Shown: piece after piece, positions 1 to 64,000 of the stretch
Layout: every line of letters starts with the position of its first letter
Numbering within the stretch: position 1 is the first letter of the stretch
NCBI RefSeq assembly: GCF_026163685.1
Contig: NZ_JAOXSR010000009.1
Coordinates: 1-64,000, forward strand
From: Oerskovia flava
Lineage (GTDB): Bacteria; Actinomycetota; Actinomycetes; Actinomycetales; Cellulomonadaceae
Length of the DNA: 64,000 bases
Direction: 5' to 3'
The notes under the pieces: generated by a model
Database searches by the model: none
What the model was told of the DNA's origin: nothing
The model's input: only the letters and a program-made list of their open reading frames with translations
Translations under genes and position numbers: made by a program

Positions 1-127
1 CCACAACGATGACCACCAGACACCCGACGAGGGATATTGGCATTGACTATCAAGCACACTGTTGAGTTCTCAAACAACCGACACACACCGACTCAGACCC
101 GCCCAGCGGACCCTCACTCGGGGCAAC
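1..127 (-). other. rRNA operon 5' leader, 16S gene lies beyond left edge
   Basis: The minus strand at 59-78 reads GTTGTTTGAGAACTCAACAG, followed by TGTGCTTGATAGTCAATGCC. This block is characteristic of the leader (antitermination/RNase III processing region) immediately upstream of 16S rRNA in actinobacteria. The 16S start itself (AGAGTTTGATC) is not inside the window, so the gene should begin shortly left of base 1. There is no protein-coding potential here. The 180-401 stretch further right holds nothing else I can name. Confidence 0.65.
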
Positions 128-133
128 TCGTCA

Positions 134-163
134 AACTTACCAGACTCTCCGCCCCGTTTCCAA
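134..163 (-). promoter_or_regulatory. Putative rRNA operon promoter
   Basis: On the minus strand a -35-like TTGGAA (158-163) and a -10 TAAGTT (134-139) are separated by 18 bp. They lie just upstream of a sequence typical of actinobacterial 16S rRNA leaders, so transcription would run leftwards out of the window into an rrn operon. The hexamers are seen directly. Their use as an rrn promoter is inferred from the leader next to them. Additional tandem promoters between 180 and 400 are possible, but I could not assign them. Confidence 0.5.
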
Positions 164-401
164 ACCCGCGCAATTTCTCGCGGTGGAATCGAAAGGGAAG
201 AACCGGGTCCCATTTCTATCATGGCGGCGCGGTGCGTCCTGACCATTCCTGAGCTGGGTTTTTCCCGTGGGACCAGCCACCGGACGCGATCGTACGAATC
301 GATCTTGGGGTGTCTGTTCCTCCCGACCGGGAGTGGCTTCGCGAGATCGCATGTCTGCGGCTCGCGGCGCGGGTAGAACACTACCACGGCTTCGAGACGC
401 C

Positions 402-1394
402 CTACGCCGTCTCCTGCAGGTCCTCCTCGACGGCTGCGCGGAGCCGTGCGGACATCGCCGCCGTCGCCGCCTCGAGCTCGGCGGGACCCTCCACCCGGAA
501 GGGCACCTCGAACATCGCGAGCCAGGCAGCGAGGCCGCCCCAAGACCACGACCCTGCAGTCACCCGGCAGCGCCCGACGTCGAGCGCCTCGACCGTGCCG
601 TCGTCGCCGACCCAGTGTGCGACGTCCTCCGCCGAGGCCTCCAGGACCGCCACGCCCCGGACCGGCGCCGGCGGGCGGGCGAACCGATCCGCGACGTACG
701 TGGCGACATCCGGTGCGGGCAGCTCCCGCGGGGTGAAGCGGGGGCCCGTCGGGGTGCGCGGTCCCATCCGGTCGACCCGGAAGGTACGCCAGTCGTCCCG
801 CTCCAGGTCGTACGCGACGAGGTACCAGCGCCCGCCCCACGTCACCAGGTGGTGCGGCTCGGCCCGTCGGGGCGGGCCGAGCTCCCCGGCGCGCGCCGCC
901 GTCTCGCTGCCGGACCCGCCCTCGTAGTCGAACCGCAGCACCTCCCGCGCGCGCACCGCCGCACCCACCGCGAGCAGGACGTCGCCGTCCACCTCTCTCC
1001 GCTCGTCCCCAGCACGCGCCACCGCCGTGGCCTGGAGCGCGTCGATCCTGCTGCGCAACCGTGCCGGCATCACCTGACGGATCGTCGCGAGCGCCCGCAG
1101 CGACGCCTCCCCGGTACCCGCCAGCGGCGGGGCCTGCAGGGCGACCGCCACCGCGACGGCCTGCTCGTCGTCGAACAGCAGCGGCGGGAGGTCGGCGCCG
1201 GCGTCCAGGCGGTACCCGCCGTCGGGCCCCTTGGTCGCACGGACCGGATACCCGAGCTCACGCAGGCGGTCGACGTCGCGACGCACGGTGCGAGGGCTCA
1301 CGTCGAGGCGCTCCGCGAGCGTGCCGCCGGGCCAGTCGCGGCGTGCCTGGAGCAGCGACAGGAGCTTGAGAAGTCGTCCGGAGGTCTCGAGCAT
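402..1394 (-). CDS. WYL-domain transcriptional regulator with DeoR-type HTH
   Basis: This is a 330-residue cytoplasmic regulator. Residues 1-60 form a winged helix-turn-helix of the HTH_11/DeoR type (LAERLDVSPRTVRRDVDRL). The WYL triad sits at about residues 190-192 in GGRWYLVAYDLERDDWR, inside the putative ligand-binding domain. The C-terminal part corresponds to the WCX extension. Length and domain order are normal for the family. The ligand and targets are unknown. The gene is divergent from an ABC-ATPase remnant, and such regulators often control a neighbouring transporter, so the original target may have been lost. The start is the ATG followed by LETSGRLL. Confidence 0.85.
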   Translation of the reverse strand: MLETSGRLLKLLSLLQARRDWPGGTLAERLDVSPRTVRRDVDRLRELGYPVRATKGPDGGYRLDAGADLPPLLFDDEQAVAVAVALQAPPLAGTGEASLRALATIRQVMPARLRSRIDALQATAVARAGDERREVDGDVLLAVGAAVRAREVLRFDYEGGSGSETAARAGELGPPRRAEPHHLVTWGGRWYLVAYDLERDDWRTFRVDRMGPRTPTGPRFTPRELPAPDVATYVADRFARPPAPVRGVAVLEASAEDVAHWVGDDGTVEALDVGRCRVTAGSWSWGGLAAWLAMFEVPFRVEGPAELEAATAAMSARLRAAVEEDLQETA

Positions 1395-1524
1395 GGCTCC
1401 AGGTTCGCACGGCCAGAGGACAGGAACTGGCCTCTACCCTGGCGACGGTGGTGACCTGCAGCCGAACCGACTCTCCCGCGCCTGGGGCGCACCGCCCGCG
1501 CGCCCCGAAACTCGCTCCCGGAGG

Positions 1525-1776
1525 ATCTCCACTCGATCGCACACCAAGGACTACGTGGCGGGCTCCGGCAGCCGCGCCCGGCAGACCGTCCACGCGGTCC
1601 GCGGCATCGACGTCGACGTCGCGCCCGGCGGGCCCGTCGCCGTGCTCGGCCCCAACGGTGCCGGCAGGACGACGACGCTGCGCATGCGACGCCGGGTGTG
1701 GACGGTCGTGGCGGTCACGACCGCCACGGTCGGCCTCACGGAGGGGATCCGGACCATGGTCCGCGCCACCGACTGA
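1525..1776 (+). pseudogene. Remnant of an ABC transporter ATP-binding gene
   Basis: One plus-strand frame reads TKDYVAGSG, then VHAVRGIDVDVAPGG, then a P-loop GPNGAGRTTTLRM. This is the N-terminal start of a drug-type (DrrA-like) ABC ATPase. After LRM the similarity stops: there is no Q-loop, signature or Walker B. About 28 residues of unrelated, partly hydrophobic sequence (VWTVVAVTTATVGLTEG) lead to the stop. The invariant Walker A lysine is arginine. No convincing start codon precedes the fragment. The best reading is a decayed fusion of an ATPase 5' end and another fragment, possibly the end of the permease gene. The boundaries are approximate. Confidence 0.6.
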
Positions 1777-1797
1777 ACCGCGCTCAGGCCACGAGGG

Positions 1798-3303
1798 TCA
1801 CGCGTGGTGGGCGCGGAACGCGTCGGTCAGGCTCGGCCCGCCGTCGCCGAGCCGCCACACGCTCCAGCCGTCGGCCGTGTGCGTACCCGACACCGCGACC
1901 GCCGCCGCGTCCGGGTGGCGGAAGCGCGCGCCGTCGGTCAGCTCGATGAAGCCGTCCGGGTAGAGGACGGCCTCGAAGCGCTGCCCGCGGCGCGGGCGCG
2001 ACCACACGAGCCGGGTCGGCGCACCGATCGCCCCGGCGAGGGCAAGGAGGTCCGGGTCGTCGTCCGGGCCGAGCGGCGGGACGTCGTGCGCCTGTGGCGG
2101 TGCGGGTACGACCTGCTGCCCTGCGGACGGGGTCGGCAGGTCGGGCACCGAGTAGTCAGGCACCGAGTAGTCAGGCACCGAGTAGTCAGGCACGGCGAGG
2201 TCCCCGGGGGGCCGGTACGACAACGGGTCGTACCCCGTGTCGCCGGCGGTCTGCGGTGCGGCGTCGTAGCCGTGGGAGAGGTAGGACTCGCGCGTGCGGA
2301 TCGACTCCCGGGTGCGCACCGACTCCCGGGTGAGGATGGACGCACGCCGCACGGGACCGTCGTCGGGCGTCGAGGACGGGGCCCGCTCCGGGGCCGGGGC
2401 AGGCGGCGGCGACTGCCGTGGCTCCGGCGCCGGCTCGACCGAGATGGTGCCGATGTCGATCGGCAGCATCGGGCCGGTCTCGACCGTCGACCCCGCGGCA
2501 CCGTAGGTCGTCGGGGACTGGTCCTCCTGCGCCCGACGACGCTCCGCGCGGGACAGGGAAGAGCTCGGAGCGCGGGTCGGGTGCCTCGGAGCGGGGGGCG
2601 GGTCCGGGACGGGAGTCTCCGGCGCAGGGGCCGGACGGGGGTGCTGCGTGACGACGGGGAGCTTGCCCGTCAGCGCACGACCGACGGCGAGGCCCTCGGC
2701 GAACGACGCCACCTCGGGTCCCGCAGGCTCGGCCGGCGTGCTCCGGGTGACCGTGAGCGGGGAGACGTCGACGAACCTCCGACCGTCGGCGCCGTGCACG
2801 ACACCGAGCTGGAGCACGGCGACCGGTGACCCCGGCTGCCGCAGGAAGTCCAGCGCGTCGAGCACGCTCGGCGCGGCGCTCGAGCAGATGATGATGAGCC
2901 GGGCGCCCGTGGCGCGCGACGTCGCCTGCGACCGGGTCAGCGGGACGTTGTCGTAGAAGGTCGAGACGTCCTGGTGGAACCGTCCCGCACCGCCGGAGTA
3001 CTGGCCCGCGAGGTCGGCGCGCGTGTACCGCCCGGCGCGGCCCGCGTGGTTGAGCGCCTGGCCGAGCGACGCCTCCGTCAGCTCACCCACGACCTCGATG
3101 ACCACGGGCAGCCCCGCGGCGTCGAGCGCCAGCAGGTGCGGGTCGTCCGGCGTGGTGCCCGACGCGACGGGGAAGATCTGCTCGCCCAGCAGGCCGTCGA
3201 TGTTGCCGTCGACGACCCGCTGCGCATCGGTCCCGAGAGCTCCTCCGGGCGGTGACGGCTGGACGAGAACCGGACGCTCGGCGTCCACCTCGAACAGGGG
3301 CAT
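1798..3303 (-). CDS. Degenerate nuclease-like protein with C-terminal RAMA domain
   Basis: This is a 501-residue protein with three parts. Residues 1 to about 190 contain DPHLLALDAAGLPVVIEVVG and LGQALNHAG, a pattern like the DUF91/NucS PD-(D/E)XK fold. The expected E-x-K is EVV, so the catalytic lysine appears lost. A long proline/serine/arginine-rich linker follows and contains three YSVPD repeats, encoded by a 15-bp tandem DNA repeat near 2150-2190, and RTRES repeats. The last 75 or so residues (FEAVLYPDGFIELTDG, then DGWSVWRL) match the RAMA domain, which accompanies restriction and methylation proteins. The start at 3303 is preceded by a GGAG site; an upstream ATG would add 24 residues. 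Function unknown; nucleic-acid binding is inferred. Confidence 0.6.
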   Translation of the reverse strand: MPLFEVDAERPVLVQPSPPGGALGTDAQRVVDGNIDGLLGEQIFPVASGTTPDDPHLLALDAAGLPVVIEVVGELTEASLGQALNHAGRAGRYTRADLAGQYSGGAGRFHQDVSTFYDNVPLTRSQATSRATGARLIIICSSAAPSVLDALDFLRQPGSPVAVLQLGVVHGADGRRFVDVSPLTVTRSTPAEPAGPEVASFAEGLAVGRALTGKLPVVTQHPRPAPAPETPVPDPPPAPRHPTRAPSSSLSRAERRRAQEDQSPTTYGAAGSTVETGPMLPIDIGTISVEPAPEPRQSPPPAPAPERAPSSTPDDGPVRRASILTRESVRTRESIRTRESYLSHGYDAAPQTAGDTGYDPLSYRPPGDLAVPDYSVPDYSVPDYSVPDLPTPSAGQQVVPAPPQAHDVPPLGPDDDPDLLALAGAIGAPTRLVWSRPRRGQRFEAVLYPDGFIELTDGARFRHPDAAAVAVSGTHTADGWSVWRLGDGGPSLTDAFRAHHA

Positions 3304-3438
3304 CAGGGATCTCCATCGGTTCGCGAGCACGTTCAGGGCGAACGCGTGTGACGCATAGCCTACGTCGGCGGTCAAGACGGCCCCAGGGCCGCACGGACGG
3401 GTGTCGGAGCAGTCCCGGCACGTGGGGTCGGAGGGGCC

Positions 3439-3738
3439 TCAGGCGTCGGCGAGGCGCGCCTCCACACGCTCCACCTTGCCGGTCAGCTCACCCGTACGGC
3501 CCGGCCGGATGTCGGCCTTCACGACGAGCGAGACCCGGTGGCCTGCGGCCCCCACGGCCTCCGACGCCCTCTTGATGACGTCCATGCACTCGTCCCACTC
3601 GCCCTCGATCGTCGTGAACATCGCGTCGGTGCGGTTCGGCAGGCCGGACTCCCGGACGATGCGGACGGCCTCGGCGACGGAGTCCGTGACGGACTCCCCG
3701 GCACCGAGCGGAGCGACGGAGAACGCGAAGAGTGCCAT
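3439..3738 (-). CDS. MTH1187/YkoF-type thiamine-binding-like protein
   Basis: This 99-residue protein belongs to the small ferredoxin-like fold family (DUF77, MTH1187/YkoF-like). It opens [12 protein letters not shown] and has the typical conserved TTIEGEWDE segment. Members bind thiamine or pyrimidine precursors or act as small ligand sensors. The start at 3738 fits the family's usual N terminus; an ATG 17 codons upstream is unlikely. It is divergent from cofD with about 104 bp between them. The specific ligand is not evident. Confidence 0.75.
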
Positions 3739-3842
3739 CCGTCCATCCTGCCCGGACCCTCGCCCCGCGACCACCGGTGATCGCGTCACACCGGGCGCGC
3801 GGGCGCACCGCCCGCCCGCCGCCGCGACGTAGGCTCGGGCCC

Positions 3843-4772
3843 GTGAACGCTGACGTGCGGGTGACGGTCCTGGCCGGGGGTGTGGGCGGCGCCAAGCTCG
3901 CCCACGGTGTGCAACGGACGGGGGCAGACCTCACCGTCGTGGTGAACACGGCGGACGACACCCGCCTGCACGGGCTCGACATCAGCCCCGACCTCGACAC
4001 CGTGGCGTACACGCTCGCGGGCGTCGTCAACCCCGAGACAGGCTGGGGTCGGGCGGACGAGTCGTTCACGACGCTCGAGACGCTGCGGTCGCTCGGCGAG
4101 GACGCATGGTTCCTCCTCGGCGACAAGGACCTGGCGATGCACGTCGCGCGCACCGCCCACCTGCGCGCCGGCGCGACGCTCACCGAGGTCACCGCGCGGC
4201 TGGCTGGCGCGCTGGGTGTGCGTGCGCGCCTCCTGCCCATGACCGACGACCGCGTCGCGACCCTCGTCGACACACCGGCGGGACGGCTCGACTTCCAGGA
4301 GTACTTCGTGGCGCGACGGCACGCCGACGAGGTCCTCGGCCTGACGTACGAGGGGGCCGACGACGCCGCTCCCGCACCCGGTGTGCTGGACGCCGTCGCG
4401 AGCGCCGACGTCGTGCTGCTCGCCCCGTCGAACCCCTTCCTGTCGATCGCCCCGATCCTCGCGGTCCCCGGAGTGCGCGACGCGCTCGCGACGAGCTCGG
4501 CCCGCCGGGTCGCGGTGAGCCCCATCGTCGGCGGCCAGGCGCTCAAGGGCCCGGCCGCCGCCGTGCTCGCGTCGCTCGGGCACGAGGTCTCCGCACTCGG
4601 CGTGGCCCGCCTGTACGCGGGACTGGTCGACGTCATGTGCGTCGACGAGCGCGACGCGGACCTCGTCCCCGCGATCAGGGACCTCGGCCTCGAGGTGCTG
4701 GTGACCGACACCATCATGGGCGCCGGGCCGGGCCGCGAGCGCCTCGCGCACGAGCTGCTGGAGTCGGCGTGA
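3843..4772 (+). CDS. cofD: 2-phospho-L-lactate transferase CofD
   Basis: This enzyme transfers the phospholactyl (or phosphoenolpyruvyl) group from the guanylylated intermediate to Fo, giving F420-0 (dehydro-F420-0 when phosphoenolpyruvate is the precursor). It has 309 residues and starts with GTG. The N-terminal nucleotide-binding motif [11 protein letters not shown], the DKDLAMH segment and APSNPFLSI are typical of CofD/FbiA. It overlaps the following cofC start by 4 bp (GTGA), so the two are translationally coupled. Together they supply the committed step of F420 biosynthesis. The gamma-glutamyl ligase CofE/FbiB and the Fo synthase are not in this window. Confidence 0.92.
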
Positions 4773-5626
4773 CCGAGCGGGTCGTCGCGGTCGTCCCGCT
4801 GCGCGACGGCGCCTCCGGGAAGTCACGCCTGGCGAACGTGCTGGACCCGGCGGCGCGCAGCCGGTTGATCGGTGTGCTCGCCCGGCACGTCGTGCAGGTG
4901 CTGCTCGAGGTCGAGCAGGTCGACCAGGTGGTCGTCGTGACGGGCGACCCGCGCTTCGCGTGGCGGGCGCTGCACGACCTCGTCGTCGAGCCGGCGGCCG
5001 GGTCGGCGGGCTCCCGCGACGGGGCCGGGGCGGGCCAGGGGGACGACGGGCGTGACGTCCTGCCGACGCTGACCGCACGCGCCGACCGGCTGCGCATCGT
5101 CCTGCAGCCCGCGGACCGGCCCGGGCTGAACACGGCGCTGGACGTCGCGCGCGAGCTCGTCGCGGACGACGGCGGGGTGCGGCTGCTGGTCGCGCACGCG
5201 GACCTGCCGGCGCTCTCGCCCGCCGACGTCGTGGCGGTGCTGGCCGAGGACGCGCCGGTCGTCGTCGCGACGGACCGGCACCGCTCGGGCACGAACCTCC
5301 TCGCTCTCGAACCCCCGCTCTCCTCGCCCTCGAGCACGACCTTGCTGCCGTCCCCGCCCGGAGAACGACAGCAGGGTCGTGTTCGGCAAGGGGTGTTTCA
5401 GTTTCGGTTCGGGGTGGGGAGCCTTGGGGCGCACCTGCGGGAGGCCGAGCGGCTCTCGGTGCGGGCCGTCGTCGTGCACCAGCCCGGGACCGCCACGGAC
5501 CTGGACACGCTCGAGGACTGGGACGAGCTGCCGGCGGACGTCCGACGGCGGATGACGAGTGCGGTGCCGTCACTGCCGACGGACTCGCCTCAGGGCTCGC
5601 CCGCGCCGGACGGCAGCACGCTGTAG
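4769..5626 (+). CDS. cofC: 2-phospho-L-lactate guanylyltransferase CofC, with in-frame insertion
   Basis: This enzyme activates phospholactate or phosphoenolpyruvate with GTP in F420 synthesis (CofC/FbiD). It has 285 residues, starts with GTG and overlaps cofD. The N-terminal VVPLRDGASGKSRL, the central LLVAHADLPAL and the conserved HRSGTNLLALEPPL and FRFGVGSLGAHL segments are present. Between the last two lies an extra segment of about 25 residues, from SSPSSTTLL to VRQGV, absent from the usual family pattern. It is encoded by a palindromic repeat element (5321-5394). The reading frame survives, so the protein is probably functional, with an extended surface loop. The 3' end overlaps the convergent RibD-like gene by 37 bp. 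Confidence 0.85.
   Translation: MTERVVAVVPLRDGASGKSRLANVLDPAARSRLIGVLARHVVQVLLEVEQVDQVVVVTGDPRFAWRALHDLVVEPAAGSAGSRDGAGAGQGDDGRDVLPTLTARADRLRIVLQPADRPGLNTALDVARELVADDGGVRLLVAHADLPALSPADVVAVLAEDAPVVVATDRHRSGTNLLALEPPLSSPSSTTLLPSPPGERQQGRVRQGVFQFRFGVGSLGAHLREAERLSVRAVVVHQPGTATDLDTLEDWDELPADVRRRMTSAVPSLPTDSPQGSPAPDGSTL
5321..5394. repeat. REP-like palindromic element inside cofC
   Basis: The arms CGAGCACGACCTTGCTG (5331-5347) and CAGCAGGGTCGTGTTCG (5369-5385) are inverted repeats matching at 15 of 17 positions around a 21-nt loop. The right arm and what follows (CGGCAAGGGG) recur with one arm mismatch at 24956-24972 in the 3' end of eboE. The cofC frame is kept through the element. The limits given are where similarity to ordinary CofC breaks off. 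Confidence 0.65.
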
Positions 5627-6195
5627 GTCGCCGTGAGGGCACCGCGCGGGGATACCGTCGCGCCCGAGACCTCGAGGTGCGCCGGTGTGCCGTCGAAGAG
5701 CCGCAGCCCGTCACCGAGCAGCACCGGGACCGTCGTCAAGAGGTAGGCGTCGACGAGCCCGGCGGCCGCGAGCTGGTGCACGAGGCGGATGCTGCCGAGG
5801 ACCACGATCTCGCCCTCGACGTCACGCTTGAGCGCCGTGACCGCGTCGACGAGGTCGGCCCCGAGCCGGTGCGACGCCGGGTGCGCCAACGGCTCGTCGA
5901 GCGTGCGCGTCGCGACGTGCTTCGGCGTCGAGCGCAGGATGTCGGCGAACGGGTTCGGCTCGGGTGTCGTGAGCCAGTACCCGACCAAGTCCTCGTAGGT
6001 GCGGCGCCCGAAGAGGAACGCCGAGGTCACGCCGCCGCCGCTCATCGCCGCCCGGGCCCCTTCCGGGTCCTGGGCGAACCACGTGGTCGCCCACCCTCCA
6101 CGGTCGAACCCGTCGCGTGTGTCCTCGTCCGGCCGTCCCGGGGACTGCGCCACCCCGTCGAGCGAGACGTTCTCCACCACCAGCAGCGTGCCCAT
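5590..6195 (-). CDS. RibD C-terminal domain (dihydrofolate-reductase-like) protein
   Basis: This is a 201-residue protein of the RibD_C/DHFR-like family. It opens with MGTLLVVENVSLDGV and contains FGRRTYEDLVGYW and the dinucleotide-site segment IVVLGSIRLVHQL; LLGDGLRLF lies near the end. Members reduce folate- or pterin-like substrates with NADPH, but the true substrate is usually unknown. It is convergent with cofC and overlaps its last 37 bp. No dedicated promoter or regulator is visible. Confidence 0.82.
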   Translation of the reverse strand: MGTLLVVENVSLDGVAQSPGRPDEDTRDGFDRGGWATTWFAQDPEGARAAMSGGGVTSAFLFGRRTYEDLVGYWLTTPEPNPFADILRSTPKHVATRTLDEPLAHPASHRLGADLVDAVTALKRDVEGEIVVLGSIRLVHQLAAAGLVDAYLLTTVPVLLGDGLRLFDGTPAHLEVSGATVSPRGALTATYSVLPSGAGEP

Positions 6196-6293
6196 GCCTG
6201 ACTCCCGTCGTCGAGCCGCCGACCGGCTCTCGGTCCTGTGGACCCGTCCCGGCGCCCGAAGTCATCGGTCGATCGAACGCCCTCCGGCCCCGG

Positions 6294-6899
6294 CTACCAG
6301 CGCCCCCGGTGCACGACGTCGTCGAGCGGCTTGCGGGGACGACGGCGGGGCGACCCGCTCGGGCGGTCGTCCCCCGGGTGCCCGAGCGCGACGACGCCCG
6401 TCGGCGCGAACTCGTCAGGGATGCCGAACGCCTCGCGCAGGCGCGGGACCTCGCCCGGCTGCACACCGAAGAAGCACGCGCCGAGTCCCTCGTCGACGGC
6501 CGTCTGGAGCATGAGCAGCGAGGCCATCCCCGCGTCGACGTGCCAGTACGGCACGGCCCAGCGGTTCTCGTCCCGGTCCGCCCAGCCCTTGTCGTCCTCG
6601 GCGTAGCGCCGCAGGTAGGCGTCCTTCGACGTCAGGACCAGGACGATCACCGGTGCCGTGCGCATCCCGTCGAGCCACGTGCCCATCTGCCTGCCCCCAG
6701 GCGGTGGGGTGGAGGCCTCCCAGAAGCGTGCGACGTCGTCGGGCTCGGTCAGCACGACGAACGCCCAGCCCTGGGCGAACCCCGCGCTCGGGGCACGCAC
6801 CGCGTTGCGCAGCAACCGCTCGACCGCCTCGGGTGCCACCGGCTCGTCCGTGAACCGGCGGACCATACGGCGTCGGCGCACGACGTCCTGGAACTCCAT
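6294..6899 (-). CDS. Nitroreductase-family flavoprotein
   Basis: This is a 201-residue FMN-dependent nitroreductase-fold protein. The N-terminal VRRRRMVRRFTDEPV (phosphate-binding arginines) and NAVRAPSAGFAQGWAFVV are hallmarks. DAGMASLLMLQTAVDEGLG and GVQPGEVPRLREAFGIP complete the fold. In mycobacteria a domain of this type is fused to the F420 gamma-glutamyl ligase (FbiB). Here it stands alone about 0.7 kb from cofC, so a link to F420 is possible but not shown. The arginine-rich C terminus may be disordered. Confidence 0.8.
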   Translation of the reverse strand: MEFQDVVRRRRMVRRFTDEPVAPEAVERLLRNAVRAPSAGFAQGWAFVVLTEPDDVARFWEASTPPPGGRQMGTWLDGMRTAPVIVLVLTSKDAYLRRYAEDDKGWADRDENRWAVPYWHVDAGMASLLMLQTAVDEGLGACFFGVQPGEVPRLREAFGIPDEFAPTGVVALGHPGDDRPSGSPRRRPRKPLDDVVHRGRW

Positions 6900-6924
6900 G
6901 CCGTGATCGTCTCAGACGCTCGCG

Positions 6925-7509
6925 TCAGCGGTGGCGCCCACGGCGACCTTGGCGCTTCGACGCTCGGCGACGTTCCCGGCGTCCGGCGCCGCCCGGCGTG
7001 CCGTCCGGCGTGCCGAGCATCGTGACGAGCTCGTCGAGCGGTGCGGGGAGCGTCACCGCGAGGTCGGCGTCGACCCACACGTCCTGCACCGCCAGGCGCC
7101 ACGCCGGTCCAGTGCGGGACCGCTCCGCGATCGCCTCGCGGAGATCGGTGCGCTCGACCACCGCGTCCTCGACCGCCCCTGCGGCCACGAACGCGAGGAA
7201 CGCGTGATCGTCGAGCGGGACGCGCTCGTACCCGAGCGTCACCAGCGCGTCGAGGAGCGGCAGCGGGTCCGGTTCCTCGCGCGCACGGTCTCCCACCTCG
7301 TCCCAGACCTCGATCTCCGCGTCGTCCTCGAGCCGCTCCGCCCGGGTGCCGGTGAACTTGAGGAAGTGCTCGAGGTAGCGCTCCGCGAGCTCCCGCGCCG
7401 CGGCCGCGTCGAGCGGCGCGAAGGTCCGGGGTTCCACGGCGTCGTCGACCTCGGTGGCGAGGCGCTCCGGGACGTCGTCCGGCACCGCGCTCGTGTACTC
7501 GACCCTCAC
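6925..7509 (-). CDS. Hypothetical protein, acidic with basic tail
   Basis: I do not recognise this family. The protein has about 194 residues, is rich in Asp/Glu/Ala and mostly helical, with a very basic C terminus (RRERRRASKRQGRRGRHR). Codon use is that of a real actinobacterial gene and the frame is open throughout. The start is uncertain: GTG at 7509 (VRVEYTSAV) gives a compact protein, whereas GTG at 7548 would add 13 residues. Neither has a convincing ribosome-binding site. It lies 25 bp upstream of the nitroreductase gene in the same orientation, so the two may be co-transcribed. Confidence 0.6.
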   Translation of the reverse strand: MRVEYTSAVPDDVPERLATEVDDAVEPRTFAPLDAAAARELAERYLEHFLKFTGTRAERLEDDAEIEVWDEVGDRAREEPDPLPLLDALVTLGYERVPLDDHAFLAFVAAGAVEDAVVERTDLREAIAERSRTGPAWRLAVQDVWVDADLAVTLPAPLDELVTMLGTPDGTPGGAGRRERRRASKRQGRRGRHR

Positions 7510-7560
7510 GACGTCAAGGATGCACCACCGGCCTGGTCCCACGCCCACGAGCGCCGCGGG

Positions 7561-8004
7561 TCAGCTGGCCCCGTTCCAGACGGCGTCCGGTGCGCAGGTG
7601 TCCGGGACGTGCAGGTCCTCCGGTGGCTCCCAGTCCTGGGCGACGCGCTCGCGCAGCACACCGCCCGCGATGCTGATCGCGTCGCCGGCGACGAACGCGC
7701 CGTCGCCGGTCCGCAGGGTCTCGCCGTCCCAGGCCACCCGGTCCTCGTTGAAGACCGGGAGCCAGCGGACCCCGGACCCGTCGGTGATGTAGACGCACCC
7801 GCCGTCGACGGTGAGGCGTCCCTCGATCAGCGCGGCGTCGCCCGCACCCACGCTCGGTCCCCACAGGGCGACCTCGTCGACCGTCACGCCTCCCCTGTCG
7901 CCGCCCCAGGGCCCGACGCAACCGGCTGCGACCGCGCCCACCCCGACGGCGAGCAGCACCGCAGGGGCGAGCGCGTGTCGTCGGGCACGGTCCAGAGCTC
8001 CCAT
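7561..8004 (-). CDS. Putative lipoprotein
   Basis: This is a 147-residue exported protein. A basic n-region (RARRH) is followed by a hydrophobic stretch and the lipobox VAAGC, with the acylated cysteine at residue 29. The mature part contains short beta-rich segments (VYITDGSGVRWLPVF, TLRTGDGAFVAGD) and two cysteines (one near the middle, one in PDTCAPD) that could form a disulfide. No named domain is recognised. It would be anchored to the outer face of the cytoplasmic membrane. Its role is unknown. Confidence 0.7.
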   Translation of the reverse strand: MGALDRARRHALAPAVLLAVGVGAVAAGCVGPWGGDRGGVTVDEVALWGPSVGAGDAALIEGRLTVDGGCVYITDGSGVRWLPVFNEDRVAWDGETLRTGDGAFVAGDAISIAGGVLRERVAQDWEPPEDLHVPDTCAPDAVWNGAS

Positions 8005-8126
8005 GGACCGACCCTAGGACGCGCTCCACGCGTCCCGCGCTCCCGGCTCGGATCGTCATCCGATCGTGACGCCCAGCCCGGGGATCCCTCCCTGACCCTC
8101 AGGACGAGAACTTCTCAGGACCGGCG

Positions 8127-9110
8127 TCACGCCGCGTCGAGCCGTGCTCGGACGTCGGGGTCGAGGTCGAGGTCGACGGCGCCGAGGAGCTCGTCGAGCT
8201 GCTCGACGGTGCTCGGACCGATCACCGGGATCACGGGGTGGTCGCCGCCGAGGAGCCATGCGAGGACGACCTGGTTCGGCGTCGCGCCGACCTGGCCTGC
8301 CACCTCGTGGAGCGTGCGGATGCGCTCACGCGTGGTGGGGTGGTCGAACCCGTCCCACAGCGGCTTGTCCCGCCGCACGTACGCACCCTGAAGGATCGGG
8401 GAGTACGCGACGACGGCAAGCGGTGGCCGCTCCGGCATCCCGGTCGACGCCGCGTAGTCGAGCAGCTCGTACGACGCCCAGTTGTGCCGCCCCGGCTCGG
8501 GTGTCGGATAGACGTACGTGAGGTTCTGCTGGACGAGCCCGTAGGGCGCGATCCCCTGCCGGGACGCTTCCTCGCGTGCCTCGACGACACGCCACAGGGC
8601 CACGTTGGAGATGCCCGTGATCCCGACGGCACCCTCGGCCTGGAGCTTGCCGTACGCCCCGATCGTCTCGGCGAGCGGGGTGTCGAGGTCGTCGACGTGC
8701 CCGTACAGCACGTCGAGGTGGTCCACGCCGAGATGACGCAGGCTCTCGTGGGCCTCGTACGCGACGACTCGCGGGTCAAGACCCTGGAAGTTCGTCGGCT
8801 CGACGTTCTGCAGAGGGAGCGCCGGGTCCTTCTTCGCCGCGCCGAGCTTCGTCGCGAGGCGGACCTGGTCACGGACGCCGCGGTTCGCGAGCCAGCGACC
8901 CAGCAGGTCCTCGCTGTCGCGTCCGTGGCCACCTTGCCAGTAGCTGTAGTTGTTCGCCGTGTCCAGGAACGTCCCACCGGCTTCCAGGTAGCGATCGAGG
9001 ACGGCGAACGACGTGTCCTCGTCGACCTGCGTGCCCATGTTCATCGTGCCGAGGCACAGCGTCGACACGTCGAAGGTGGTCCGGCCGTCGCCGATGGTGC
9101 GGTAGCGCAT
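8127..9110 (-). CDS. Aldo/keto reductase
   Basis: This is a 327-residue NADPH-dependent (beta/alpha)8-barrel oxidoreductase. Catalytic tetrad elements are visible: Asp and Tyr in FLDTANNYSYW, Lys in RLATKLGA, and His in VLYGHVDD. A C-terminal nucleotide-binding segment with IPVIGPSTVEQLDE is present. The start at 9110 is chosen because GGGAGAGCACC precedes the ATG; an upstream ATG at 9152 lacks such a site. It is divergent from the MocR regulator gene with an 80-bp shared control region, so that regulator may act on it. The substrate is unknown. Confidence 0.88.
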   Translation of the reverse strand: MRYRTIGDGRTTFDVSTLCLGTMNMGTQVDEDTSFAVLDRYLEAGGTFLDTANNYSYWQGGHGRDSEDLLGRWLANRGVRDQVRLATKLGAAKKDPALPLQNVEPTNFQGLDPRVVAYEAHESLRHLGVDHLDVLYGHVDDLDTPLAETIGAYGKLQAEGAVGITGISNVALWRVVEAREEASRQGIAPYGLVQQNLTYVYPTPEPGRHNWASYELLDYAASTGMPERPPLAVVAYSPILQGAYVRRDKPLWDGFDHPTTRERIRTLHEVAGQVGATPNQVVLAWLLGGDHPVIPVIGPSTVEQLDELLGAVDLDLDPDVRARLDAA

Positions 9111-9190
9111 GGTGCTCTCCCTGATCGTGCGGGTCATGATGGCGTCGTCCACGCTACGAACTCATCGGCCTGGGTGTACGGTCCGATTCC

Positions 9191-10669
9191 ATGGCAGCGG
9201 AGCAGACCAATCCGTCAGTCCTCGGTCCTCCGACGACGCTCGCCTGGGAGGCGCTGCTCGACCTCGGCACCGGCTCGGGCTCGCGCGTCGCGCGGCTCGA
9301 GCACGCCGTCCGCGACGCCGTGCGCGCGGGCCGGGCGCCCGTCGGCGCGGCCCTCCCGCCGAGCCGACAGCTCGCGGAGACGCTCGGCGTCTCCCGCTGG
9401 GTCGTCACCGAGGCCTACGGCCAGCTCGTCGCGGAGGGCGTCCTGGAGGCGCGCACCGGTTCGGCGACGCGTGTGGCCGCCTCTGCGTCGCCACGTGCCG
9501 CTGCGTCGCGGACCGTCGCCGGTGCGCCACCTGGCAGCGAGGCACGCGTCGCCCCTCGCCTGCCGTACGACCTCGCGCCCGGAGTGCCCGACCTTCGGCA
9601 CGTCCCGCGCGACGCCTGGCTGCGTGCAGCCCGCGAGGCGCTCTCGACGGCGTCGAACGACGATCTCGATGCACCAGCACGGAGCGGCCACCCCCGGGCG
9701 CGCGCCGCGATCGCGGGGCACCTGCACCGGGCACGGGTCGTCGCGGGCGGGCACGAGGCCGTCGTCGTCACGCACGGCGCGACCGACGGGATGGCGCGCG
9801 TGGCTGCCGCACTCGCCGCGGACGGGCACACGCACCTGCTCGTCGAGAACCCGAGCTGGCCGGTGCTGCGCGACGTCGCGGCGCGGGCCGGGCTCGTGCC
9901 CGTCCCGGTGCCAGTCGACGCCGACGGGGTCGACACCGCGGCGCTGGTCGCCGCCTCTCGCCGGACAGGGGCACGGGTCGCTCTGCTCACGCCGGCACAC
10001 CAGTTCCCCACCGGGACGGCTCTCGCTCCCGCGCGGCGCGAGGCCGTCGTCGCCTGGGCGCGAGAGGTAGACGGCCTCGTCGTCGAGGACGACTACGACG
10101 CCGAGTTCCGCTACGACCGACGCCCCGTCGCCGCGCTCCAGGGACTCGCGCCGGACCGCGTCGTGCTGCTCGGCTCGATCAGCAAGACCCTGTCCCCGGC
10201 TTTCGGCCTCGGGTGGATGGTCGTCCCGCCGCGCTGGCGCGAGGCCGTGGCGCGCGAGCACGGGCCGACGTCGGGACCGTCCGTCGTCGAGCAGCTCACC
10301 TTCGCGCGGCTCGTCGGGTCAGGCGCGTACGACCGGCACCTGCGCGCGGCCCGCGGGCGCTACCGACGCCGCCGCGACGCGCTGCTCGCAGCCCTCGCCC
10401 ACGAGCTGCCCGCAGCGGGGGTACGCGGCATCGCCGCCGGCATGCATGCGCTGCTCCACCTGGGAGACGAGGCGCCCGACGCCGCGCACGTCGTGCCGGA
10501 GGCCGCGGCGCGCGCGGTGGCTGTCGTGGACCTGCGCCGCTACCAGGCTCACCCCGTCGCGCTCTCGACGACGATCGTCCTCGGGTATGGCAACCTCGCC
10601 GACGCGCGGGTGGCCGAGGCGGTGCGACGGCTCGCCGACGCCGTGCGCGCGGCCGGGACGTCGCGTTGA
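9191..10669 (+). CDS. MocR/PdxR-type GntR regulator with aminotransferase domain
   Basis: This 492-residue PLP-binding regulator has an N-terminal GntR winged helix at about residues 35-95 (PSRQLAETLGVSRWVVTEAY), a linker, then a class I aminotransferase fold. The PLP lysine lies in LLGSISKTLSPAFGLGW. VVEDDYDAEFRYDRRP carries the conserved cofactor-binding aspartate and tyrosine. MocR proteins control vitamin B6, GABA, taurine or polyamine genes. The divergent aldo/keto reductase is the obvious candidate target, because pyridoxal reductases of that superfamily exist, but this is inference. Confidence 0.88.
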   Translation: MAAEQTNPSVLGPPTTLAWEALLDLGTGSGSRVARLEHAVRDAVRAGRAPVGAALPPSRQLAETLGVSRWVVTEAYGQLVAEGVLEARTGSATRVAASASPRAAASRTVAGAPPGSEARVAPRLPYDLAPGVPDLRHVPRDAWLRAAREALSTASNDDLDAPARSGHPRARAAIAGHLHRARVVAGGHEAVVVTHGATDGMARVAAALAADGHTHLLVENPSWPVLRDVAARAGLVPVPVPVDADGVDTAALVAASRRTGARVALLTPAHQFPTGTALAPARREAVVAWAREVDGLVVEDDYDAEFRYDRRPVAALQGLAPDRVVLLGSISKTLSPAFGLGWMVVPPRWREAVAREHGPTSGPSVVEQLTFARLVGSGAYDRHLRAARGRYRRRRDALLAALAHELPAAGVRGIAAGMHALLHLGDEAPDAAHVVPEAAARAVAVVDLRRYQAHPVALSTTIVLGYGNLADARVAEAVRRLADAVRAAGTSR

Positions 10670-10714
10670 CACATCACCGACCGCAAGCACCACGCGCGAC
10701 ACCCCTGACGGTCG

Positions 10715-11290
10715 TCAGGCGAGCAGGTCGAGCGCCGCGTCGAGGTTCGCGAGCGCCTGCGGATGGTCGACGCGGGTGAGGAGCAGCGCGGAGACGAGGA
10801 GCGCGGTGCACAGGTCGGCGACGCGGTCGTGCTCGGCGGCGGAGCGGTCCGGGAAGTGCGCGACGACGCCGGCGCGGACCGCGGTGCGCAGCTCTGCCCG
10901 GTAGGCGGCGACGGTCTCGCGCACGACGGGGTCCTTGCCGATCGGTGCACCTGCCGCGTTGATGAGCAGGCAGCCGCTCTCGGCCTGGACGGTCCCGGGG
11001 GAGGCGAGCGCGGCACGGAGGCCGGCGAAGTAGTCGATGACCGCGTCGGGTGCGACGTCAGGAGCCGTGAGCGCGGCGAGGCGGGGGCGGACGACCTCGT
11101 CGAGGTAGCTCGTCACGGCGGCGTCGAAGAGCCCGCGCTTGCTGCCGAAGGCGTGGTAGAGGCTGGACCGGCGCAGGCCGGTCGACACCTCGAGGCGTGG
11201 CATCGACGCGTCCTCGTACCCGTGCTCCCAGAAGGTCGCGCGCGCCGCGCGCACGACGTCCGCCGTGTCGAACGTCTGAGGCCTGCCCAT
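10715..11290 (-). CDS. TetR-family repressor
   Basis: This is a 191-residue repressor. Its N-terminal HTH spans about residues 10-55 (ARATFWEHGYEDASM, then LRRSSLYHAFGSKRGLF), followed by an all-helical ligand-binding domain. The start at 11290 is preceded by GGAGGAGCG; the upstream ATG at 11305 overlaps that site and is rejected. It is divergent from a DUF1304 gene and a medium-chain reductase gene, with palindromes in between, so autoregulation and control of the divergent pair are likely. Confidence 0.88.
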   Translation of the reverse strand: MGRPQTFDTADVVRAARATFWEHGYEDASMPRLEVSTGLRRSSLYHAFGSKRGLFDAAVTSYLDEVVRPRLAALTAPDVAPDAVIDYFAGLRAALASPGTVQAESGCLLINAAGAPIGKDPVVRETVAAYRAELRTAVRAGVVAHFPDRSAAEHDRVADLCTALLVSALLLTRVDHPQALANLDAALDLLA

Positions 11291-11314
11291 CCACGCTCCT
11301 CCCACAATTTTTGT

Positions 11315-11352
11315 GAACCGTGCGGTCCAGTATATGTTGTGGAACGATCGTT
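11315..11352. promoter_or_regulatory. Candidate TetR operator region
   Basis: Two palindromes lie between the divergent TetR and DUF1304 genes: GAACCGTGCGGTCC (11315-11328, one mismatch between arms) and AACGATCGTT (11343-11352, perfect). Both are well placed to block either promoter. Which one is the operator cannot be told from sequence. Confidence 0.45.
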
Positions 11353-11397
11353 ACAGAAAAGGTCGGAGCCGCCGACCCCAGACGAAGGAGCAGCCGG

Positions 11398-11784
11398 ATG
11401 ATCGCCGTCGGACTCGTGATCGCTGCCGCCGCCGCGGCACTGCACGTCGTCATCTTCTACCTGGAGTCCGTGGCGTGGACGAGCCCACGGGCTCGCGCGA
11501 CGTTCGGCACGACCCACGAGGAGGCCGAGGCCACCCGTTCGCTCGCGTTCAACCAGGGCTTCTACAACCTGTTCCTCGCGATCGCGACCGTGCTCGGCAT
11601 CGTCCTGCACCTGGCAGGCGAGCAGACCGTCGGGATCACCCTGGTGCTCACCGGCACCGGGTCGATGCTCGCCGCCGCGCTCGTGCTGCTCCTGTCCTCG
11701 CGCGCGCACCGCGCCGCCGCGATCAAGCAGGGCATGCTGCCGCTGCTCGCCGTCCTGGCGACCGTGGCCGGGCTGGTCCTCTGA
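11398..11784 (+). CDS. DUF1304 membrane protein
   Basis: This is a 128-residue integral membrane protein with four predicted hydrophobic segments, starting MIAVGLVIAAAAAALHVVIF. FYLESVAW and FNQGFYNLFLA are the conserved DUF1304 signatures. AAGGAG lies 7 bp before the ATG. Its function is unknown in all organisms I know of. It is transcribed with the downstream reductase gene and divergent from a TetR repressor, an arrangement typical of small stress- or solvent-responsive pairs. Confidence 0.85.
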   Translation: MIAVGLVIAAAAAALHVVIFYLESVAWTSPRARATFGTTHEEAEATRSLAFNQGFYNLFLAIATVLGIVLHLAGEQTVGITLVLTGTGSMLAAALVLLLSSRAHRAAAIKQGMLPLLAVLATVAGLVL

Positions 11785-11867
11785 CCGAGCGACCCGCACC
11801 CCGCACCACCCCGCGTCCTACCCGACGCACCACCCCACCCGCACCCCGCACCCCCGGAGGTCCCCGC

Positions 11868-12893
11868 ATGTCGTCCGCCCTCAGCACGCAGGTCCAGCTC
11901 GTCGCCCGTCCCGAGGGCTGGCCGACCTCCGACGACTTCCGTACCGTCACCGTCGAGTACGGCGACCTCGCCCCGGGCCAGGTGCGCGTGGTCAACGAGT
12001 TCGTGTCCGTCGACCCGTACATGCGCGGCCGCATGAACGACGTGAAGAGCTACACCCCGCCCTTCGCCCTCGGCGAGACCATGACCGGCGGCGCCGTGGG
12101 ACGCGTGGTCGAGACGACGGTCGACGAGCTGCCCGTCGGGGCGCTCGTGCTGCACCAGCACGGCTGGCGGGACGTCGTGCAGGAGGACGCCGCCGGGTTC
12201 CGCGTGGCGCCCGAGATCCCGGGCCACCCGTCGTCGGTCCACCTGGGGATCTTCGGCCTCACCGGCCTCACCGCCTATGTCGGCCTCACCGCGATCGCCG
12301 GCATGAAGCCCGGCGACACGGTCCTCGTCTCCGGTGCCGCGGGCGCCGTCGGGACCGCGGCCGGGCAGATCGCGCGCCTGCTGGGCGCGGCGCGCGTCGT
12401 CGGGTCCGCCGGTGGACCGCGCAAGGTCGAGCTGCTCACGGAGCGCTACGGCTACGACGCCGCCCTCGACTACAAGGCCGCCCCCGTGCGCACGCAGCTC
12501 CCCGCGCTCGTCCCGGACGGTGTCGACGTGTTCTTCGACAACGTCGGCGGCGACCACCTGGAGGCGGCCCTCGACGTCATGAACGACGGCGGCCGCGTCG
12601 CCCTGTGCGGGGCCATCGCCGCGTACAACGCGACCGACCGCGCGCCGGGGCCGGACAACCTGGGGAACCTCATCACCCGCGGGCTGACCCTGCAGGGGTT
12701 CACGCTCGGAGGCTACCTCGGGCTCGCCGCGGAGTTCCGCGAGCACATGTCCGGCTGGTTCGCCGAGGGGAAGATCGCCTACGACGAGACCGTCGTCGAC
12801 GGCATCGACCACACGGTCGACGCGTTCCTGGACATGATGCGCGGCGCCAACGTCGGGAAGATGGTCGTGCGCGTGGGGACGCCCGCCCGGTAG
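11868..12893 (+). CDS. NADPH-dependent medium-chain reductase (curcumin reductase/PTGR family)
   Basis: This 341-residue zinc-independent MDR oxidoreductase reduces alkenal or enone double bonds with NADPH. Family marks include EFVSVDPYMRGRM near the N terminus, the Rossmann motif VLVSGAAGAVGTAAGQIA, and VDVFFDNVGGDHLEAAL. GGAGG stands 7 bp before the ATG. The 83-bp gap after the DUF1304 gene is a cytosine-rich stretch with short CACCCC repeats and no gene. It is probably co-transcribed with the DUF1304 gene and repressed by the TetR protein. Confidence 0.9.
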   Translation: MSSALSTQVQLVARPEGWPTSDDFRTVTVEYGDLAPGQVRVVNEFVSVDPYMRGRMNDVKSYTPPFALGETMTGGAVGRVVETTVDELPVGALVLHQHGWRDVVQEDAAGFRVAPEIPGHPSSVHLGIFGLTGLTAYVGLTAIAGMKPGDTVLVSGAAGAVGTAAGQIARLLGAARVVGSAGGPRKVELLTERYGYDAALDYKAAPVRTQLPALVPDGVDVFFDNVGGDHLEAALDVMNDGGRVALCGAIAAYNATDRAPGPDNLGNLITRGLTLQGFTLGGYLGLAAEFREHMSGWFAEGKIAYDETVVDGIDHTVDAFLDMMRGANVGKMVVRVGTPAR

Positions 12894-12900
12894 CCCCGGG

Positions 12901-15900
12901 TCACAACCGCTCGGCGAGCAGCTCCACGAGCGCCTTGCCCTGCACCCCGGCGAGCTGGTCCGCCTGCGTGCGGCACGAGTACCCGTCGGCGAGGTAGACG
13001 TCGCCCTCGGCGGCGTCGCGCAGCGCGGGCAGCAGCGCGTTCTCCGCGACGGCGACCGACACGTCGTAGTGACCCTTCTGCATCCCGAAGTTCCCGGCGA
13101 GCCCGCAGCACCCCGCGAGCACCTCGATCCGCGCACCGGCGTCCTTGAGCAGCCGCTCGTCCGCGCGGAAGCCCATGACCGAGTGCTGGTGGCAGTGCGG
13201 CTGGACGACGGCGGTCACGTCGGACAGGTCCGGCAGGGTCCAGCCGCTGCGGGTGTCGGGTGCGGTGTCCACCGACGTGAGCAGCTCGGCGAGCGTGCGG
13301 GTCGCCGCCGCGACGGCCTTCGCGCGCGGGTCGTCGGGGAACAGGTCGAGCAGGTCGGAGCGCAGCACGGCCGTGCAGGAGGGTTCCAGCCCCATGATGG
13401 GGATGCCGTTCACGGCGTACGGGCCCAGCACGGACAGGAGCTTCTCCAGCCGCTTGCGCGCCCCGTCGAGCTGGCCCGTGCTGATCCACGTCAGCCCGCA
13501 GCACGCCTGCTCGTCGGGTACGACGACGTCGTAGCCCGCGGCTGTGAGGACCTTGACCGCGGCCTGCGGGACGCTCGGCGACAGCGCGTCGCTGAACGAG
13601 TCCGTCCACAGCACGACCCGGGGCCGCGGGGCAGCGCCCGGCGGGCGACCGGGCTGCTGCCCGAGCGCCAGCCCGGGCACCCCCTGCGTGGCACCGCCGC
13701 GCTTCCACCAGGTGCGGAACGGCACCTCGGCGAACGCCGGCACCTCGCGGCGGGTGTCCATCCCGCCGAGCGCGAGGACGAGCCGCGCGATCGGACGCAC
13801 GCCCAGGAGCTTGTTGACGAACCGCGGCATCGTGCCCGCGAGGCGCGCCCAGCGCGGGAGCCAGCCCAGGGCGTAGTGGTCGACGGGGCGCAGCTTCCCC
13901 TTGTACGTGCGGTGCAGCACCTCGGACTTGTACTGCGCCATGTCGACGCCCGCGGGGCAGTCGCTCGAGCACGCCTTGCAGGACAGGCACAGGTCGAGCG
14001 ACTCCCGCACCTCCGGCGCCGTGAGCCCACCGACGAGCGTGCCGTTGACGGCCTCCTGCAGGACGCGCGCGCGGCCACGCGTGACGTCCTTCTCGTCCTT
14101 CGTCGCCTGGTACGACGGGCACATGAAGCCACCCGACGCACTCGTGTCCGCGCGGCACTTGCCCACGCCCACGCAGCGGTGCACGGCCTTGGTGAGGTCG
14201 CCGTCGTCGTGCGCGAACGAGAACCCGGTGAAGCCCGCCCGCTTGCTGATGCCCTTGGCGTCGGCGCCGACCTTCGCGAGGACGGGGCGGGCCTGGGGCC
14301 GGCGCAGGTCCTCGTCGATCGCGCTCGGACGTACCACGATCCCCGGGTTCATCACGTCCTCGGGGTCGAACAGCGCCTTGAACCGCTCCATGAGCGCGAT
14401 CGCGTCCGCCGAGTACATCAGCGGCAGCAGCTCGGAGCGCGCCCGGCCGTCGCCGTGCTCCCCCGACATCGAGCCCCCGTACTTCGCGACCAGCGTCGCG
14501 GCGTCCGTCATGAACGTGCGCAGCACCGACCCGGACGTCTCGAGCGGGATGTCGATGCGCAGGTGGATGCAGCCGTCGCCGAAGTGCCCGTACGGCAGGC
14601 CGTCGACGCCGTAGCGCGCCATGAGCGCGTCGAGGTCGCGCAGGTAGGCGCCCAGCCGTGCGGGCGGCACCGCGGAGTCCTCCCAGCCCGGCCACGCCTG
14701 CTTGCCGGCGGGCGTGCGCCCGGCCAGCCCCGCGCCGTCGGCCCGGATCTGCCACATGGCCGTGGCCTCGGGGCCCGCGGGCAGGATGATCGTCGCCTCG
14801 CTGCCCGACGCCGCCACGATCGCCTCGGCGTTCGCCTGCGCCTCGGCAGGGGTCTGCCCGCCGACCTCCACCATCAGCCAGCCCGCGCCCGGGGGCAGCG
14901 GCGGGACCGACGCCTCCCCGCGGTGGCGACGGACGACGTCGACCAGGCGAGCGTCGAGGCCCTCGATCGCGAACGGGTGCAGGTCGAGCAGGGCGGGGAC
15001 GTCGTCGGCCGCGCTCGGCATGTCCGGGTAGCCCAGCACCACGAGCGTCGGCTTCGAGGGCATCGGCACGAGCCGGACCGTCGCGCCGAGGATCGTCACG
15101 AGCGACCCCTCGGTGCCCACGAGCGCCTTCGCGAGGTCCGAGCCGTTCTCCGGGAGGAGGTGCTCGAGCGAGTAGCCCGAGACCTGCCGGCCGAACCGGC
15201 CGAACTCCGTGCGGATCAGCGCGAGGTTGTCGCGCACGAGGTCGGCGAGGCCCGGCACGTCCGCGAACGTCGGGTCGCCCGAGCGGGCCGTGAAGCGCCG
15301 CCCGGTGCCGTCCACGACGTCGAGGTCCACGACGTTGTCGGCCGTGCGGCCGAACGCGACCGCGTGCGGGCCGCACGCGTTGTTGCCGATCATGCCGCCG
15401 AGGGTGGCCCGGTTCTGCGTCGAGGGGTCCGGCCCGAACCGCAGCCCGTGCGGCGCGGCCTGCGCCTGCAACGACGACATGACCACACCCGGCTCGATGC
15501 GCGCCGTGCGCGCCTGCGGGTCGATCCGGCGCACCCGGTGCACGTGCTGGGAGAAGTCGAGGACCACACCCGTCCCGATGGAGTTCCCCGCGATCGACGT
15601 CCCGGCGCCGCGCGCGGTGATCGGGACCTTCAGCTCACGGGCCACGTCCAGGGCCGCGATCGCGTCGTCGGTGTCCTTGGGGAAGACGACGACCTCCGGG
15701 ACCACCCGGTAGTTCGAGGCGTCCGTCGAGTACTCGGCGCGGCGCCGCACCGAGGAGTCGACCTCGCCGCGCGTCACGGTCCGCAGCGCCCGGGCGAGCG
15801 CGTCCCGGGCCGCGTCGGCGGCGCGCTCGGCCTCTCGCTTCGCCGCGGAGCGCTCCTCCTCCGCACGGGCGTCCCGCTCCTGCGCCTCGGTCGGTGCGGG

Positions 15901-15930
15901 CGCTCCGGTGGTCTCGGGTTCAGCTGACAC
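12901..15930 (-). CDS. FAD- and Fe-S-binding D-2-hydroxyacid dehydrogenase (YdiJ-like)
   Basis: This is a 1009-residue two-domain enzyme. The N-terminal half is a PCMH-type FAD domain (PITARGAGTSIAGNSIGTGV; GGMIGNNACGPHAV) with an FAD-oxidase C-terminal domain (PYGHFGDGCIHLRI; GSMSGEHGDG). The C-terminal half has two Fe-S motifs (CVGVGKC with downstream CP; CLSCKACSSDCP) and two CCG repeats (CCGLTW; CCGLAGNFG). This matches full-length YdiJ-type dehydrogenases, which oxidise D-lactate or D-2-hydroxyglutarate. The start GTG at 15930 places an Ala/Glu-rich coiled segment before the FAD domain. No Shine-Dalgarno is evident, so the start is approximate. Confidence 0.88.
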   Translation of the reverse strand: MSAEPETTGAPAPTEAQERDARAEEERSAAKREAERAADAARDALARALRTVTRGEVDSSVRRRAEYSTDASNYRVVPEVVVFPKDTDDAIAALDVARELKVPITARGAGTSIAGNSIGTGVVLDFSQHVHRVRRIDPQARTARIEPGVVMSSLQAQAAPHGLRFGPDPSTQNRATLGGMIGNNACGPHAVAFGRTADNVVDLDVVDGTGRRFTARSGDPTFADVPGLADLVRDNLALIRTEFGRFGRQVSGYSLEHLLPENGSDLAKALVGTEGSLVTILGATVRLVPMPSKPTLVVLGYPDMPSAADDVPALLDLHPFAIEGLDARLVDVVRRHRGEASVPPLPPGAGWLMVEVGGQTPAEAQANAEAIVAASGSEATIILPAGPEATAMWQIRADGAGLAGRTPAGKQAWPGWEDSAVPPARLGAYLRDLDALMARYGVDGLPYGHFGDGCIHLRIDIPLETSGSVLRTFMTDAATLVAKYGGSMSGEHGDGRARSELLPLMYSADAIALMERFKALFDPEDVMNPGIVVRPSAIDEDLRRPQARPVLAKVGADAKGISKRAGFTGFSFAHDDGDLTKAVHRCVGVGKCRADTSASGGFMCPSYQATKDEKDVTRGRARVLQEAVNGTLVGGLTAPEVRESLDLCLSCKACSSDCPAGVDMAQYKSEVLHRTYKGKLRPVDHYALGWLPRWARLAGTMPRFVNKLLGVRPIARLVLALGGMDTRREVPAFAEVPFRTWWKRGGATQGVPGLALGQQPGRPPGAAPRPRVVLWTDSFSDALSPSVPQAAVKVLTAAGYDVVVPDEQACCGLTWISTGQLDGARKRLEKLLSVLGPYAVNGIPIMGLEPSCTAVLRSDLLDLFPDDPRAKAVAAATRTLAELLTSVDTAPDTRSGWTLPDLSDVTAVVQPHCHQHSVMGFRADERLLKDAGARIEVLAGCCGLAGNFGMQKGHYDVSVAVAENALLPALRDAAEGDVYLADGYSCRTQADQLAGVQGKALVELLAERL

Positions 15931-16116
15931 GTCCGCGATTCTCGCATCCGCGAGCGCCCTGCTGCAGTCGGGTCCGGCAGGCGTCGGGTCCGGTGCTCGT
16001 CTGCCGGGCGCTTCGTCGCGCGCGCTGCTCGGGGCTGCTGGCAAGGTGGGTGGTGCCGGGCACGGTGCTGCGAGAGCGTGCGGAGGCGATGTGACGGACG
16101 AGGCGAGGGAGAGAGC

Positions 16117-17175
16117 ATGCGCGTGGTGATCGTCGGGGCGAGCGGGAACGTGGGCTCGGCGCTGCTGCGGCGCTTCGCGCTCGACCCGACCGTGACCTCG
16201 GTCGTGGCGGTGGCCAGCCGGGTGCCGCGGGCGGACGGCACGAGCACCGTCGTCCCGCCGTTCGACACCGCGCACTGGGTGCGCTGCGACCTGACGGACC
16301 CGCGCGGGGTGGTCCACGAGCGGCTGACCGAGGCGTTCGCCGGGGCCGATGCCGTCGTGCACCTCGCGTGGGCCCTCAGCCCGAGCCACGACACCGCCCA
16401 CCTGGACCGCGTCAACCTCACCGGGACCCGGCGGGTGGCGCGCGCAGCCGTCGCCGCGGGCGTCCCGCACCTCGTGGTCGCGTCGTGCGCGAGCGTCTAC
16501 TCCCCCGTCGGCCCGCCGGCCGCCCCGCCCGACGACGTCCCCCGCCTCGAGACCTGGCCCACCGAGGGCATCGCGACCTCCGTGCTCAGCCGGTCGAAGG
16601 TCGCGGTCGAGCGCATGCTCGACGAGCTGGAGGAGGACCACCCCGAGCTCGTCGTCACCCGTGTGCGCTCGGCCTTCACGGTCCAGCGGGACGCCGCGAG
16701 CGAGCTCACGCGCCTGCTCTTCGGCCGGCTGCTCGCCGCGCCGCTGCGCCGGTCGGGGCAACTGCCGACGCTCGTGTGGCCCCGTGGCCTGCGGATCCAG
16801 CTCCTGCACGCCGACGACGCGGCCGAGGGGTACCGCCAGATCGTCGTCGGCCGCCACCACGGCGGGTTCAACCTCGCCCACGACGACGTGCTGACCGGCG
16901 CCGACGTCGCGGACGTCGTCGCGGGTGGGAATCTTCGTGAGGTCGCCGCGCCGACCCTCAAGCGCGCGCTGTCCCTCGCGTGGCACGCGCGGGTCGCGCC
17001 GGTCGAGCCGGGCTGGCTCGACGCCGCCATCGGCGTGCCCGTCCTCGACTCCGCCCGCGCGCGGGCACTGCTGCACTGGGAACCCGTGCACGACGCGCGG
17101 TCGGTCCTCGCCGAGATGATCGACGGGCTCGCGCAGGGTGCGGGAACCCAGAGCCCGCCCCTGCTGCCCGGGTGA
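16117..17175 (+). CDS. NAD-dependent epimerase/dehydratase-like protein lacking the catalytic Tyr
   Basis: This is a 352-residue extended-SDR protein. The dinucleotide motif VIVGASGNVGSALL is at residues 4-17. GADAVVHLAWALSPS and VVASCASVYSP follow the usual pattern. The Y-x-x-x-K active site reads L-S-R-S-K (VLSRSKVAVERM), so the catalytic tyrosine is replaced by leucine. It may be a nucleotide-binding protein or use another residue. AGGGAGAG lies just before the ATG. It is divergent from the FAD/Fe-S dehydrogenase gene with about 186 bp between. Confidence 0.8.
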   Translation: MRVVIVGASGNVGSALLRRFALDPTVTSVVAVASRVPRADGTSTVVPPFDTAHWVRCDLTDPRGVVHERLTEAFAGADAVVHLAWALSPSHDTAHLDRVNLTGTRRVARAAVAAGVPHLVVASCASVYSPVGPPAAPPDDVPRLETWPTEGIATSVLSRSKVAVERMLDELEEDHPELVVTRVRSAFTVQRDAASELTRLLFGRLLAAPLRRSGQLPTLVWPRGLRIQLLHADDAAEGYRQIVVGRHHGGFNLAHDDVLTGADVADVVAGGNLREVAAPTLKRALSLAWHARVAPVEPGWLDAAIGVPVLDSARARALLHWEPVHDARSVLAEMIDGLAQGAGTQSPPLLPG

Positions 17176-17253
17176 GCGCCGCAGCCCGGGTGGGCCGCGG
17201 CGTCGGGCAGCAGGAGCGGGCGGGCTCGCTCCGCAGAGCGGGCGCAGACGCCG

Positions 17254-17694
17254 TCAGGACTCGACGGTCGCGTCCAGCGTGATGGTCGTGCCGGTCAGCG
17301 CCTTGGACACCGGGCAGGTGGCCTTCGCCTCCTCGGCCGTCTTCCGGAAGCCCTCGGCGTCGATCCCCTCGACCTCGCCCCGGACCGTCAGTGCGACGGA
17401 CGGGATGTGGAAGCCGCCGGCCGGGTCCGCGGCGAACGTCACGTCGGCCGTCACCTCGAGCGCGACGACCGTCGCACCCGCCCCGCCCAGCAGGGCGCTG
17501 AGCTGCATCGAGTAGCACGACGAGAGCGCGGCGCCGATGAGTTCCTCGGGGCTCGTCACACCGTCGGCGGTCTCCGCCTCGCGACGAGGGAAGGAGACGT
17601 CGAACGTGCCCGTCCCCGAGCTCGTCAGCTCGACCTGACCCGAGCCCTCCGAGACGGAACCATTCCACGCGGTACGTGCGGTACGGACTGCCAT
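17254..17694 (-). CDS. osmC: OsmC-family peroxiredoxin
   Basis: This is a 146-residue OsmC/Ohr-fold protein that reduces organic or inorganic hydroperoxides. The two redox cysteines are in ALSSCYSMQLS and KATCPVSKAL. TSPEELIGAALSSC is the classic signature. A strong GAGGAG precedes the ATG at 17694. It is monocistronic and convergent with the epimerase-like gene. The 78-bp gap between them holds only a weak GC-rich hairpin. Confidence 0.9.
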   Translation of the reverse strand: MAVRTARTAWNGSVSEGSGQVELTSSGTGTFDVSFPRREAETADGVTSPEELIGAALSSCYSMQLSALLGGAGATVVALEVTADVTFAADPAGGFHIPSVALTVRGEVEGIDAEGFRKTAEEAKATCPVSKALTGTTITLDATVES

Positions 17695-17739
17695 GAGTAC
17701 TCCTCGCATCGGGATCTAGAACCCCCCGACCGTAACGCG

Positions 17740-18528
17740 TCAGCCGAGCGTGCCGGCCGGGCGGTAGACGATCGACGACGTCCTGTTGTCCATCACGCCC
17801 ATCGTGGAGCAGGTCGGGGTGCAGTTGCGCCGAGCACCCTTGTAGCTGAACTCGTCGTAGTACGTCCCCCAGCAGCCGGAGTACGACTCGGCCGAGCTGA
17901 TGACGTTGTTGTAGCCCACGTTGCGCATGTTGGGGAAGCCGTACGTCGAGCCCGTGCGGCAACCGTTCCCGCTGGTGCCCCACAAGATCCTCGTCGCCCC
18001 GGTCCAGTTCGAACCCTTCGCGATGAAGCCCAGCAAGATCGACGACGACGGCGTCACGGCATCCAGGGCGCCCGTGGCACGGACGGCCCCCAGGTCCGTC
18101 GACCCGTTCTTCACCGTGAGGTCGGCGGCACCGGCGGCGCCCGTCGTCCGCGTTGCGACGCCCGCCGCGAGGGCCGCGCGGTCGGCGCCGGCCGCCACGG
18201 CCTCGTTGTGCGCGACGGCGATCTCACGCACCCCCTCCCGGGTCGTCGCGACGTCCGCGAGCTGGTGCTCCGGCAGACCCGTGACGTGACTGAGCGCCTC
18301 CGCGAGAGAGTCGAAGCACTCCTCCACCGGGTCGGGCACCGTGGCCGGGTCCTGGCCAGGCAGGGCGGGCGACGCGCCGACCGTGCAGGTCGGCCCGGGG
18401 TCCACCTCGCCCGGGAGTGCGGGTACGGCTTCCGATGCGCCCGCCGGGAGCGTCCCTCCCACGGCGACCCCGGCGATCAGCACCACGGCCGCCACGAGTG
18501 CGGTACGGCGAGAACCACGTCTGTTCAT
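17740..18528 (-). CDS. Secreted protein with I36/beta-gamma-crystallin-like C terminus
   Basis: This 262-residue protein has a Sec signal peptide (MNRRGSRRTALVAAVVL, cleavage near ASEA at about residue 31). The middle is helical and Ala-rich. The C-terminal 95 residues are Cys-, Gly-, Tyr- and Trp-rich (NNVISSAESYSGCWGTYYDE, then CTPTC). The pattern resembles peptidase-inhibitor family I36 and related beta/gamma-crystallin folds, with probable disulfides. AAGGAG precedes the ATG. It is divergent from a large secreted S8 protease gene, so a protease/inhibitor relationship is possible. The domain assignment is tentative. Confidence 0.6.
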   Translation of the reverse strand: MNRRGSRRTALVAAVVLIAGVAVGGTLPAGASEAVPALPGEVDPGPTCTVGASPALPGQDPATVPDPVEECFDSLAEALSHVTGLPEHQLADVATTREGVREIAVAHNEAVAAGADRAALAAGVATRTTGAAGAADLTVKNGSTDLGAVRATGALDAVTPSSSILLGFIAKGSNWTGATRILWGTSGNGCRTGSTYGFPNMRNVGYNNVISSAESYSGCWGTYYDEFSYKGARRNCTPTCSTMGVMDNRTSSIVYRPAGTLG

Positions 18529-18828
18529 CCTCTGCTCCTTGTGCGTTGAGGCCACGCCCCGGGGCTGTACGACCCCGTGGACCTGACGCGCGGGTGAGGA
18601 CGACCGCGGAACGCCGACGTCCCGCTGCCCCCGCCGCGATCCTAGGGGCCCCTGGACAGCCGTGTCTCGTACCTGTCGCACGCCTGTGGACAACCGCGGG
18701 ACGCTCCGGTGTCGCCTGCGGCGATTCGCCTATAGCGTGCACATGGGCTGTCGGCACAACCCGCCGGCGCCGAGGGAAGGACCCATCCAGCACAACCCTC
18801 GAAGACACCGGTCAGACCGGGGAAAAGA
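18529..18828. promoter_or_regulatory. Divergent control region of secreted protein and S8 protease
   Basis: This 300-bp gene-free stretch must carry promoters for both flanking secreted-protein genes. A TAGCGT (18733-18738) could be a plus-strand -10 for the protease. A single perfect DnaA-box-like TGTGGACAA lies at 18685-18693; one box alone has no clear meaning. No larger repeat or hairpin was seen. Confidence 0.35.
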
Positions 18829-21800
18829 GTGTCGATGAAGCGCCGTTCGCTGCTAGCAGCCCTGTCCAGCCTCGCGGTCGCGTCGGCCGCCGCACTGCCC
18901 GCGGCCGCCGCCCCGCCACCTGACCCCGCGGACGGGCCCGGGCTGCCGGTCGCGAGCGCCGACCTGGCGCCCACCGACAAGATCACTCCCTCCCTGGCCG
19001 ACGCCACCGGACCGGTCACCGCCTTCGTCGAGCTGGACGCCCCGTCCGGGGTCGAGCTCAGCGAGTCCGGCGCGAGCCCCTCGCAGGTCGAGGCCGGTCG
19101 CGAGGACGTGGCCGAGCTGGCCGACGAGGTCGTCCCCCAGCAGGCCACCGCGCGCACCGCCGGGGCCCGTATGCCGCAGCAGCTCTCCGTGACGAGCACC
19201 CTCGTCGCCGGGGTGGTCGTCACCGGCGACGCCGACCGGATCCGTGCGCTGGCCCGCGAGGACGCGGTGACCGCCGTCTACCGGATCGTGCCGAAGCAGC
19301 CCGCGAACAAGGGCAGTGCCGCGTTCACCGAGGCGCTGGCCGCCTGGCAGGACACCGGGTTCACCGGCGAGGGCGTCCGTGTCGGCATCATCGACACGGG
19401 GATCGACTACACGCACGCCGCGTTCGGCGGACCCGGCACCCAGGAGGCCTTCGACCTCGCCTACGGCGAGCGCGGCGAGGGCCCCGTGCCGGACGGGACG
19501 TTCGACGAGGTGAAGTACCTCGGCGGCTACGACTTCGCGGGCTACGACTACGACGCGAGCGGGACCGTGCCCGGCACGACCCTCGTCCCGACGCCCGACG
19601 AGAACCCCATCGACTCCCTCGACTCCGTCGGCTCCGGGCACGGCTCGCACGTCGCCGGCACCACGGGGGCGTACGGCGTCACCGCGGACGGCGAGACCTT
19701 CCGGGGCGACTACACCGAGCTCGACGACATCTCCGACTGGGAGGTCGGCCCCGGCTCGGCCCCCGAGTCCGGGCTGTACTCGCTCAAGGTCTTCGGTGAC
19801 CTCGGCGGCTCCACGGGCGTCGTCATCGACGCGCTCGAGTGGGCGGCCGACCCGAACGGCGACGGGGACCTCTCCGACCGCCTCGACATCGTCAACCTCT
19901 CCCTCGGCTCCGACGCCACCCCCGTCGACGACCCCGAGAACCTCTTCATCGACCAGCTCTCGCGCCTGGGGACGCTGTCCGTCATCGCGTCGGGCAACGC
20001 CGGGGACGCGGTCGACGTCGGCGGCTCGCCGGGCAACTCCCGGTCCGCGCTGACCGTCGCGAACTCCGTCGGCAACACGCAGACGTTCGACGCCGTCGAG
20101 GTCGTCGAGCCCGCAGAGCTCGCAGGCACCTACCCCGCGCAGAACTCCGTGAACTACGCGGGCGAGGACGACGTGACCGCACCGGTCGCGTTCCTCGGCG
20201 CCGACGTGACCGGCTGCCAGCCGTTCACCGAGGAGCAGGCAGCGGCTGCCGACGGCAACATCGTCCTGCTGTACTGGGACGACGACTCCACCTCCGCCGG
20301 CTGGTGCGGCAGCGCGGCGCGGTTCAACAACGCCGAGGCCGGCGGCGCCGTCGGTGTCCTGCTGACCTCCGAGCTGCCCGTCTTCGAGGCCGGGATCGCC
20401 GGCAACGCGGGCATCCCCGGCGCGCAGCTCACCGGACCGAGCCACGACGAGCTGCGGCCCGCGATCGAGGACGGCACGGTCGTCATGACGATCGGCCCGT
20501 CGTACGCGAACTCCGAGTTCGTCGAGCTCCCCGAGATCGGTGACACCCTCAACGCCGGCTCGTCGCGCGGCGTCCACGGCTCGCTCGGCGTCGTCAAGCC
20601 CGACGTCGCGGCGCCCGGCACCGGTATCGCCTCGGCCGCCTCCGGCCGGCTCACGGGTGCGTCGATCAAGTCCGGCACCTCCATGGCCGCGCCGCACGTC
20701 GCCGGCATCGCCGCGCTCGTCAAGCAGGCCAACCCGGGGTGGACGCCCCAGGAGGTCAAGGCGTCCGTCATGAACACGGCGACGAACGACGTGTGGACCG
20801 GCCTCGACGGGTCCGGCACCGCCTACGGCCCCGAGCGGGTCGGCTCCGGGCGCGTGGACGCGCTCGACGCCACCCAGGGCACCACCCTCGCCTTCGCCGC
20901 GCAGGACCCCGACCTCGTCTCGGTCTCCTACGGCGTCGTCCCCGTCGGGGCGGACACCGTCACCCTGCGCAAGCCCGTGACGGTGAAGAACACCGGCGAC
21001 GAGCCGGTCACCTACTCGACGGGCTTCACGTCGTCCAGCACGTCGGGCGGTGCCGCCGTCACGGTGACGCCGGCCGAGGTCACGGTCGCCCCCGGGCGGT
21101 CCGGCGTCGTCACCGTGACCCTCACGGCCGACCCCACGACCCTCGAGAAGGAGCTCGACCCGACGTCGTCGCCCACCCTCCTCGGGGTGCCGCGGGACGT
21201 CGTCTCCATGGTCACCGGCCGCGTCGTCCTCACCCCGGAGGGCGGCGGCAACGAGCTGCGCGTGCCCGTCCAGGCGGCGCCCAAGCTCGTCAGCGACCTG
21301 TCGGCCGACCCCGTCGTCTTCGGCGGGGAGAACGCGACCGAGGCCTCGCTCGACCTGTCCGGTCGCGGCGTCGCGTCGGGCGGCTGGCTCTCGATCCTCG
21401 CGCCGTTCGAGCTGAAGACCACGAGCCCGCGGCTCGAGGCCGACGCCGCCGAGGGGACGTCCGCGTCGCTCATCGCGGCGGGCGACCTGCGGGCGATCGG
21501 GTTCTCCTCCACCGCACCGCAGATCGAGGCCGCCGGCGGCGACCCGACCACCGGCACCATCGGGATCGGTGTCGCGGTCGACGGCGAGTGGGCCACGCTC
21601 GGCAGCCGGGTCATCCCCGTCGTGGAGACGGACCTCGACGGCGACGGCGACCCGGAGTTCGAGACCGTGGTCTGGAAGTACGACCTCCAGACGGACGTGA
21701 CGCTCGCTGAGACGTACGCGCTCAAGGACGACCCCGACGGGGCCTACGCGGCGGGTGCGCTCCTCACCCAGATCCCCGTGAACTCGCAGTGGGGCGACGT

Positions 21801-22452
21801 CGACACGTCGGTCTTCGACAACAACGTGCTGGTCGTGCCCCTCCCGCTCGAGCCGCTCGGGATCACGCCCGGTACCGAGCCGACGTTCCGTGTCGTGACC
21901 TACTCGGTCTTCGCCACGTCACCCGACCAGATCGTCGACGCGAGCGAGACGTTCACCGGTGACCCGTACGCCCCCGCGTACTGGTTCGAGGGCGGTGCCC
22001 CCGACTCGCTGCTCTTCGCCGGGGCTGACGACACGTCGCTCACGGTGCACCGCTCCGAGGAGGCGGCCGCGGACGGCACCGGCAAGCTGCTCATGCTGCA
22101 CATGCACAACGCACGGCCCACCTCGCGGTGGCAGGTCGTCGACGTGTCGACGTCGGACGCGACCGTCGAGCTCGCCGTGACCGCCGAGACGCGGTGCATC
22201 GGGCCGCGCGCGCACCTCGCGGTGCGTGCGCTCAACGAGAGCGACGTCGCGGCGTCCGTCTCGTTCGACACACCGTTCGGTGACAAGGCCTTCCCCCAGG
22301 TGGGCGCGGGCAAGAACGCCTATCAGACGTTCAACACCCGACAGGTCGCGGTCGACGAGGGCACCGTGACGGTCACCGGCAACGCCACGATCGACGGCGT
22401 GGACGTGACCACCGAGTACGAGGCCGCCTACGAGCAGATCAGCTGCTCGTAG
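18829..22452 (+). CDS. Large secreted S8 (subtilisin-like) protease
   Basis: This is a 1207-residue exported serine endopeptidase. It has a signal peptide (about 28 residues ending in AAA), an inhibitor-I9-like propeptide, then the catalytic domain with Asp in VGIIDTGIDYTH (about residue 189), His in SGHGSHVAGT (about 271) and Ser in SGTSMAAPHVAG (about 618). A PA-type insertion lies between His and Ser (from APVAFLGADVTGC to NAGIPGAQL). C-terminal Fn3/Ig-like domains of about 500 residues follow. No sorting signal is seen, so it is released or loosely held. Start: GTG at 18829, or ATG at 18835. An 18-bp perfect hairpin terminates it. Confidence 0.9.
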   Translation: MSMKRRSLLAALSSLAVASAAALPAAAAPPPDPADGPGLPVASADLAPTDKITPSLADATGPVTAFVELDAPSGVELSESGASPSQVEAGREDVAELADEVVPQQATARTAGARMPQQLSVTSTLVAGVVVTGDADRIRALAREDAVTAVYRIVPKQPANKGSAAFTEALAAWQDTGFTGEGVRVGIIDTGIDYTHAAFGGPGTQEAFDLAYGERGEGPVPDGTFDEVKYLGGYDFAGYDYDASGTVPGTTLVPTPDENPIDSLDSVGSGHGSHVAGTTGAYGVTADGETFRGDYTELDDISDWEVGPGSAPESGLYSLKVFGDLGGSTGVVIDALEWAADPNGDGDLSDRLDIVNLSLGSDATPVDDPENLFIDQLSRLGTLSVIASGNAGDAVDVGGSPGNSRSALTVANSVGNTQTFDAVEVVEPAELAGTYPAQNSVNYAGEDDVTAPVAFLGADVTGCQPFTEEQAAAADGNIVLLYWDDDSTSAGWCGSAARFNNAEAGGAVGVLLTSELPVFEAGIAGNAGIPGAQLTGPSHDELRPAIEDGTVVMTIGPSYANSEFVELPEIGDTLNAGSSRGVHGSLGVVKPDVAAPGTGIASAASGRLTGASIKSGTSMAAPHVAGIAALVKQANPGWTPQEVKASVMNTATNDVWTGLDGSGTAYGPERVGSGRVDALDATQGTTLAFAAQDPDLVSVSYGVVPVGADTVTLRKPVTVKNTGDEPVTYSTGFTSSSTSGGAAVTVTPAEVTVAPGRSGVVTVTLTADPTTLEKELDPTSSPTLLGVPRDVVSMVTGRVVLTPEGGGNELRVPVQAAPKLVSDLSADPVVFGGENATEASLDLSGRGVASGGWLSILAPFELKTTSPRLEADAAEGTSASLIAAGDLRAIGFSSTAPQIEAAGGDPTTGTIGIGVAVDGEWATLGSRVIPVVETDLDGDGDPEFETVVWKYDLQTDVTLAETYALKDDPDGAYAAGALLTQIPVNSQWGDVDTSVFDNNVLVVPLPLEPLGITPGTEPTFRVVTYSVFATSPDQIVDASETFTGDPYAPAYWFEGGAPDSLLFAGADDTSLTVHRSEEAAADGTGKLLMLHMHNARPTSRWQVVDVSTSDATVELAVTAETRCIGPRAHLAVRALNESDVAASVSFDTPFGDKAFPQVGAGKNAYQTFNTRQVAVDEGTVTVTGNATIDGVDVTTEYEAAYEQISCS

Positions 22453-22465
22453 TCCGCGCGCACGG

Positions 22466-22508
22466 CGGCGGGGTGGTGACCGGTTCGGAGCCGGTCACCA
22501 CCCCGCCG
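22466..22508 (+). terminator. Strong hairpin terminator after the S8 protease gene
   Basis: A perfect 18-bp stem (22466-22483 pairs with 22491-22508) with a 7-nt loop TTCGGAG begins 14 bp after the protease stop codon. No U-tract follows, as is usual in high-GC actinobacteria. It also sits directly before the DUF4241 gene and would insulate it. Confidence 0.8.
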
Positions 22509-22537
22509 TCGTGCTGCCGGTGCCCTACGGTGTCCCC

Positions 22538-23248
22538 ATGGACGAGCCCCTGAGCAGCACCGACACCGCCCCGGACCCCGAGTTCTTCGCGCTGCGCACG
22601 GGCGCCGTGCCCGGGTGCGCGTACCCGCTGAGCGTGCACGAGCTCGGCGAGCTGTGGGTCCGCAGCGGACGCCTGGAGGCGAGCGACCCGTTCGTCCTGC
22701 TCGGGGAAGGTCTCGTCGTGCCGGTGCCGCCGGGCAGCTACCCCGTGCGCGTGACGATCGCGGACGTCTCGACGGAGAAGGACGGGAGCCACCTGCGCGA
22801 GGCGTACCTGAGCGTCGTGCTCGCCGAGGGCGAGGTCGCCGCGGTCCGCCCGGTCGTCCCCGAGGGAGCGGACGCCGCGGAGCTGTCGGACGGGAAGTAC
22901 TTCGGTGTGCCCGTCGACGCCGGGACGGTGGCGTTCGCCGACGCCGACGCCGTCACCGCCCTCATGCCCGCGGGCGACTGGTACGAGACCGTCTTCGACG
23001 ACGGGACGGACACGAGCTGGTTCGCCCGGATGGACGACCCCGAGCACCTGCGCACCGGTGCGGCGAACATCCTCCTGCCGGGCGCGACCCAGGGCGAGAA
23101 CGTCGTGCTCGTCCACTCGGGCTGGGGCGACGGGCACTACCCCGTGGTCCGCACCGACGACGCCGACGGCAACCTCCTCGGCGTGCACATCGACCTGCTG
23201 GTCGCCGGCCCGACGGACGACGAGGACGAGGACGAGGACGACGACTGA
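22538..23248 (+). CDS. DUF4241 protein with acidic tail
   Basis: This is a 236-residue cytoplasmic protein of the DUF4241 family. The marks are the PPGSYPVRVTIADV segment and GVPVDAGTVAFADADAV, followed by the LVHSGWGDGHYPVV stretch. The last ten residues are almost all Asp/Glu (DDEDEDEDDD). The family has no established function, but is sometimes linked to immunity-type proteins of polymorphic toxin systems. No toxin gene is adjacent, so that is only a possibility. The ATG at 22538 is preferred; one at 22511 would add nine residues that overlap the terminator region. Confidence 0.75.
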   Translation: MDEPLSSTDTAPDPEFFALRTGAVPGCAYPLSVHELGELWVRSGRLEASDPFVLLGEGLVVPVPPGSYPVRVTIADVSTEKDGSHLREAYLSVVLAEGEVAAVRPVVPEGADAAELSDGKYFGVPVDAGTVAFADADAVTALMPAGDWYETVFDDGTDTSWFARMDDPEHLRTGAANILLPGATQGENVVLVHSGWGDGHYPVVRTDDADGNLLGVHIDLLVAGPTDDEDEDEDDD

Positions 23249-23290
23249 CGACTGACCCCCGACGACGACTGGCCCCCAGAGACACCCACG

Positions 23291-23418
23291 CGAGGTAGAA
23301 CCTCCGTGCGCGACGTAGAACCCCGGTAGCGCACAGGGGTTCTACTTCGCGCACGGAGGTTCTCTCTCGCGTACAGGAGTTCTACCTCGCGTACAGGGGT
23401 TCTACCTCGCGGACGAGG
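23291..23418. repeat. 20-bp tandem array with inverted arm (array 1)
   Basis: Four consecutive units of exactly 20 bp start at 23339, 23359, 23379 and 23399. Each opens GTTCT, and the best unit is GTTCTACCTCGCGTACAGGG (23379-23398). Copies in the opposite orientation precede them (23291-23324), so 23301-23324 and 23337-23360 form a 24-bp inverted repeat with one mismatch. The array begins 43 bp after the DUF4241 stop and ends 18 bp from the eboF stop. There are no unique spacers and no coding potential. A sister array lies at 42681-42760. Confidence 0.8.
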
Positions 23419-23436
23419 GGTCTCCCGGCAGGTTCG

Positions 23437-24846
23437 TCAGGCGCGGACCGTCAGGCCCTGCAGCTCGAGCACCAGGTCGCGCACCGCGGCGGCGGGCACC
23501 TGCCCGCCGTCCGACCCGACGGCGGCCGCCACCGAGGCCGGGACCTGCGCGTCCGAGCAGAGGATCAGCGGGGTGTCGGCCGCCGAGTCCGGGAGGCGAC
23601 CGTGCGTGCCGCGCACCACCGTGGCGTCGAGCGGCACGGTCGACATCGCGTACCGGAGCCCGGCCTTCTTCTTCACGAGGTTCAGCCCGGCCTTCGCCTT
23701 CGCGAACCGGTCGGCCGGGTCGAAGAACAGCTCGGCCGGGTCGTAGCCCGGCTTGCGATGGATGTCGACGCCGCGGGCGTACTCGGGCGCGCGGGCGTCG
23801 TCGAGCCAGAAGTAGTACGTGAACCACGCACCGGGCTCGGCGACGACCACCAGCTCGCCCGACCGCTCGTGGTCGATCCCGTACCGGGCCTGGGCCTCGC
23901 GGTCGAGCACCTCGTCGACGCCCGGGACCGACCGCAGCACGTCAGCGACGCGCCGCACGTGCGCCGGGTCCGCGACGTACACGTGCGCGACCTGGTGGTC
24001 CGCGACCGCGAACGCCCGCGACGTCCACGGGTCGAGCTGCTCGCGACCGTCCTGCACGTAGACCTCGAGCAGCCCCTCCCGGCGCAGCACGCGGTTGAGG
24101 TGCACGGGACGGTTCGCCTCCGCGATGCCGTACTCCGAGACCACGAGGACGGTCACGCCCTGCTCGGCCGCGTCGTCGAGCAGCGGCGCCAGGACGCCGT
24201 CGAGCTCCGCCGCCGCGGCGTCGGCCTGCGGCGAGTCCGGGCCGAACCGCTGCAGGTCGTAGTCGAGGTGCGGCACGTACGCCATCGTCAGGTCGGGGGC
24301 GTGGGTGCGCAGGACCTGGCGGGTCGCGGCGACGATCCACCGGGAGGAGGCGATGGACGCCGTCGGGCCCCAGTAGGTGAAGAGCGGGAAGTCGCCGAGC
24401 CGGTCGACGAGGTCGTCGTGCAGGCTCGGTGGCCGGACGTACGCGTCCGGCGACTTGCGCCCGTCGGCGTGGTAGATCGGTCGTGGGGTGACGGTGGCGT
24501 CGGTCGTCATCCCCATGGCGTACCACCAGCACACGTTCGCGCTGCGGTGGTCCGGGTTCGCCCGCCGGGCCGTCTCCCAGAGCTTCTCCCCCGCGACGAG
24601 CCGGTTGTGCTGGCGCCACAGGAACACGTCGCCCAGCTCGCGGAAGTACCAGCCGTTGCCGACGATGCCGTGCTGGGCCGGCGCCAGGCCCGTGAGCATC
24701 GTCGACTGGACGCTGCACGTCACGGCGGGCAGCACGGTCGCCAGCTGCGAGTCCCAGCCGCCCGCCGCGAGCCGCTGCAGCCGCGGCATGTGGGCGAGCG
24801 CCTTCGCGGTGAGGCCGACGACGTCGAGCAGCAGCACGGGCTTCAT
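23437..24846 (-). CDS. eboF: Alkaline-phosphatase-superfamily hydrolase (EboF-like)
   Basis: This 469-residue protein is of the nucleotide pyrophosphatase/phosphodiesterase type. A metal-binding Asp lies in LLLDVVGLT. The likely Thr nucleophile (about residue 43) is in PAVTCSVQSTMLTG. Further metal-site segments are PHLDYDLQRFG, VSEYGIAEANRP and VADHQVAHVY. It is the last gene of a seven-gene operon and overlaps eboE by 4 bp (ATGA). Ebo clusters carry such an enzyme, presumed to hydrolyse a phosphoester on the exported or modified metabolite. The cytoplasmic location is inferred from the lack of a signal peptide. A 20-bp repeat array lies just downstream. Confidence 0.85.
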   Translation of the reverse strand: MKPVLLLDVVGLTAKALAHMPRLQRLAAGGWDSQLATVLPAVTCSVQSTMLTGLAPAQHGIVGNGWYFRELGDVFLWRQHNRLVAGEKLWETARRANPDHRSANVCWWYAMGMTTDATVTPRPIYHADGRKSPDAYVRPPSLHDDLVDRLGDFPLFTYWGPTASIASSRWIVAATRQVLRTHAPDLTMAYVPHLDYDLQRFGPDSPQADAAAAELDGVLAPLLDDAAEQGVTVLVVSEYGIAEANRPVHLNRVLRREGLLEVYVQDGREQLDPWTSRAFAVADHQVAHVYVADPAHVRRVADVLRSVPGVDEVLDREAQARYGIDHERSGELVVVAEPGAWFTYYFWLDDARAPEYARGVDIHRKPGYDPAELFFDPADRFAKAKAGLNLVKKKAGLRYAMSTVPLDATVVRGTHGRLPDSAADTPLILCSDAQVPASVAAAVGSDGGQVPAAAVRDLVLELQGLTVRA

Positions 24847-26123
24847 ACGGTCCTCCGGACGGATACAGGGGTCGGCGTGGACGCCTCGCCGCCCTCGACC
24901 ACGGGGCTGCTCGCCGCCGAGCCCGAGGTTGATGTCGTTGTGGGCGCCGTGGCGGCAGCAAGGTCGTGTTCGGCGGAAGGGGAGAGGTTCTGCAGCGCCC
25001 AGCGGAGCTCCTGGGCGATGCCTGCCACCAGCGGGTCGTCGCCGTGGTCGGCGACCGCTGCCTCCGGGAGCACCGCCCACGTGTACGTCTCGACGTCGAG
25101 GTGCGCGGCGTCGCCGTAGGGCGCCGCGCGCACCGCCGCCACCGCCGCCCGCAGGACGTCGGTCGTCGCGGCCAGGGGCGGCGCGGGTTCGTGGTGCAGC
25201 GGTACGTGGAAGTGCACGCGCCACGGGCCGGCGCCGGGGAGGTCGTCGAGGGCCTCGGGCAGGTCGTCGGCCGCGAGGACCGCGCCGTCCGCCGCGCGCT
25301 CGCGCACCTGGTGGATGTAGCGCGGCTCGGCGAACCGCCCGACGGCGGAGCGTGCGGCCGGGTCCGCCGGGTCCGCCACGTGCAGCGCGGCCGAGGCCTG
25401 CACCTTGACCACGCGCAGACCCGCGTCGGTGATCCGCCGGACCGCCTCGGCGGGGTCGGCGAACGAGACCGCCAGGTGGCACGTGTCGAGGCACACCCCG
25501 ACGTGCTCGGGGTCGACGGCACCGAGGGGCCCACCCGCCGGGCCGGTGCGCGCAGCGAGCCACGCCACGACGTCCTCGACCGTGTCGAGCACACACCCCG
25601 GCTCGGGCTCGACCGCGACCCGCACGGTCGATCCCGTGCGCGCGGCGATCTCCCGCAGACCGGCCGACAGCTCGGCGAAAGCGGCCGTCGCCGCCGCGTC
25701 GTCGGCCGCCGACCACGGCTCGCGCCAGGCGAGCGGGAGGGTGGAGATCGAGCCGTCCACGCCGTCGGGCAGGAGATCGGCGAGGACCTCGGCGCACTCG
25801 AGCGTGTACGCCAGACGCTCCGGGTCCGCCCAGGTGGGCGAGTAGACCGCGAGCTTGACGACGTCGTCGTGGAAGCCGCCGTACGGGAAGGCGTTGAGCG
25901 TGTGGACCTCGAGCCGGTGCTCCACGAGCGCGGCGCGCAGCCGGTCCCGGTCCTCGGGAGAGCCGGCGAGGCGGTGCGCGAGCACGGCGGGCAGCCACAG
26001 CCCGACCCCGAGGACGTCGAGCCCGGCGGCCTCCCGCACGGGCCCGGCGTACCGGGCGAGCTGGTCGAGGACACCGTCGAGGTCCTCGGCCGGGTGGACG
26101 TTGGTGCAGTAGGACAGTCGCAC
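24843..26123 (-). CDS. eboE: TIM-barrel protein EboE (xylose-isomerase-like)
   Basis: This is a 426-residue protein with a GTG start. The N terminus LSYCTNVHPAEDLDG is diagnostic of the EboE family. NAFPYGGFH, VEPEPGCVLD, VCLDTCHLAVSF and VHFHVPLHHE give the metal-binding histidines, glutamates and aspartates expected of a xylose-isomerase-like barrel. The conserved domain ends near LRWALQNL. The last 45 or so residues are low-complexity Ser/Thr/Ala, and their coding DNA carries a copy of the palindromic element found in cofC. It overlaps eboF by 4 bp and follows eboB by 7 bp. The role is sugar- or cyclitol-phosphate chemistry in the Ebo pathway, substrate unknown. Confidence 0.85.
   Translation of the reverse strand: MRLSYCTNVHPAEDLDGVLDQLARYAGPVREAAGLDVLGVGLWLPAVLAHRLAGSPEDRDRLRAALVEHRLEVHTLNAFPYGGFHDDVVKLAVYSPTWADPERLAYTLECAEVLADLLPDGVDGSISTLPLAWREPWSAADDAAATAAFAELSAGLREIAARTGSTVRVAVEPEPGCVLDTVEDVVAWLAARTGPAGGPLGAVDPEHVGVCLDTCHLAVSFADPAEAVRRITDAGLRVVKVQASAALHVADPADPAARSAVGRFAEPRYIHQVRERAADGAVLAADDLPEALDDLPGAGPWRVHFHVPLHHEPAPPLAATTDVLRAAVAAVRAAPYGDAAHLDVETYTWAVLPEAAVADHGDDPLVAGIAQELRWALQNLSPSAEHDLAAATAPTTTSTSGSAASSPVVEGGEASTPTPVSVRRTV
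24956..24972. repeat. Second copy of the cofC-type repeat arm, in eboE
   Basis: CAGCAAGGTCGTGTTCG differs by one base from the right arm of the element in cofC (5369-5385), and the following GC then GGAAGGGG is also shared. A clear partner arm is not seen, so this copy is partial or decayed. It encodes part of the non-conserved C-terminal tail of EboE. Confidence 0.55.
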
Positions 26124-26130
26124 GGTGCCC

Positions 26131-27003
26131 TCAGGTCCGGACGCCGCGGAGCACGGAGCTGCCCTCGAACTCGGCGAGCCGGACGTCGCCCGCGACGAAC
26201 CCCGGCACCGGGTCGAGCACGAGGTTGCCCGACTGTCCGTAGAACTCCACGGGGTTGCGCCACAGGACCCGGTCGACGTCGTCCTCGGTGAAGCCCGCGG
26301 CGAGCATTGCGCGCCCGGTCTTGAGCGTCTTGAGCGGGTCGGACCGGCCCCAGTCGGCCGCAGAGTTGACGATCATGCGCTCGGTGCCGTGCTCGGTGAG
26401 GATCGCGACCATCCGGTGCTCGTCCATCTTGGTGTCCGGGTAGATGGAGAACCCGGCCCACGCCCCGGCGTCGCGCACGAGCGCGACGTTGGTCTCGTTG
26501 AGGTGGTCCACGAGAACGCGCTGCGCCGGGACACCGGACTCGCGCACGACGTCCAAGGTGCGCCGGGTGCCCGCGAGCTTGTCGCGGTGCGGGGTGTGGA
26601 CCAGGACGGGGAGCTCGGCGACCTGGGCCATCTGGAGCTGACGGGCGAAGACCTCGTCCTCCTCGGGCGTCATCGAGTCGTACCCGACCTCGCCGACGGC
26701 CACGACGCCGTCCTTGAGCAGGTAGCGCGGGATCTCGTCGAGCACCTCGCGGCAGCGCGCATCGTTCGCCTCCTTGGGGTTGAGGGCGATCGTCGCGTGG
26801 TGGCGGATGCCGAACTGCGCGGCGCGGAACCTCTCCCAGCCGAGCAGGGCGTCGAAGTAGTCGAGGAACGACCCGACGCTCGTGCGGGGCTGGCCGAGCC
26901 AGAACGCCGGCTCGACGAGCGCGCGCACCCCCGCGGCGTACAGGGCCTCGTAGTCGTCGGTGGTGCGGCTCGTCATGTGGATGTGCGGGTCGAAGATGCG
27001 CAT
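26131..27003 (-). CDS. eboB: TatD-type metal-dependent hydrolase (EboB)
   Basis: This is a 290-residue amidohydrolase-superfamily protein. Metal ligands: H7 and H9 in FDPHIHM, E105 in GEVGYDS, H136 in LPVLVHTPH, H167 in LVDHLNET and D217 in NSAADWGRSD. The set is complete, so an active hydrolase is expected. It starts within the eboA stop codon (TGATG) and precedes eboE by 7 bp. In ebo clusters this protein accompanies EboA, EboC and EboE. The substrate is not known. Confidence 0.87.
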   Translation of the reverse strand: MRIFDPHIHMTSRTTDDYEALYAAGVRALVEPAFWLGQPRTSVGSFLDYFDALLGWERFRAAQFGIRHHATIALNPKEANDARCREVLDEIPRYLLKDGVVAVGEVGYDSMTPEEDEVFARQLQMAQVAELPVLVHTPHRDKLAGTRRTLDVVRESGVPAQRVLVDHLNETNVALVRDAGAWAGFSIYPDTKMDEHRMVAILTEHGTERMIVNSAADWGRSDPLKTLKTGRAMLAAGFTEDDVDRVLWRNPVEFYGQSGNLVLDPVPGFVAGDVRLAEFEGSSVLRGVRT

Positions 27004-27722
27004 CAGGCGCTCCGTCCGGTGGGGGGCTGCGGGGAGTCGGTCTCGACGTCGGGGGCCAGGCGCACCACGTCGGGCGGGACGACGCGCCCGGCGGCCCGAC
27101 GCTCGGCCGCGAAGTCGCGGGCCATCCGCGCGACCTCGTCGTCGGTGCGGTCGTCGAGCCCCGCGACGGCGTCGAGGCTGACGCCCATGAAGACCAGCTT
27201 GAGGACCGCGTGGCGCCACGCGTGCTGGCCGAGATGCCTCCGGGCGAAGGGGCCGACGGCCGCGGCGACGAGACTCTGGTCGTTGGTGCGCAGCGCGTCG
27301 GCGGCGAGCTCCGTGCCGACGGCCACCACCTCGGGCGCGAGGGACCCGCCCCGCGCGACCAGCGCGTCGAGGCCGCGCAGGACCCCGCGCCGCTCGGCGG
27401 TGTCGCCGTGCTGGTAGAGGTCCGCGAGACGCGCCCCGAGCGCCGCGCCGGCATCCGGTCCGAGCGCGTCGGCGAGGGCGACAACGAGGGATGCGCGCGC
27501 GGCGTCGTCGACCGTGCCGTGCAGCACGCCCGCGGGGTCGACGTCGGGTCGCCGCGGCGACCGGCCGACCGTGCGTCCCGCGAGCGCGAAGGCGCGCGTC
27601 ACCGAGCCCGGGTCCTGCCCGACGTCGGCGAGCGCCTCGGCGAGCCAGCGGTCACCCGGCCCCGGCGCCGGGTGGGTGGCCTCGGTCGGGTCGACGGCCG
27701 GGCTCGTCACGTCCTCGGTCAT
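27003..27722 (-). CDS. eboA: EboA domain protein
   Basis: This 239-residue protein is probably soluble and helical, with no known enzymatic fold. The diagnostic EboA segment is HAWRHAVLKLVFMGVSLDAV at about residues 167-186. The C terminus carries RMARDFAAERRAAGR. GGAGGTGCC precedes the ATG, and the start overlaps the upstream epimerase gene by 4 bp (ATGA). EboA is the defining unknown of the cluster; in cyanobacteria, loss of the cluster blocks delivery of the scytonemin precursor to the periplasm. The metabolite served here is unknown. Confidence 0.85.
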   Translation of the reverse strand: MTEDVTSPAVDPTEATHPAPGPGDRWLAEALADVGQDPGSVTRAFALAGRTVGRSPRRPDVDPAGVLHGTVDDAARASLVVALADALGPDAGAALGARLADLYQHGDTAERRGVLRGLDALVARGGSLAPEVVAVGTELAADALRTNDQSLVAAAVGPFARRHLGQHAWRHAVLKLVFMGVSLDAVAGLDDRTDDEVARMARDFAAERRAAGRVVPPDVVRLAPDVETDSPQPPTGRSA

Positions 27723-28630
27723 GGCACCTCCGTGCGTCTGGTGTGGTCGGTGGCCGCGCGCATCGCGGCCATGCTGCGGCGGGCGAGGCCGGGCGCGTCG
27801 TAGGAGTGGCGCGGCAGCTCGACCGCCGCGACGCCGGTGTAGCCGATCTCGGTGAGCGTGGCGAGCACGAGCGGCAGGTCGATCTCCCCCTCGCCGAACG
27901 GGCGGTGCTCGTGGTGGGTGCGGGGCATGTCGTCGAGCTGGACGTTGGCGAGGTGCGGGGCGGCGGCGCGCAGCGCCCCGACGACGCCGTCGGGCTCGAC
28001 GACCAGGCAGTGCCCGACGTCGACCGTGACGCCCAGCTCGGGCGGTGCGCCGAGCTCCTCGTGCAGGCGCAGCGCGTCGGCGACGGTCTCGACGAGCATG
28101 CCGGGCTCGGGCTCGAGCGAGAGCTGCACACCGTGACCGCGCGCGTTCTCGACGAGGTCGGGGAGCCGGTCGCGCAGGCGCGCCCACCCGTCGGCCGGGG
28201 ACGCGTCGTCGGGCAGGACGCCCGAGAAGAAGGACACGCACTCCGCGTCGAGGCCCGCGGCGATCTCGACGGCCCGCTCGAGGAACCGCACCCGCGCCGC
28301 GGCCTGCGCGTCGACGAGGGTCGGGCGGTGCTTGACGTACGGGTCGAGAAGGAAGCGCGTGCCGGTCTCGACGACGACACGCATCCCCGCGCCGTCGTGC
28401 ATCCCGGCGAGACGCTCCCGCAGCACGTCGACCCGCTCGCCCCACCCGGGCGCGAACGGGTCGAGGTGCGGGAACCCGAGCGTGAGGGCGACCGCGCCGT
28501 ACCCCTCGTGCTCGAGCACGTCGAGCACCACGTCGAGCGGGTGGTCGGTGAACCCGTTCGTGCCGTAGCCGAGCGCGAAGGGCGGAACGTGGTGCCCGAC
28601 GTCGGCCGGCACCCCGGGCGCGCCGCTCAC
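27719..28630 (-). CDS. Sugar phosphate isomerase/epimerase (TIM barrel)
   Basis: This is a 303-residue xylose-isomerase-like barrel, distinct from EboE. FALGYGTNGFTDHPL opens the domain. Metal-site candidates are ETGTRFLLDP, SLEPEPGMLVE, TVDVGHCLVVEPDG and AVELPRHSYDAP. It starts with GTG overlapping the eboC stop (GTGA) and overlaps eboA by 4 bp. It probably interconverts an inositol- or sugar-derived intermediate between the synthase and the later hydrolases. That is inference from operon position. Confidence 0.82.
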   Translation of the reverse strand: MSGAPGVPADVGHHVPPFALGYGTNGFTDHPLDVVLDVLEHEGYGAVALTLGFPHLDPFAPGWGERVDVLRERLAGMHDGAGMRVVVETGTRFLLDPYVKHRPTLVDAQAAARVRFLERAVEIAAGLDAECVSFFSGVLPDDASPADGWARLRDRLPDLVENARGHGVQLSLEPEPGMLVETVADALRLHEELGAPPELGVTVDVGHCLVVEPDGVVGALRAAAPHLANVQLDDMPRTHHEHRPFGEGEIDLPLVLATLTEIGYTGVAAVELPRHSYDAPGLARRSMAAMRAATDHTRRTEVP

Positions 28631-29565
28631 GTCTCGCTCATCTCGGCCCGGCCCGGGCGGCGGGCGGCACGGCGCAGCAGACGGCCCGCGACCTCGACGC
28701 CGGCGAGCACCCCCACCGACCCGAGGCTGCCGCCGCGCGCGGCCCACGCCGCCTGGAGCGGGACCATCGCGCGGATGCCGGCCTTCGTGGCCGTGAACGC
28801 CCGGTCTGCGCTCGGCACCTGCACCGCGTCGAGCTGCGCCGGCAGGCACGTCGCGGCATACAGCACGGCCGCCCCGGTCGCGGCGAGGGCCGTGGCCGCA
28901 CCGGTACGACGACCCGCCCCGGCCGCCGCCGAGCGGCGGCGGTCGGCGAGCACCCCGGCGACGACCGCGCCGACCACGAGCGTGGTCCCGGCGGCCACAC
29001 CCGCTGCCGCGCGCGGCGTCGTGCCGTGCACCTCGCCCCGCGAGAGGACCGTCACGCCCGCGGTGTGCGCCGCGACGGCGGCCGCGGCGGGCAGCGCGGC
29101 GCGCAGCCGCCCCCGGCCCGCACCCATGAGGACGTCGAGACCGCGGCACGCCGCCATCACGGCGGGTCCCGTCGGGTGGTTCTTGGCGGCGAGGTCGTAC
29201 GTCCAGACGCTCGCGGCGAGCGGGACCGCGACGACGACCGACCGCGCGCCGCCGCCCACGGCGGCGAGCCCCAGGCCGGCGGTCGTCAGGCCGCCCGCGA
29301 CGGCGAGCGCCCGCGACGGGCTGACACGGCCGGACGGGATCGGTCGCTCGGGCCGCTCGCGCGCGTCGAGGTCGCGGTCCGCGTAGTCGTTCAGCGCCAT
29401 CCCGCCCGCGTAGAGGCAGGCCGAGGCGAGCGGGAGCGCCACGCGCCGCGGCGTGGGGCGGTGCCCGGCCGCCGCACCGCCCGCGAGCGTGTCACCGAGC
29501 ACGGACAGGACCGCGGGGGCGCGGACCAGGTCGAGGTAGTCGTGCAGGGTCGTCCTCGTCGTCAC
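28627..29565 (-). CDS. eboC: UbiA-like prenyltransferase EboC
   Basis: This is a 312-residue polytopic membrane protein with about eight hydrophobic segments. The first Asp-rich motif NDYADRDLDARERPERPIP (from residue 59) is intact. I did not find an obvious second UbiA Asp motif, so prenyl transfer cannot be assumed. GTG start, coupled to the synthase gene by a GTGA overlap. It is the only integral membrane protein of the operon, so it is where a cyclitol-type head group could meet a polyprenyl lipid, or where export could occur. Confidence 0.83.
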   Translation of the reverse strand: MTTRTTLHDYLDLVRAPAVLSVLGDTLAGGAAAGHRPTPRRVALPLASACLYAGGMALNDYADRDLDARERPERPIPSGRVSPSRALAVAGGLTTAGLGLAAVGGGARSVVVAVPLAASVWTYDLAAKNHPTGPAVMAACRGLDVLMGAGRGRLRAALPAAAAVAAHTAGVTVLSRGEVHGTTPRAAAGVAAGTTLVVGAVVAGVLADRRRSAAAGAGRRTGAATALAATGAAVLYAATCLPAQLDAVQVPSADRAFTATKAGIRAMVPLQAAWAARGGSLGSVGVLAGVEVAGRLLRRAARRPGRAEMSET

Positions 29566-30851
29566 GACTGGTGCGGCGTCTCGGTCGGCGTGCGGTCGGC
29601 GGCACGATCGGCAGCGTGCCCGACCCACCGGGCGAGCTCGGCGGCCTGGTCGGCCGCGCTGTGCACGTCGCTCCCCCACGGGTCCTTGAAGAAGAAGCCC
29701 AGCTCCGGGACCGGGCCGCCCAGACCGGCAGCGTCTGCGAGCGCCAGCAGCCGGGCGAGGTCGAGCACGAGCGGGGCGGCGAGCATCGAGTCGTAGGCGC
29801 TCCAGGTGGTCTGGAGCGTCAGGCGCGACCCGAGGAAGCCCTCGACGTGCACGTGGTCCCACGCGACCTTGATGTCGCCCAGGTCGGGGACGTTGTCGAT
29901 GTGCAGCGGCGTCACGCCGGTGCCCGTGAGGTCCTGCAGCCCGCGGTTCTTCGACGCGAGCTTGCTGCGTACGGCCTGCGGGTCGGCCAGCGTCGCGCCG
30001 TCGCCCCCGCCGAGGAGGTTCGTGCCCGCCCAGGACAGCACGCGCAGCCCGCGCGCCTCGAACGCGGGCGCGAGCACGGTGCGCAGCCAGGTCTGCCCGG
30101 TCTTGCCGTCCTGCCCGGCGACGGGCACGCCCCGCTGCGTCGCGAGCTCGAGGAGGACCGGCAGGTGCATGCTCGCCGACGGGGTGAAGCCCGCGTACGG
30201 CGCGCCTGCGAGGACAGCGGCGTAGGCGACGACGGAGCTCGGCGGCAGCACGGTGCGTGCCGGGTCCGCGAGGGCAGCCTGCAGGAGGTCGAGGTCCTCG
30301 AACTCCGGGGCGGTCTCGGCGGGCGGCTCGGTCGACGCGAGGTCGACGACGACGACCCGGGCCAGGTCGTGCCGGGTCCGGAACGAGTTGATGTCGGCGG
30401 CCAGCCGCTCGGCCGCGCGGCCCTGCGACTCGGGGCCGGCACCAGGGTGCCCGGCCGACCCGGACGAGCCGGCCGACCCGGCGCGGAGGTGGGGGTCGTA
30501 CCCGGGGCGGACCTCGGCGTCGGCCCGCTCGAGGGCAGCGTGCGTCGCGTCGAGGAGCCGCGCGTTGATCATGCCCGCCTCGACGAGCAGCTCGGCCCGC
30601 TTGACCATCGAGACGTCGCTGATGTCGTGGCCGCCGACCACGAGGTCGGCGAAAGCCGGCAGCGGCGCCCCGTCGAAGGGCGGGCGGGCCGTGACACAGC
30701 CGACCGGTTCGGCGAGCCCGGCGGCGATCGCCGCGAGGCCGAGCGTCGCGGTCGTCGCGACCGAGCCCCGGGCGCCGACGAACCAGACGCCGGTCCGCTC
30801 CCGAGCAGGTCGTCGTGCGGAGGTGGGGTCGTGCGCGGCCTTCTGGTGCAT
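29562..30851 (-). CDS. ino1: myo-Inositol-1-phosphate synthase (first gene of ebo-type operon)
   Basis: This 429-residue enzyme converts glucose-6-phosphate to inositol phosphate with bound NAD. The N-terminal NAD motif is VGARGSVATTATLG (residues 25-38). Conserved NLLGGGDGATL, STPSASMHLPV-type and FFKDPWGSDVHS segments are present. The length is that of the short bacterial/archaeal form. GGGAGCG precedes the ATG. It heads the operon and is coupled to eboC. In cyanobacterial and algal ebo clusters the comparable position in the pathway is taken by EboD, a dehydroquinate-synthase-like sugar-phosphate cyclase, so this appears to be a functional substitution. Confidence 0.87.
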   Translation of the reverse strand: MHQKAAHDPTSARRPARERTGVWFVGARGSVATTATLGLAAIAAGLAEPVGCVTARPPFDGAPLPAFADLVVGGHDISDVSMVKRAELLVEAGMINARLLDATHAALERADAEVRPGYDPHLRAGSAGSSGSAGHPGAGPESQGRAAERLAADINSFRTRHDLARVVVVDLASTEPPAETAPEFEDLDLLQAALADPARTVLPPSSVVAYAAVLAGAPYAGFTPSASMHLPVLLELATQRGVPVAGQDGKTGQTWLRTVLAPAFEARGLRVLSWAGTNLLGGGDGATLADPQAVRSKLASKNRGLQDLTGTGVTPLHIDNVPDLGDIKVAWDHVHVEGFLGSRLTLQTTWSAYDSMLAAPLVLDLARLLALADAAGLGGPVPELGFFFKDPWGSDVHSAADQAAELARWVGHAADRAADRTPTETPHQS

Positions 30852-30999
30852 CGTCGCTCCCGGTCCGGGCGGTGCCCGCGAACGGGCCCCGAGTCGTCAC
30901 GGCGGAGGCTTCGCTGCGACCGCCGGACCAACCGGCTCCGGGCGACGGTGCGCACCACGACGGTCCGCACCCCGTCCGGAGACCGGGTGATCTTCAGCG

Positions 31000-31028
31000 A
31001 CCCTAACCACACTTTTAACGGTGGTCAA
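31000..31028 (-). promoter_or_regulatory. Predicted promoter of the ebo-type operon
   Basis: On the minus strand, TTGACC (31023-31028) and TAGGGT (31000-31005) are spaced by 17 bp, matching actinobacterial housekeeping promoters (TTGAC, TANNNT). Transcription would start near 30993, giving a leader of about 140 nt before the synthase ATG. CTTTT and AAAAG half-sites flank the -35 (31012-31016 and 31031-31035) and may mark a regulator site. This segment (31005-31075) is notably more A+T-rich than its surroundings. Confidence 0.55.
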
Positions 31029-31091
31029 TCAAAAGACCGGGTGTCGGAGGTCAAGGGCCTGGTAGTACCTTTCAAAAGGGCGCCTGCCGAC

Positions 31092-32630
31092 CTACCGCAC
31101 GGTCGAGAAGTCGAGCTGGTCGTCGACGACCGCTATCGAGGACCACATGTTGCCCTCGGCGTCGCGCAGCTCGTAGGCAGGCAGCAGCACGGCCGCGCCG
31201 TCGGGCTGGTAGTGGACCGCGAGACCCAGCCGTGCCTCGACGATCGCGACCTCATCGACCGGCCACCTGATCGCGTCCCCGCTCCCGACCGTCGGCGGGA
31301 CGGTGGGCGCCGGCGGCTCGACCCACTCCTGCATCTCGCCCTCGCGCGCCCAGACGACCGGGCCCCCGTACCCGCCGCCGAAGCGCGGGTCACCGAGCCG
31401 CTCGACCGCCTCCTGCGGGCTCACGACGTCGTAGGTGCCGATCGACACCGGCTCCGCCAGGGCGCCGTACATCGACTGCAGCCCACCGCCGGTGAAGGTC
31501 CCGCTCCACGCGCTCCCGGTCCGCTGACCGTCGACGACCTCCTCGGCGTTGACCCACACCCAGGTGTCGTCATCCTCGCTGCGATCCACGACGACCTCGA
31601 AGCGGTCCGCGTCCACACCCACGGTCGCGAGCGCGTCCCGCATCTGGCGCTCCACCTCCCCGTCGCTCGGCGCAGGGCCCAGGTCCCGCTCGGTGCACTC
31701 GCCCGGGTAGTCCGTCGCCGCCTCTTCGTCCGCCGATGCCTCGGGCTCCGACGTGTCGTCGCTCGTGCCGGGCATCGGGAGGATCTCCACCGGGCCGCAG
31801 TACCACGGGTCCTTGGTGGGGTCGTTGTAGTGGAGGCTCGCCAACCCGTCGGGCTGGATGCTCACCGCCGGCCCGGAACCGTCCTGCGGCCCGACCGTCC
31901 AGGAACCGTACTCCGCGCGGACCTCGCCCTCGACACCGAGCGCCGTGGCGAGCCGCAGCGCCTCCTCCTGCGAGAAGACCCCGGCCGCGTCGTACGCGAA
32001 GGCCTCCGCGCTGCCCCCGTCGGCACTCAGGCCGTCCGCACGGAAGACCGTGCGCCCGCCCCAGTAGCCCGGGTAGTACATCGACGACGCCATGTCCTGC
32101 GCCGCCGCACCGTCCGCCATGCCCCCCATCTCGGCGGAGCGCAACGCGCCGAACTCCTCCACGGCCCCGGCATCCCCGCCCCGTCCCCCGCCCTGACCCG
32201 GCCCGGTGAGCACGATGGGACCGAACGCATCGTCTTCGGGACCTCCCGCAGCCCCCACGGCGTACCCGCCCGCACCGACCACGAGGACGCCGGCCACCAC
32301 CGCCGCGACCTGCAGCGGCGCACGCCGACGGCGACGCGCAGCGTCCTCCCGACGGACGGCGAGGTCGACGGGCACCACACCCTGCGAGCGCGCGCCGTCT
32401 TGCGGCTCGTCCGGTCCGGGGCCCGCGTCCGACGCCGTCGGCACCACCGCGATCTTGTCGCGGACCGCGCGGTCGAGCGCCTCCTGGTCGGGCGCGGTGC
32501 GCGCGGCCGGATCCGCGGACCGCACCCGGTCGAACGCCTCGTCCCGCTCAGGGGCTCCGGGCTCGTGCGGTAGGGACTCCGCTGATCCAGGCTCGGGGGA
32601 TCCAGGGACGGGGTGGCTCGTGTCGTTCAT
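31092..32630 (-). CDS. Membrane-anchored partner of sigma factor (anti-sigma-like)
   Basis: This is a 512-residue single-pass protein. Residues 1 to about 100 are acidic, then basic and cytoplasmic (DKIAVVPTASD; RREDAARRRRRAP). One TM helix lies at about 105-127. A large extracytoplasmic part has four cysteines and ends LDFSTVR. I recognise no canonical zinc-binding anti-sigma motif. The role is inferred from position: it follows an ECF-type sigma factor by 38 bp with good GGAGGG spacing, the usual layout for sigma/sensor pairs. The outer domain would sense an envelope signal. Confidence 0.7.
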   Translation of the reverse strand: MNDTSHPVPGSPEPGSAESLPHEPGAPERDEAFDRVRSADPAARTAPDQEALDRAVRDKIAVVPTASDAGPGPDEPQDGARSQGVVPVDLAVRREDAARRRRRAPLQVAAVVAGVLVVGAGGYAVGAAGGPEDDAFGPIVLTGPGQGGGRGGDAGAVEEFGALRSAEMGGMADGAAAQDMASSMYYPGYWGGRTVFRADGLSADGGSAEAFAYDAAGVFSQEEALRLATALGVEGEVRAEYGSWTVGPQDGSGPAVSIQPDGLASLHYNDPTKDPWYCGPVEILPMPGTSDDTSEPEASADEEAATDYPGECTERDLGPAPSDGEVERQMRDALATVGVDADRFEVVVDRSEDDDTWVWVNAEEVVDGQRTGSAWSGTFTGGGLQSMYGALAEPVSIGTYDVVSPQEAVERLGDPRFGGGYGGPVVWAREGEMQEWVEPPAPTVPPTVGSGDAIRWPVDEVAIVEARLGLAVHYQPDGAAVLLPAYELRDAEGNMWSSIAVVDDQLDFSTVR

Positions 32631-32668
32631 GACGCCCTCCAGCTCGGCGATCCGCGGGTCCGGATCCT

Positions 32669-33229
32669 CTACCCCTCCTGTGTCAGCGGGGCGGACGTTC
32701 TTGCACCCGCCCCCTCCTCGGCCCAGGCCGCGCGCAACCGTGAGCGCGCCCGGGAGAGTGCGGCGTCCGCCCCTCCTCGCGAGACCCCGAGCACACCCGC
32801 GAGGTCGTCGCCGCCGAGCCCGTCCCAGGCGTTGAGCAGCAGGATCCGCCGGTCTCGCGGGGAGAGCGCGCCGAGCACCCGCCGCACCTCGTCGTCGACG
32901 ACGGCCAGGTCGGCCGGGTCGACGTCGTCCGGCTCGTCCGGAACCGTCGCGAGCGGCAGCGCACGGGACTTGCGCCGATGGTTGGCGAGCACGAACCCCG
33001 CGGTCCGGTACAGCCAGGGCAGCTCCGCTCCGTCGGGCACGTCCTCGCGGCGGCGCCAGGCCGTGGCGAGCACCTCGGCCGCGAGGTCCTCGGCGTCGGG
33101 ACCCACGCCACCGTCCCGCGACGGCAGCCGACGGCGGAAGTACCGGGAGAGGGCCGTCGCGTGCGCGGCGAAGAGACGCTCGAACCAGGCATCGTCGCGA
33201 GGGCCGCGAGGTACCGCACGGGATGTCAC
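32669..33229 (-). CDS. ECF-type RNA polymerase sigma factor
   Basis: This is a 186-residue sigma-70-family protein. Region 2 includes FERLFAAHATALSRYFRRRL, DAEDLAAEVLATAWRRRED and LPWLYRTAGFVLANHRRKSR. Region 4 is LSPRDRRILLLNAWDGLGG followed by LAGVLGVSRGGADAALSRAR. The start GTG at 33229 has GGAG 6 bp upstream; an ATG further up (33295) would add 22 unconserved residues. It forms a unit with the downstream membrane protein. Its regulon is unknown, but the ebo-type operon lies immediately beyond its partner. Confidence 0.87.
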   Translation of the reverse strand: MTSRAVPRGPRDDAWFERLFAAHATALSRYFRRRLPSRDGGVGPDAEDLAAEVLATAWRRREDVPDGAELPWLYRTAGFVLANHRRKSRALPLATVPDEPDDVDPADLAVVDDEVRRVLGALSPRDRRILLLNAWDGLGGDDLAGVLGVSRGGADAALSRARSRLRAAWAEEGAGARTSAPLTQEG

Positions 33230-33356
33230 AGGGGCTCCAGGTGTCTCGAGTGCGCCTACACCTGCTCTGTGTCGCGGGTACGCCCGATCTTGCACACCCG
33301 CGTCCAGCGGTCCGGCCCGGCTACTCCGACGACCGTCCGGGCTGCCTCACCGACGT

Positions 33357-33914
33357 TCATGAGGACGGGTCGCCGCCCCACACGAACTCCGGCGCCGCAG
33401 TCCCGGCGCGCGTGTCGTCGAAGGGCGGCATCCGCACCGTCCCGAGGTCGCCGACGACGAGGTCCAGCCCGTCCGCGGGGTCCACCCCCGGCGGCAGCCG
33501 CACCACGGTCGTCACCGGCACCAGGTCACGCGTACAGCGCCCGTCGTCCGCCTTCTCGAGGAAAGAGACCACGACCTCCTCGCCGTGGCGCTCCGCCTCG
33601 GCCTCCGCGACGAGCGGGCATGTGCTCGAGGCGGAAGCGACGACGTAGACGAGATCGTCGTCGGCGGTCCACGCCGCACCCCAGCCGGTGCCACCGGTGC
33701 CATCGGTGGACAGGCCGGGCACACCGGAGGTCGCGGCGCCAGGGGCGAGCGCGGGACCGCCGTGCCCGGCGGGGTCCTCGGCAGCCTCCTCCGCGTCGAC
33801 GGGAGCCGTCGTGACGTCGACCCAGGACTCGCCGCCGCGGTCAGCGCAGCCCGAGAGCACCACGACGGCGCCGACGAGGACGCCGACGAGGACGCCGGTC
33901 CGGTGGGCTCGCAC
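33357..33914 (-). CDS. Putative lipoprotein
   Basis: This is a 185-residue exported lipoprotein with a GTG start. The lipobox VVLSGC has the acylated Cys at residue 23. A low-complexity acidic and glycine-rich spacer is followed by a folded segment with two cysteines (STCPLV; GRCTRD), probably a disulfide. The family is not recognised. It lies between the sigma-factor gene and the divergent DUF4012 gene, with no clear functional tie to either. Confidence 0.65.
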   Translation of the reverse strand: MRAHRTGVLVGVLVGAVVVLSGCADRGGESWVDVTTAPVDAEEAAEDPAGHGGPALAPGAATSGVPGLSTDGTGGTGWGAAWTADDDLVYVVASASSTCPLVAEAEAERHGEEVVVSFLEKADDGRCTRDLVPVTTVVRLPPGVDPADGLDLVVGDLGTVRMPPFDDTRAGTAAPEFVWGGDPSS

Positions 33915-34007
33915 CGGCTCATCCTCGCACCCGGGCCCGCGGATATCACCCTCACATCACCCGGCACGAGGGCGAGGCGACGTTCCTCAGGCCTCTACGC
34001 TGGTCCC

Positions 34008-35825
34008 ATGACCGCACCGGAGCACGCCGCGGCCGCCACCACGCCCGTCCGGAGCGGACGGCGCCGTCGTCGCCGTCGCCGGGCGCCGTGGATCGTCGGG
34101 GGAATCCTCGCCGCGCTGGTCGCGCTCCTCGTGAGCGTCGGCATCCTCGCCAACCAGGCCTACGCGGCGCAGAGCGACCTCCGGTCCGCGCTCGAGCTCG
34201 TCCCCGAGGTGGAGTCTGCGCTCGCCGCGGGCGACGGCGCACGCGCGGCGGACGCCCTCGCCGTCGTCCAGCCCCTCACGGAGTCCGCGCGCGCCAACAC
34301 CGACGGGCCGCTGTGGTGGCTCGCGGCGCGCATCCCCGGGGTGGGCACCGACGTCGACGCGTTCTCCACGTCCGCGGCGGCGGTCGACGACCTCGTCCAG
34401 GACGTCCTTCCTCCCCTGACGTCCGCGGTCGACGTGCTCACGGGCGACGCGCTGAGCCTCGCGGGCGGTGCGATCGACCTCGAGCCGCTCGAAGCCGTGG
34501 CGCCCCAGGTGTCGAGCGCGGCCGCTGCGCTCGCCGACGTGGACGCCCGGATGGACGCGATCGACACGACGGAGCTCCTGGGGGTACTGGCCGGCCCGGT
34601 CGGGCAGCTCCAGGACAAGACCTCCGAGCTCGTCGACCTCGTGGGCGCGGCCGAGACCATCACGACGCTCCTCCCCCCGATGCTCGGCGCCGACGGGCCC
34701 CGCACGTATCTTCTGCTCGCGCTCACCAACGCCGAGCTGCGGTCCTCGGGTGGCATCCCAGGAGCGATGGTGCTTCTCGAGGCCGACGGCGGACGCCTGC
34801 GCCTCGTCGACCAGGCCACCAGCGGGGACGTCGGCCCGTTCGGGGAGCCCGTCCTCCCGCTGGACCCCGTCGACGAGGAGCTCTACTCGGCGAACCTCGG
34901 GCGGTTCGTCCAGGACGTCACCCTCACGCCCGATTTCCCGACGTCGGCCCGCCTCGCCGCCCAGATGTGGCAGGAGGCGCACGGGCAGGAGCTCGACGGC
35001 GTCATCGCGACCGACCCCGTCGCCCTCTCGCTGCTCCTCGAGCGCACCGGCCCGATCGAGGTCGCCGGGGTGGGTCTCGACACGGAGAACGTCGCCGACG
35101 TCCTGCTGACCGACGCCTACCGCACCTTCGCCGACCCCGAAGCGGTCGACGACTTCTTCGCGACCGTCGCCGCCTCGGTCTTCGCGACCGCGCTCTCCGG
35201 GGTGGTCGGGCCGGGCGACCTGCAAGAGACGATGGCGGCCGCAACCGGCGAGCGACGGCTGTTCGCCTGGTCGGCCGACGAGGCGGAGCAGGCGCAGCTC
35301 GACGAGACGCTGCTCGCCGGCGGGTTCTTCTCCTCCGAGCACGCGGCGGACGACCCGGGCGTGTTCTTCAACGACGGCACCCGCGGCAAGATGAGCGCCT
35401 ACCTGCGGTCGGACATCGAGGTCGTCGAGTCGCGGTGCACCGCGGACGGCCGGATCGACACGATCCGGCTCGACCTCCGGTCGGCCGCACCCGAGGACGC
35501 CGCGACGTCGCTGCCGGCCTTCGTCACCGGGTACGACGCGGTCGTCGAGCCCGGGGTCGTGCGCACGAGCATCGCCGTCCACAGCCCGGTCGGCGGGCAG
35601 GTGGTCGGGGTCAGCCGCGGAGAGTCGGTCGTCGCCGGCTCCGAGCGGGACGCCCACGGGCGCGAGACCTTCACCTTCCCCCTCGACCTCGACCCCGGCG
35701 AGGAGACGAGCATGCGGATCGAGGTGCTCACGCCGTCCGACGCGGTCCGGGGATGGCTCGACGTGTGGAGCACCCCGACCGGGACGAGCCCCGGCCTGCT
35801 CGGAATCGACGCCCAGCGCTGCTAA
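34008..35825 (+). CDS. DUF4012 membrane-anchored protein
   Basis: This is a 605-residue protein. A strongly basic N terminus (RRRRRRRR at about 18-25) precedes one TM helix at about residues 27-50, so the bulk is extracytoplasmic. The DUF4012 core contains YLLLALTNAELRSSGGIPG and DGVIATDPVALSLLL. The family occurs in actinobacterial cell-surface and polysaccharide loci, with no known biochemical activity. The ATG at 34008 is the first reasonable start. A small inverted repeat (CTGGAC/GTCCAG) lies just after the stop. Confidence 0.82.
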   Translation: MTAPEHAAAATTPVRSGRRRRRRRRAPWIVGGILAALVALLVSVGILANQAYAAQSDLRSALELVPEVESALAAGDGARAADALAVVQPLTESARANTDGPLWWLAARIPGVGTDVDAFSTSAAAVDDLVQDVLPPLTSAVDVLTGDALSLAGGAIDLEPLEAVAPQVSSAAAALADVDARMDAIDTTELLGVLAGPVGQLQDKTSELVDLVGAAETITTLLPPMLGADGPRTYLLLALTNAELRSSGGIPGAMVLLEADGGRLRLVDQATSGDVGPFGEPVLPLDPVDEELYSANLGRFVQDVTLTPDFPTSARLAAQMWQEAHGQELDGVIATDPVALSLLLERTGPIEVAGVGLDTENVADVLLTDAYRTFADPEAVDDFFATVAASVFATALSGVVGPGDLQETMAAATGERRLFAWSADEAEQAQLDETLLAGGFFSSEHAADDPGVFFNDGTRGKMSAYLRSDIEVVESRCTADGRIDTIRLDLRSAAPEDAATSLPAFVTGYDAVVEPGVVRTSIAVHSPVGGQVVGVSRGESVVAGSERDAHGRETFTFPLDLDPGEETSMRIEVLTPSDAVRGWLDVWSTPTGTSPGLLGIDAQRC

Positions 35826-35903
35826 AACGTCCTGGACGCCTGTCCAGAAGGCGCATTCCGGACTCAGCCGATAAGATCACCCGCCTTTCACCCGTCAGGG
35901 GTG

Positions 35904-35932
35904 GTTTCACGGGGACCGAACCCGACTAATCT
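35904..35932 (+). promoter_or_regulatory. Predicted promoter of the LAXTG surface protein
   Basis: GTTTCA (35904-35909) and a strong TAATCT (35927-35932) are separated by 17 bp. The predicted start near 35939 leaves a leader of about 60 nt. The -35 is poor, so an activator may be needed. Confidence 0.4.
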
Positions 35933-36000
35933 GGGGCCCTGCATACCCGTACGACGTGCGGGCTCAACCAGTCCAACCGGTGATGATGAGGCTGAGAACA

Positions 36001-36696
36001 ATGACGGCACCGACGTTCCGACAGCGCACGACGGGGGCAGTCGCGCTCGTCGTGGCTGCGACCTTCCTGGCCGCTGGTCCGGCGACCGCAGACGAGGAAG
36101 ACCCGGGTCTCTACGGACAAGACCCACAGCTCGAGGTCGAGCTGCTGGCCCCCATCTGCGACGGCGACGTCCCCTACCTCGAGTACGCCGTGAACACCGA
36201 CGACGGCGAGGCCACCGAGGCCACCATCACCTGGGTGAACCCCACCGGCGACGACGTCGTGCAGGCCGGGCTCCCGCTGTCCGGTCGGGTCCTGTGGCCG
36301 GGCGCCGTGGTCGACGACGAGGGCAACCCTGTCGACTGGCCCGGCTGGCGACTGGAGGGTGATGAGTGGGTCGAGGGTGACGAGTTCGACTGGGTGCGCC
36401 CGAGCGTCCAGGTGATCATCGAGGTCAACCCGGAGGCCAGCACGAGCGTCAGCTACCCGCCCTCGTCACCCGACTGCGCCACGAACCCTCCCGGGAACGA
36501 GCCCACCCCAGAGGACGAGGACACTCCCGACGCCACCCCGGTCTCGAACCCCGGGTCCGGTGGGGGCGACTCCGGCGAAGGGCTGGCCTCGACCGGCGCG
36601 TCGCTCGGCCTGTTCGCCGCTATCGCCGCGGCGCTCCTGGCTGCGGGCGGCCTGTTCGTCGCCTGGAACCGTCGCTCGGCACGCACCAAGGAGTGA
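36001..36696 (+). CDS. Cell-wall-anchored surface protein with LAXTG sorting signal
   Basis: This is a 231-residue exported protein. It has a signal peptide (MTAPTFRQRTTGAVALVV, cleavage near ATADEED) and an acidic beta-rich domain of about 120 residues with two cysteines. A Pro/Glu/Asp/Gly spacer is followed by LASTG at about residue 195, a TM helix and a basic tail RRSARTKE. LAXTG is the motif used by class E sortases of high-GC Gram-positives. The ligand is unknown. The start could also be the ATG at 35986, since neither has a strong ribosome site. A hairpin terminator follows. Confidence 0.75.
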   Translation: MTAPTFRQRTTGAVALVVAATFLAAGPATADEEDPGLYGQDPQLEVELLAPICDGDVPYLEYAVNTDDGEATEATITWVNPTGDDVVQAGLPLSGRVLWPGAVVDDEGNPVDWPGWRLEGDEWVEGDEFDWVRPSVQVIIEVNPEASTSVSYPPSSPDCATNPPGNEPTPEDEDTPDATPVSNPGSGGGDSGEGLASTGASLGLFAAIAAALLAAGGLFVAWNRRSARTKE

Positions 36697-36740
36697 CGGT
36701 GCGGTCGGCAGGCCGCACGACCTGAGCACGGTACGAGACG

Positions 36741-36770
36741 GGGCCCCTGGTGATCACTCACCGGGGGCCC
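36741..36770 (+). terminator. Hairpin terminator after the surface-protein gene
   Basis: The 13-bp stem GGGCCCCTGGTGA/TCACCGGGGGCCC (one G-T pair, loop TCAC) begins 44 bp after the stop. It lies between convergent genes and could serve both. Confidence 0.7.
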
Positions 36771-36799
36771 TGTCCGTTCGTCGTGCCTCGGCGTACTCG

Positions 36800-37459
36800 T
36801 CAGGTCGTGCGCCAGGTGGCTGCCGCGAGGCGGGACTCGAGGCCCTCGAACGCCCAACGGTCCACGACGAGAGCCGCCCCCGAGGGGCCGTCGGCGACGT
36901 ACCACTGGAGCTGCTCGGTCGTGCGCACCTCCTCGCCGGCGTCGTCCACGCAGGCGACGGAGAAGCGGCTCAGGACCGCCGACTCGCCACCGACCTCGAC
37001 CTCGGAGCTCTCGACCAAGGCACCTGCCGTGGCGTCGAGCGCGTCGTTGCCGGGGCACACGGCGTCGTCCGGCAGATAGGCCGCATCCGGGTTGACGCCC
37101 TCGAGCGCCGCACCATCGAGGATCTCGAACGTGGGGCAGTTCTGGCCCTCCGGGCAACCGCCCGCGCGCACGGCCGTCAGCCCCTCGCCCGGCTGGATGA
37201 CGGACCAGTAGTCCGCGGCGAACAACGAGAGCGGACCGACGGGCACACGGTCGCCGTCGGCATCGGCATGGTGGTCACCGTGGCCGGCATCGGGCTGCAC
37301 GGGACCGGAACCGCCAGGGTCCGCGGACGCGTCGGCAGACGGGCCGACGTCCGACGGCGGCGCGGTGCAGCCCGCGGCGAGCACACCCACGACGAGCGCA
37401 CCCACGACGAGCGGGCCGGTCGCGCGGCGCAGGCCGCGAGACGCGGCGGGCGCGATCAT
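36800..37459 (-). CDS. Putative lipoprotein sharing a promoter motif with the chitinase
   Basis: This is a 219-residue exported lipoprotein. Its signal sequence ends in the lipobox LAAGC, with Cys at residue 31. A His/Asp-rich spacer (DAGHGDHHADADGD, possibly metal-binding) leads into a domain with four cysteines (GGCPEGQNCPTFE; DAVCPGN; VACVDD). No family is recognised. The leader is long: a predicted -10 at 37635-37640 gives about 170 nt before the ATG. The 18-bp motif upstream of that -10 is the same as the one upstream of the chitinase gene at 42.4 kb, suggesting common control. Confidence 0.65.
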   Translation of the reverse strand: MIAPAASRGLRRATGPLVVGALVVGVLAAGCTAPPSDVGPSADASADPGGSGPVQPDAGHGDHHADADGDRVPVGPLSLFAADYWSVIQPGEGLTAVRAGGCPEGQNCPTFEILDGAALEGVNPDAAYLPDDAVCPGNDALDATAGALVESSEVEVGGESAVLSRFSVACVDDAGEEVRTTEQLQWYVADGPSGAALVVDRWAFEGLESRLAAATWRTT

Positions 37460-37634
37460 GCCGGACCGGCGGCGGGCGCGCGGCCCGAGCTCCGGCGCCG
37501 CACCCTCCCCCGTCCCGAGGTGTGCGGATGAGAGACGTGGGCTGGTGCGGCGTCGGTGCACGAGTGCTGCCTTCCTTGCACGGCCCGCCACCGACCCCCT
37601 GGGACGGGTGGCCGCGAGCCTCGTTCGAGTGATC

Positions 37635-37681
37635 ACGGTAGATGTGCGGCGATGCCGCGCGGCATGAGGAGTTCCCACATT
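37635..37681 (-). promoter_or_regulatory. Lipoprotein promoter with conserved 18-bp upstream motif
   Basis: On the minus strand the motif AATGTGGGAACTCCTCAT (37664-37681) is followed after 23 bp by a -10-like TACCGT (37635-37640). There is no acceptable -35. The same arrangement with two motif mismatches occurs at 42493-42538. The site is best read as an activator site abutting the -35. The rest of the 310-bp gap 37460-37769 holds only the chitinase terminator. Confidence 0.5.
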
Positions 37682-37698
37682 CCTTCGATGCCCGATCA

Positions 37699-37730
37699 CC
37701 CCGGGGTACGGGTTTCCCCGTACCCCGGGG
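37699..37730 (-). terminator. Hairpin terminator after chitinase gene
   Basis: A perfect 14-bp stem, CCCCGGGGTACGGG paired with CCCGTACCCCGGGG around a 4-nt loop, lies 40 bp beyond the chitinase stop on the minus strand. Confidence 0.75.
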
Positions 37731-37769
37731 CCTGGATCAGCCCTGAGGCTCGGGCCGCGGCTCAGGCCG

Positions 37770-40424
37770 TCAGCACGGGCCGCTGTCGGCCCACGGTCCC
37801 CACTGGGCTGAGCCCGGGGTGTCGCCCGACGTCCAGTAGCCGGCGGTCCACGTACGACCCGCGTGGCTCACCACCGCGCCACCGACGTACGTCGCCGTCG
37901 CCGACCACGCGGGAGCGGAGCACTCCCCGCCCGGGCCGGGACCGCCGTCGTCTCCCGCGCCGCCGTCGTCGCCACCGCCGCCGCCCGGTTCGACGACCGT
38001 CACCCCGCGCGGGAGGTCGTACGTCGTCGCGTACCGGGTCCCGTCGATGGTCACGACGACGTTGGAGAACTGCGCGATCGGCAACGACCACTTGAGGTGG
38101 TTGGTGATGCTGCCGCCCGCCGGGATGCCCCCCGCCGGGACCGTGAACTGCGCGGTGTGGAAGTCACCGTCCAGCCCACCCACGTTCGGGCCCGTGTGGC
38201 CGCGCGACGTCGTGGTCGTCCCGAAGCCGCTCCAGTCGCTCATCTCCCCCAGGTCCGTCGTGGCGTACTGGAACGAGATGGTCGCCCCCGCCGGGATGTC
38301 GCTCGCCCCGTCGTTGCCGAACACGACCTTCGGCGCGATCGGGTAGTTGTTGTCCCCGAGCGCGAACTCCGTGTAGTCGATGCTCAGGTCGAGCGCCTGA
38401 TCGGGCATCTGACGGTCCGCGTTCGCCTTGGTCGCGCCGTAGCCACCGGCACCGCTGAAGGTGCTGTGCATGACGTCGACCATCGTCGACCCGATCTCGT
38501 ACTGGCCGCTCGCCGCGTCGAAGCCATAGTCGCCCGCGAGCTCCCAGATCATGAGCCCACCGAGCCCGGTGTCGGCCACGTAGTCGGCCTTCTCACCGAT
38601 CGCCTGTGCGGTGTCCCCCGACAGGAAGACCTTGCGGTCCGCGTTCCACCACCACTCGTTCTTCGTGATCGGGTCGTAGTGATGGGTGTAGGTGCCGCTG
38701 AGGGTCGTGGGCACGCCGTAGTCCTCGACGTAGTCGCCGACCACACCGGCCTGCAGGTTCAGCACGTGCCAGATCGGGTTGACCCCCGCCGGGATGGCGT
38801 TGCCCATCGGGTCGGAGTCGAACCACAGGTTGTCGATCCCGTCCGCACCGTACCCGCACTTGCCGTTCGTGCCCGGCGGGCACGGGAACCCGGCCGGCGC
38901 CGGGGCGCGACCGCCCATGCCGTGGACACCGCCCTGGACACCCTGGAAGCCGCGGGTGTAGAAGCCGACACCGAGGTTGATGCGCCCGGCCTGCATCGCG
39001 CCACGGAAGTAGTGCGCCGCCCAGTCACCGTTGAGGTAGCCCATGCCCTGGTACGCCGTGTACACACCGCCGGCCGCGAGCTCGGGGTCCTTGCCGTCGT
39101 CGAACAGCGGGCTGTTGCCCCCGACGAACTCGTTCCACGCGCCGTGCAGGTCGTAGGACATGAGGTTCACGTAGTCGAGGTACTGCACGACCTGGTGGAC
39201 CTCCATCCCGCGCAGCAGCCATCCGGACGACGGAGACGCCGTCGTCAGGAGGTAGTGCGTGCCGTCCTCGGCGCCCGCGACGTCGAGCTTCTGCCGTAGC
39301 GTGCGCATGAGGTCGACGTACCCCTCGAAGAGCTGACCCCGGCGTGCGTCGGAGAACGCGAAGTCGTCCGGGTTGCCCGCCTGGTTGTTCGACGTCGGGT
39401 ACTCGTAGTCGATGTCGATGCCGTCGAATCCGTACTCCCGGACGAAGTCCACGACCGAGTCGGCGAACACGTCGATCGTCGCCTGCGACTCCGTCATCGT
39501 GTAGAAGCCGCCCGAGGCGACACGGTTGCCGTCCGCGTCGAAGTAGCCCCCGGTCTCCGCCCATCCGCCGACCGCCGGGATGACCTTGACGCCCGGGTTC
39601 TCCTCCTTGTACTTCGCCAGGAGGTTGAAGTGGCCGGTGTAGTCGAGGGACGGGTCCATCTCGGCGCCCGGCACACCCGGCCATGTCATGTCCGTGGCGG
39701 CGTTGCCCGGCGCGTCCTCGTTGACGGAGACCTTGTTGTCGGACCCGATGTGGGCGAACGCGTAGTTGATGTGCGACAGCTTGTCCCACGGGATGTCGTT
39801 CGCCAGGTAGCGCGGCTGGTCGCCCGCACCCGTGCGCCAGCTCGTGAAGTAGCCGATCACCCGACGGTCGAGACCGTTCGGGAGCTTCTCCCGGCCCTCG
39901 GTGTCGTACACCTCGCAGTAGGGCACGTCGACACCCGGCGTGGTGTACAACCCGTCCGGGCGGCACTGCTCGTGGCCTGACGGCGGGTCGGTCGGGTCGG
40001 GAGCAGGCGTGGGCTCCGGCGTCGGCTCGGGCGTGGGGTCGGGCGTGGGGTCGGGTGTGGGGTCCGGCGTGGGCTCGGGCGTGGGGTCGGGCGTGGGGTC
40101 CGGCGTCGGCTCAGGCGTGGAGCCGGAGCCGCACGCACCCTGGTCCTCCCACGGGCCGTACTGCGCGGCGCCGGGCGCGTCGCCCTGCGTCCACCACTTC
40201 GCGCGGTAGTTGCGTCCGTCGAGCGAGGCGAGCCCACCCGCGGTGTAGACCTGGCCCGACGACCACGGGCTGTGGCAGTCGGTGCTGCCGACGGACGTGA
40301 CCGTCGGTGAGGCGGGGGCGGGCGACGCGGCCGACGTCCCGCCCACGAGCATCGTGAGCAGCAGCGTGCCCGCCGCGGCCACGGCCGTGACGCGCGCGCC
40401 CCGGCGAGAAGAGATGGCGTCCAT
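37770..40424 (-). CDS. Secreted GH18 chitinase with two CBM5/12 modules
   Basis: This 884-residue exported endo-acting chitinase candidate has a signal peptide of about 32 residues. An N-terminal CBM5/12 (DCHSPWSSGQVYTAGG to GPWEDQGAC) is joined by a DPTPEPTP linker to a GH18 barrel. The catalytic DxxDxDxE motif is FDGIDIDYEYP at about residue 333. Next come an Ig-like chitinase C-terminal domain (residues of about 680-810), a Gly/Asp linker and a second CBM5/12 (CSAPAWSATATYVGG to GPWADSGPC). All catalytic acids are intact. The signal ATG at 40424 follows a modest GCAGGA site. It lies 78 bp downstream of another chitinase gene, separated by a strong hairpin, so it may have its own promoter or depend on read-through. 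Confidence 0.92.
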   Translation of the reverse strand: MDAISSRRGARVTAVAAAGTLLLTMLVGGTSAASPAPASPTVTSVGSTDCHSPWSSGQVYTAGGLASLDGRNYRAKWWTQGDAPGAAQYGPWEDQGACGSGSTPEPTPDPTPDPTPEPTPDPTPDPTPDPTPEPTPEPTPAPDPTDPPSGHEQCRPDGLYTTPGVDVPYCEVYDTEGREKLPNGLDRRVIGYFTSWRTGAGDQPRYLANDIPWDKLSHINYAFAHIGSDNKVSVNEDAPGNAATDMTWPGVPGAEMDPSLDYTGHFNLLAKYKEENPGVKVIPAVGGWAETGGYFDADGNRVASGGFYTMTESQATIDVFADSVVDFVREYGFDGIDIDYEYPTSNNQAGNPDDFAFSDARRGQLFEGYVDLMRTLRQKLDVAGAEDGTHYLLTTASPSSGWLLRGMEVHQVVQYLDYVNLMSYDLHGAWNEFVGGNSPLFDDGKDPELAAGGVYTAYQGMGYLNGDWAAHYFRGAMQAGRINLGVGFYTRGFQGVQGGVHGMGGRAPAPAGFPCPPGTNGKCGYGADGIDNLWFDSDPMGNAIPAGVNPIWHVLNLQAGVVGDYVEDYGVPTTLSGTYTHHYDPITKNEWWWNADRKVFLSGDTAQAIGEKADYVADTGLGGLMIWELAGDYGFDAASGQYEIGSTMVDVMHSTFSGAGGYGATKANADRQMPDQALDLSIDYTEFALGDNNYPIAPKVVFGNDGASDIPAGATISFQYATTDLGEMSDWSGFGTTTTSRGHTGPNVGGLDGDFHTAQFTVPAGGIPAGGSITNHLKWSLPIAQFSNVVVTIDGTRYATTYDLPRGVTVVEPGGGGGDDGGAGDDGGPGPGGECSAPAWSATATYVGGAVVSHAGRTWTAGYWTSGDTPGSAQWGPWADSGPC

Positions 40425-40457
40425 GAGTCCTGCTTTCGGTCAGACGGGAGGGAGAGC

Positions 40458-40496
40458 GACCCCGGTGGTGCGCGCGACCGGCGCACCACCGGGGTC
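40458..40496 (-). terminator. Terminator between the two chitinase genes
   Basis: A perfect 16-bp stem (40458-40473 with 40481-40496, 7-nt loop) lies 7 bp after the stop of the upstream chitinase gene. It would end most transcripts before the second chitinase gene. Confidence 0.75.
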
Positions 40497-40502
40497 GGAC
40501 GA

Positions 40503-40902
40503 TCAGCAGGACCCGAGCGCCTCCCACGGGCCCCACTGCTCGGCGCCGGGGACGTTGTTCTGCGTCCACCACTTCGCCCGGTAGTTCTGCCCGTCGTAGG
40601 AGACCGTCGCCCCGCCGCTGTACGCGGTGCTCGCCGACCAGGCGGCGAGGCAGTCGCCACCCGTGCCCGTCGGGTCCGTTCCGGTCGGGTCCGTTCCGGT
40701 CGGGTCGGTACCCGTCGGGTCCGTGCCCGTCGGGTCGGTGTCACCGCACGCTCCCAGCGACTCCCACGGCCCGTGCTGCTCGGTGCCCGGGACGTTGTTC
40801 TGCGTCCACCACTTGGCGCGGTAGTTCTGCCCGTCGTACGACACCGTCGCCCCGGCCGAGTACGCCGTCGCGGACGACCACGCGGGCAGGCAGCCGTCAC
40901 CG
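40503..40902. repeat. Duplicated CBM5/12 coding segments with DPTG linker repeats
   Basis: The segments 40503-40650 and 40744-40897 encode near-identical chitin-binding modules, and long stretches are identical at DNA level. Between them and upstream lie short tandem repeats of CCCGTCGGGTC type encoding DPTGT. Module number is probably variable between strains through recombination. Confidence 0.75.
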
Positions 40903-42434
40903 GAGCCGCCCGTCGGGTCCGTGCCCGTCGGGTCCGTGCCCGTCGGGTCAGTACCCGTCGGGTCAGTACCCGTCGGGTCGCCGCCGTCGACCGGCCCGGA
41001 CCCGGCTGCGCGCAGCGGGGTCATCAGCGCGTCGAGGAGCGTGCCGTCGTGGTTGCCGGACAGGTCCCACCACATCCCGCCGCCGAGACCCTCGGCGACG
41101 ATGTAGTCGGCCTTCGCAGCGACGGACTGCGGGTCGTCGAAGCTCCACCACTGGTTGCCGTCGTAGCGCCACGACGAGACCGTGTCGGCGTCGAAGTAGC
41201 CCGTCCCGAGGTTGCGGAGCTTGTCGTAGTCCTCGTTGCCGGCCTCCCACGTGCCCGGCGCCGCGCCGTTCGCCGCGGACCACGGGTCGGACGACGTGAC
41301 ACCCTTCCAGCCGCGCCCGTAGGCAGCGAGTCCGAGCCCGAGCTGCGCCGGGTCGATCCCCGCGTCGACGTACTCCTTGACGGCCTTGTCGACGCTGAAC
41401 TGACGGTGCGGCGCGCGCGGGTCGGCCGGGTCGTCGTAGAGGTTGCCCTGGTGACCGGCGAGCGCGCCGTCCCAGGCGCCGTGCAGGTCGTAGCCCTGGA
41501 CGTTGCCGAAGTCGAGGTACTCGAAGATCTCCGGATCGTTCCAGCCGCCGACCTCGATGTCGTCGGGGTTGGCCGGCAGGAATGCCGAGAGCAGGTAGTC
41601 GCGGCCCGTCTGGGCGCCGTAGGCGTCGAGCTGGGCGCGGAACTCGGCGAGGAGGAGCTTGAAGTTGCGCGCGTCGTTCTCGACGTCGACGTGGTTGCCG
41701 ACCTCACCGTTGAGCGAGCCCGGCCACTCCCAGTCGATGTCGATCCCGTCGAAGACACCGGCCGCCGCACCCGGTCCACCGCGGCCGTCGATCACCGGGA
41801 GGTTGCCCTTGATGTAGATGTCGATGCACGAGGACACGAACGCCTTGCGGGACGCGTCGGTGGCGGCGGCGCGGGAGAAGTTCTTCGACCACGTCCACCC
41901 GCCGAGCGAGATCATCGGGCGGATGTGCGGGTACTCGGCCTTGAGCTGCTTGAGCTGGTTGAAGGACCCGGCGAGCGGCTGGTCCCACGAGTCGGCGACG
42001 CCCGAGACCGAGTTGGCCGCGGTGTAGCCCATGCCGAAGTCGGCCCACGCGTCACCCGCGCCGTCCGAACCGTTCGGGCCCTGCCCCTGCGCCTTGTTCG
42101 CGATGAAGCAGCGGAGCGTCTCGTGGTGGATGTTCCCGAACGAGTAGTTGATGTGGGTCAGGTCCGCGGCCGCGCCGGAGTCCTTGACCTTCTTGAGCTT
42201 GAAGTCACGGCCGTACACGCCCCATTGCGTGAAGTAGCCGACGTTGCGGTAGCCGTTGATGTCGCTGTCGGCCGAGTTCGCCGGGGTGCTCGTCGTGGCG
42301 ACGGCCGGCTGTGCAGGGACGGAGGTGGCGGTCGCCGAGGCCGCGCCGACGCCGAGGGTCGAGGCGAGCAGGGCCGCCGTCGTCGCCAGCACCGTGCCTC
42401 GTCGTGACCATCGCCGTAGTGGATGTGCTTCCAT
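40503..42434 (-). CDS. Secreted GH18 chitinase with tandem C-terminal CBM5/12
   Basis: This is a 643-residue exported chitinase. The signal peptide (MEAHPLRRWSRRGTVLATTA) ends near ASATA. The GH18 barrel has FDGIDIDWEWP at about residue 226, with all catalytic acids present. Two CBM5/12 modules follow, each preceded by a DPTG repeat linker (DNA repeat near 40661-40740 and 40915-40980). The modules are nearly identical (YDGQNYRAKWWTQNNVPG in both), a recent internal duplication. Start: ATG at 42434 with GAGGCAG upstream; an ATG at 42446 is possible. A conserved activator-type motif lies upstream. Confidence 0.92.
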   Translation of the reverse strand: MEAHPLRRWSRRGTVLATTAALLASTLGVGAASATATSVPAQPAVATTSTPANSADSDINGYRNVGYFTQWGVYGRDFKLKKVKDSGAAADLTHINYSFGNIHHETLRCFIANKAQGQGPNGSDGAGDAWADFGMGYTAANSVSGVADSWDQPLAGSFNQLKQLKAEYPHIRPMISLGGWTWSKNFSRAAATDASRKAFVSSCIDIYIKGNLPVIDGRGGPGAAAGVFDGIDIDWEWPGSLNGEVGNHVDVENDARNFKLLLAEFRAQLDAYGAQTGRDYLLSAFLPANPDDIEVGGWNDPEIFEYLDFGNVQGYDLHGAWDGALAGHQGNLYDDPADPRAPHRQFSVDKAVKEYVDAGIDPAQLGLGLAAYGRGWKGVTSSDPWSAANGAAPGTWEAGNEDYDKLRNLGTGYFDADTVSSWRYDGNQWWSFDDPQSVAAKADYIVAEGLGGGMWWDLSGNHDGTLLDALMTPLRAAGSGPVDGGDPTGTDPTGTDPTGTDPTGTDPTGGSGDGCLPAWSSATAYSAGATVSYDGQNYRAKWWTQNNVPGTEQHGPWESLGACGDTDPTGTDPTGTDPTGTDPTGTDPTGTGGDCLAAWSASTAYSGGATVSYDGQNYRAKWWTQNNVPGAEQWGPWEALGSC

Positions 42435-42680
42435 GGTCTGCCTCACTGTTCGGGGACGCCGCCGTCGCGTGCGCAGCGTCCTGGTGCTGCCGACAGTAGG
42501 TGGGCGGATCGCCCGACGGGATGAGGACTTTCCACATTGTTCCCGCTGCGTACATTTCCCCGCCGTACGTGTTTACCCGTAGGTGCCGCGACATTCTCCT
42601 GGACACCCGTCCGGCACATACGGGCACCCGGCACACGACGGAAGCCGCCGCGTCGCACGGACCGCGCACCCGGTGCTCGC
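42435..42680 (-). promoter_or_regulatory. Chitinase promoter region with conserved 18-bp motif
   Basis: The minus-strand motif AATGTGGAAAGTCCTCAT (42521-42538) is followed after 22 bp by TACTGT (42493-42498), a TANNNT -10. The predicted start near 42486 gives a leader of about 52 nt. The -35 is poor. The layout matches the lipoprotein promoter at 37635-37681. Nothing else is recognisable until the 20-bp array starts at 42681. Confidence 0.5.
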
Positions 42681-42760
42681 GTTCTACCTCGACACCAGGG
42701 GTTCTACCTCGGCAACCGAGGTTCTACCTCGGCACCGGGGGTTCTGTCTCGGGACTGGGG
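42681..42760. repeat. 20-bp tandem array (array 2)
   Basis: Four units of exactly 20 bp start at 42681, 42701, 42721 and 42741. The first three open GTTCTACCTCG and the fourth GTTCTGTCTCG. Unit 3 is GTTCTACCTCGGCACCGGGG. The unit is the same family as array 1 (23339-23418): same length, same first 11 bases, variable last 9. It ends 13 bp from the stop of the minus-strand LuxR-type gene, much as array 1 ends 18 bp from the eboF stop. No spacers and no reading frame. Confidence 0.8.
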
Positions 42761-42773
42761 GCGGGTCGGGGCG

Positions 42774-45700
42774 TCAGGGGCCAGAGCGGTGGGCGAGGAC
42801 AGCGAGCTCGACCCGGGAGCGCACGCCGAGCTTGCGGAACACCCGGCCGAGGTGGACCTCGACCGTCCGCACGGAGAGGTACAGCTGGTCGGCCACCTCG
42901 CGGTTCGCACCGCCCTGAACCACGAGGAGCGCGACGTCGAGCTCCCGCTCCGTCAGCTCGTCCGCCCAGCGTGCGCGCAGGTCCGCGAGCGCACCGTCCG
43001 AGACGTCGCTCTCCCGCGCCGCGAGCTGGTCCGAGTCCGCCGAGCGCTTCGCGACCGCCCGGCCGGGCCGGGGCGGACCGCGCAGGTCACCCACGGCGCC
43101 GAGCAGGTCCGACCCGGGCACGTCGGTGGGCTCGCCGAGCACGTGGCCACCCGGGTCGCCCGCCCGCCCGCTCTGCCCGCTGTAGCCGCTGTGCTCGCCG
43201 TGCCCGGGGACGATCTGCCGCTCCGGCTCGCGTCGCCCGTCCCGCTCGAGCAGCACGTCGACGGCCGCGAGCTCGTCCTGCGCGACCGTCACCCAGGCGT
43301 GCGCACCTGACTCGCAGAAGAGCTCGGCGGCGGACAGCAGGTGGCTCTGCGCCTCTTCGAGGTCGCCCAGCCGGGACAGGGCCCGACCCGCGCACAGCTC
43401 GGTGCGGGCGTGCTCGAACGGTGAGAGGCTCCCCCGCCGAGCACCCAGCGCGGCGGCGCGGTAGGCCTCGAGCTCCTCCAGCCCCGCGAGCGCGATCTCG
43501 CCGCGGGCGAGCACCGCGGCACGGGTGGCGGGCGGCAGGTTCTTCGACTCGACCCGGCGCCGGTCGAGTGCCCGGCGCGCGGCGTCGGGCCGGCCCGCGA
43601 GCACCCACGCCTCCACGTCGTCGAGCCCCGGCAGGTGGATGAGGTGGGCACAGTCGGTGCGCTCGCGCTCGGCCGCCAGCTCGAGCAAGGTCGCCGCCTG
43701 GGTGTGGCGGTGCGAGAACGCGGCCCCGATCGCCCGGTCGACAAGCAGGCCGAGACGCACCGGCCGCGCCGTCGGGCACACGCACGTCTCCTCGAGCGCG
43801 GTCGCGAGCGTACCGGTCGTGCCGGTGACGGCCATGTCGAGGCGGCGGGCGAGCGCGACGCCGAGGCCTGCGAGCGGGAGGCCGACGGGCAGGCGGTAGG
43901 CCGCGTCGGCGAGCCCGCGCGCCGCCTTGGTGAGGTCACCGGCCCAGAAGTGCACGAGGACCTGCGCAAGACGCAGGTGCGCCTCCACGAACGGTGTGAC
44001 CGCGGCGTCCGCGCCGTCGAACCACCGCCCGCCCGGCTGGACGGGAGCGAGCCCGGCCACGGCGCTCGCGAGCGTCTGGGCAGCGAGGTCGTGCGCGTCG
44101 TCGGCGGCATGGGCGAGCGCACGGCACACCTGGGCGTACGCCTCGTACTCGGTGCCCGTCCCCGCAACGGCGGCCGGCTCGCCCCGCTCCCCCACGCCGA
44201 AGATCGCGACCCAGGCGCGGGCGAGCGCGAGGTCCGGCGCACCCGCCGGCTCGCCCTCGACGAGCTGCGCGGCGACGTCGAGCATCTGCAGCGCCGACGT
44301 GCCGTCACCCCGCTCGGCGTGCAGGCGAGCAGCAGAGGTCACACCGCGGACGACGTCCAGGCGCCCGGGGGCCGGGCTCCCCGGCACGAGGAAGGGGGCG
44401 ACCTGCGACGCGACGACGTCGTCGGGCACCTGGCCCTCCACGAACGTGAGGGCGCACACGAGGGGGGCGAGGAGACGACGTCGGACGTCGTCGTCACCGG
44501 AGCGGGCGGCCTTGCGCAGCCAGTCCGCCGCGTCGAGGACGTGCCCGGACTGCAGGGCAGCGACCCCGGCGAGCGCGTACGCCTCCGCACGGTCGGCACC
44601 CACGCCCTGGCTCGCCGCCTCGCGCGCGACCTCGTGCGCCCACACCACGTCGCCGTGCTCCAGCAGGCGGCGAGCCAGTCCGAGGAGCGCAGGCACCAGG
44701 GCCGGGTCGCCGGCGAGCGTCGCGAGCGCCGTGTGCCAGTCCGCGAGATCCGCCTCGCCCGCGTGCGCGTGCGCCCGGGCGAGCGCCGTGTGGGCGTGCG
44801 TGCGCTCCGCGAGGCACGCGTCCCCGTGCACGAGGGACCGCACGCGCGGGTCCACGACCGAGAAGCGACCCGAGACCAGCGCGAGATGCTCGGCCAGCGG
44901 CCCGTCGAGCAGGTCGTCGATCTCGAGCCCGGCCGCCTCGAGCAGGACGTCGGTCCGGTCCACCACGGCGACGGACGCCACGAGCAGGGCCGCGCGCTGC
45001 GTGTCGGTCAGGTGCGCGAGACGGTCTCCGAGGAGCCCGCGCACGGCCGGGACGACGGGCAGCGGGTCGGGCAGGAGCGAACCGCCGCGGAGCTGTTCGG
45101 GCGTGAGCTGGCGAGCCGTCTGCGCGATCGCGGCGGCGTTCCCACCGAGGAGCGCGGAGAGGCGGGCCGCGACGTGCGGAGCCACCGCGAGCCGGCAGTC
45201 GACCGACAGCAGGCGCAGCGCGTCGGCCGGTCCGAGACGCGGCACCGAACGCATCTCGACAGGGTGCGGCAGCGGACGGGGGAACGCGTCGTCGGGGGCC
45301 GTCGCCAGGAGAACGACCGGGCTGCGGCGGTTGGTCACGAGGCTGACGACGATCGACCGGCTCAGCTCGTCGACCCGGTGGAAGTCGTCCGCGACGAGGA
45401 CGACGGTCGCTCCCTCGGCGGCGGCGAGGAGGTACTCGGCGAGCGCCACGGCCGCGACCTCCGGGAGGTAGCCGTAGTCCGCGCGGTCCAGGTCGAGCGC
45501 CTTCGCGAGCTCGGGCGGCACGCTGTGCCCGGTGAGCTGGACGAGCTGCGAGACCACCGACGAGGCGCAGGCCCCGGGCCGCGTCGGTGCGGACGGCGGC
45601 TGGCAGCGGATCAGCACGGGCGCTCGGGGGACCCGCAGCTCGCGGACCGACTCGCAGATGAGCTCGAGGGTGGCGCTCGCTCCCATGCCCTGCTCGGCCG

Positions 45701-45890
45701 TCCAGACGAACGCCCCGCGCCCGTCGCAGACGGCGTCGAGCGCGAGCTCGATCTCGCTCGATCGGGACGAGAGACGTTCGAGCCGCCGGGCGGGCAGTCC
45801 GCCCGCGACCGGGCCGCCCACCGGCCCACCGCCGTGGTCTGCGGCCGCACCGGTGGTGGTGCGCTGGCTGCCCAGCGTGCTGCCTGGCAT
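42774..45890 (-). CDS. Large LuxR-type regulator with degenerate ATPase domain
   Basis: This is a 1038-residue LAL/MalT-like regulator. The N-terminal AAA region has a Walker B-like VVLVADDFHRVD, but the P-loop position reads EQGMGASAT, without the lysine. A TPR-like helical middle is followed by a C-terminal LuxR HTH (LTERELDVALLVVQGGANRE, then LSVRTVEVHLGRVFRKLGV). GGAGGGGG precedes the ATG at 45890. It lies directly upstream of the two chitinase genes in the same orientation, so it is a candidate activator for them. The missing lysine suggests altered or no ATP hydrolysis. Confidence 0.82.
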   Translation of the reverse strand: MPGSTLGSQRTTTGAAADHGGGPVGGPVAGGLPARRLERLSSRSSEIELALDAVCDGRGAFVWTAEQGMGASATLELICESVRELRVPRAPVLIRCQPPSAPTRPGACASSVVSQLVQLTGHSVPPELAKALDLDRADYGYLPEVAAVALAEYLLAAAEGATVVLVADDFHRVDELSRSIVVSLVTNRRSPVVLLATAPDDAFPRPLPHPVEMRSVPRLGPADALRLLSVDCRLAVAPHVAARLSALLGGNAAAIAQTARQLTPEQLRGGSLLPDPLPVVPAVRGLLGDRLAHLTDTQRAALLVASVAVVDRTDVLLEAAGLEIDDLLDGPLAEHLALVSGRFSVVDPRVRSLVHGDACLAERTHAHTALARAHAHAGEADLADWHTALATLAGDPALVPALLGLARRLLEHGDVVWAHEVAREAASQGVGADRAEAYALAGVAALQSGHVLDAADWLRKAARSGDDDVRRRLLAPLVCALTFVEGQVPDDVVASQVAPFLVPGSPAPGRLDVVRGVTSAARLHAERGDGTSALQMLDVAAQLVEGEPAGAPDLALARAWVAIFGVGERGEPAAVAGTGTEYEAYAQVCRALAHAADDAHDLAAQTLASAVAGLAPVQPGGRWFDGADAAVTPFVEAHLRLAQVLVHFWAGDLTKAARGLADAAYRLPVGLPLAGLGVALARRLDMAVTGTTGTLATALEETCVCPTARPVRLGLLVDRAIGAAFSHRHTQAATLLELAAERERTDCAHLIHLPGLDDVEAWVLAGRPDAARRALDRRRVESKNLPPATRAAVLARGEIALAGLEELEAYRAAALGARRGSLSPFEHARTELCAGRALSRLGDLEEAQSHLLSAAELFCESGAHAWVTVAQDELAAVDVLLERDGRREPERQIVPGHGEHSGYSGQSGRAGDPGGHVLGEPTDVPGSDLLGAVGDLRGPPRPGRAVAKRSADSDQLAARESDVSDGALADLRARWADELTERELDVALLVVQGGANREVADQLYLSVRTVEVHLGRVFRKLGVRSRVELAVLAHRSGP

Positions 45891-46057
45891 GACGGACCCC
45901 CTCCAGTCCGGGGACGACGGCGTCCGGACGACTATGAGGGATCTTAACAATCTCCGCGTGACGACGGCGGGTCACGGGTGTCACGACGATGTTTCCGCAG
46001 GTGACGACGCCGCCCGAGGGGCGCGACAGAGCCGTCGAGGCTTGCGCGCCCCCGGCG

Positions 46058-46483
46058 TCAGGCCTCGAGGACGAGGGTCACGGGCCCGTCGTTGACGAGC
46101 TCGACGGCCATGTCCGCACCGAAGACGCCCGTCGCGACCTCGATCCCGCGCTCCCGCAGGCGGGCGACGACCGCGTCGACCAGCGGCTCGGCGACGTCCC
46201 CCTTCGCCGCACCGTTCCACGACGGGCGGCGTCCCTTGCGGGTGTCGGCGTAGAGCGTGAACTGGCTGACCACGAGCACCGGGGCACCCTCGTCCAGCAC
46301 CGAGCGCTCGCCCGCGAGGATCCGCAGCTCCGCGATCTTGCGGGCGATGAGCTCGACCTGCTCGGGGCCGTCGTCGTGCGTCACCCCGACCAGCGCGAGC
46401 AGCCCCGGCCGGTCGATCCGGCCGACGACCTCGCCGCCTACCCGGACCGCGGCGTGCGTCACGCGCTGCACGACCGCCCTCAT
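46058..46483 (-). CDS. dtd: D-aminoacyl-tRNA deacylase
   Basis: This 141-residue enzyme hydrolyses D-amino acids (and glycine mis-attached to tRNA-Ala) from tRNA. The two defining motifs are present: [17 protein letters not shown] (SQFT) and VNDGPVTL (NxGPxT). It opens [13 protein letters not shown] as is typical. It overlaps the upstream asparaginase gene by 4 bp (ATGA), so it is translationally coupled. Confidence 0.95.
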
Positions 46484-47490
46484 CGGGCCGCCTCCGCCGA
46501 GGCGCCGGAGAACGTCGCGCGGACCTCGCCCACCGGGACACCACCACCCAGCACGGGGGTCTGCCCGACGGCGGCCAACGCCCGGGCGTCCGTCCCACCC
46601 AGCCGCTCGGCGCCCAGGTGCCGCAAGGCCGCCACGAGCACCGCCGGGCGCGGGCGGGCGGAGCCGTCGAGGACCTTGAAGGCCAGCGACCCGCCGTCGG
46701 GCAGGCCCGCCGCGTACACGCCGTCCGCGCCGTCCTTGGCGACCAGACCCGGGACCGCGCGCATGGCGTCCGTCGCGTCGCGGCCCGTCCCGCCGACCAT
46801 CTCCGGGAACGCCGACAGGGCGCGGGCCACCTGCGCCTCGGGAGAGGTCGGCGCCTCGACCGGCGCGGAGGCGATGCGCCCGAACGACCGGGCGAGCCCC
46901 GCCAGCGACGTCGCGAAGAGGGGGGCACCGCAGCCGTCGGTCGTGACCCGGGTGCTCTCGTCACCGGTGAGCTCCAGCAGCGTCGAGCGGATCACCTGCT
47001 GCAAGGGGTGCTCGGCGTCGAGGTAGGCCGCGGTGTCCCACCCGGCGACGACACACGTCGCGAGCATCGCCGCGTGCTTGCCCGAGCAGTTCTGCGTGAT
47101 CGGGGCGGGACCGTGACCGGTGCTCTGCCACTCGAAGGCCGCGGGCGCGTACACGGGCATGTCCGGGGTGTTGCGCAGCGCCGCCTCGTCGAGCCCGACG
47201 CTCGCCAAGATCTCGCGTGCGCCCGCGAGGTGCTCGGCCTCCCCGTTGTGGCTCGCCGCCGCCAGGGCCAGCAGGCGCGGGGGCAGGTCGAGGCCGGACC
47301 GCACCATCGCCACCGCCTGGAGCGGCTTGACGCTCGACCGCGGCCAGATCACGACGGCCGGGTCACCGAGCACGAGCCGGTCACCGGCCGCCGGATCCAC
47401 CACGAGGTGGCCCAGGTGCACGGACTCGACCAGCCCGCCCCGGACGACCTCGGCCAACGGGACGGCCGCGCGCGCGACGTCCGGCGTCAC
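46480..47490 (-). CDS. Asparaginase (thermolabile L-asparaginase II-type family)
   Basis: This is a 336-residue protein of the asparaginase II family found in actinobacteria and Rhizobium, unrelated to the classic E. coli fold. Typical segments are [42 protein letters not shown] and [14 protein letters not shown]. It would release ammonia from asparagine. It starts with GTG overlapping the DUF2516 gene by 4 bp and is coupled to dtd downstream. Confidence 0.87.
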
Positions 47491-47810
47491 CAGCCAGAAC
47501 CGCCCGCCGGGCCGTTGCCCTGGCCCCGCGAGTACGGCGTGAGCCGCGGACGGACGTCCACGAGGTAGATCATCGCGGGCACGACCGCGATGATGCTGAA
47601 GAAGCCGATCCCTCCGCCGATCCCGATGAACCCGATCGCCGCGGCCACGCCCAGGATGGCCAGCCAGATCGGCTTCGACAGCTTGCCCTCGGCGGTGAAC
47701 GCGCCCGCCGGGCGACGCGCCGCGTCGATGAGGGCGACGAGCTGCGTCACGAAGACGACGATCGTCAGGACCAGGAGCACGAAGTTCTGCGCTGCACCGA
47801 AGAGATTCAC
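47487..47810 (-). CDS. DUF2516 membrane protein
   Basis: This is a 107-residue protein with three hydrophobic segments, starting MNLFGAAQNFVLLVLTIVVF. It matches the DUF2516 family widespread in actinobacteria (ALIDAARRP; LSKPIWLAIL; VYLVDVRP-type end). Function unknown. It is the first gene of a coupled trio with the asparaginase and dtd genes. Confidence 0.87.
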   Translation of the reverse strand: MNLFGAAQNFVLLVLTIVVFVTQLVALIDAARRPAGAFTAEGKLSKPIWLAILGVAAAIGFIGIGGGIGFFSIIAVVPAMIYLVDVRPRLTPYSRGQGNGPAGGSGW

Positions 47811-47862
47811 GGGACGAGCCTACGGCAGCGACCGCACGTGCCGTTCCCTGCTGCGCCCGGGT

Positions 47863-48315
47863 TCAGGCCTCCGGGACCACCCGCAGACCGTGCGACCGGG
47901 CTGCGCGCGAGACGTGCTCGTCCCACGCCGCGACGAGGGTGTCCTCGTGCTGGAGGGTGAGCGCGCTCGCCACGTGCACGGCGTCCGCTCCGCGCAGCGC
48001 GTGCCCGTCGGCCCCCGCGGCCGTCCCGGGCCCGCCGAGCATCGCGCCCGCGCGGTCGGCGACGGCTGCCGTCACCTCGACGACGTGCAGCGCCGGCCAC
48101 AGGCTCTCCCAGGTCGCGAGCGCGTCGTCGTGCGCCGACCGGTCGAGCAGCCCGCTGCGCGCACCGGAGGCGAGCGCTGCCCGGAGCTCGGTGTCCGACA
48201 ACCGACTCGTGGCCACGAGGTCCGCACCGTTCCAGAGTCGGCTCGCCAGGACCGATCCGCTCTCGGGGACGCAGAGCTTCACAAGAGCGCTCGCGTCGAA
48301 GTACACCAGTGCCAT
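47863..48315 (-). CDS. vapC: PIN-domain toxin VapC
   Basis: This 150-residue PIN ribonuclease cleaves RNA, often tRNA, when free of its antitoxin. Acidic residues: D7 in YFDASALVKL, E43 in SDTELRAAL, and Asp in RGADAVHVASAL (about residue 109). Length and motifs are normal, so it should be active. It follows the antitoxin gene by 11 bp in one operon. Confidence 0.88.
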   Translation of the reverse strand: MALVYFDASALVKLCVPESGSVLASRLWNGADLVATSRLSDTELRAALASGARSGLLDRSAHDDALATWESLWPALHVVEVTAAVADRAGAMLGGPGTAAGADGHALRGADAVHVASALTLQHEDTLVAAWDEHVSRAARSHGLRVVPEA

Positions 48316-48326
48316 CGAGACCCCGT

Positions 48327-48608
48327 TCAGCGCCGGATACGTCGGACGAGGCCGGAGACCCCGGACCCTCTCGCGGGCCTGCCCGCTGCTCGCTCGTCGC
48401 GCTCCGTCGGGGCGGCGAGGGGACGCTCGGCGCCCGCCGGGGTGAGCAGCCCGTCGCGGGTCAGCTCGGTGACGAGGTCCGCCGTCGCGACACCGGTCAG
48501 CCGTGCCACCGGCACCCCCCGCTCGGTGATGATCACGTCCTCACCCGCCCTCGCCCGCTCGATCCACGACTTGAGCTCGGCCCGCAGGGCGCTGACGGAA
48601 ACCTCCAT
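48327..48608 (-). CDS. vapB: Phd/YefM-type antitoxin VapB
   Basis: This is a 93-residue DNA-binding antitoxin. The N-terminal MEVSVSALRAELKSWIERAR and ITERGVPVARLTG are the Phd/YefM fold. The C-terminal half is charged and probably unfolded until it wraps VapC. A perfect palindrome AAGGTACCTT (48615-48624) lies 7 bp before the ATG and is a likely autoregulatory operator. It overlaps a TACCTT that could be the -10 of a leaderless transcript. Confidence 0.85.
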   Translation of the reverse strand: MEVSVSALRAELKSWIERARAGEDVIITERGVPVARLTGVATADLVTELTRDGLLTPAGAERPLAAPTERDERAAGRPARGSGVSGLVRRIRR

Positions 48609-48614
48609 CCCCCG

Positions 48615-48624
48615 AAGGTACCTT
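48615..48624. promoter_or_regulatory. vapBC operator candidate
   Basis: The perfect palindrome AAGGTACCTT sits immediately upstream of vapB. The half containing TACCTT fits the TANNNT -10 pattern at leaderless distance from the ATG, so binding would block polymerase. Confidence 0.4.
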
Positions 48625-48684
48625 TCCCGCCCGGATCACGTGCACCGAACGCCGACCGTGCCCTGCGGCGCCCCGGGAGACGCC

Positions 48685-49821
48685 TCAGAGCTCCGGCAGC
48701 ACGTCCCGCGCTGCCTGCGGCGGGACCCCGGCGACCTCGAGCACGTCGACCAGCGGGGACCTCACCAGCAGGACGAGCGACTGCACCTGCCAGTCCCCGG
48801 CGCCGATCACCCGCGGGTCGAGCGTCGCGGCCGTCTCGAGAAGGATCTCGCGGGCGACCACAGGGTCCCGGCCGGCGCCGATCGCCTCGGCCAGGACCCG
48901 GACGGCCTCGGCGAACCGGCTCGTGATCTCGGCGACCGGCGCGAGGTCGTGCTCACCGGTCGCCGACGCGAGCGAGCGCCGGGCGAGGACCCGCGTCGAG
49001 CGCATCGCCCGGTCGACCAGCACCGCCCGGCGCTCGGTGTCACCCAGCTCGGTCCGGTGCTTGCGCGCCACGGCGCGCACCCGCGCCAGCTCCCGCGCGC
49101 TGACGGCGCTCGCGTGCCACTCCTCCAGCGCGGGCTCGGACGCCCGGCCGCGCACGAGGGCGGCCTCGAGGTCGTCAGGGTCGCCCGAGCGCAGGCCGCG
49201 CGTGAGCAGGTCGAGGGTCTCCGCCAGCTCCGTCGTCGCCTCGGCGCCGAGCATCCTGGGCCGACGCCGCGGGTCGCCCGGGGTGAGCGCCGCAGCCAAC
49301 AGGGCGATCGCTCCCCCGACGAGGGCGTCCGTCCACCGGCCGAGGGGACCCCCGCCCTGGACGGCGGGCAGCCCGACGATCACGATCGCCTGCACCCCGG
49401 CCTGGGTCGCGAGAAGGGGCCCCCGGTCGATGAACCGCGCCGCGAGCGCGGAGGCGGCCAGGACGAGGGCGACCTGCCACCAGCCGGTGCCGATGACGTG
49501 CACGACGAGGTCCCCGAGCCCGACACCGACCGCCACCCCGACCGCGAGCTCCAGGACCCGGCGGACCTGACGGTCCTGGCTGAAGCCGAGGCACACCCAG
49601 GCCGAGACCGGGGCGAAGAACGGGTACTCGTGGCCCAGCAGGTAGTACGCGATCGCGAACGCGACGCCCGCGGCGAGGGACGCCTGGACGATCGGCCAGA
49701 ACCCGACCCGGACCCGCGAGGCACCCTGGCGGATCCGGGCCCGCAGGAGCAGCCTGCGGAAGGCCGAACGGGCGAGGCCGACGGCGCGCGGCTCGTCCGG
49801 CCCGGGCGCCGCGGAGGTCAC
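48685..49821 (-). CDS. FUSC-family membrane protein
   Basis: This is a 378-residue protein with a GTG start. The N-terminal half has about six TM helices in the FUSC pattern (VGFWPIVQASLAAGVAFAIA; YPFFAPVSAWVCLGFSQDR; RRVLELAVGVAVGVGLGDL). The C-terminal half is a cytoplasmic helical domain with many Arg/Glu. Related proteins include aromatic-acid efflux pumps and aluminium-activated channels; the substrate here is unknown. It overlaps the YgfZ gene by 4 bp (GTGA). Confidence 0.82.
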   Translation of the reverse strand: MTSAAPGPDEPRAVGLARSAFRRLLLRARIRQGASRVRVGFWPIVQASLAAGVAFAIAYYLLGHEYPFFAPVSAWVCLGFSQDRQVRRVLELAVGVAVGVGLGDLVVHVIGTGWWQVALVLAASALAARFIDRGPLLATQAGVQAIVIVGLPAVQGGGPLGRWTDALVGGAIALLAAALTPGDPRRRPRMLGAEATTELAETLDLLTRGLRSGDPDDLEAALVRGRASEPALEEWHASAVSARELARVRAVARKHRTELGDTERRAVLVDRAMRSTRVLARRSLASATGEHDLAPVAEITSRFAEAVRVLAEAIGAGRDPVVAREILLETAATLDPRVIGAGDWQVQSLVLLVRSPLVDVLEVAGVPPQAARDVLPEL

Positions 49822-50978
49822 AGCATGTTCTGGGGTGCGTCCGCGCCGCGGGGCGTGAGCCCGCGCGCCACCTGACCGCGCGACTCCGGGCGGTCGACCG
49901 ACACGCCCTCCGCCGGGACGACGACCTCCTGCGTCGCGGCGACGGCTCCGCCGTCGCACTCGACGAGGACCTCGACGTCGCCCGGCGCGCTGCGCTTGAG
50001 GACCGCGAGGGCGATCGGGCCGAGCTCGTGGTGCCGGGCGACGGTCGTCACGGTGCCGACCGACCGGCCCGCCGGTGCGCCCTCGGCCGTGCGGACCACG
50101 ACCTCCGCACCGGGGGTCGGCAGCAGGTGCCCCGACCCGTCGAGGTGCAGCATCACGAGGCGGCGCGGCGGACGGCCGAGGTTGTGCACCCGCGCGACCG
50201 TCTCCTGGCCGCGGTAGCAACCCTTGGTGAGGTGGACGGCGGTGCGCAGCCAGTCCAGCTCGTGCGGGATCGAGCGGTGGTCGACCTCCGTGGCGAGCCG
50301 TGGCCGCCAGGCCTCGACGCGCAGCGCCTCGCTCGCCCACGTGCCGACGAGCCGCCAGCCCGCCGCCTCGCGCGCGGCCACGGCGTCGGCAAGCTCCGCC
50401 CGCGGCACGACGACCAGCCGCCAGGGCCGCTCGGCACCCGGGTGCGAGTCCGTGGCGGGTCCGTACCGGGTGCCGCCGGGGGCGACGTGCGGCCACGGGT
50501 CGCGCCAGGTCACGGGCTCGCCCGGCGCGCCCTCGGCGTCGAGGGGCTCGCCGAGCACGGCGAGCTCGTCGCTGAGGTCGGCGATCTCCACGCGCATCAT
50601 GAACTTCATGCGCTCGAGCCACGCGGCGAGCCCAGCCGCGTGCGACCCCTCGGTGAGGAGCCACGTGGACTCGCCGTCGTCCACGACGCCCGCGGCGTGC
50701 TCGACGTGCCCCTGCGGGCTGAGGACCAGCAGCTCGGTCGACGTGCGCGGCTCCAGGCCCAGCAGGTCCTGCGAGGTGATGGAGTGGAGCCAGGAGAGCC
50801 GGTCGGGGCCGGTGACACGGACGACGCCCAGGTGAGACTGGTCGACGACGGCGCCACCGGTCTGCAGCGCACGCTGCTCACCCGTCGGGTCGCCGTAGTG
50901 CCAGGCCACGCCGGCGTCGGGGCCGGCGGCCTCGACCGCCCCGTGGCGGGAGAGCAGAGGGCTGGGGTGGTGTGTCAC
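49818..50978 (-). CDS. ygfZ: Folate-binding protein YgfZ
   Basis: This is a 386-residue tetrahydrofolate-binding protein that supports Fe-S cluster enzymes. The signature KGCYRGQETVARVHN is intact (K-G-C-Y-x-G-Q-E). The N-terminal part resembles aminomethyltransferase (VVDQSHLGVVRVTGPDRLSW). GAGGAGCC precedes the GTG at 50978. It is coupled to the FUSC gene downstream and preceded by the FABP-like gene in the same direction. Confidence 0.9.
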   Translation of the reverse strand: MTHHPSPLLSRHGAVEAAGPDAGVAWHYGDPTGEQRALQTGGAVVDQSHLGVVRVTGPDRLSWLHSITSQDLLGLEPRTSTELLVLSPQGHVEHAAGVVDDGESTWLLTEGSHAAGLAAWLERMKFMMRVEIADLSDELAVLGEPLDAEGAPGEPVTWRDPWPHVAPGGTRYGPATDSHPGAERPWRLVVVPRAELADAVAAREAAGWRLVGTWASEALRVEAWRPRLATEVDHRSIPHELDWLRTAVHLTKGCYRGQETVARVHNLGRPPRRLVMLHLDGSGHLLPTPGAEVVVRTAEGAPAGRSVGTVTTVARHHELGPIALAVLKRSAPGDVEVLVECDGGAVAATQEVVVPAEGVSVDRPESRGQVARGLTPRGADAPQNML

Positions 50979-51055
50979 GGTACGGCTCCTCGAGTCGCTG
51001 GTGGGTTGGCTCCTCGGTCGGCGGACCGGGCTGAGGTGCGGGCTACCGGTGCGGG

Positions 51056-51643
51056 CTACTGCCGGTCCATCTTCGCCGAGGCGTAGGACTGCAGCGGCTG
51101 ACCGAACGCCGAGAGCTCCCAGACCCACAGGAGCTGGCCCTGCACGAGCCCGAAGAGCCGCTTGGACGCGGCGACCTCGGAGGCCGTCGCGGTCCGGGCG
51201 ATGAGGTCGCTGGCGAGGTCGACCCTGCCGTTGCCCACGGCGCCGAGATAGACGGACACACGGCCCGACGCGTCGGCGAGCAGGACCTCGACCGGGTGCT
51301 TGTCGTCCTCCAGGCCTTCGGGACGCTCGGTCGAGACCCGCCAGTACCCGGTCTCGGTGGACCACACCGTGCCCTGCGACGCCGCGGTCTCGAGAGCCGC
51401 CTCGTCACGCTCGGGCCACTGCCCCTCGTCCGGGACCGTCGACGGGACCTCGGCGTCGAGGACGCGCAGCGTCGACGTGTACCGCAGGTAGGGGCCGCCG
51501 TCGTGGTCGAAGACGACGTCCTGGACGAACGGCGTCTCGTCGATACCGGGGTAGCTGATGACCCCTTCGCCGCGCCAGGAGCCCACCAGCCAGGCGAGCG
51601 GGTAGACCTCGGGAGCGAGTCCGTCAGGGAAGGCGAATGCCAT
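51056..51643 (-). CDS. Nitrobindin-like heme-binding (FABP/DUF1794) protein
   Basis: This is a 195-residue beta-barrel protein. The GxWxGxG motif GSWRGEG is at residues 21-27. The proximal-histidine region of family members would be near the C terminus, but I see no obvious His there (LSAFGQPLQSYASAKM), so heme binding is uncertain. It opens LAPEVYPLAWLVGSW as is typical. Orthologues in mycobacteria isomerise peroxynitrite. Confidence 0.8.
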   Translation of the reverse strand: MAFAFPDGLAPEVYPLAWLVGSWRGEGVISYPGIDETPFVQDVVFDHDGGPYLRYTSTLRVLDAEVPSTVPDEGQWPERDEAALETAASQGTVWSTETGYWRVSTERPEGLEDDKHPVEVLLADASGRVSVYLGAVGNGRVDLASDLIARTATASEVAASKRLFGLVQGQLLWVWELSAFGQPLQSYASAKMDRQ

Positions 51644-51673
51644 GCGTGCTACCTCTCGGCGCGCCGACGGTGA

Positions 51674-51787
51674 TCAGCGCTGGCCCTTGAACAGCTTGTA
51701 GACGACGTACCCCGCGAACCACGTGATCGTCAGTGTCGCGGCGATCAGCAGCCCCAGGAAGATGAGCTCGAGCGTGTGTGTCGACAT
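51674..51787 (-). CDS. Small single-pass membrane protein (37 residues)
   Basis: This tiny protein opens MSTHTLELIFLGLLI, has one TM helix of about 21 residues, and ends in a basic tail YKLFKGQR. AGGATCG precedes the ATG at a workable distance. It lies between the FABP-like gene (same strand) and the divergent DsrE gene. Its hydrophobic pattern, good start and tight fit between genes support a real product. No function can be assigned. Confidence 0.6.
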   Translation of the reverse strand: MSTHTLELIFLGLLIAATLTITWFAGYVVYKLFKGQR

Positions 51788-51845
51788 GGCGTCGATCCTA
51801 CCGTCCACGGCATGGACTGACCGTCCACGGCATAGGCTCAGGGAC

Positions 51846-52253
51846 GTGACATCGGCAGCTTCCCCGGAACCCGGCACCTCGACGACGACCCCCGAGCGCT
51901 CCCTCGTCGTGAAGACGACGTCGGGCCTGGAGCGCCCCGAGGCCACCAACCAGGCGTTCACCGTCGCGGCGGCCGCGATCGCGGCCGGGGCGACGGTCAG
52001 CCTCTGGCTCACGGGCGAGTCCGCGTGGTTCGCGCTCCCTGGTCGCGCGGCGGACCTCGAGCTCGAGCACGCAGCACCCCTGCCCGACCTCCTGGAGGTC
52101 GTCCTCGCCGCGGGCACCCTCACCGTCTGCACACAGTGCGCCGCGCGGCGCGGGATCACCGAGGACGACGTGCTGCCGGGCGTGCGGATCGCCGGCGCGG
52201 CGGTGTTCGTCGAGGAGTCGCTGCGACCCGGTGCGCAGGCGCTCGTCTACTGA
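51846..52253 (+). CDS. DsrE-family protein
   Basis: This is a 135-residue protein of the DsrE/YchN fold. ERPEATNQAFTVAAAAIAAG, then VSLWLTGESAWFALPG, are typical of the actinobacterial DsrE-like family. Two cysteines (LTVCTQCAARRG) could carry sulfur. Start: GTG at 51846 after CAGGGAC. It is convergent with the DUF4395 gene with only 9 bp between. A role in sulfur handling is plausible but unproven. Confidence 0.8.
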   Translation: MTSAASPEPGTSTTTPERSLVVKTTSGLERPEATNQAFTVAAAAIAAGATVSLWLTGESAWFALPGRAADLELEHAAPLPDLLEVVLAAGTLTVCTQCAARRGITEDDVLPGVRIAGAAVFVEESLRPGAQALVY

Positions 52254-52262
52254 CCCTGCCGG

Positions 52263-52739
52263 CTACCGGCCCTGCCGGTGCTCAGGAGCCAGGCGCTTGA
52301 GGAGCAGGTACATCTCGCACCCGAGGCACAGGCCGAACGCAGCGTTGAGCACGGCCGCCACGAGGGCGATCGCCGCGGTGATCGGCACGGCCACCGCGAC
52401 GCCTGCCACGCCGAGCGCGACACCGGCACCCGTGATGACCAGCCCTACCGACTGCGCGAACCGCGGCGGACGAGGGTCCTCGCGCTCCGTCGCCGGGCCC
52501 AGGCGCGGTCGCACCGCGACCCGGTAGACCCAGCTCTGCCACGTCCGCTCGGTACCGAGCACCGCACCGACGGCGAAGCTCGCCGCGACGACCGCGAGCA
52601 GCACGAGCGCCGCAGTGCTCTGCCCCAGGAGGATGACGACGGCGAGCAGCAGGGCCGTGATGCCCGCCCCGACGCGCGGTCCGCGCGCGTCGATGCCCGG
52701 CGGGGTGGCCTTCTCGTCGGGTGACGTGTTGTACGCCAT
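52263..52739 (-). CDS. DUF4395 membrane protein
   Basis: This is a 158-residue protein with about four TM segments and the DUF4395 terminal motif FGLCLGCEMYLLLKRL, whose Cys pair may be redox-active. GGAGGAGC precedes the ATG at 52739. It follows a membrane-tethered thioredoxin gene by 22 bp; this DUF4395/thioredoxin pairing is common in actinobacteria and suggests an envelope thiol-redox unit. Confidence 0.87.
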   Translation of the reverse strand: MAYNTSPDEKATPPGIDARGPRVGAGITALLLAVVILLGQSTAALVLLAVVAASFAVGAVLGTERTWQSWVYRVAVRPRLGPATEREDPRPPRFAQSVGLVITGAGVALGVAGVAVAVPITAAIALVAAVLNAAFGLCLGCEMYLLLKRLAPEHRQGR

Positions 52740-52761
52740 GGTGCTCCTCCGTGTGGGTCGC

Positions 52762-53235
52762 TCAGTGCGAGCGGGTGGTCGTGTGCTCGGTGGCCTGCGG
52801 GTCACCGGCGTTCGGGGCCGCGGCGAGCGCCTGCAGGGCGTGCGCCCGGTCGACGGCGCCGCTCATGCGGGCGAGCTCGTGCCCGGTCGCGTCCAGGACG
52901 AGGACGGTCGGGGTCCGTAGCACGCCGAAGTCGCGCACGAGCTCGTGGTGGTCGTCCACGTCGAGCTCGCGGTGCGTGACGTCCGGGCGTGCGGACGCGA
53001 GCTCGGTGAGGACCCGCGCCGTCTGGCGGCACGGAGAGCACACGGCGCTCGAGAACTGCACGAACGTGCGGTGCGCGCCGAGGTTGACGCCGTGCGCGAG
53101 CCAGTCGAACCCGTCGTCGTCCGCGGGGTTGTGGTGGTGGCGAGTCCGCACGGCACCCTGGCGGCGCTGCCACCACAGGCCGAGCACGGCGCTCACGGCG
53201 AGCACGGCGAGGAGGACCACCACGCGCTCGATCAT
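52762..53235 (-). CDS. Membrane-anchored thioredoxin-like protein
   Basis: This is a 157-residue protein with an N-terminal anchor helix (residues 4-22), a His-rich stretch (RTRHHHNPADDD), then a thioredoxin fold. The active-site CSPC (C66, C69) lies in SSAVCSPCRQTAR. The cis-Pro segment is RTPTVLVLD. It overlaps the upstream membrane-protein gene by 4 bp (ATGA). It probably exchanges electrons with the DUF4395 protein. Confidence 0.87.
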   Translation of the reverse strand: MIERVVVLLAVLAVSAVLGLWWQRRQGAVRTRHHHNPADDDGFDWLAHGVNLGAHRTFVQFSSAVCSPCRQTARVLTELASARPDVTHRELDVDDHHELVRDFGVLRTPTVLVLDATGHELARMSGAVDRAHALQALAAAPNAGDPQATEHTTTRSH

Positions 53236-53966
53236 CCGACGATCACCCGTCCCACCACGAAGATCAGTGTCCCCCCGACCGCGACCGGGAGCACGATCGC
53301 GGTCGCCGCGGCGGTCCGCCGCGACAGGCCTGGGAGCTGGTCGAAGAGCGTGTGCAGCGCCGCCACGAGGAGGCCGGCCACGACCCCCGACCACAGCCCG
53401 CTGAGGACGCTCAGCATCGGCATGACCGCGCTGACGACACCGCCGGCGACGACGGCCAGCGCCACGGTCGCCACGGCGCCCCACCAGCCGGGCAGGGGCA
53501 GGGCGGAGACGGCGGACGCGACCGCGAGGGCCACCGCGCACGTCACGACGAGCGACGCACCGGCGTCGCTCCGCCCGGCGGCGATCCAGCCGGCGCAGGA
53601 CACCGCGACCACGACGCCGCTCGTCGTGCCGAACAGCGACTCGACGAGGCGGGGTCGTCCGTCCGTCCGCAGCAGCTCGGCGACGAAGGCCAGCACGACC
53701 GCCATGGCCAGGACGAGGGGCAGGTTCCGCAGCGCGGGCTCGCCCTGCGTCGCGCCTGTCGCGGCGACCGCGCCGAGACCGGCGAGCGCGACCACGAGCC
53801 GCGAGCCACCCGGTGCAGGGTGGTCGAGCAGGGAGGGCCAGCCGATCGCCACGAGGAGCGCGAGCGCCCCGGCCGCGAGGGTGAGGGTGAGCGGGCCGAA
53901 GAAGGCGGCGACGGCCACGGCGGCCGCGACGCACGCCGTCGCGACGGCACGGGTCGAGAGGTCCAC
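53232..53966 (-). CDS. Polytopic membrane protein, unknown
   Basis: This is a 244-residue protein, almost entirely hydrophobic, with about eight TM helices and few charged residues. I recognise no family. A GTG start at 53966 gives an N terminus of DLSTRAVATACV; longer in-frame starts up to 54110 would add a charged extension. It heads the thioredoxin/DUF4395 operon, so it may act in the same envelope redox unit. Confidence 0.65.
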   Translation of the reverse strand: MDLSTRAVATACVAAAVAVAAFFGPLTLTLAAGALALLVAIGWPSLLDHPAPGGSRLVVALAGLGAVAATGATQGEPALRNLPLVLAMAVVLAFVAELLRTDGRPRLVESLFGTTSGVVVAVSCAGWIAAGRSDAGASLVVTCAVALAVASAVSALPLPGWWGAVATVALAVVAGGVVSAVMPMLSVLSGLWSGVVAGLLVAALHTLFDQLPGLSRRTAAATAIVLPVAVGGTLIFVVGRVIVG

Positions 53967-54093
53967 TAGGCGCGAGCCTCTCGACGGGCGCCACAACGGC
54001 GCGGGGCAGGCACGGGCCCGAGGGCGGGTCCAGGTCTTACGGCGGTCGGCACGCCTAGAGTCTCCCAGATCCGCGGGCGAGCTCTCAGAGGCC

Positions 54094-54139
54094 GTCCGAA
54101 ACACCACCATGGTGCTGCGGTCCGAAACACTGCTGTGAC
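54094..54139 (+). promoter_or_regulatory. Direct repeats and GlnR-box-like site upstream of glnR
   Basis: GTCCGAAACAC occurs twice, at 54094-54104 and 54120-54130. The second copy forms GAAAC, 6 bp, GTGAC (54124-54139), matching the alternating GAAAC/GTNAC half-site pattern of GlnR boxes. It lies about 100 bp before the glnR start, consistent with autoregulation, and also upstream of the divergent membrane-protein gene. Confidence 0.45.
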
Positions 54140-54240
54140 GCTGCGGGCGTGGACGTCACCTCCATGACCTCTGATCCACGCGATACGGTAACCATCCAGT
54201 CGGTCAGTCGGGAGCAGGCGCCCGAGGAGGAGGTGGTTCA

Positions 54241-54999
54241 GTGGCAGAGCTGTTGATCCTCACACCGGCGACGGGTGGATCCGTGGAGGTGCTGCCCGCG
54301 CTCGGGTTGCTGTCCCACCGCATCCGGGTGCTGCCCATGGAGCCGTCCGCACTGGTCGACGCTCCGGACTCGGACGTCGTGCTGCTGGACGCCCGCCGCG
54401 ACCTCGTCGCCGCCCGCACCACGTGCCGGCTGCTCCACGCGACGGGCCTGACGGTGCCGCTCGTGCTCGTGCTCACCGAGGGCGGCCTGACCGTCGTGAC
54501 CGCCGAGTGGGGCGCGGACGACCTCCTGCTGGAGACCGCGAACCCGGCGGAGGTCGAGGCGCGGCTGCGCCTCGTGATCGAGCGGTCGTCGAAGGTCTCC
54601 GGAGACGACGGCCCGCAGGAGATCTCCGCGGGCGAGCTCGCGATCGACGCGAGCGGCTACACCGCCCGTCTGCGCGGGCGCCCGCTCGACCTCACCTACA
54701 AGGAGTTCGAGCTCCTCAAGTACCTCGTGCAGCACCCTGGGCGCGTCTTCACGCGTGCCCAGCTCCTGCAGGAGGTCTGGGGCTACGACTACTACGGAGG
54801 CACCCGCACCGTCGACGTCCACGTGCGGCGCCTGCGCGCCAAGCTCGGCCCCGAGCACGAGCAGCTCATCGGCACCGTCCGCAACGTCGGCTACCGGTTC
54901 GACCCGCCCAAGCACCTGCGCCCCAGCGTCGAGCAGCCGGACGAGCGCTCACGGCCCGCCGGGGGTGGCGACGCCGAGGAGGTAGGTTCTGCGGGGTGA
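54241..54999 (+). CDS. glnR: Nitrogen regulator GlnR
   Basis: This is a 252-residue orphan OmpR-type response regulator controlling nitrogen assimilation in actinobacteria. The receiver domain carries [28 protein letters not shown] and [13 protein letters not shown], all diagnostic of GlnR. The winged helix spans about residues 135-225 ([37 protein letters not shown]). GGAGGAGG lies upstream of the GTG at 54241. The 3' end overlaps the pseudo-hydrolase gene by 4 bp. Confidence 0.9.
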
Positions 55000-55952
55000 G
55001 CACCACCTCCAGCGACTACACATCCGCCCTGCTCGACGGCCCGTGGCGGCACGAGTTCGTGCCCGCCAACGGGGCTCGGTTCCACGTCGCGCTCTCGGCG
55101 CCTGCGACGGACCGGACGGCAGGTCCTGCCGCTGACCGCGCCGCGGACGAGCGCCCCCTCGTCGTGCTGCTGCACTCGTTCCCGCAGTTCTGGTGGGCGT
55201 GGCGCCACCAGATCACCGCGCTCACCACGGCCGGCTACCGCGTGGCGGCGATGGACCTGCGCGGGACCGGCGCGTCGGACAAGCCTCCGATCGGCTACGA
55301 CGCCCCGACCCGCACCCGTGACGTCGCCGGCGTGATCCGTTCCCTCGGCGCGGACCGGGCTGTCGTCGTCGGGCACGGGACCGGCGGCAGCCTCGCCTGG
55401 GCGATGGCCACGCTGCAGCCCGCCGTCACCGCCGGGGTCGCGGCGCTGTCCGCCCCGCACCCGGCCCGCCTGCACACCTCGAGCCGCCGCCTGCTGACCC
55501 CCGTGGCGCTGCGCCAGCTCGCGTTCTACCAGCTCCCGACGCTGCCCGAGCGGGCGCTGACGACCGGCGACCTCGTCGACCGGGTGCTCGCCGAGGGCGC
55601 CGCCGCCCCGTTCGACGACGACGTCGTGGAGACCTACCGGACGGTCATGCGGATCCCGTTCGCGGCGCACTCCGCGATGGAGTCCATCCGCTGGGCCGTC
55701 CGCTCCACCCCGCGTCCCGACGGCCGTCGGTACCTTGCCGCGCTGCGTCGCCCCGTCGCGATCCCGGTCCTGCAGGTGCACGGCGGGCGCGACGGCATCT
55801 TGCGCCGCGAGCTCGCCGACGCCGACGGGGCCGCGCTCGCCCGCGACTTCCGCTTCGAGGTGGTCGACGACGCGGGGTACTTCCTGCCCGAGGAGGCCCC
55901 GGGCACGGTGGCCGACCTGCTGATCGACTGGCTCCGCGGCGTCGGGCGCTGA
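54996..55952 (+). CDS. Alpha/beta-hydrolase-fold protein without nucleophile
   Basis: This is a 318-residue epoxide-hydrolase-like protein. The oxyanion region [16 protein letters not shown] and the segment [13 protein letters not shown] are typical. The nucleophile elbow reads [12 protein letters not shown], with Gly where Asp or Ser should be, so ordinary hydrolase chemistry is unlikely. Related actinobacterial proteins beside nth and crp show similar elbows. Start: GTG at 54996 overlapping glnR, with GGAGGT upstream. Confidence 0.82.
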
Positions 55953-55962
55953 CCCGTCCGGC

Positions 55963-56715
55963 TCAGGAGCTCTTGACCAGCTTCGCCGCGGCCGCCGGGT
56001 CGGTCTCGCCGACCCCGAACGACGGGCACCACTGCGCGATCGTGCAGGCGCCGCACGCGGGTTTGCGCGCGAAGCAGACCCGGCGCCCGTGGAAGATCAG
56101 CCGGTGCGAGAGCATGGTCCACTCCTTGCGCTCGATCAGCTCGCCGACCGCCTGCTCGACCTTCACGGGATCCTCGTCCGTGGTCCAGGCGAGTCGGCGC
56201 GCCAGGCGCCCGACGTGGGTGTCCACCGGCAGGCCCGGGACACCGAAGGCGTTGCCGAGCACCACGTTCGCCGTCTTACGACCGACCCCCGGCAGCGTGA
56301 CGAGGTCGTCCAGCCGGCGCGGGACCTTCCCGCCGAACCGCTCGACCAGCGCCTGACCGATCCCGATCAGCGACTGCGCCTTCGCCCGGTAGAAGCCGGT
56401 CGGGCGCAGCACCTCCTCGAGGTCGAGCCGGTCGGCCGACGCGTACGCGGCCGCGTCGGGGTAGGACGCGAACAGCTCGGGCGTCGTGAGGTTCACGCGC
56501 TTGTCCGTGGTCTGCGCGGAGAGCACCGTGGCGACCAGGAGCTCCAGGGGGGTCGTGAAGTCCAGCTCGCAGTGCGCGTCGGGGTACGTCTCGGCCAGCT
56601 CCCGGTTGATGCGCCGTGCCCGACGCACCAGAGCGAGGTGCGACTCGTGCTGAGGTCCGAGCTCTGGCTCGGGGTCGGGCTGTGCGGGCAGACCCGCCAC
56701 ACGTCGAATCGCCAT
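55963..56715 (-). CDS. nth: Endonuclease III
   Basis: This is a 250-residue DNA glycosylase/AP lyase for oxidised pyrimidines. The HhH motif with the catalytic Lys is [14 protein letters not shown]. The catalytic Asp is in [13 protein letters not shown]. The C-terminal 4Fe-4S cluster uses C-x6-C-x2-C-x5-C (from [12 protein letters not shown] to QWCPSF). It is convergent with the hydrolase gene (10 bp apart) and divergent from crp, the conserved actinobacterial arrangement. Confidence 0.95.
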
Positions 56716-56947
56716 CGTCGCAGCGTACTCGCGTCTCGGGTCGCTCGGGACCCCCTGCCCAGCCCTGGGACCTGTTCCCCGACGCCGTGGGCTGCTCTGC
56801 GAACGGTCGTCCCCGCGAAGTTGCGGTCGTAGGGCAGACTTGTCGATGGAAAACACTGAGGACCGGAACGTTCGGCGCCTCCCGACGACGGGTGGTCGCC
56901 GGGCAGCGACGTGCACCGGGACACCCCGACAGACGAAGGAAGTTCGC

Positions 56948-57625
56948 GTGGACGACGACGTTGTGCTCTCGGCCCCTCTCTTCGCGACCATGGAGCGCGA
57001 GGAGACCCGCACCCTCTTCGACTCGATGCAGAAGATCGAGCTCACCAGGGGCGACATCCTCTTCCGTGAGGGTGAGCCGGGTGACCGCCTCTACGTGATC
57101 GCGAACGGCAAGATCAAGCTCGGCCGCCGCTCGAACGACGGGCGCGAGAACCTCCTGTCGATCCTCGGCCCGGGCGAGATGTTCGGCGAGCTCTCCCTGT
57201 TCGACCCCGGGCCCCGCACGGCGACCGCGAGCTCCGTCGCGGACGCCGAGCTGTACGAGCTCGGCCACGACCAGCTCGTCGAGTGGATCGAGAAGCACCC
57301 GAGCGTCGCCAAGCACCTGCTCAACGCGCTCGCGCGGCGCCTGCGCCGCACCAACGAGACGCTGGCCGACCTCGTCTTCTCCGACGTCCCCGGCCGCGTC
57401 GCCAAGGCGCTCCTCGACCTCTCCACCCGCTTCGGCGAGGAGACCGACGAGGGCGTCCGGGTCGCGCACGACCTCACGCAGGAGGAGCTCGCCCAGCTCG
57501 TCGGCGCGTCCCGCGAGACGGTGAACAAGGCGCTCGCCGACTTCGCGACCCGCGGGTGGGTCCGGCGCGAAGGGCGCGCCGTCGTCCTGCTCGACCTGGA
57601 CCGCCTGGAGCGTCGCGCGCGCTGA
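56948..57625 (+). CDS. crp: Crp/Fnr-family regulator
   Basis: This 225-residue cyclic-nucleotide-responsive regulator has an N-terminal cNMP domain ([39 protein letters not shown] with the cAMP-contact Glu and Arg) and a C-terminal winged HTH ([20 protein letters not shown]). This matches the CRP found next to nth in mycobacteria and corynebacteria. Start: GTG at 56948 after AAGGAAG. A perfect 46-bp palindrome terminates it. Confidence 0.93.
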
Positions 57626-57644
57626 GGCCGCGACCGTCCGACCC

Positions 57645-57690
57645 GCACGACGCAGGGCTCGGCACCATGGTGCCGAGCCCTGCGTCGTGC
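57645..57690. terminator. Perfect 46-bp palindrome, bidirectional terminator
   Basis: Bases 57645-57667 are the exact reverse complement of 57668-57690, with no loop between the arms. It lies between the convergent crp (stop at 57625) and RidA gene (stop at 57728), so it can end both transcripts. Confidence 0.8.
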
Positions 57691-57727
57691 TGCGTCCCGC
57701 GTCCCGCTCGTTCGGTCAGCCCACCCG

Positions 57728-58216
57728 TCAGGCCACGACCTCGACGACGAGCTCGACCTCGACGGGGGCGTCGAGCGGGAGGACCGCGACGCCGACCGCG
57801 CTGCGAGCGTGCACACCCGCAGCGCCGAAGATCTCGCCGAGCACGTCGCTCGCCCCGTTGATCACCGCGGGCTGACCCGTGAACCCGGGGTCGCTCGCGA
57901 CGAAGCCCACGACCTTGACGACCCGCACGACGGCGTCGAGGTTTCCCACGAGCGCGTGCACGGCCGCGAGGGCGTTGAGCGCGCACGTGCGGGCGTGCCG
58001 GGCGGCGTCGGCCGGGGCGACGAGCCCCTCCCCCTCACCGACCTTCCCGGACTCCGCCAGCGCGCCGTCGACGAACGGTAGCTGCCCCGAGGTGTGCACG
58101 AGGTCGCCGGTGCGCACGGCGGGCACGTAGGCCGCCACCGGGGCCGCGACCTCGGGCAGCGTGATGCCGAGCTCTGCGAGTCGCGCCGCGATCGTGCCCG
58201 GGCCCGAACCCGCCAC
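57728..58216 (-). CDS. RidA-family enamine/imine deaminase
   Basis: This is a 162-residue RidA/YjgF-fold protein that removes reactive enamine intermediates. It contains LVHTSGQLPFVDG, CALNALAAVHALVG and LPLDAPVEVELVV. The catalytic Arg of the RidA archetype (C-I-R near the end) is not evident (HARSAVGVAVLPLDAP has Arg at a nearby position), so it may be one of the Rid2/3 or longer subgroups. GTG start, overlapping the DUF4177 gene by one base. Confidence 0.82.
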   Translation of the reverse strand: MAGSGPGTIAARLAELGITLPEVAAPVAAYVPAVRTGDLVHTSGQLPFVDGALAESGKVGEGEGLVAPADAARHARTCALNALAAVHALVGNLDAVVRVVKVVGFVASDPGFTGQPAVINGASDVLGEIFGAAGVHARSAVGVAVLPLDAPVEVELVVEVVA

Positions 58217-58380
58217 TACGGGGTGCCCGTCGGGCGCTTGAGGTAGGCGACGAGCCCGTTGCCGTCGGGGCCGGTCACGACCTGGACGAGCTCCCAGCCG
58301 TCCGCCCCCCACTGGTCGAGCACGGCCTTGGTGTTGTGAATGATGAGCGGAATGGTCGCGTACTCCCACGTTGTTGGCAT
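58216..58380 (-). CDS. DUF4177 small protein
   Basis: This is a 54-residue protein starting MPTTWEYATIPLI, with GADGWELVQVVTGPDG and the closing VAYLKRP. It matches the short DUF4177 family. Its stop codon overlaps the start of the RidA gene (TAGTG). Actinobacteria commonly carry this pair near crp/PBP genes. Function unknown. Confidence 0.8.
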   Translation of the reverse strand: MPTTWEYATIPLIIHNTKAVLDQWGADGWELVQVVTGPDGNGLVAYLKRPTGTP

Positions 58381-58502
58381 GGCGAGAGCGTAGTCCCAAA
58401 CCGACGAGCGCTCCTGGTCGGTGCGGATGCTCACACAACGTGCACATCGCGGAGGCCCCCGAGCCCCGGCACGCGTCTGAGGCCTCATCTACCCTATTTA
58501 CC

Positions 58503-60812
58503 ATGGCTTCTTCTGCGCGCCCTCGCGGTCGGCAGGTCAACGCGTATCAGCTCGTCGCGCTCCTGCTGGCCTTCGTCCTCGTCTCCGGGGTCGGTGGTGT
58601 GCTCGCGGCCGGGCTGGTCATCCCGCTCGCTGCCGGCGCGAACACCGTGACGGACAACACGGTCCAGCTCTTCGAAGAGCTGCCGGACGAGCTCGAGCCG
58701 GGTCCCCTCGCCGAGCAGTCACGGGTGTACGCCAACGACGGCAAGACCCTGCTCGCGCGATTCCACTCGGAGAACCGGGTCGTCGTCCCCCTCGAGAAGA
58801 CGTCCGAGCACATGCAGCACGCGGTCATCGCCATCGAGGACAAGCGCTTCTACGAGCACGGCGGTGTGGATCTCGAGGGCATCTCTCGCGCCGCGGTGAA
58901 CAACTTCGGTGGCGGCGCCCAGCAGGGGGCCTCGACGCTCACGCAGCAGTACGTCAAGAACGTCCTCATCGAACAGGCGGTGCGCGCCGACGACCCGCTG
59001 GGCGTCCTGGCCGCCCGGGACGACACGATGTCCCGCAAGCTCCGCGAGGCGAAGCTGGCGATCTCTCTCGAGAAGAGGATGACCAAGGACGAGATCCTCG
59101 AGGCGTACCTCAACATCGCGCAGTTCGGTACCAAGGTCTACGGCGTCGAGACCGCCGCGCGGCACTACTTCAGCACCTCCGCGGCGAAGCTCACTCCCGT
59201 GCAGGCCGCGACCATCGCCGGCGTCACGAAGGGGCCGAGCGAGTACGACCCGGTCGAGAACCCCGAGCAGGCCGAGAAGCGGCGCAACATCGTGCTGCAG
59301 GCCATGTACGCCCAGCACTACCTGACGTACGAGGAGTGGCAGGAGGCCAAGGACATCTCGCTGGAGGACAGCCTCAAGGTCCAGCCCGTCCAGGTGGGGT
59401 GCCAGTCCGCCAAGGGTGCCGCGTTCTTCTGCGACTACGTCACGAAGGTCATCACGACCGACCCCGCCTTCGGCGAGACACGGGACGAGCGCAACGCGCT
59501 GCTGTACCGCGGCGGCCTGCGGATCGTCACGACGCTCGACCCGCAGATGCAGAAGGCGGCCGAGAAGGAGTCTCGCGCGGCCGTCCCGCCGGACGACCCG
59601 AGCGGTATCGAGTCGGCGATCGTGTCGGTCGAGCCCGGCACCGGCAAGATCCTCGCCATGGCGCAGAACCGGCCGTACGACGCGACGGAGAACCCCGACC
59701 CGGGGACGACCGCCGTCAACTACAACGCGGACCAGCTGTTCGGCGCGTCCAGCGGCTTCTCCCCCGGGTCGACGTGGAAGGTCTTTGTGCTCGCCGAGTG
59801 GCTCAAGTCGGGCAACACGCTGCTGGAGAACGTCAACGCCAACCAACGCGGCTGGAACAACACCGACTTCAACTGGTGCACCCCGTACGTCACGAACGAG
59901 GGCACGCCGTGGCGTCCGGGCAACTCCGACGGCCGCAACGCCCAGGGCAACATCTCCGTCCTCGAAGCGACCTACAACTCCATCAACACGGCCTACGCGA
60001 CGATGGAGAGCCAGCTACGTCTGTGCGACATCAAGTCCACGGCCGAGTCCGTCGGCTTCACGCCGTCGCGCACGGTCGAGAAGGAGGGCGGTGTGCAGAT
60101 GATGCCGTCCATGGTCATCGGCACGCAGAACTCTGCTCCCCTGCACATGGCGGCCGCGTACGCGACCTTCGCCTCGGGCGGCACCTACTGCGAGCCCATC
60201 GCCCTCACCAAGGTCACGACGACCAAGGGCGAGGAGTTCGACGTTCCGTCGGCGAGCTGCAACAAGAACGCACTCGAGTCCGACGTCGCCGACGGTGTGA
60301 CGCACGCGCTGCAGGCCGTGATGACGCAGGGTTCCGGCCGCGGCGCCCAGCTGTCCGGTCGACCCAGCGCCGGGAAGACCGGGACGGCCAACCTCAACAA
60401 GCACACCTGGTTCATCGGCTACACGCCGCAGCTCGCGACAGCTGTCTGGATTGGCAACGCCGAGGAAGACGTGGAGATGCGGGCGAACAGCTCAGGCCTC
60501 TTCTACATCAACGGTGTCGGCAAGCGGTGGTGGTTCGGCTCCGACCTGGCCGCCCCGACGTGGCGCGACTACATGAACGCCGCGCTGGACGGCAAGCCGG
60601 TCGAGGACTTCAACGACATCAAGCCGTCGATGCTCGGCAAGCGCCCTGCACCGACGCCCCCACCGCCGTCGAGCGACAGCGGCTCCGGTGGCGGCAGCGG
60701 CTCCGGTGGCGGCGACTCCGACGACGACAGCGGCGGCGGCAACGGTGGCGGCAACGGCCGTGGCAACGGCGGCGGCAACGGTGGCGGCAACAGCGACGAG
60801 GACGACGACTGA
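58503..60812 (+). CDS. Class A penicillin-binding protein (bifunctional)
   Basis: This 769-residue peptidoglycan synthase has one N-terminal TM helix at about residues 16-42. The GT51 glycosyltransferase has the catalytic Glu in AIEDKRFYEHGGVDL, then GASTLTQQYVKN. The transpeptidase motifs are S-T-W-K in GFSPGSTWKVF, S-I-N in YNSINTAY and K-T-G in AGKTGTAN. The C-terminal 60 residues are Pro then Ser/Gly/Asn/Asp repeats, probably a flexible extracellular tail. TACCCT 8 bp before the ATG and no Shine-Dalgarno suggest a leaderless mRNA. It is followed directly by a metallophosphoesterase gene. Confidence 0.93.
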   Translation: MASSARPRGRQVNAYQLVALLLAFVLVSGVGGVLAAGLVIPLAAGANTVTDNTVQLFEELPDELEPGPLAEQSRVYANDGKTLLARFHSENRVVVPLEKTSEHMQHAVIAIEDKRFYEHGGVDLEGISRAAVNNFGGGAQQGASTLTQQYVKNVLIEQAVRADDPLGVLAARDDTMSRKLREAKLAISLEKRMTKDEILEAYLNIAQFGTKVYGVETAARHYFSTSAAKLTPVQAATIAGVTKGPSEYDPVENPEQAEKRRNIVLQAMYAQHYLTYEEWQEAKDISLEDSLKVQPVQVGCQSAKGAAFFCDYVTKVITTDPAFGETRDERNALLYRGGLRIVTTLDPQMQKAAEKESRAAVPPDDPSGIESAIVSVEPGTGKILAMAQNRPYDATENPDPGTTAVNYNADQLFGASSGFSPGSTWKVFVLAEWLKSGNTLLENVNANQRGWNNTDFNWCTPYVTNEGTPWRPGNSDGRNAQGNISVLEATYNSINTAYATMESQLRLCDIKSTAESVGFTPSRTVEKEGGVQMMPSMVIGTQNSAPLHMAAAYATFASGGTYCEPIALTKVTTTKGEEFDVPSASCNKNALESDVADGVTHALQAVMTQGSGRGAQLSGRPSAGKTGTANLNKHTWFIGYTPQLATAVWIGNAEEDVEMRANSSGLFYINGVGKRWWFGSDLAAPTWRDYMNAALDGKPVEDFNDIKPSMLGKRPAPTPPPPSSDSGSGGGSGSGGGDSDDDSGGGNGGGNGRGNGGGNGGGNSDEDDD

Positions 60813-61771
60813 CCGGGGCCCGAGGTCGCGGTCGGCGGGTCGGGCTCGGCTCTCTTGCGGTGCTCGCCGTCGGCACTCTGGCCTACGCGCACGTGGAGAC
60901 GAAGCTCTTCACGCTGCGCGAGGTCACCGTGCCGGTCCTCCCTGCCGGTCAGCGCGACCTCCGCATCCTGCACTTCTCCGACCTGCACCTGACGCCCGGG
61001 CAGCAGCGCAAGATCGACTGGGTGCGCTCACTCGCGGAGCTCCGGCCGGACGTCGTCATCGACACGGGCGACAACATGGCGCACCTGCAGGCCCTCGGTC
61101 CCCTGCTCCATGCCCTGGAGCCGTTGCTCGCCTCCGCGCCCGGCGCGTTCGTCATGGGGTCGAACGACTACTACTCCCCCGTGCCGAAGAACCCCGCCCG
61201 GTATCTCCTGCCGGACGCACGCAGCCGTCGGGCCATGCCTCCGCCGGACCTGCCTGCCGACGAGCTCGCCCGCGCGATGCGGAGCGCCGGCTGGGCGGAC
61301 CTGACGAACCGTCGGGACACCCTGACGGTCGACGGGCGGCGGATCGCGCTCGTCGGGGTCGACGACCCGCACCTCGATCTCGACGTCTTCCCGCCGCGTG
61401 AGGCGCCTCGGGGGACACACGCCGAGGCGCCGGACGCCACGACCGCGGACCTCCGCCTGGCCGTGACGCACGCGCCCTACCGTCGGGTACTGGACGCGAT
61501 GTACGACGACGGCGCCGACCTCGTCCTGGCCGGCCATACCCATGGCGGGCAGCTCAACGTCCCCGGCTTCGGTGCCCTCGTCACGAACTGCGACATCGAC
61601 CGTCGGCGGGCCAAGGGTCTGCACGGCTGGCCGGGTCCTCGACCCGACGCACCGGGTGGTGCGGGGTCGACCTGGCTCAACGTCTCGGCGGGTGCCGGCA
61701 CCTCGCCGTACGCTCCTGTGCGCTTCGCCTGCCGCCCCGAGGCGACGCTCCTCACCCTGACGTCGGTGTGA
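60809..61771 (+). CDS. Membrane-anchored metallophosphoesterase, probable CTG start
   Basis: This is a calcineurin-type phosphoesterase of about 320 residues. An N-terminal anchor helix (VGLGSLAVLAVGTLAYA) is followed by the metal motifs FSDLHLTPGQ, DTGDNMAHL, MGSNDYYSP (the usual GNHD replaced by GSND), VTHAPY and AGHTHGGQLNVP. No ATG or GTG lies in frame before the helix. The only sensible start is CTG at 60809, overlapping the PBP stop as CTGA, with GACGAGGACG upstream. A GTG at 60860 would cut into the helix. It is probably coupled to the PBP gene. Confidence 0.82.
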   Translation: MTGARGRGRRVGLGSLAVLAVGTLAYAHVETKLFTLREVTVPVLPAGQRDLRILHFSDLHLTPGQQRKIDWVRSLAELRPDVVIDTGDNMAHLQALGPLLHALEPLLASAPGAFVMGSNDYYSPVPKNPARYLLPDARSRRAMPPPDLPADELARAMRSAGWADLTNRRDTLTVDGRRIALVGVDDPHLDLDVFPPREAPRGTHAEAPDATTADLRLAVTHAPYRRVLDAMYDDGADLVLAGHTHGGQLNVPGFGALVTNCDIDRRRAKGLHGWPGPRPDAPGGAGSTWLNVSAGAGTSPYAPVRFACRPEATLLTLTSV

Positions 61772-61807
61772 GCGTGGGCCGGTTTCGTCCAGAGGGCATT
61801 CGTCGGC

Positions 61808-61813
61808 TATTCT
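61808..61813 (+). promoter_or_regulatory. Possible -10 of the tRNA-Pro promoter
   Basis: TATTCT fits the -10 pattern 72 bp before the mature tRNA. The -35 (TTCGTC, 18 bp upstream) is weak. Confidence 0.3.
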
Positions 61814-61885
61814 GAGCAGGCTTCGCACGCAGCACACGGTTCTCCGTGGGTGGCTCGGCAACGACGAGCAGCGTGACGAGACAAT

Positions 61886-61960
<75 letters not shown>

Positions 61961-61988
61961 ATATGGGATGTCTCAGGGCATCAAGGAC

Positions 61989-62020
61989 AGCCGGACCTAC
62001 GTTTTCGTAGGTCCGGCTTT
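61989..62020 (+). terminator. Intrinsic terminator of tRNA-Pro
   Basis: A perfect 13-bp stem, AGCCGGACCTACG with CGTAGGTCCGGCT, around loop TTTT is followed by TT C. It is the most canonical rho-independent terminator in the window. Confidence 0.85.
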
Positions 62021-62187
62021 CTGCTCTCCGGGGTCGGGTCGGTGTGGTCGGCCGGTGGGTGGTCGTCGCGCGTGGGTCGAGCGTGAGCTCGCACGGGTCT
62101 CGCTCACCCGGGATCTCGGCCAACCCAGGATCTCCGGTGGCGGCGTCCACGATGCGCACGCCGTGTCGGTCGCCTAGCGTCGCGGGT

Positions 62188-62631
62188 ATGGGTGGAAGGC
62201 TACGGTCGGCGTGGGAGCGCACTCCGCTACCGTCGGAGACGATCGTCGGCATCGCTGCGGCCGCGCTGGCACAGTACTCGTGGCCGCTCCGCCTCCCCTC
62301 CTGGACCCGGCCGGCCGGTGTGGCGGTCGGCTGCGGTGGCTTCGCCCTGCTCTCCGCGGCGGTATGGGAGCGAGGGCCCGGATCCCCGGAAGATCCGGGC
62401 GCACTCGTCACCCGGGGTCTGCACGGCCGCTCCCGCAACCCGATGTACCTCGGCTTCAGCATGATCCACGTCGGCCTCGCCGGCGCGACCCGCAACGCCT
62501 GGATGCTTGCCTCGTGCCCGGTGAGCGCCGCGCTGCTGCATCGGGCGGTACTGCGTGAGGAACGGTCGCTGCGCGAACGGTTCGGTGTCGGGTACGACGC
62601 CTACCGGGCCGACGTGCCGCGCTACTGGTGA
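62188..62631 (+). CDS. Isoprenylcysteine/phospholipid methyltransferase-like membrane protein
   Basis: This is a 147-residue ICMT/PEMT-type protein with about four hydrophobic segments. The motif RSRNPMYLGFSMIH and the closing RSLRERFGVGYDAYRADVPR are the family's SAM-binding signature. The substrate is unknown; bacterial members methylate lipids or small molecules. The ATG at 62188 gives the compact family length. The 132-bp gap to the next gene holds nothing recognisable. Confidence 0.82.
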   Translation: MGGRLRSAWERTPLPSETIVGIAAAALAQYSWPLRLPSWTRPAGVAVGCGGFALLSAAVWERGPGSPEDPGALVTRGLHGRSRNPMYLGFSMIHVGLAGATRNAWMLASCPVSAALLHRAVLREERSLRERFGVGYDAYRADVPRYW

Positions 62632-62764
62632 CCTCCGCCCACCGCGGTCGAGCGACGTCGGTTCCGGCACGGGGTCGCCCCGGAGGCCCTTGTCGTCCCG
62701 CCGTCGCGCGGCCAGCAGCACTCGGCGCGAGACTGGACGAGGCAGTCGATCCCCTGGAGGAGAC

Positions 62765-64000
62765 ATGGCGCAGGCTCCGTACGTCGTCGTCGGTGGAGGT
62801 CTCGCGGCCGCGAAGGCCGCTGAGGGTCTGCGGGAGGAGGGCTTCACGGGTGACGTGGTCGTCGTCACGGACGAGGACCACCTCCCCTACGAGCGGCCAC
62901 CGCTGTCGAAGGACTACCTCCGGGGTGAGGTGGGGCGGGACACCGTCTTCCCGCTCGCGGAGTCCTGGTACGCCGAGCACGAGGTCGAGGTGCGCACGGG
63001 CCGGACGGTCACGGCCCTGGACACCGACGCCCACCGCCTGACGCTCGCGGACGGCGGTGCGCTCGACTACTCGCGGCTGCTCCTCGCGACCGGCTCGTCA
63101 CCGCGGGTGCCGTCCGTCCCGGGCGTCGACCTGGACGGTGTGCACGTGCTGCGCACCCTCGACCAGAGCGACCACCTGGCCACGACGCTCGCCGCGGTCG
63201 CAAGCGACGGGTCGGGCCGGCTCGCGGTCGTCGGTGACGGCTGGATCGGTCTCGAGGTGGCCGCGTCCGCCCGGTCGACAGGGCTCGACGTGACGCTGAT
63301 CGGGCGGCACGCGCACCCGCTCGAACGTGTCCTGGGCCCGGAGATGGGTGAGTTCTACGGCCTGCTGCACGCCTCGCACGGCGTCCACCTGCACCGGCAC
63401 GCCGAGGTCGTGGCGATCACGGGGAGCGACGGCCGGGCCGCCGGCGTGGAGATGGCGGACGGGACGCACGTCGCGGCCGACGCCGTCCTCGTCGCCGTGG
63501 GTGCCGCCCCGAGGACCGGTCTCGGCGATGCGGCGGGTCTGACCGTCGAGACGGGCACCGGCGGGTTGCACACGGACCAGCAGCTGCGGACCTCCGCTCC
63601 CGACGTGCTCGCCGCGGGTGACGTCGCGAGCGTGCCGAGCCCGCGCTACGGCCGTCCGCTGCGCATCGAGCACTGGGCGACCGCCCTGCACCAGGGCACC
63701 TTCGCCGCCCGCTCGATGCTGGACGCCCTGGATCCGGGCGAGGTGTACGACCAGCTGCCGTACTTCTTCAGCGACCAGTACGACGTCGGCATGGAGTACC
63801 TGGGCTTCGTCGACGGCCCGGACGGCTACGACGAGCTGGTGGTGAGCGGTTCGGTGGAGCAGCGCGAGCTCGTGGCGTTCTGGCTCCTGGGCGGTCGGGT
63901 GCAGGCCGTCATGGCGGTCAACACGTGGGACCGGATGGACCGGGCGACCGAGCTCATCGGCCGCAACCGTCCCGTCGACCGTGCCGAGCTCGAGGCGTTC
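62765..64000 (+). CDS. Ferredoxin/rubredoxin-reductase-like FAD oxidoreductase (truncated by window end)
   Basis: The visible 412 residues are open to the last base. FAD motif: VVVGGGLAAAKAAEGL at the N terminus. The site ERPPLSKDYLRGE is typical of putidaredoxin-reductase-like flavoproteins. The NAD motif is VVGDGWIGLEVAASA, and the second FAD motif LAAGDVASVPSP. The C-terminal reductase domain begins YFFSDQYDVGMEYLGF. It would pass electrons from NAD(P)H to a ferredoxin serving a P450 or oxygenase. CTGGAGGAGAC precedes the ATG. Confidence 0.9.
   Translation, partial: MAQAPYVVVGGGLAAAKAAEGLREEGFTGDVVVVTDEDHLPYERPPLSKDYLRGEVGRDTVFPLAESWYAEHEVEVRTGRTVTALDTDAHRLTLADGGALDYSRLLLATGSSPRVPSVPGVDLDGVHVLRTLDQSDHLATTLAAVASDGSGRLAVVGDGWIGLEVAASARSTGLDVTLIGRHAHPLERVLGPEMGEFYGLLHASHGVHLHRHAEVVAITGSDGRAAGVEMADGTHVAADAVLVAVGAAPRTGLGDAAGLTVETGTGGLHTDQQLRTSAPDVLAAGDVASVPSPRYGRPLRIEHWATALHQGTFAARSMLDALDPGEVYDQLPYFFSDQYDVGMEYLGFVDGPDGYDELVVSGSVEQRELVAFWLLGGRVQAVMAVNTWDRMDRATELIGRNRPVDRAELEAF

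Follow-up and report, generated by a model that had tools for sequence, protein, structure and literature searches.

An ebo-type operon of Oerskovia flava with a myo-inositol-phosphate synthase in the position of EboD

Ebo operons of the EboD type have been described in Bacteroidota, cyanobacteria, proteobacteria and eustigmatophyte plastids (PMC5133447, in the available part of its text). In Nostoc, the ebo genes are required for moving the scytonemin monomer, and in ebo mutants the product is missing and the metabolite is not moved; passage of a metabolite through the membrane has been tied to ebo genes, as far as the available part of this source extends, in Nostoc only, whose operon is of the EboD type and not of the type carrying a myo-inositol-phosphate synthase (MIPS) (PMC6282210). 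The EboC-type enzymes tested to date farnesylate quinoline acids (PMC9235831, likewise available in part). Neither the substrate of EboD nor the product of the ebo operon is given in the literature searched, in which no description of a MIPS-type variant was found.

Analysis of the window, the whole 64,000-nucleotide stretch of O. flava DNA under study (contig NZ_JAOXSR010000009.1), showed that seven ORFs form a single packed unit on the minus strand from 30851 to 23437 (Table 1), in the order MIPS, UbiA-type prenyltransferase (gene 2), isomerase-like TIM barrel (gene 3), EboA, EboB, EboE and EboF. The coordinates give 4-bp overlaps at the MIPS/UbiA, UbiA/TIM, TIM/EboA and EboE/EboF junctions, a 1-bp overlap between EboA and EboB and a 7-bp gap between EboB and EboE. 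Coordinates and domain tests agree with the tightly joined seven-gene ebo-type operon claimed in an earlier note on this DNA. The unit shares with EboD-type operons homologues of EboA, EboB, EboE and EboF, and a UbiA enzyme with N59, D60, D63, D67 and E178 in common. However, it has MIPS and the gene-3 TIM protein in place of EboD, its UbiA enzyme belongs to the SCO3242 family, and its gene order matches none of the orders ABCDEF, ABDEFC, FABDEC and DECABF published in the available part of PMC5133447. We prefer a reading with about an even chance of being right, in which a core of EboA, EboB, EboE and EboF is fed by an inositol-phosphate module of MIPS, the gene-3 TIM protein and the SCO3242-family prenyltransferase, the whole building an inositol-headed prenyl carrier lipid.

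Table 1. Genes of the O. flava unit, in the order of transcription, with family matches.
Feature	Position	Strand	Length	Family match
MIPS, archaeal (A. fulgidus Ino1) type	29562..30851	-	429 aa	PF07994/PF01658
UbiA-superfamily prenyltransferase, SCO3242 family, EboC counterpart (gene 2)	28627..29565	-	312 aa	NF045897
Xylose-isomerase-like TIM barrel (gene 3)	27719..28630	-	303 aa	PF01261, 125 bits
EboA	27003..27722	-	239 aa	NF035938, 145.8 bits (cut-off 50)
EboB, TatD-like metallo-hydrolase	26131..27003	-	290 aa	PF01026, 46.8 bits (cut-off 27)
EboE, TIM barrel	24843..26123	-	426 aa	NF035939, 440.6 bits (cut-off 250)
EboF, alkaline-phosphatase-superfamily protein	23437..24846	-	469 aa	PF01663, 221 bits

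Enzymes of the MIPS family convert glucose 6-phosphate to inositol 3-phosphate. The operon MIPS scores 175 bits with PF07994 and 101 bits with PF01658, and its best solved relative is A. fulgidus Ino1 (1u1i, 213 bits), which it resembles in fold family and active-site residues; unlike Ino1, it sits in a prenyltransferase operon. It lies far below the cut-off of the mycothiol-type model TIGR03450 (27.8 bits vs. 638), and a separate mycothiol-type MIPS is encoded elsewhere in the O. flava genome. The active-site residues that line up with those of A. fulgidus Ino1 (D248, K250, N278, K297, K301, K328 and K389) are invariant in 81/81 actinobacterial rows, a set without Gemmatirosa that takes in five unlinked copies (L190-L194), and the same seven residues occur in all four gemmatimonadete and haloarchaeal rows. 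By these residues, the operon MIPS seems to be an intact inositol-phosphate-making enzyme. Second MIPS genes are present in 16 of the 18 other EboA-carrying genomes sampled (see below), and the ebo-linked copy is the sole MIPS in G268, a complete genome, and in G318, an incomplete one. The state of G268 also fits a plain supply of inositol.

The actinobacterial ebo-MIPS form one clade (97/99). In the tree with resident rows, from which two long-branch rows were left out and L234-L239, missed by the motif search, are absent, and in which four resident rows were shortened by trimming, this clade is separate from both the mycothiol-type and the resident archaeal-type MIPS; the MIPS of the haloarchaeal clusters falls among haloarchaeal synthases from outside ebo loci. 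The separation of the clade speaks for a paralogue with a changed reaction, making another cyclitol phosphate that is nearer to what EboD produces and would give every ebo operon one common head group, and the solved relatives do include a five-membered-cyclitol-phosphate synthase (6k96). However, the match to 6k96 (45.5 bits) is far weaker than that to the archaeal Ino1, and the seven aligned positions are kept in every actinobacterial row; we regard a changed reaction as unlikely.

EboD gave no match at the 80 named actinobacterial EboB loci (best 80 of 586). The O. flava genome has a single DHQ-synthase, on another contig, which scores 112-125 bits against five EboD references that score 319-414 bits among themselves. 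An EboD hidden elsewhere in this genome was rejected, as its only DHQ-synthase falls far below the reference scores. The 26 DHQ-synthase places in the 18 EboA genomes reach at most 152 bits against the same references. The earlier proposal that MIPS stands in the position of EboD, the sugar phosphate cyclase that other phyla use together with an EboC-type enzyme, is borne out by these comparisons. The exchange does involve MIPS but not MIPS alone, as the second TIM protein also belongs to it.

For the alignments, ORFs had to reach 70% or more of the query length, and Gemmatirosa may be among the rows for UbiA, TIM, EboE and EboF. Gene 2 matches the UbiA family PF01040 (66.5 bits) and passes the SCO3242 family NF045897 (333.3 bits, cut-off 260), but remains below the cut-off of the EboC equivalog NF035940 (149.9 bits vs. 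250). The label EboC given to it earlier is therefore corrected to SCO3242 family, a related UbiA enzyme in the place of EboC. Its best match outside these two families is a DGGGP-synthase model (54.4 bits). N59, D60, D63 and D67 are kept in 85/86 rows and E178 in 86/86. In gene 3, E173, D204, H207, H240 and H242 are present in 91/91 rows and E271 in 89/91, with weak matches to inosose and sugar isomerase models. At the EboD-type locus of Ketogulonicigenium, a neighbouring TIM protein was rejected as a relative, having no BLAST match to gene 3. A dehydrogenase gene, whose product would normally make the ketone for a TIM isomerase, is absent from the operon.

The family matches of EboA, EboB, EboE and EboF are as previously assigned. 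EboA scores 56.3 bits on the narrower family NF035937, under its cut-off of 320. Its predicted structure is all-helical (pLDDT 94.0); in the comparison with HEAT/armadillo-type helical repeats, its best Foldseek match has an E value of 0.13, and VIA-align Z scores of up to 11.9 are within the range of that tool for common helical arrangements. By fold, EboA gave only matches to generic helical repeats. EboB is 36-72% identical to the EboB of ten other loci, and 36-59% identical in the alignment to those of EboD-type clusters. EboF shows 52% identity to the Azospirillum and 47% to the Aureibacter protein, and T43, D195, Q199, E238, Y239 and H363 are present in 96/96 rows. Alignment with 3szy and 1ei6 places Q199 at a histidine and E238-Y239 at an aspartate-histidine pair, which we take to be metal-ligand positions of phosphonoacetate hydrolase. 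EboF thus departs at three positions, in 96/96 rows, from the canonical ligand set of phosphonoacetate hydrolase-like hydrolases, and the suggested trimming of the product by the hydrolases is doubtful for this protein.

The sample of 396 Actinomycetota genomes comprised 18 with EboA besides the window locus and 378 EboA-negative ones. The complete seven-gene order of O. flava is repeated at 16 of the 18 other EboA loci, and MIPS is missing at two. An ebo-type MIPS is present in 17/18 EboA genomes, with a match of at least 261 bits, vs. 0/378 EboA-negative genomes, in which the best of up to four candidates per genome reached 223.4 bits. The named EboB loci (best 80 of 586) are all actinobacterial and therefore provide no test of other phyla; the hit filter found undisturbed seven-gene rows at 51 of the 80, a survey in which some absences of EboE, TIM, UbiA or EboA may stem from the overlap filter. 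MIPS is present at 65 of the 71 of these loci uncut by a contig edge. In five of the six genomes lacking it there, an ebo-type MIPS lies outside the locus (305-409 bits); S. alanosinicus (L158) has none at the locus or anywhere in its genome. Two Streptomyces plasmids carry only EboB, EboE and EboF. Thus, the synthase, which the earlier note had asked to be checked for constant adjacency to EboA, is a usual but not a universal partner.

The flanking genes were rejected as members of the system because the tested neighbours were not conserved among the 101 sequences searched: the upstream 512-aa protein recurs in L110 only, the ECF sigma factor is found there too, with a weak second match in L144, and the DUF4241 gene recurs nowhere. 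Among the four tested neighbours of L099, three do not recur in these sequences, and the fourth, a response regulator, matches five other loci at varying positions. Since the order recurs at 16/18 and 51/80 loci and the tested flanks do not, the seven-gene unit is not a product of chance but a conserved cassette.

MIPS was also found with ebo-type genes in a gemmatimonadete (Gemmatirosa) and three haloarchaea, and this pairing outside actinobacteria is new here. The haloarchaeal plasmid clusters (L102, L103 and L104) resemble the O. flava unit in having MIPS, EboB-like, TIM, UbiA and EboF-like proteins, with EboD not annotated, and differ from it in having two TIM proteins, another gene order and no gene annotated as EboE. 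EboA gave no match in L102 and L104, and the UbiA protein of L102, the one tested, is below both family cut-offs; L103 was assessed by annotation alone. Outside actinobacteria, 21 plasmid records carry EboB; in the 15 of them that were covered, the two cyclases never occurred together at a locus. The remaining six records come from Mycetohabitans (two) and Ketogulonicigenium (four), and a single Salipiger strain contributed two of the 15 plasmids.

These distributions bear on whether MIPS is a passenger of the ebo operon and only supplies free inositol for phosphatidylinositol, mycothiol or an osmolyte, the operon itself having lost its cyclase or drawing its cyclitol from another source. The genomes with no other MIPS (G268 and the incomplete G318) and the loci wholly lacking MIPS would fit such a supply. 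However, most EboA genomes have a second MIPS, the ebo-type copy follows EboA, and Gemmatirosa and haloarchaea show the pairing too; free-inositol supply is slightly less likely still than a changed reaction.

For the preferred inositol-headed lipid, MIPS would cyclise glucose 6-phosphate to inositol 3-phosphate, as its family reaction and kept active-site residues suggest, and the gene-3 protein, from its co-occurrence with MIPS, may isomerise the cyclitol. The UbiA enzyme would prenylate the phosphorylated polyol at a hydroxyl group in the membrane, by analogy with DGGGP synthase in archaeal lipids. EboB, EboE and EboF would then finish the head group, and the all-helical EboA may hold the enzyme set together. 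The most likely product is an inositol-headed prenyl lipid acting as an export carrier, which would assist in exporting a metabolite in the manner of the Nostoc scytonemin monomer (PMC6282210, in its available part). The co-occurrence of MIPS and EboA, the fixed order, the invariant active site and the recurrence outside actinobacteria count for this reading; the MIPS-less loci, the sole MIPS of G268, the EboF ligand changes and the missing dehydrogenase count against it, as does, for the inositol-headed lipid, the farnesylation of quinoline acids by EboC-type enzymes (PMC9235831, available in part). Degradation or repair of an inositol-containing compound, in which the TIM enzymes and hydrolases would act catabolically, is very improbable: catabolic enzymes often have TIM, TatD-like or phosphodiesterase-like folds and gene 3 weakly resembles inosose and sugar isomerases, but MIPS and the prenyltransferase are building enzymes and ebo mutants lack the product and do not move the metabolite (PMC6282210, available in part).

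A single line of descent for the MIPS type is rejected by the EboB tree (p-AU 4.6e-35), and cyclase and core have therefore recombined more than once. The EboF tree disfavours a single lineage (p-AU 0.018); the UbiA tree does not, holding the MIPS type together weakly (70/15). The EboB and EboF trees do not track cyclase type, which, with the weak UbiA tree and the grouping of the haloarchaeal MIPS, also counts against the MIPS-type reading. As the place of EboD is held by a family of known reaction in lineages with ungrouped EboB, a cyclitol phosphate is indicated as the entry compound. More tentatively, ebo operons in general may build a prenyl-cyclitol carrier lipid with a ring from two unrelated cyclases, the cyclase, isomerase and prenyltransferase being swapped as a module around a common core; the inositol ether lipid of actinobacteria, the gemmatimonadete and haloarchaea would then form a new carrier class for exporting small molecules, common to bacteria and archaea. 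The MIPS pairing offers a tangible lead on the product of ebo operons, a problem that dates back to the naming of the operon in 2016: it extends ebo-type clusters into haloarchaea, makes inositol a testable head-group candidate and provides a definite enzyme set for assays. Among the loci outside actinobacteria, Haladaptatus L108 has neither cyclase, and Gloeothece L098 shows EboB and EboD only.

The MIPS-type ebo operon is a real, conserved and recurrent variant, with established gene content, gene order and residue conservation. The seven ORFs (30851-23437, minus strand) overlap by 4 bp at four junctions and by 1 bp at a fifth, with 7 bp separating the pair at the sixth, and the domain calls agree with the tight ebo-type run described in the earlier note. 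The same-strand ORF upstream ends at 31092, 240 bp from the operon, and the downstream ORF is oriented towards it, ending at 23248; thus, the seven-gene unit is bounded. Gene 2, previously read as EboC, is a UbiA prenyltransferase, but scores below the EboC cut-off and above that of the SCO3242 family. Cellulosimicrobium arenosum, whose EboB is the nearest to that of the window (91%, among the best 80 of 586 loci), has homologues of both the upstream ECF sigma factor and the 512-aa protein (L110). The flanking genes that were tested showed no conservation across the compared loci (101 sequences searched), and the ScyD/ScyE-family gene of the Streptomyces plasmid L099, one example of a record where individual cluster genes are already labelled in public annotation, was matched in just one of the 101.

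Features of the operon (genes 1-7, Pfam/NCBIfam calls) and of compared loci
Locus	Coordinates	Strand	Feature
Window, gene 1		minus	MIPS
Window, gene 2		minus	UbiA prenyltransferase, SCO3242 family
Window, gene 3		minus	Xylose-isomerase-like TIM barrel
Window, gene 4		minus	EboA
Window, gene 5		minus	EboB (TatD-like)
Window, gene 6		minus	EboE
Window, gene 7	23437-24846	minus	EboF (type I phosphodiesterase family)
Window, upstream	31092-33295		ECF sigma factor; 512-aa protein without Pfam match
L099	3076-4275		ScyD/ScyE-family annotated gene directly upstream of MIPS-type cluster
L039 (G279)	7699-12628		ebo locus without MIPS and TIM; UbiA and EboE matches interrupted
L029	12412-15308		ORFs upstream of MIPS-less ebo copy
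L181	3703-6125		ORFs upstream of MIPS-less ebo copy
L203 (Roseomonas)	6407-14588		Archaeal-type MIPS, YcaO, Gfo/Idh/MocA oxidoreductase, gene-3-like TIM
L202 (Hymenobacter)	6593-13219		As L203

EboA is present in 18 of the 396 sampled Actinomycetota genomes, the window genome included, and 16 of the 18 EboA loci besides the window (17 genomes) carry all seven genes in identical order. The exceptions are L029, a second ebo copy of genome G128 without MIPS, and L039, which is either decaying or misassembled. The ORFs upstream of L029 and L181, ebo copies of two Streptomyces-type genomes, resemble by eye an FAD oxidoreductase and an inositol-monophosphatase-like protein. Searching the 396 genomes with the operon MIPS (up to four candidates scored per genome) gave at least 261 bits in 17 genomes, all EboA-positive; the best matches in the 18th EboA genome (G279) and the top EboA-negative genome were 219.6 and 223.4 bits. 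Resident archaeal-type MIPS (108-223 bits) occurs, mostly without EboA, in other classes of the phylum (families f17, f19, f30, f45 and others), and all 12 genomes of the window's own class matching MIPS at 1e-30 are EboA-positive. Among the named actinobacterial EboB loci (best 80 of 586), MIPS was found at 65 and EboD at 0 of 80. Nine of the 15 without MIPS are cut by a contig edge short of its place; five of the six uncut have ebo-type MIPS elsewhere in the genome (305-409 bits), and the MIPS search found none in the genome of S. alanosinicus. The constant absence of EboD that the earlier note asked about stands at these loci, and MIPS is usual there rather than invariable. MIPS also matched in 28 of 30 actinobacterial plasmid records with EboB. 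In the remaining two (Streptomyces L243 and L244), the matches up to 8 kb from EboB were EboB, EboE and EboF alone, and these three may therefore work without the other ebo genes.

The 4.1-Mb window genome has two MIPS genes. A 163-aa piece of the copy on contig C9 scores 348 bits against the mycothiol-type model TIGR03450, and the operon copy 27.8 bits; the nearest solved structure to the latter is A. fulgidus Ino1. Two MIPS places occur in 16 of the 18 EboA genomes, and the ebo-linked MIPS is the sole one in G268 and the incomplete G318. D248, K250, N278, K297, K301, K328 and K389, which together we take to be the active site, are kept in all 81 aligned actinobacterial rows and in 4/4 gemmatimonadete and haloarchaeal rows; N278, K301 and K389 align with residues altered in three solved Ino1 variants. 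Inositol 3-phosphate is the likely entry compound. An EboD encoded elsewhere, which the earlier note had raised against its own reading, was not found: the window genome's single DHQ-synthase lies away from the operon and is not EboD-like, nor is any of the 26 DHQ-synthase places of the 18 EboA genomes (in 17 genomes; zero in G318).

Beyond the actinobacteria the sample is small and drawn from plasmids. EboB is carried by 21 records, of which 15 were inspected, including two plasmids of one Salipiger strain and Gloeothece L098 with EboB and EboD alone (the other six are two Mycetohabitans and four Ketogulonicigenium). EboD (3-dehydroquinate synthase) is annotated in ten of the 15; these ten gave no MIPS match, and their sole gene-3 TIM match is weak and lies inside EboE. 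The Halocatena, Halobaculum and Natronococcus clusters have MIPS, EboB, two TIM proteins (one a distant EboE relative, 25-28%), UbiA and an EboF-like protein (by annotation in one of the three, L103), and no EboD annotation; Haladaptatus L108 has the haloarchaeal set without a cyclase. No EboA match was found in the haloarchaeal loci L102, L104 or L108. Identities of the haloarchaeal proteins to those of the window are 40-44% for MIPS, 34-40% for EboF and 44% for EboB. Gemmatirosa has MIPS, a gene-3-like TIM (53% to that of Streptomyces), UbiA, a short EboA match, EboB, EboE and EboF. None of the 15 records holds both cyclases, and the two occur apart within the samples examined.

Actinobacterial ebo-MIPS forms a single clade (support 97/99). 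In a quick tree (two long-branch rows left out, four resident rows shortened by trimming, L234-L239 absent) it is separate from archaeal-type MIPS resident in other classes of the phylum and from YcaO-cluster MIPS. The MIPS of the haloarchaeal clusters falls together with haloarchaeal MIPS from outside ebo loci. In the EboB tree, Gemmatirosa pairs with the EboD-type Deinococcus (100/100) and the haloarchaea are separate; a single MIPS-type clade was rejected (p-AU 4.6e-35), with at least two changes on the starred branches, and the EboF tree agrees (p-AU 0.018). Thus, the cyclase and the ebo core have separate histories. The tree makes exchange between them evident and does not single out the part that moved. 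In the UbiA tree a branch with a support of no more than 70/15 sets the MIPS type apart, at a meeting point of long branches; joint movement of UbiA with MIPS is a suggestion.

EboF retains T43, D195 and H363 in 96/96 rows. Q199, E238 and Y239 (96/96) align with H, D and H of phosphonoacetate hydrolase, presumably metal ligands there. The haloarchaeal, Aureibacter and Azospirillum rows also depart at these positions, with L at 199 in three of four haloarchaea. Because the three positions differ, the hydrolase label of EboF is unsure. EboA is predicted, with high confidence, to be all-helical (pLDDT 94.0), with no significant match in a fold comparison. UbiA keeps N59, D60, D63 and D67 in 85/86 rows and E178 in 86/86, and the same letters occur in four haloarchaeal and the Aureibacter and Azospirillum rows. 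The best match of the window UbiA beyond its two assigned families is the DGGGP-synthase model, which ranks second for the Halocatena UbiA, behind a general prenyltransferase model; excerpts of PMC6282210 state the same likeness for EboC. O-prenylation is plausible.

In excerpts of PMC5133447, the ebo operon has six genes, the product of the cyclase EboD is given as unknown, actinobacterial TIM-EboA hybrids are described and the word inositol is absent. The excerpts of PMC6282210 report five Nostoc ebo deletions, eboD not among them, that each leave the scytonemin monomer in the cytoplasm, and insertions in Pseudomonas eboA, eboD or eboE homologues that give an edible phenotype; they propose a cyclitol-lipid carrier, and a carrier function may apply here by analogy. 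EboC-type enzymes from three marine Bacteroidota genera farnesylate quinoline acids (PMC9235831), whose excerpts include Saccharomonospora in the comparison and lack the word inositol. An excerpted listing of the S. coelicolor CDA cluster includes SCO3242 and SCO3243, the latter named as a myo-inositol phosphate synthase (PMC3610822). No description of a MIPS-type ebo cluster turned up in the literature searched, to which subscription papers mostly did not belong.

The gene-3 TIM keeps E173, D204, H207, H240 and H242 in 91/91 rows and E271 in 89/91, which we take to be a likely metal site. In plasmids of Roseomonas and Hymenobacter, its homologues (42-43% identity) accompany MIPS and YcaO, and two Methylobacterium plasmids have matches to the Streptomyces TIM (47-48%) ~5 kb from MIPS. 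Since these relatives lie near MIPS in non-ebo clusters, the TIM is tied to MIPS, not to ebo. In the unannotated Methylobacterium records (L205, L208), MIPS and TIM alone matched. The MIPS-TIM set of the three genera forms a second, non-ebo inositol cluster, which may deserve its own look.
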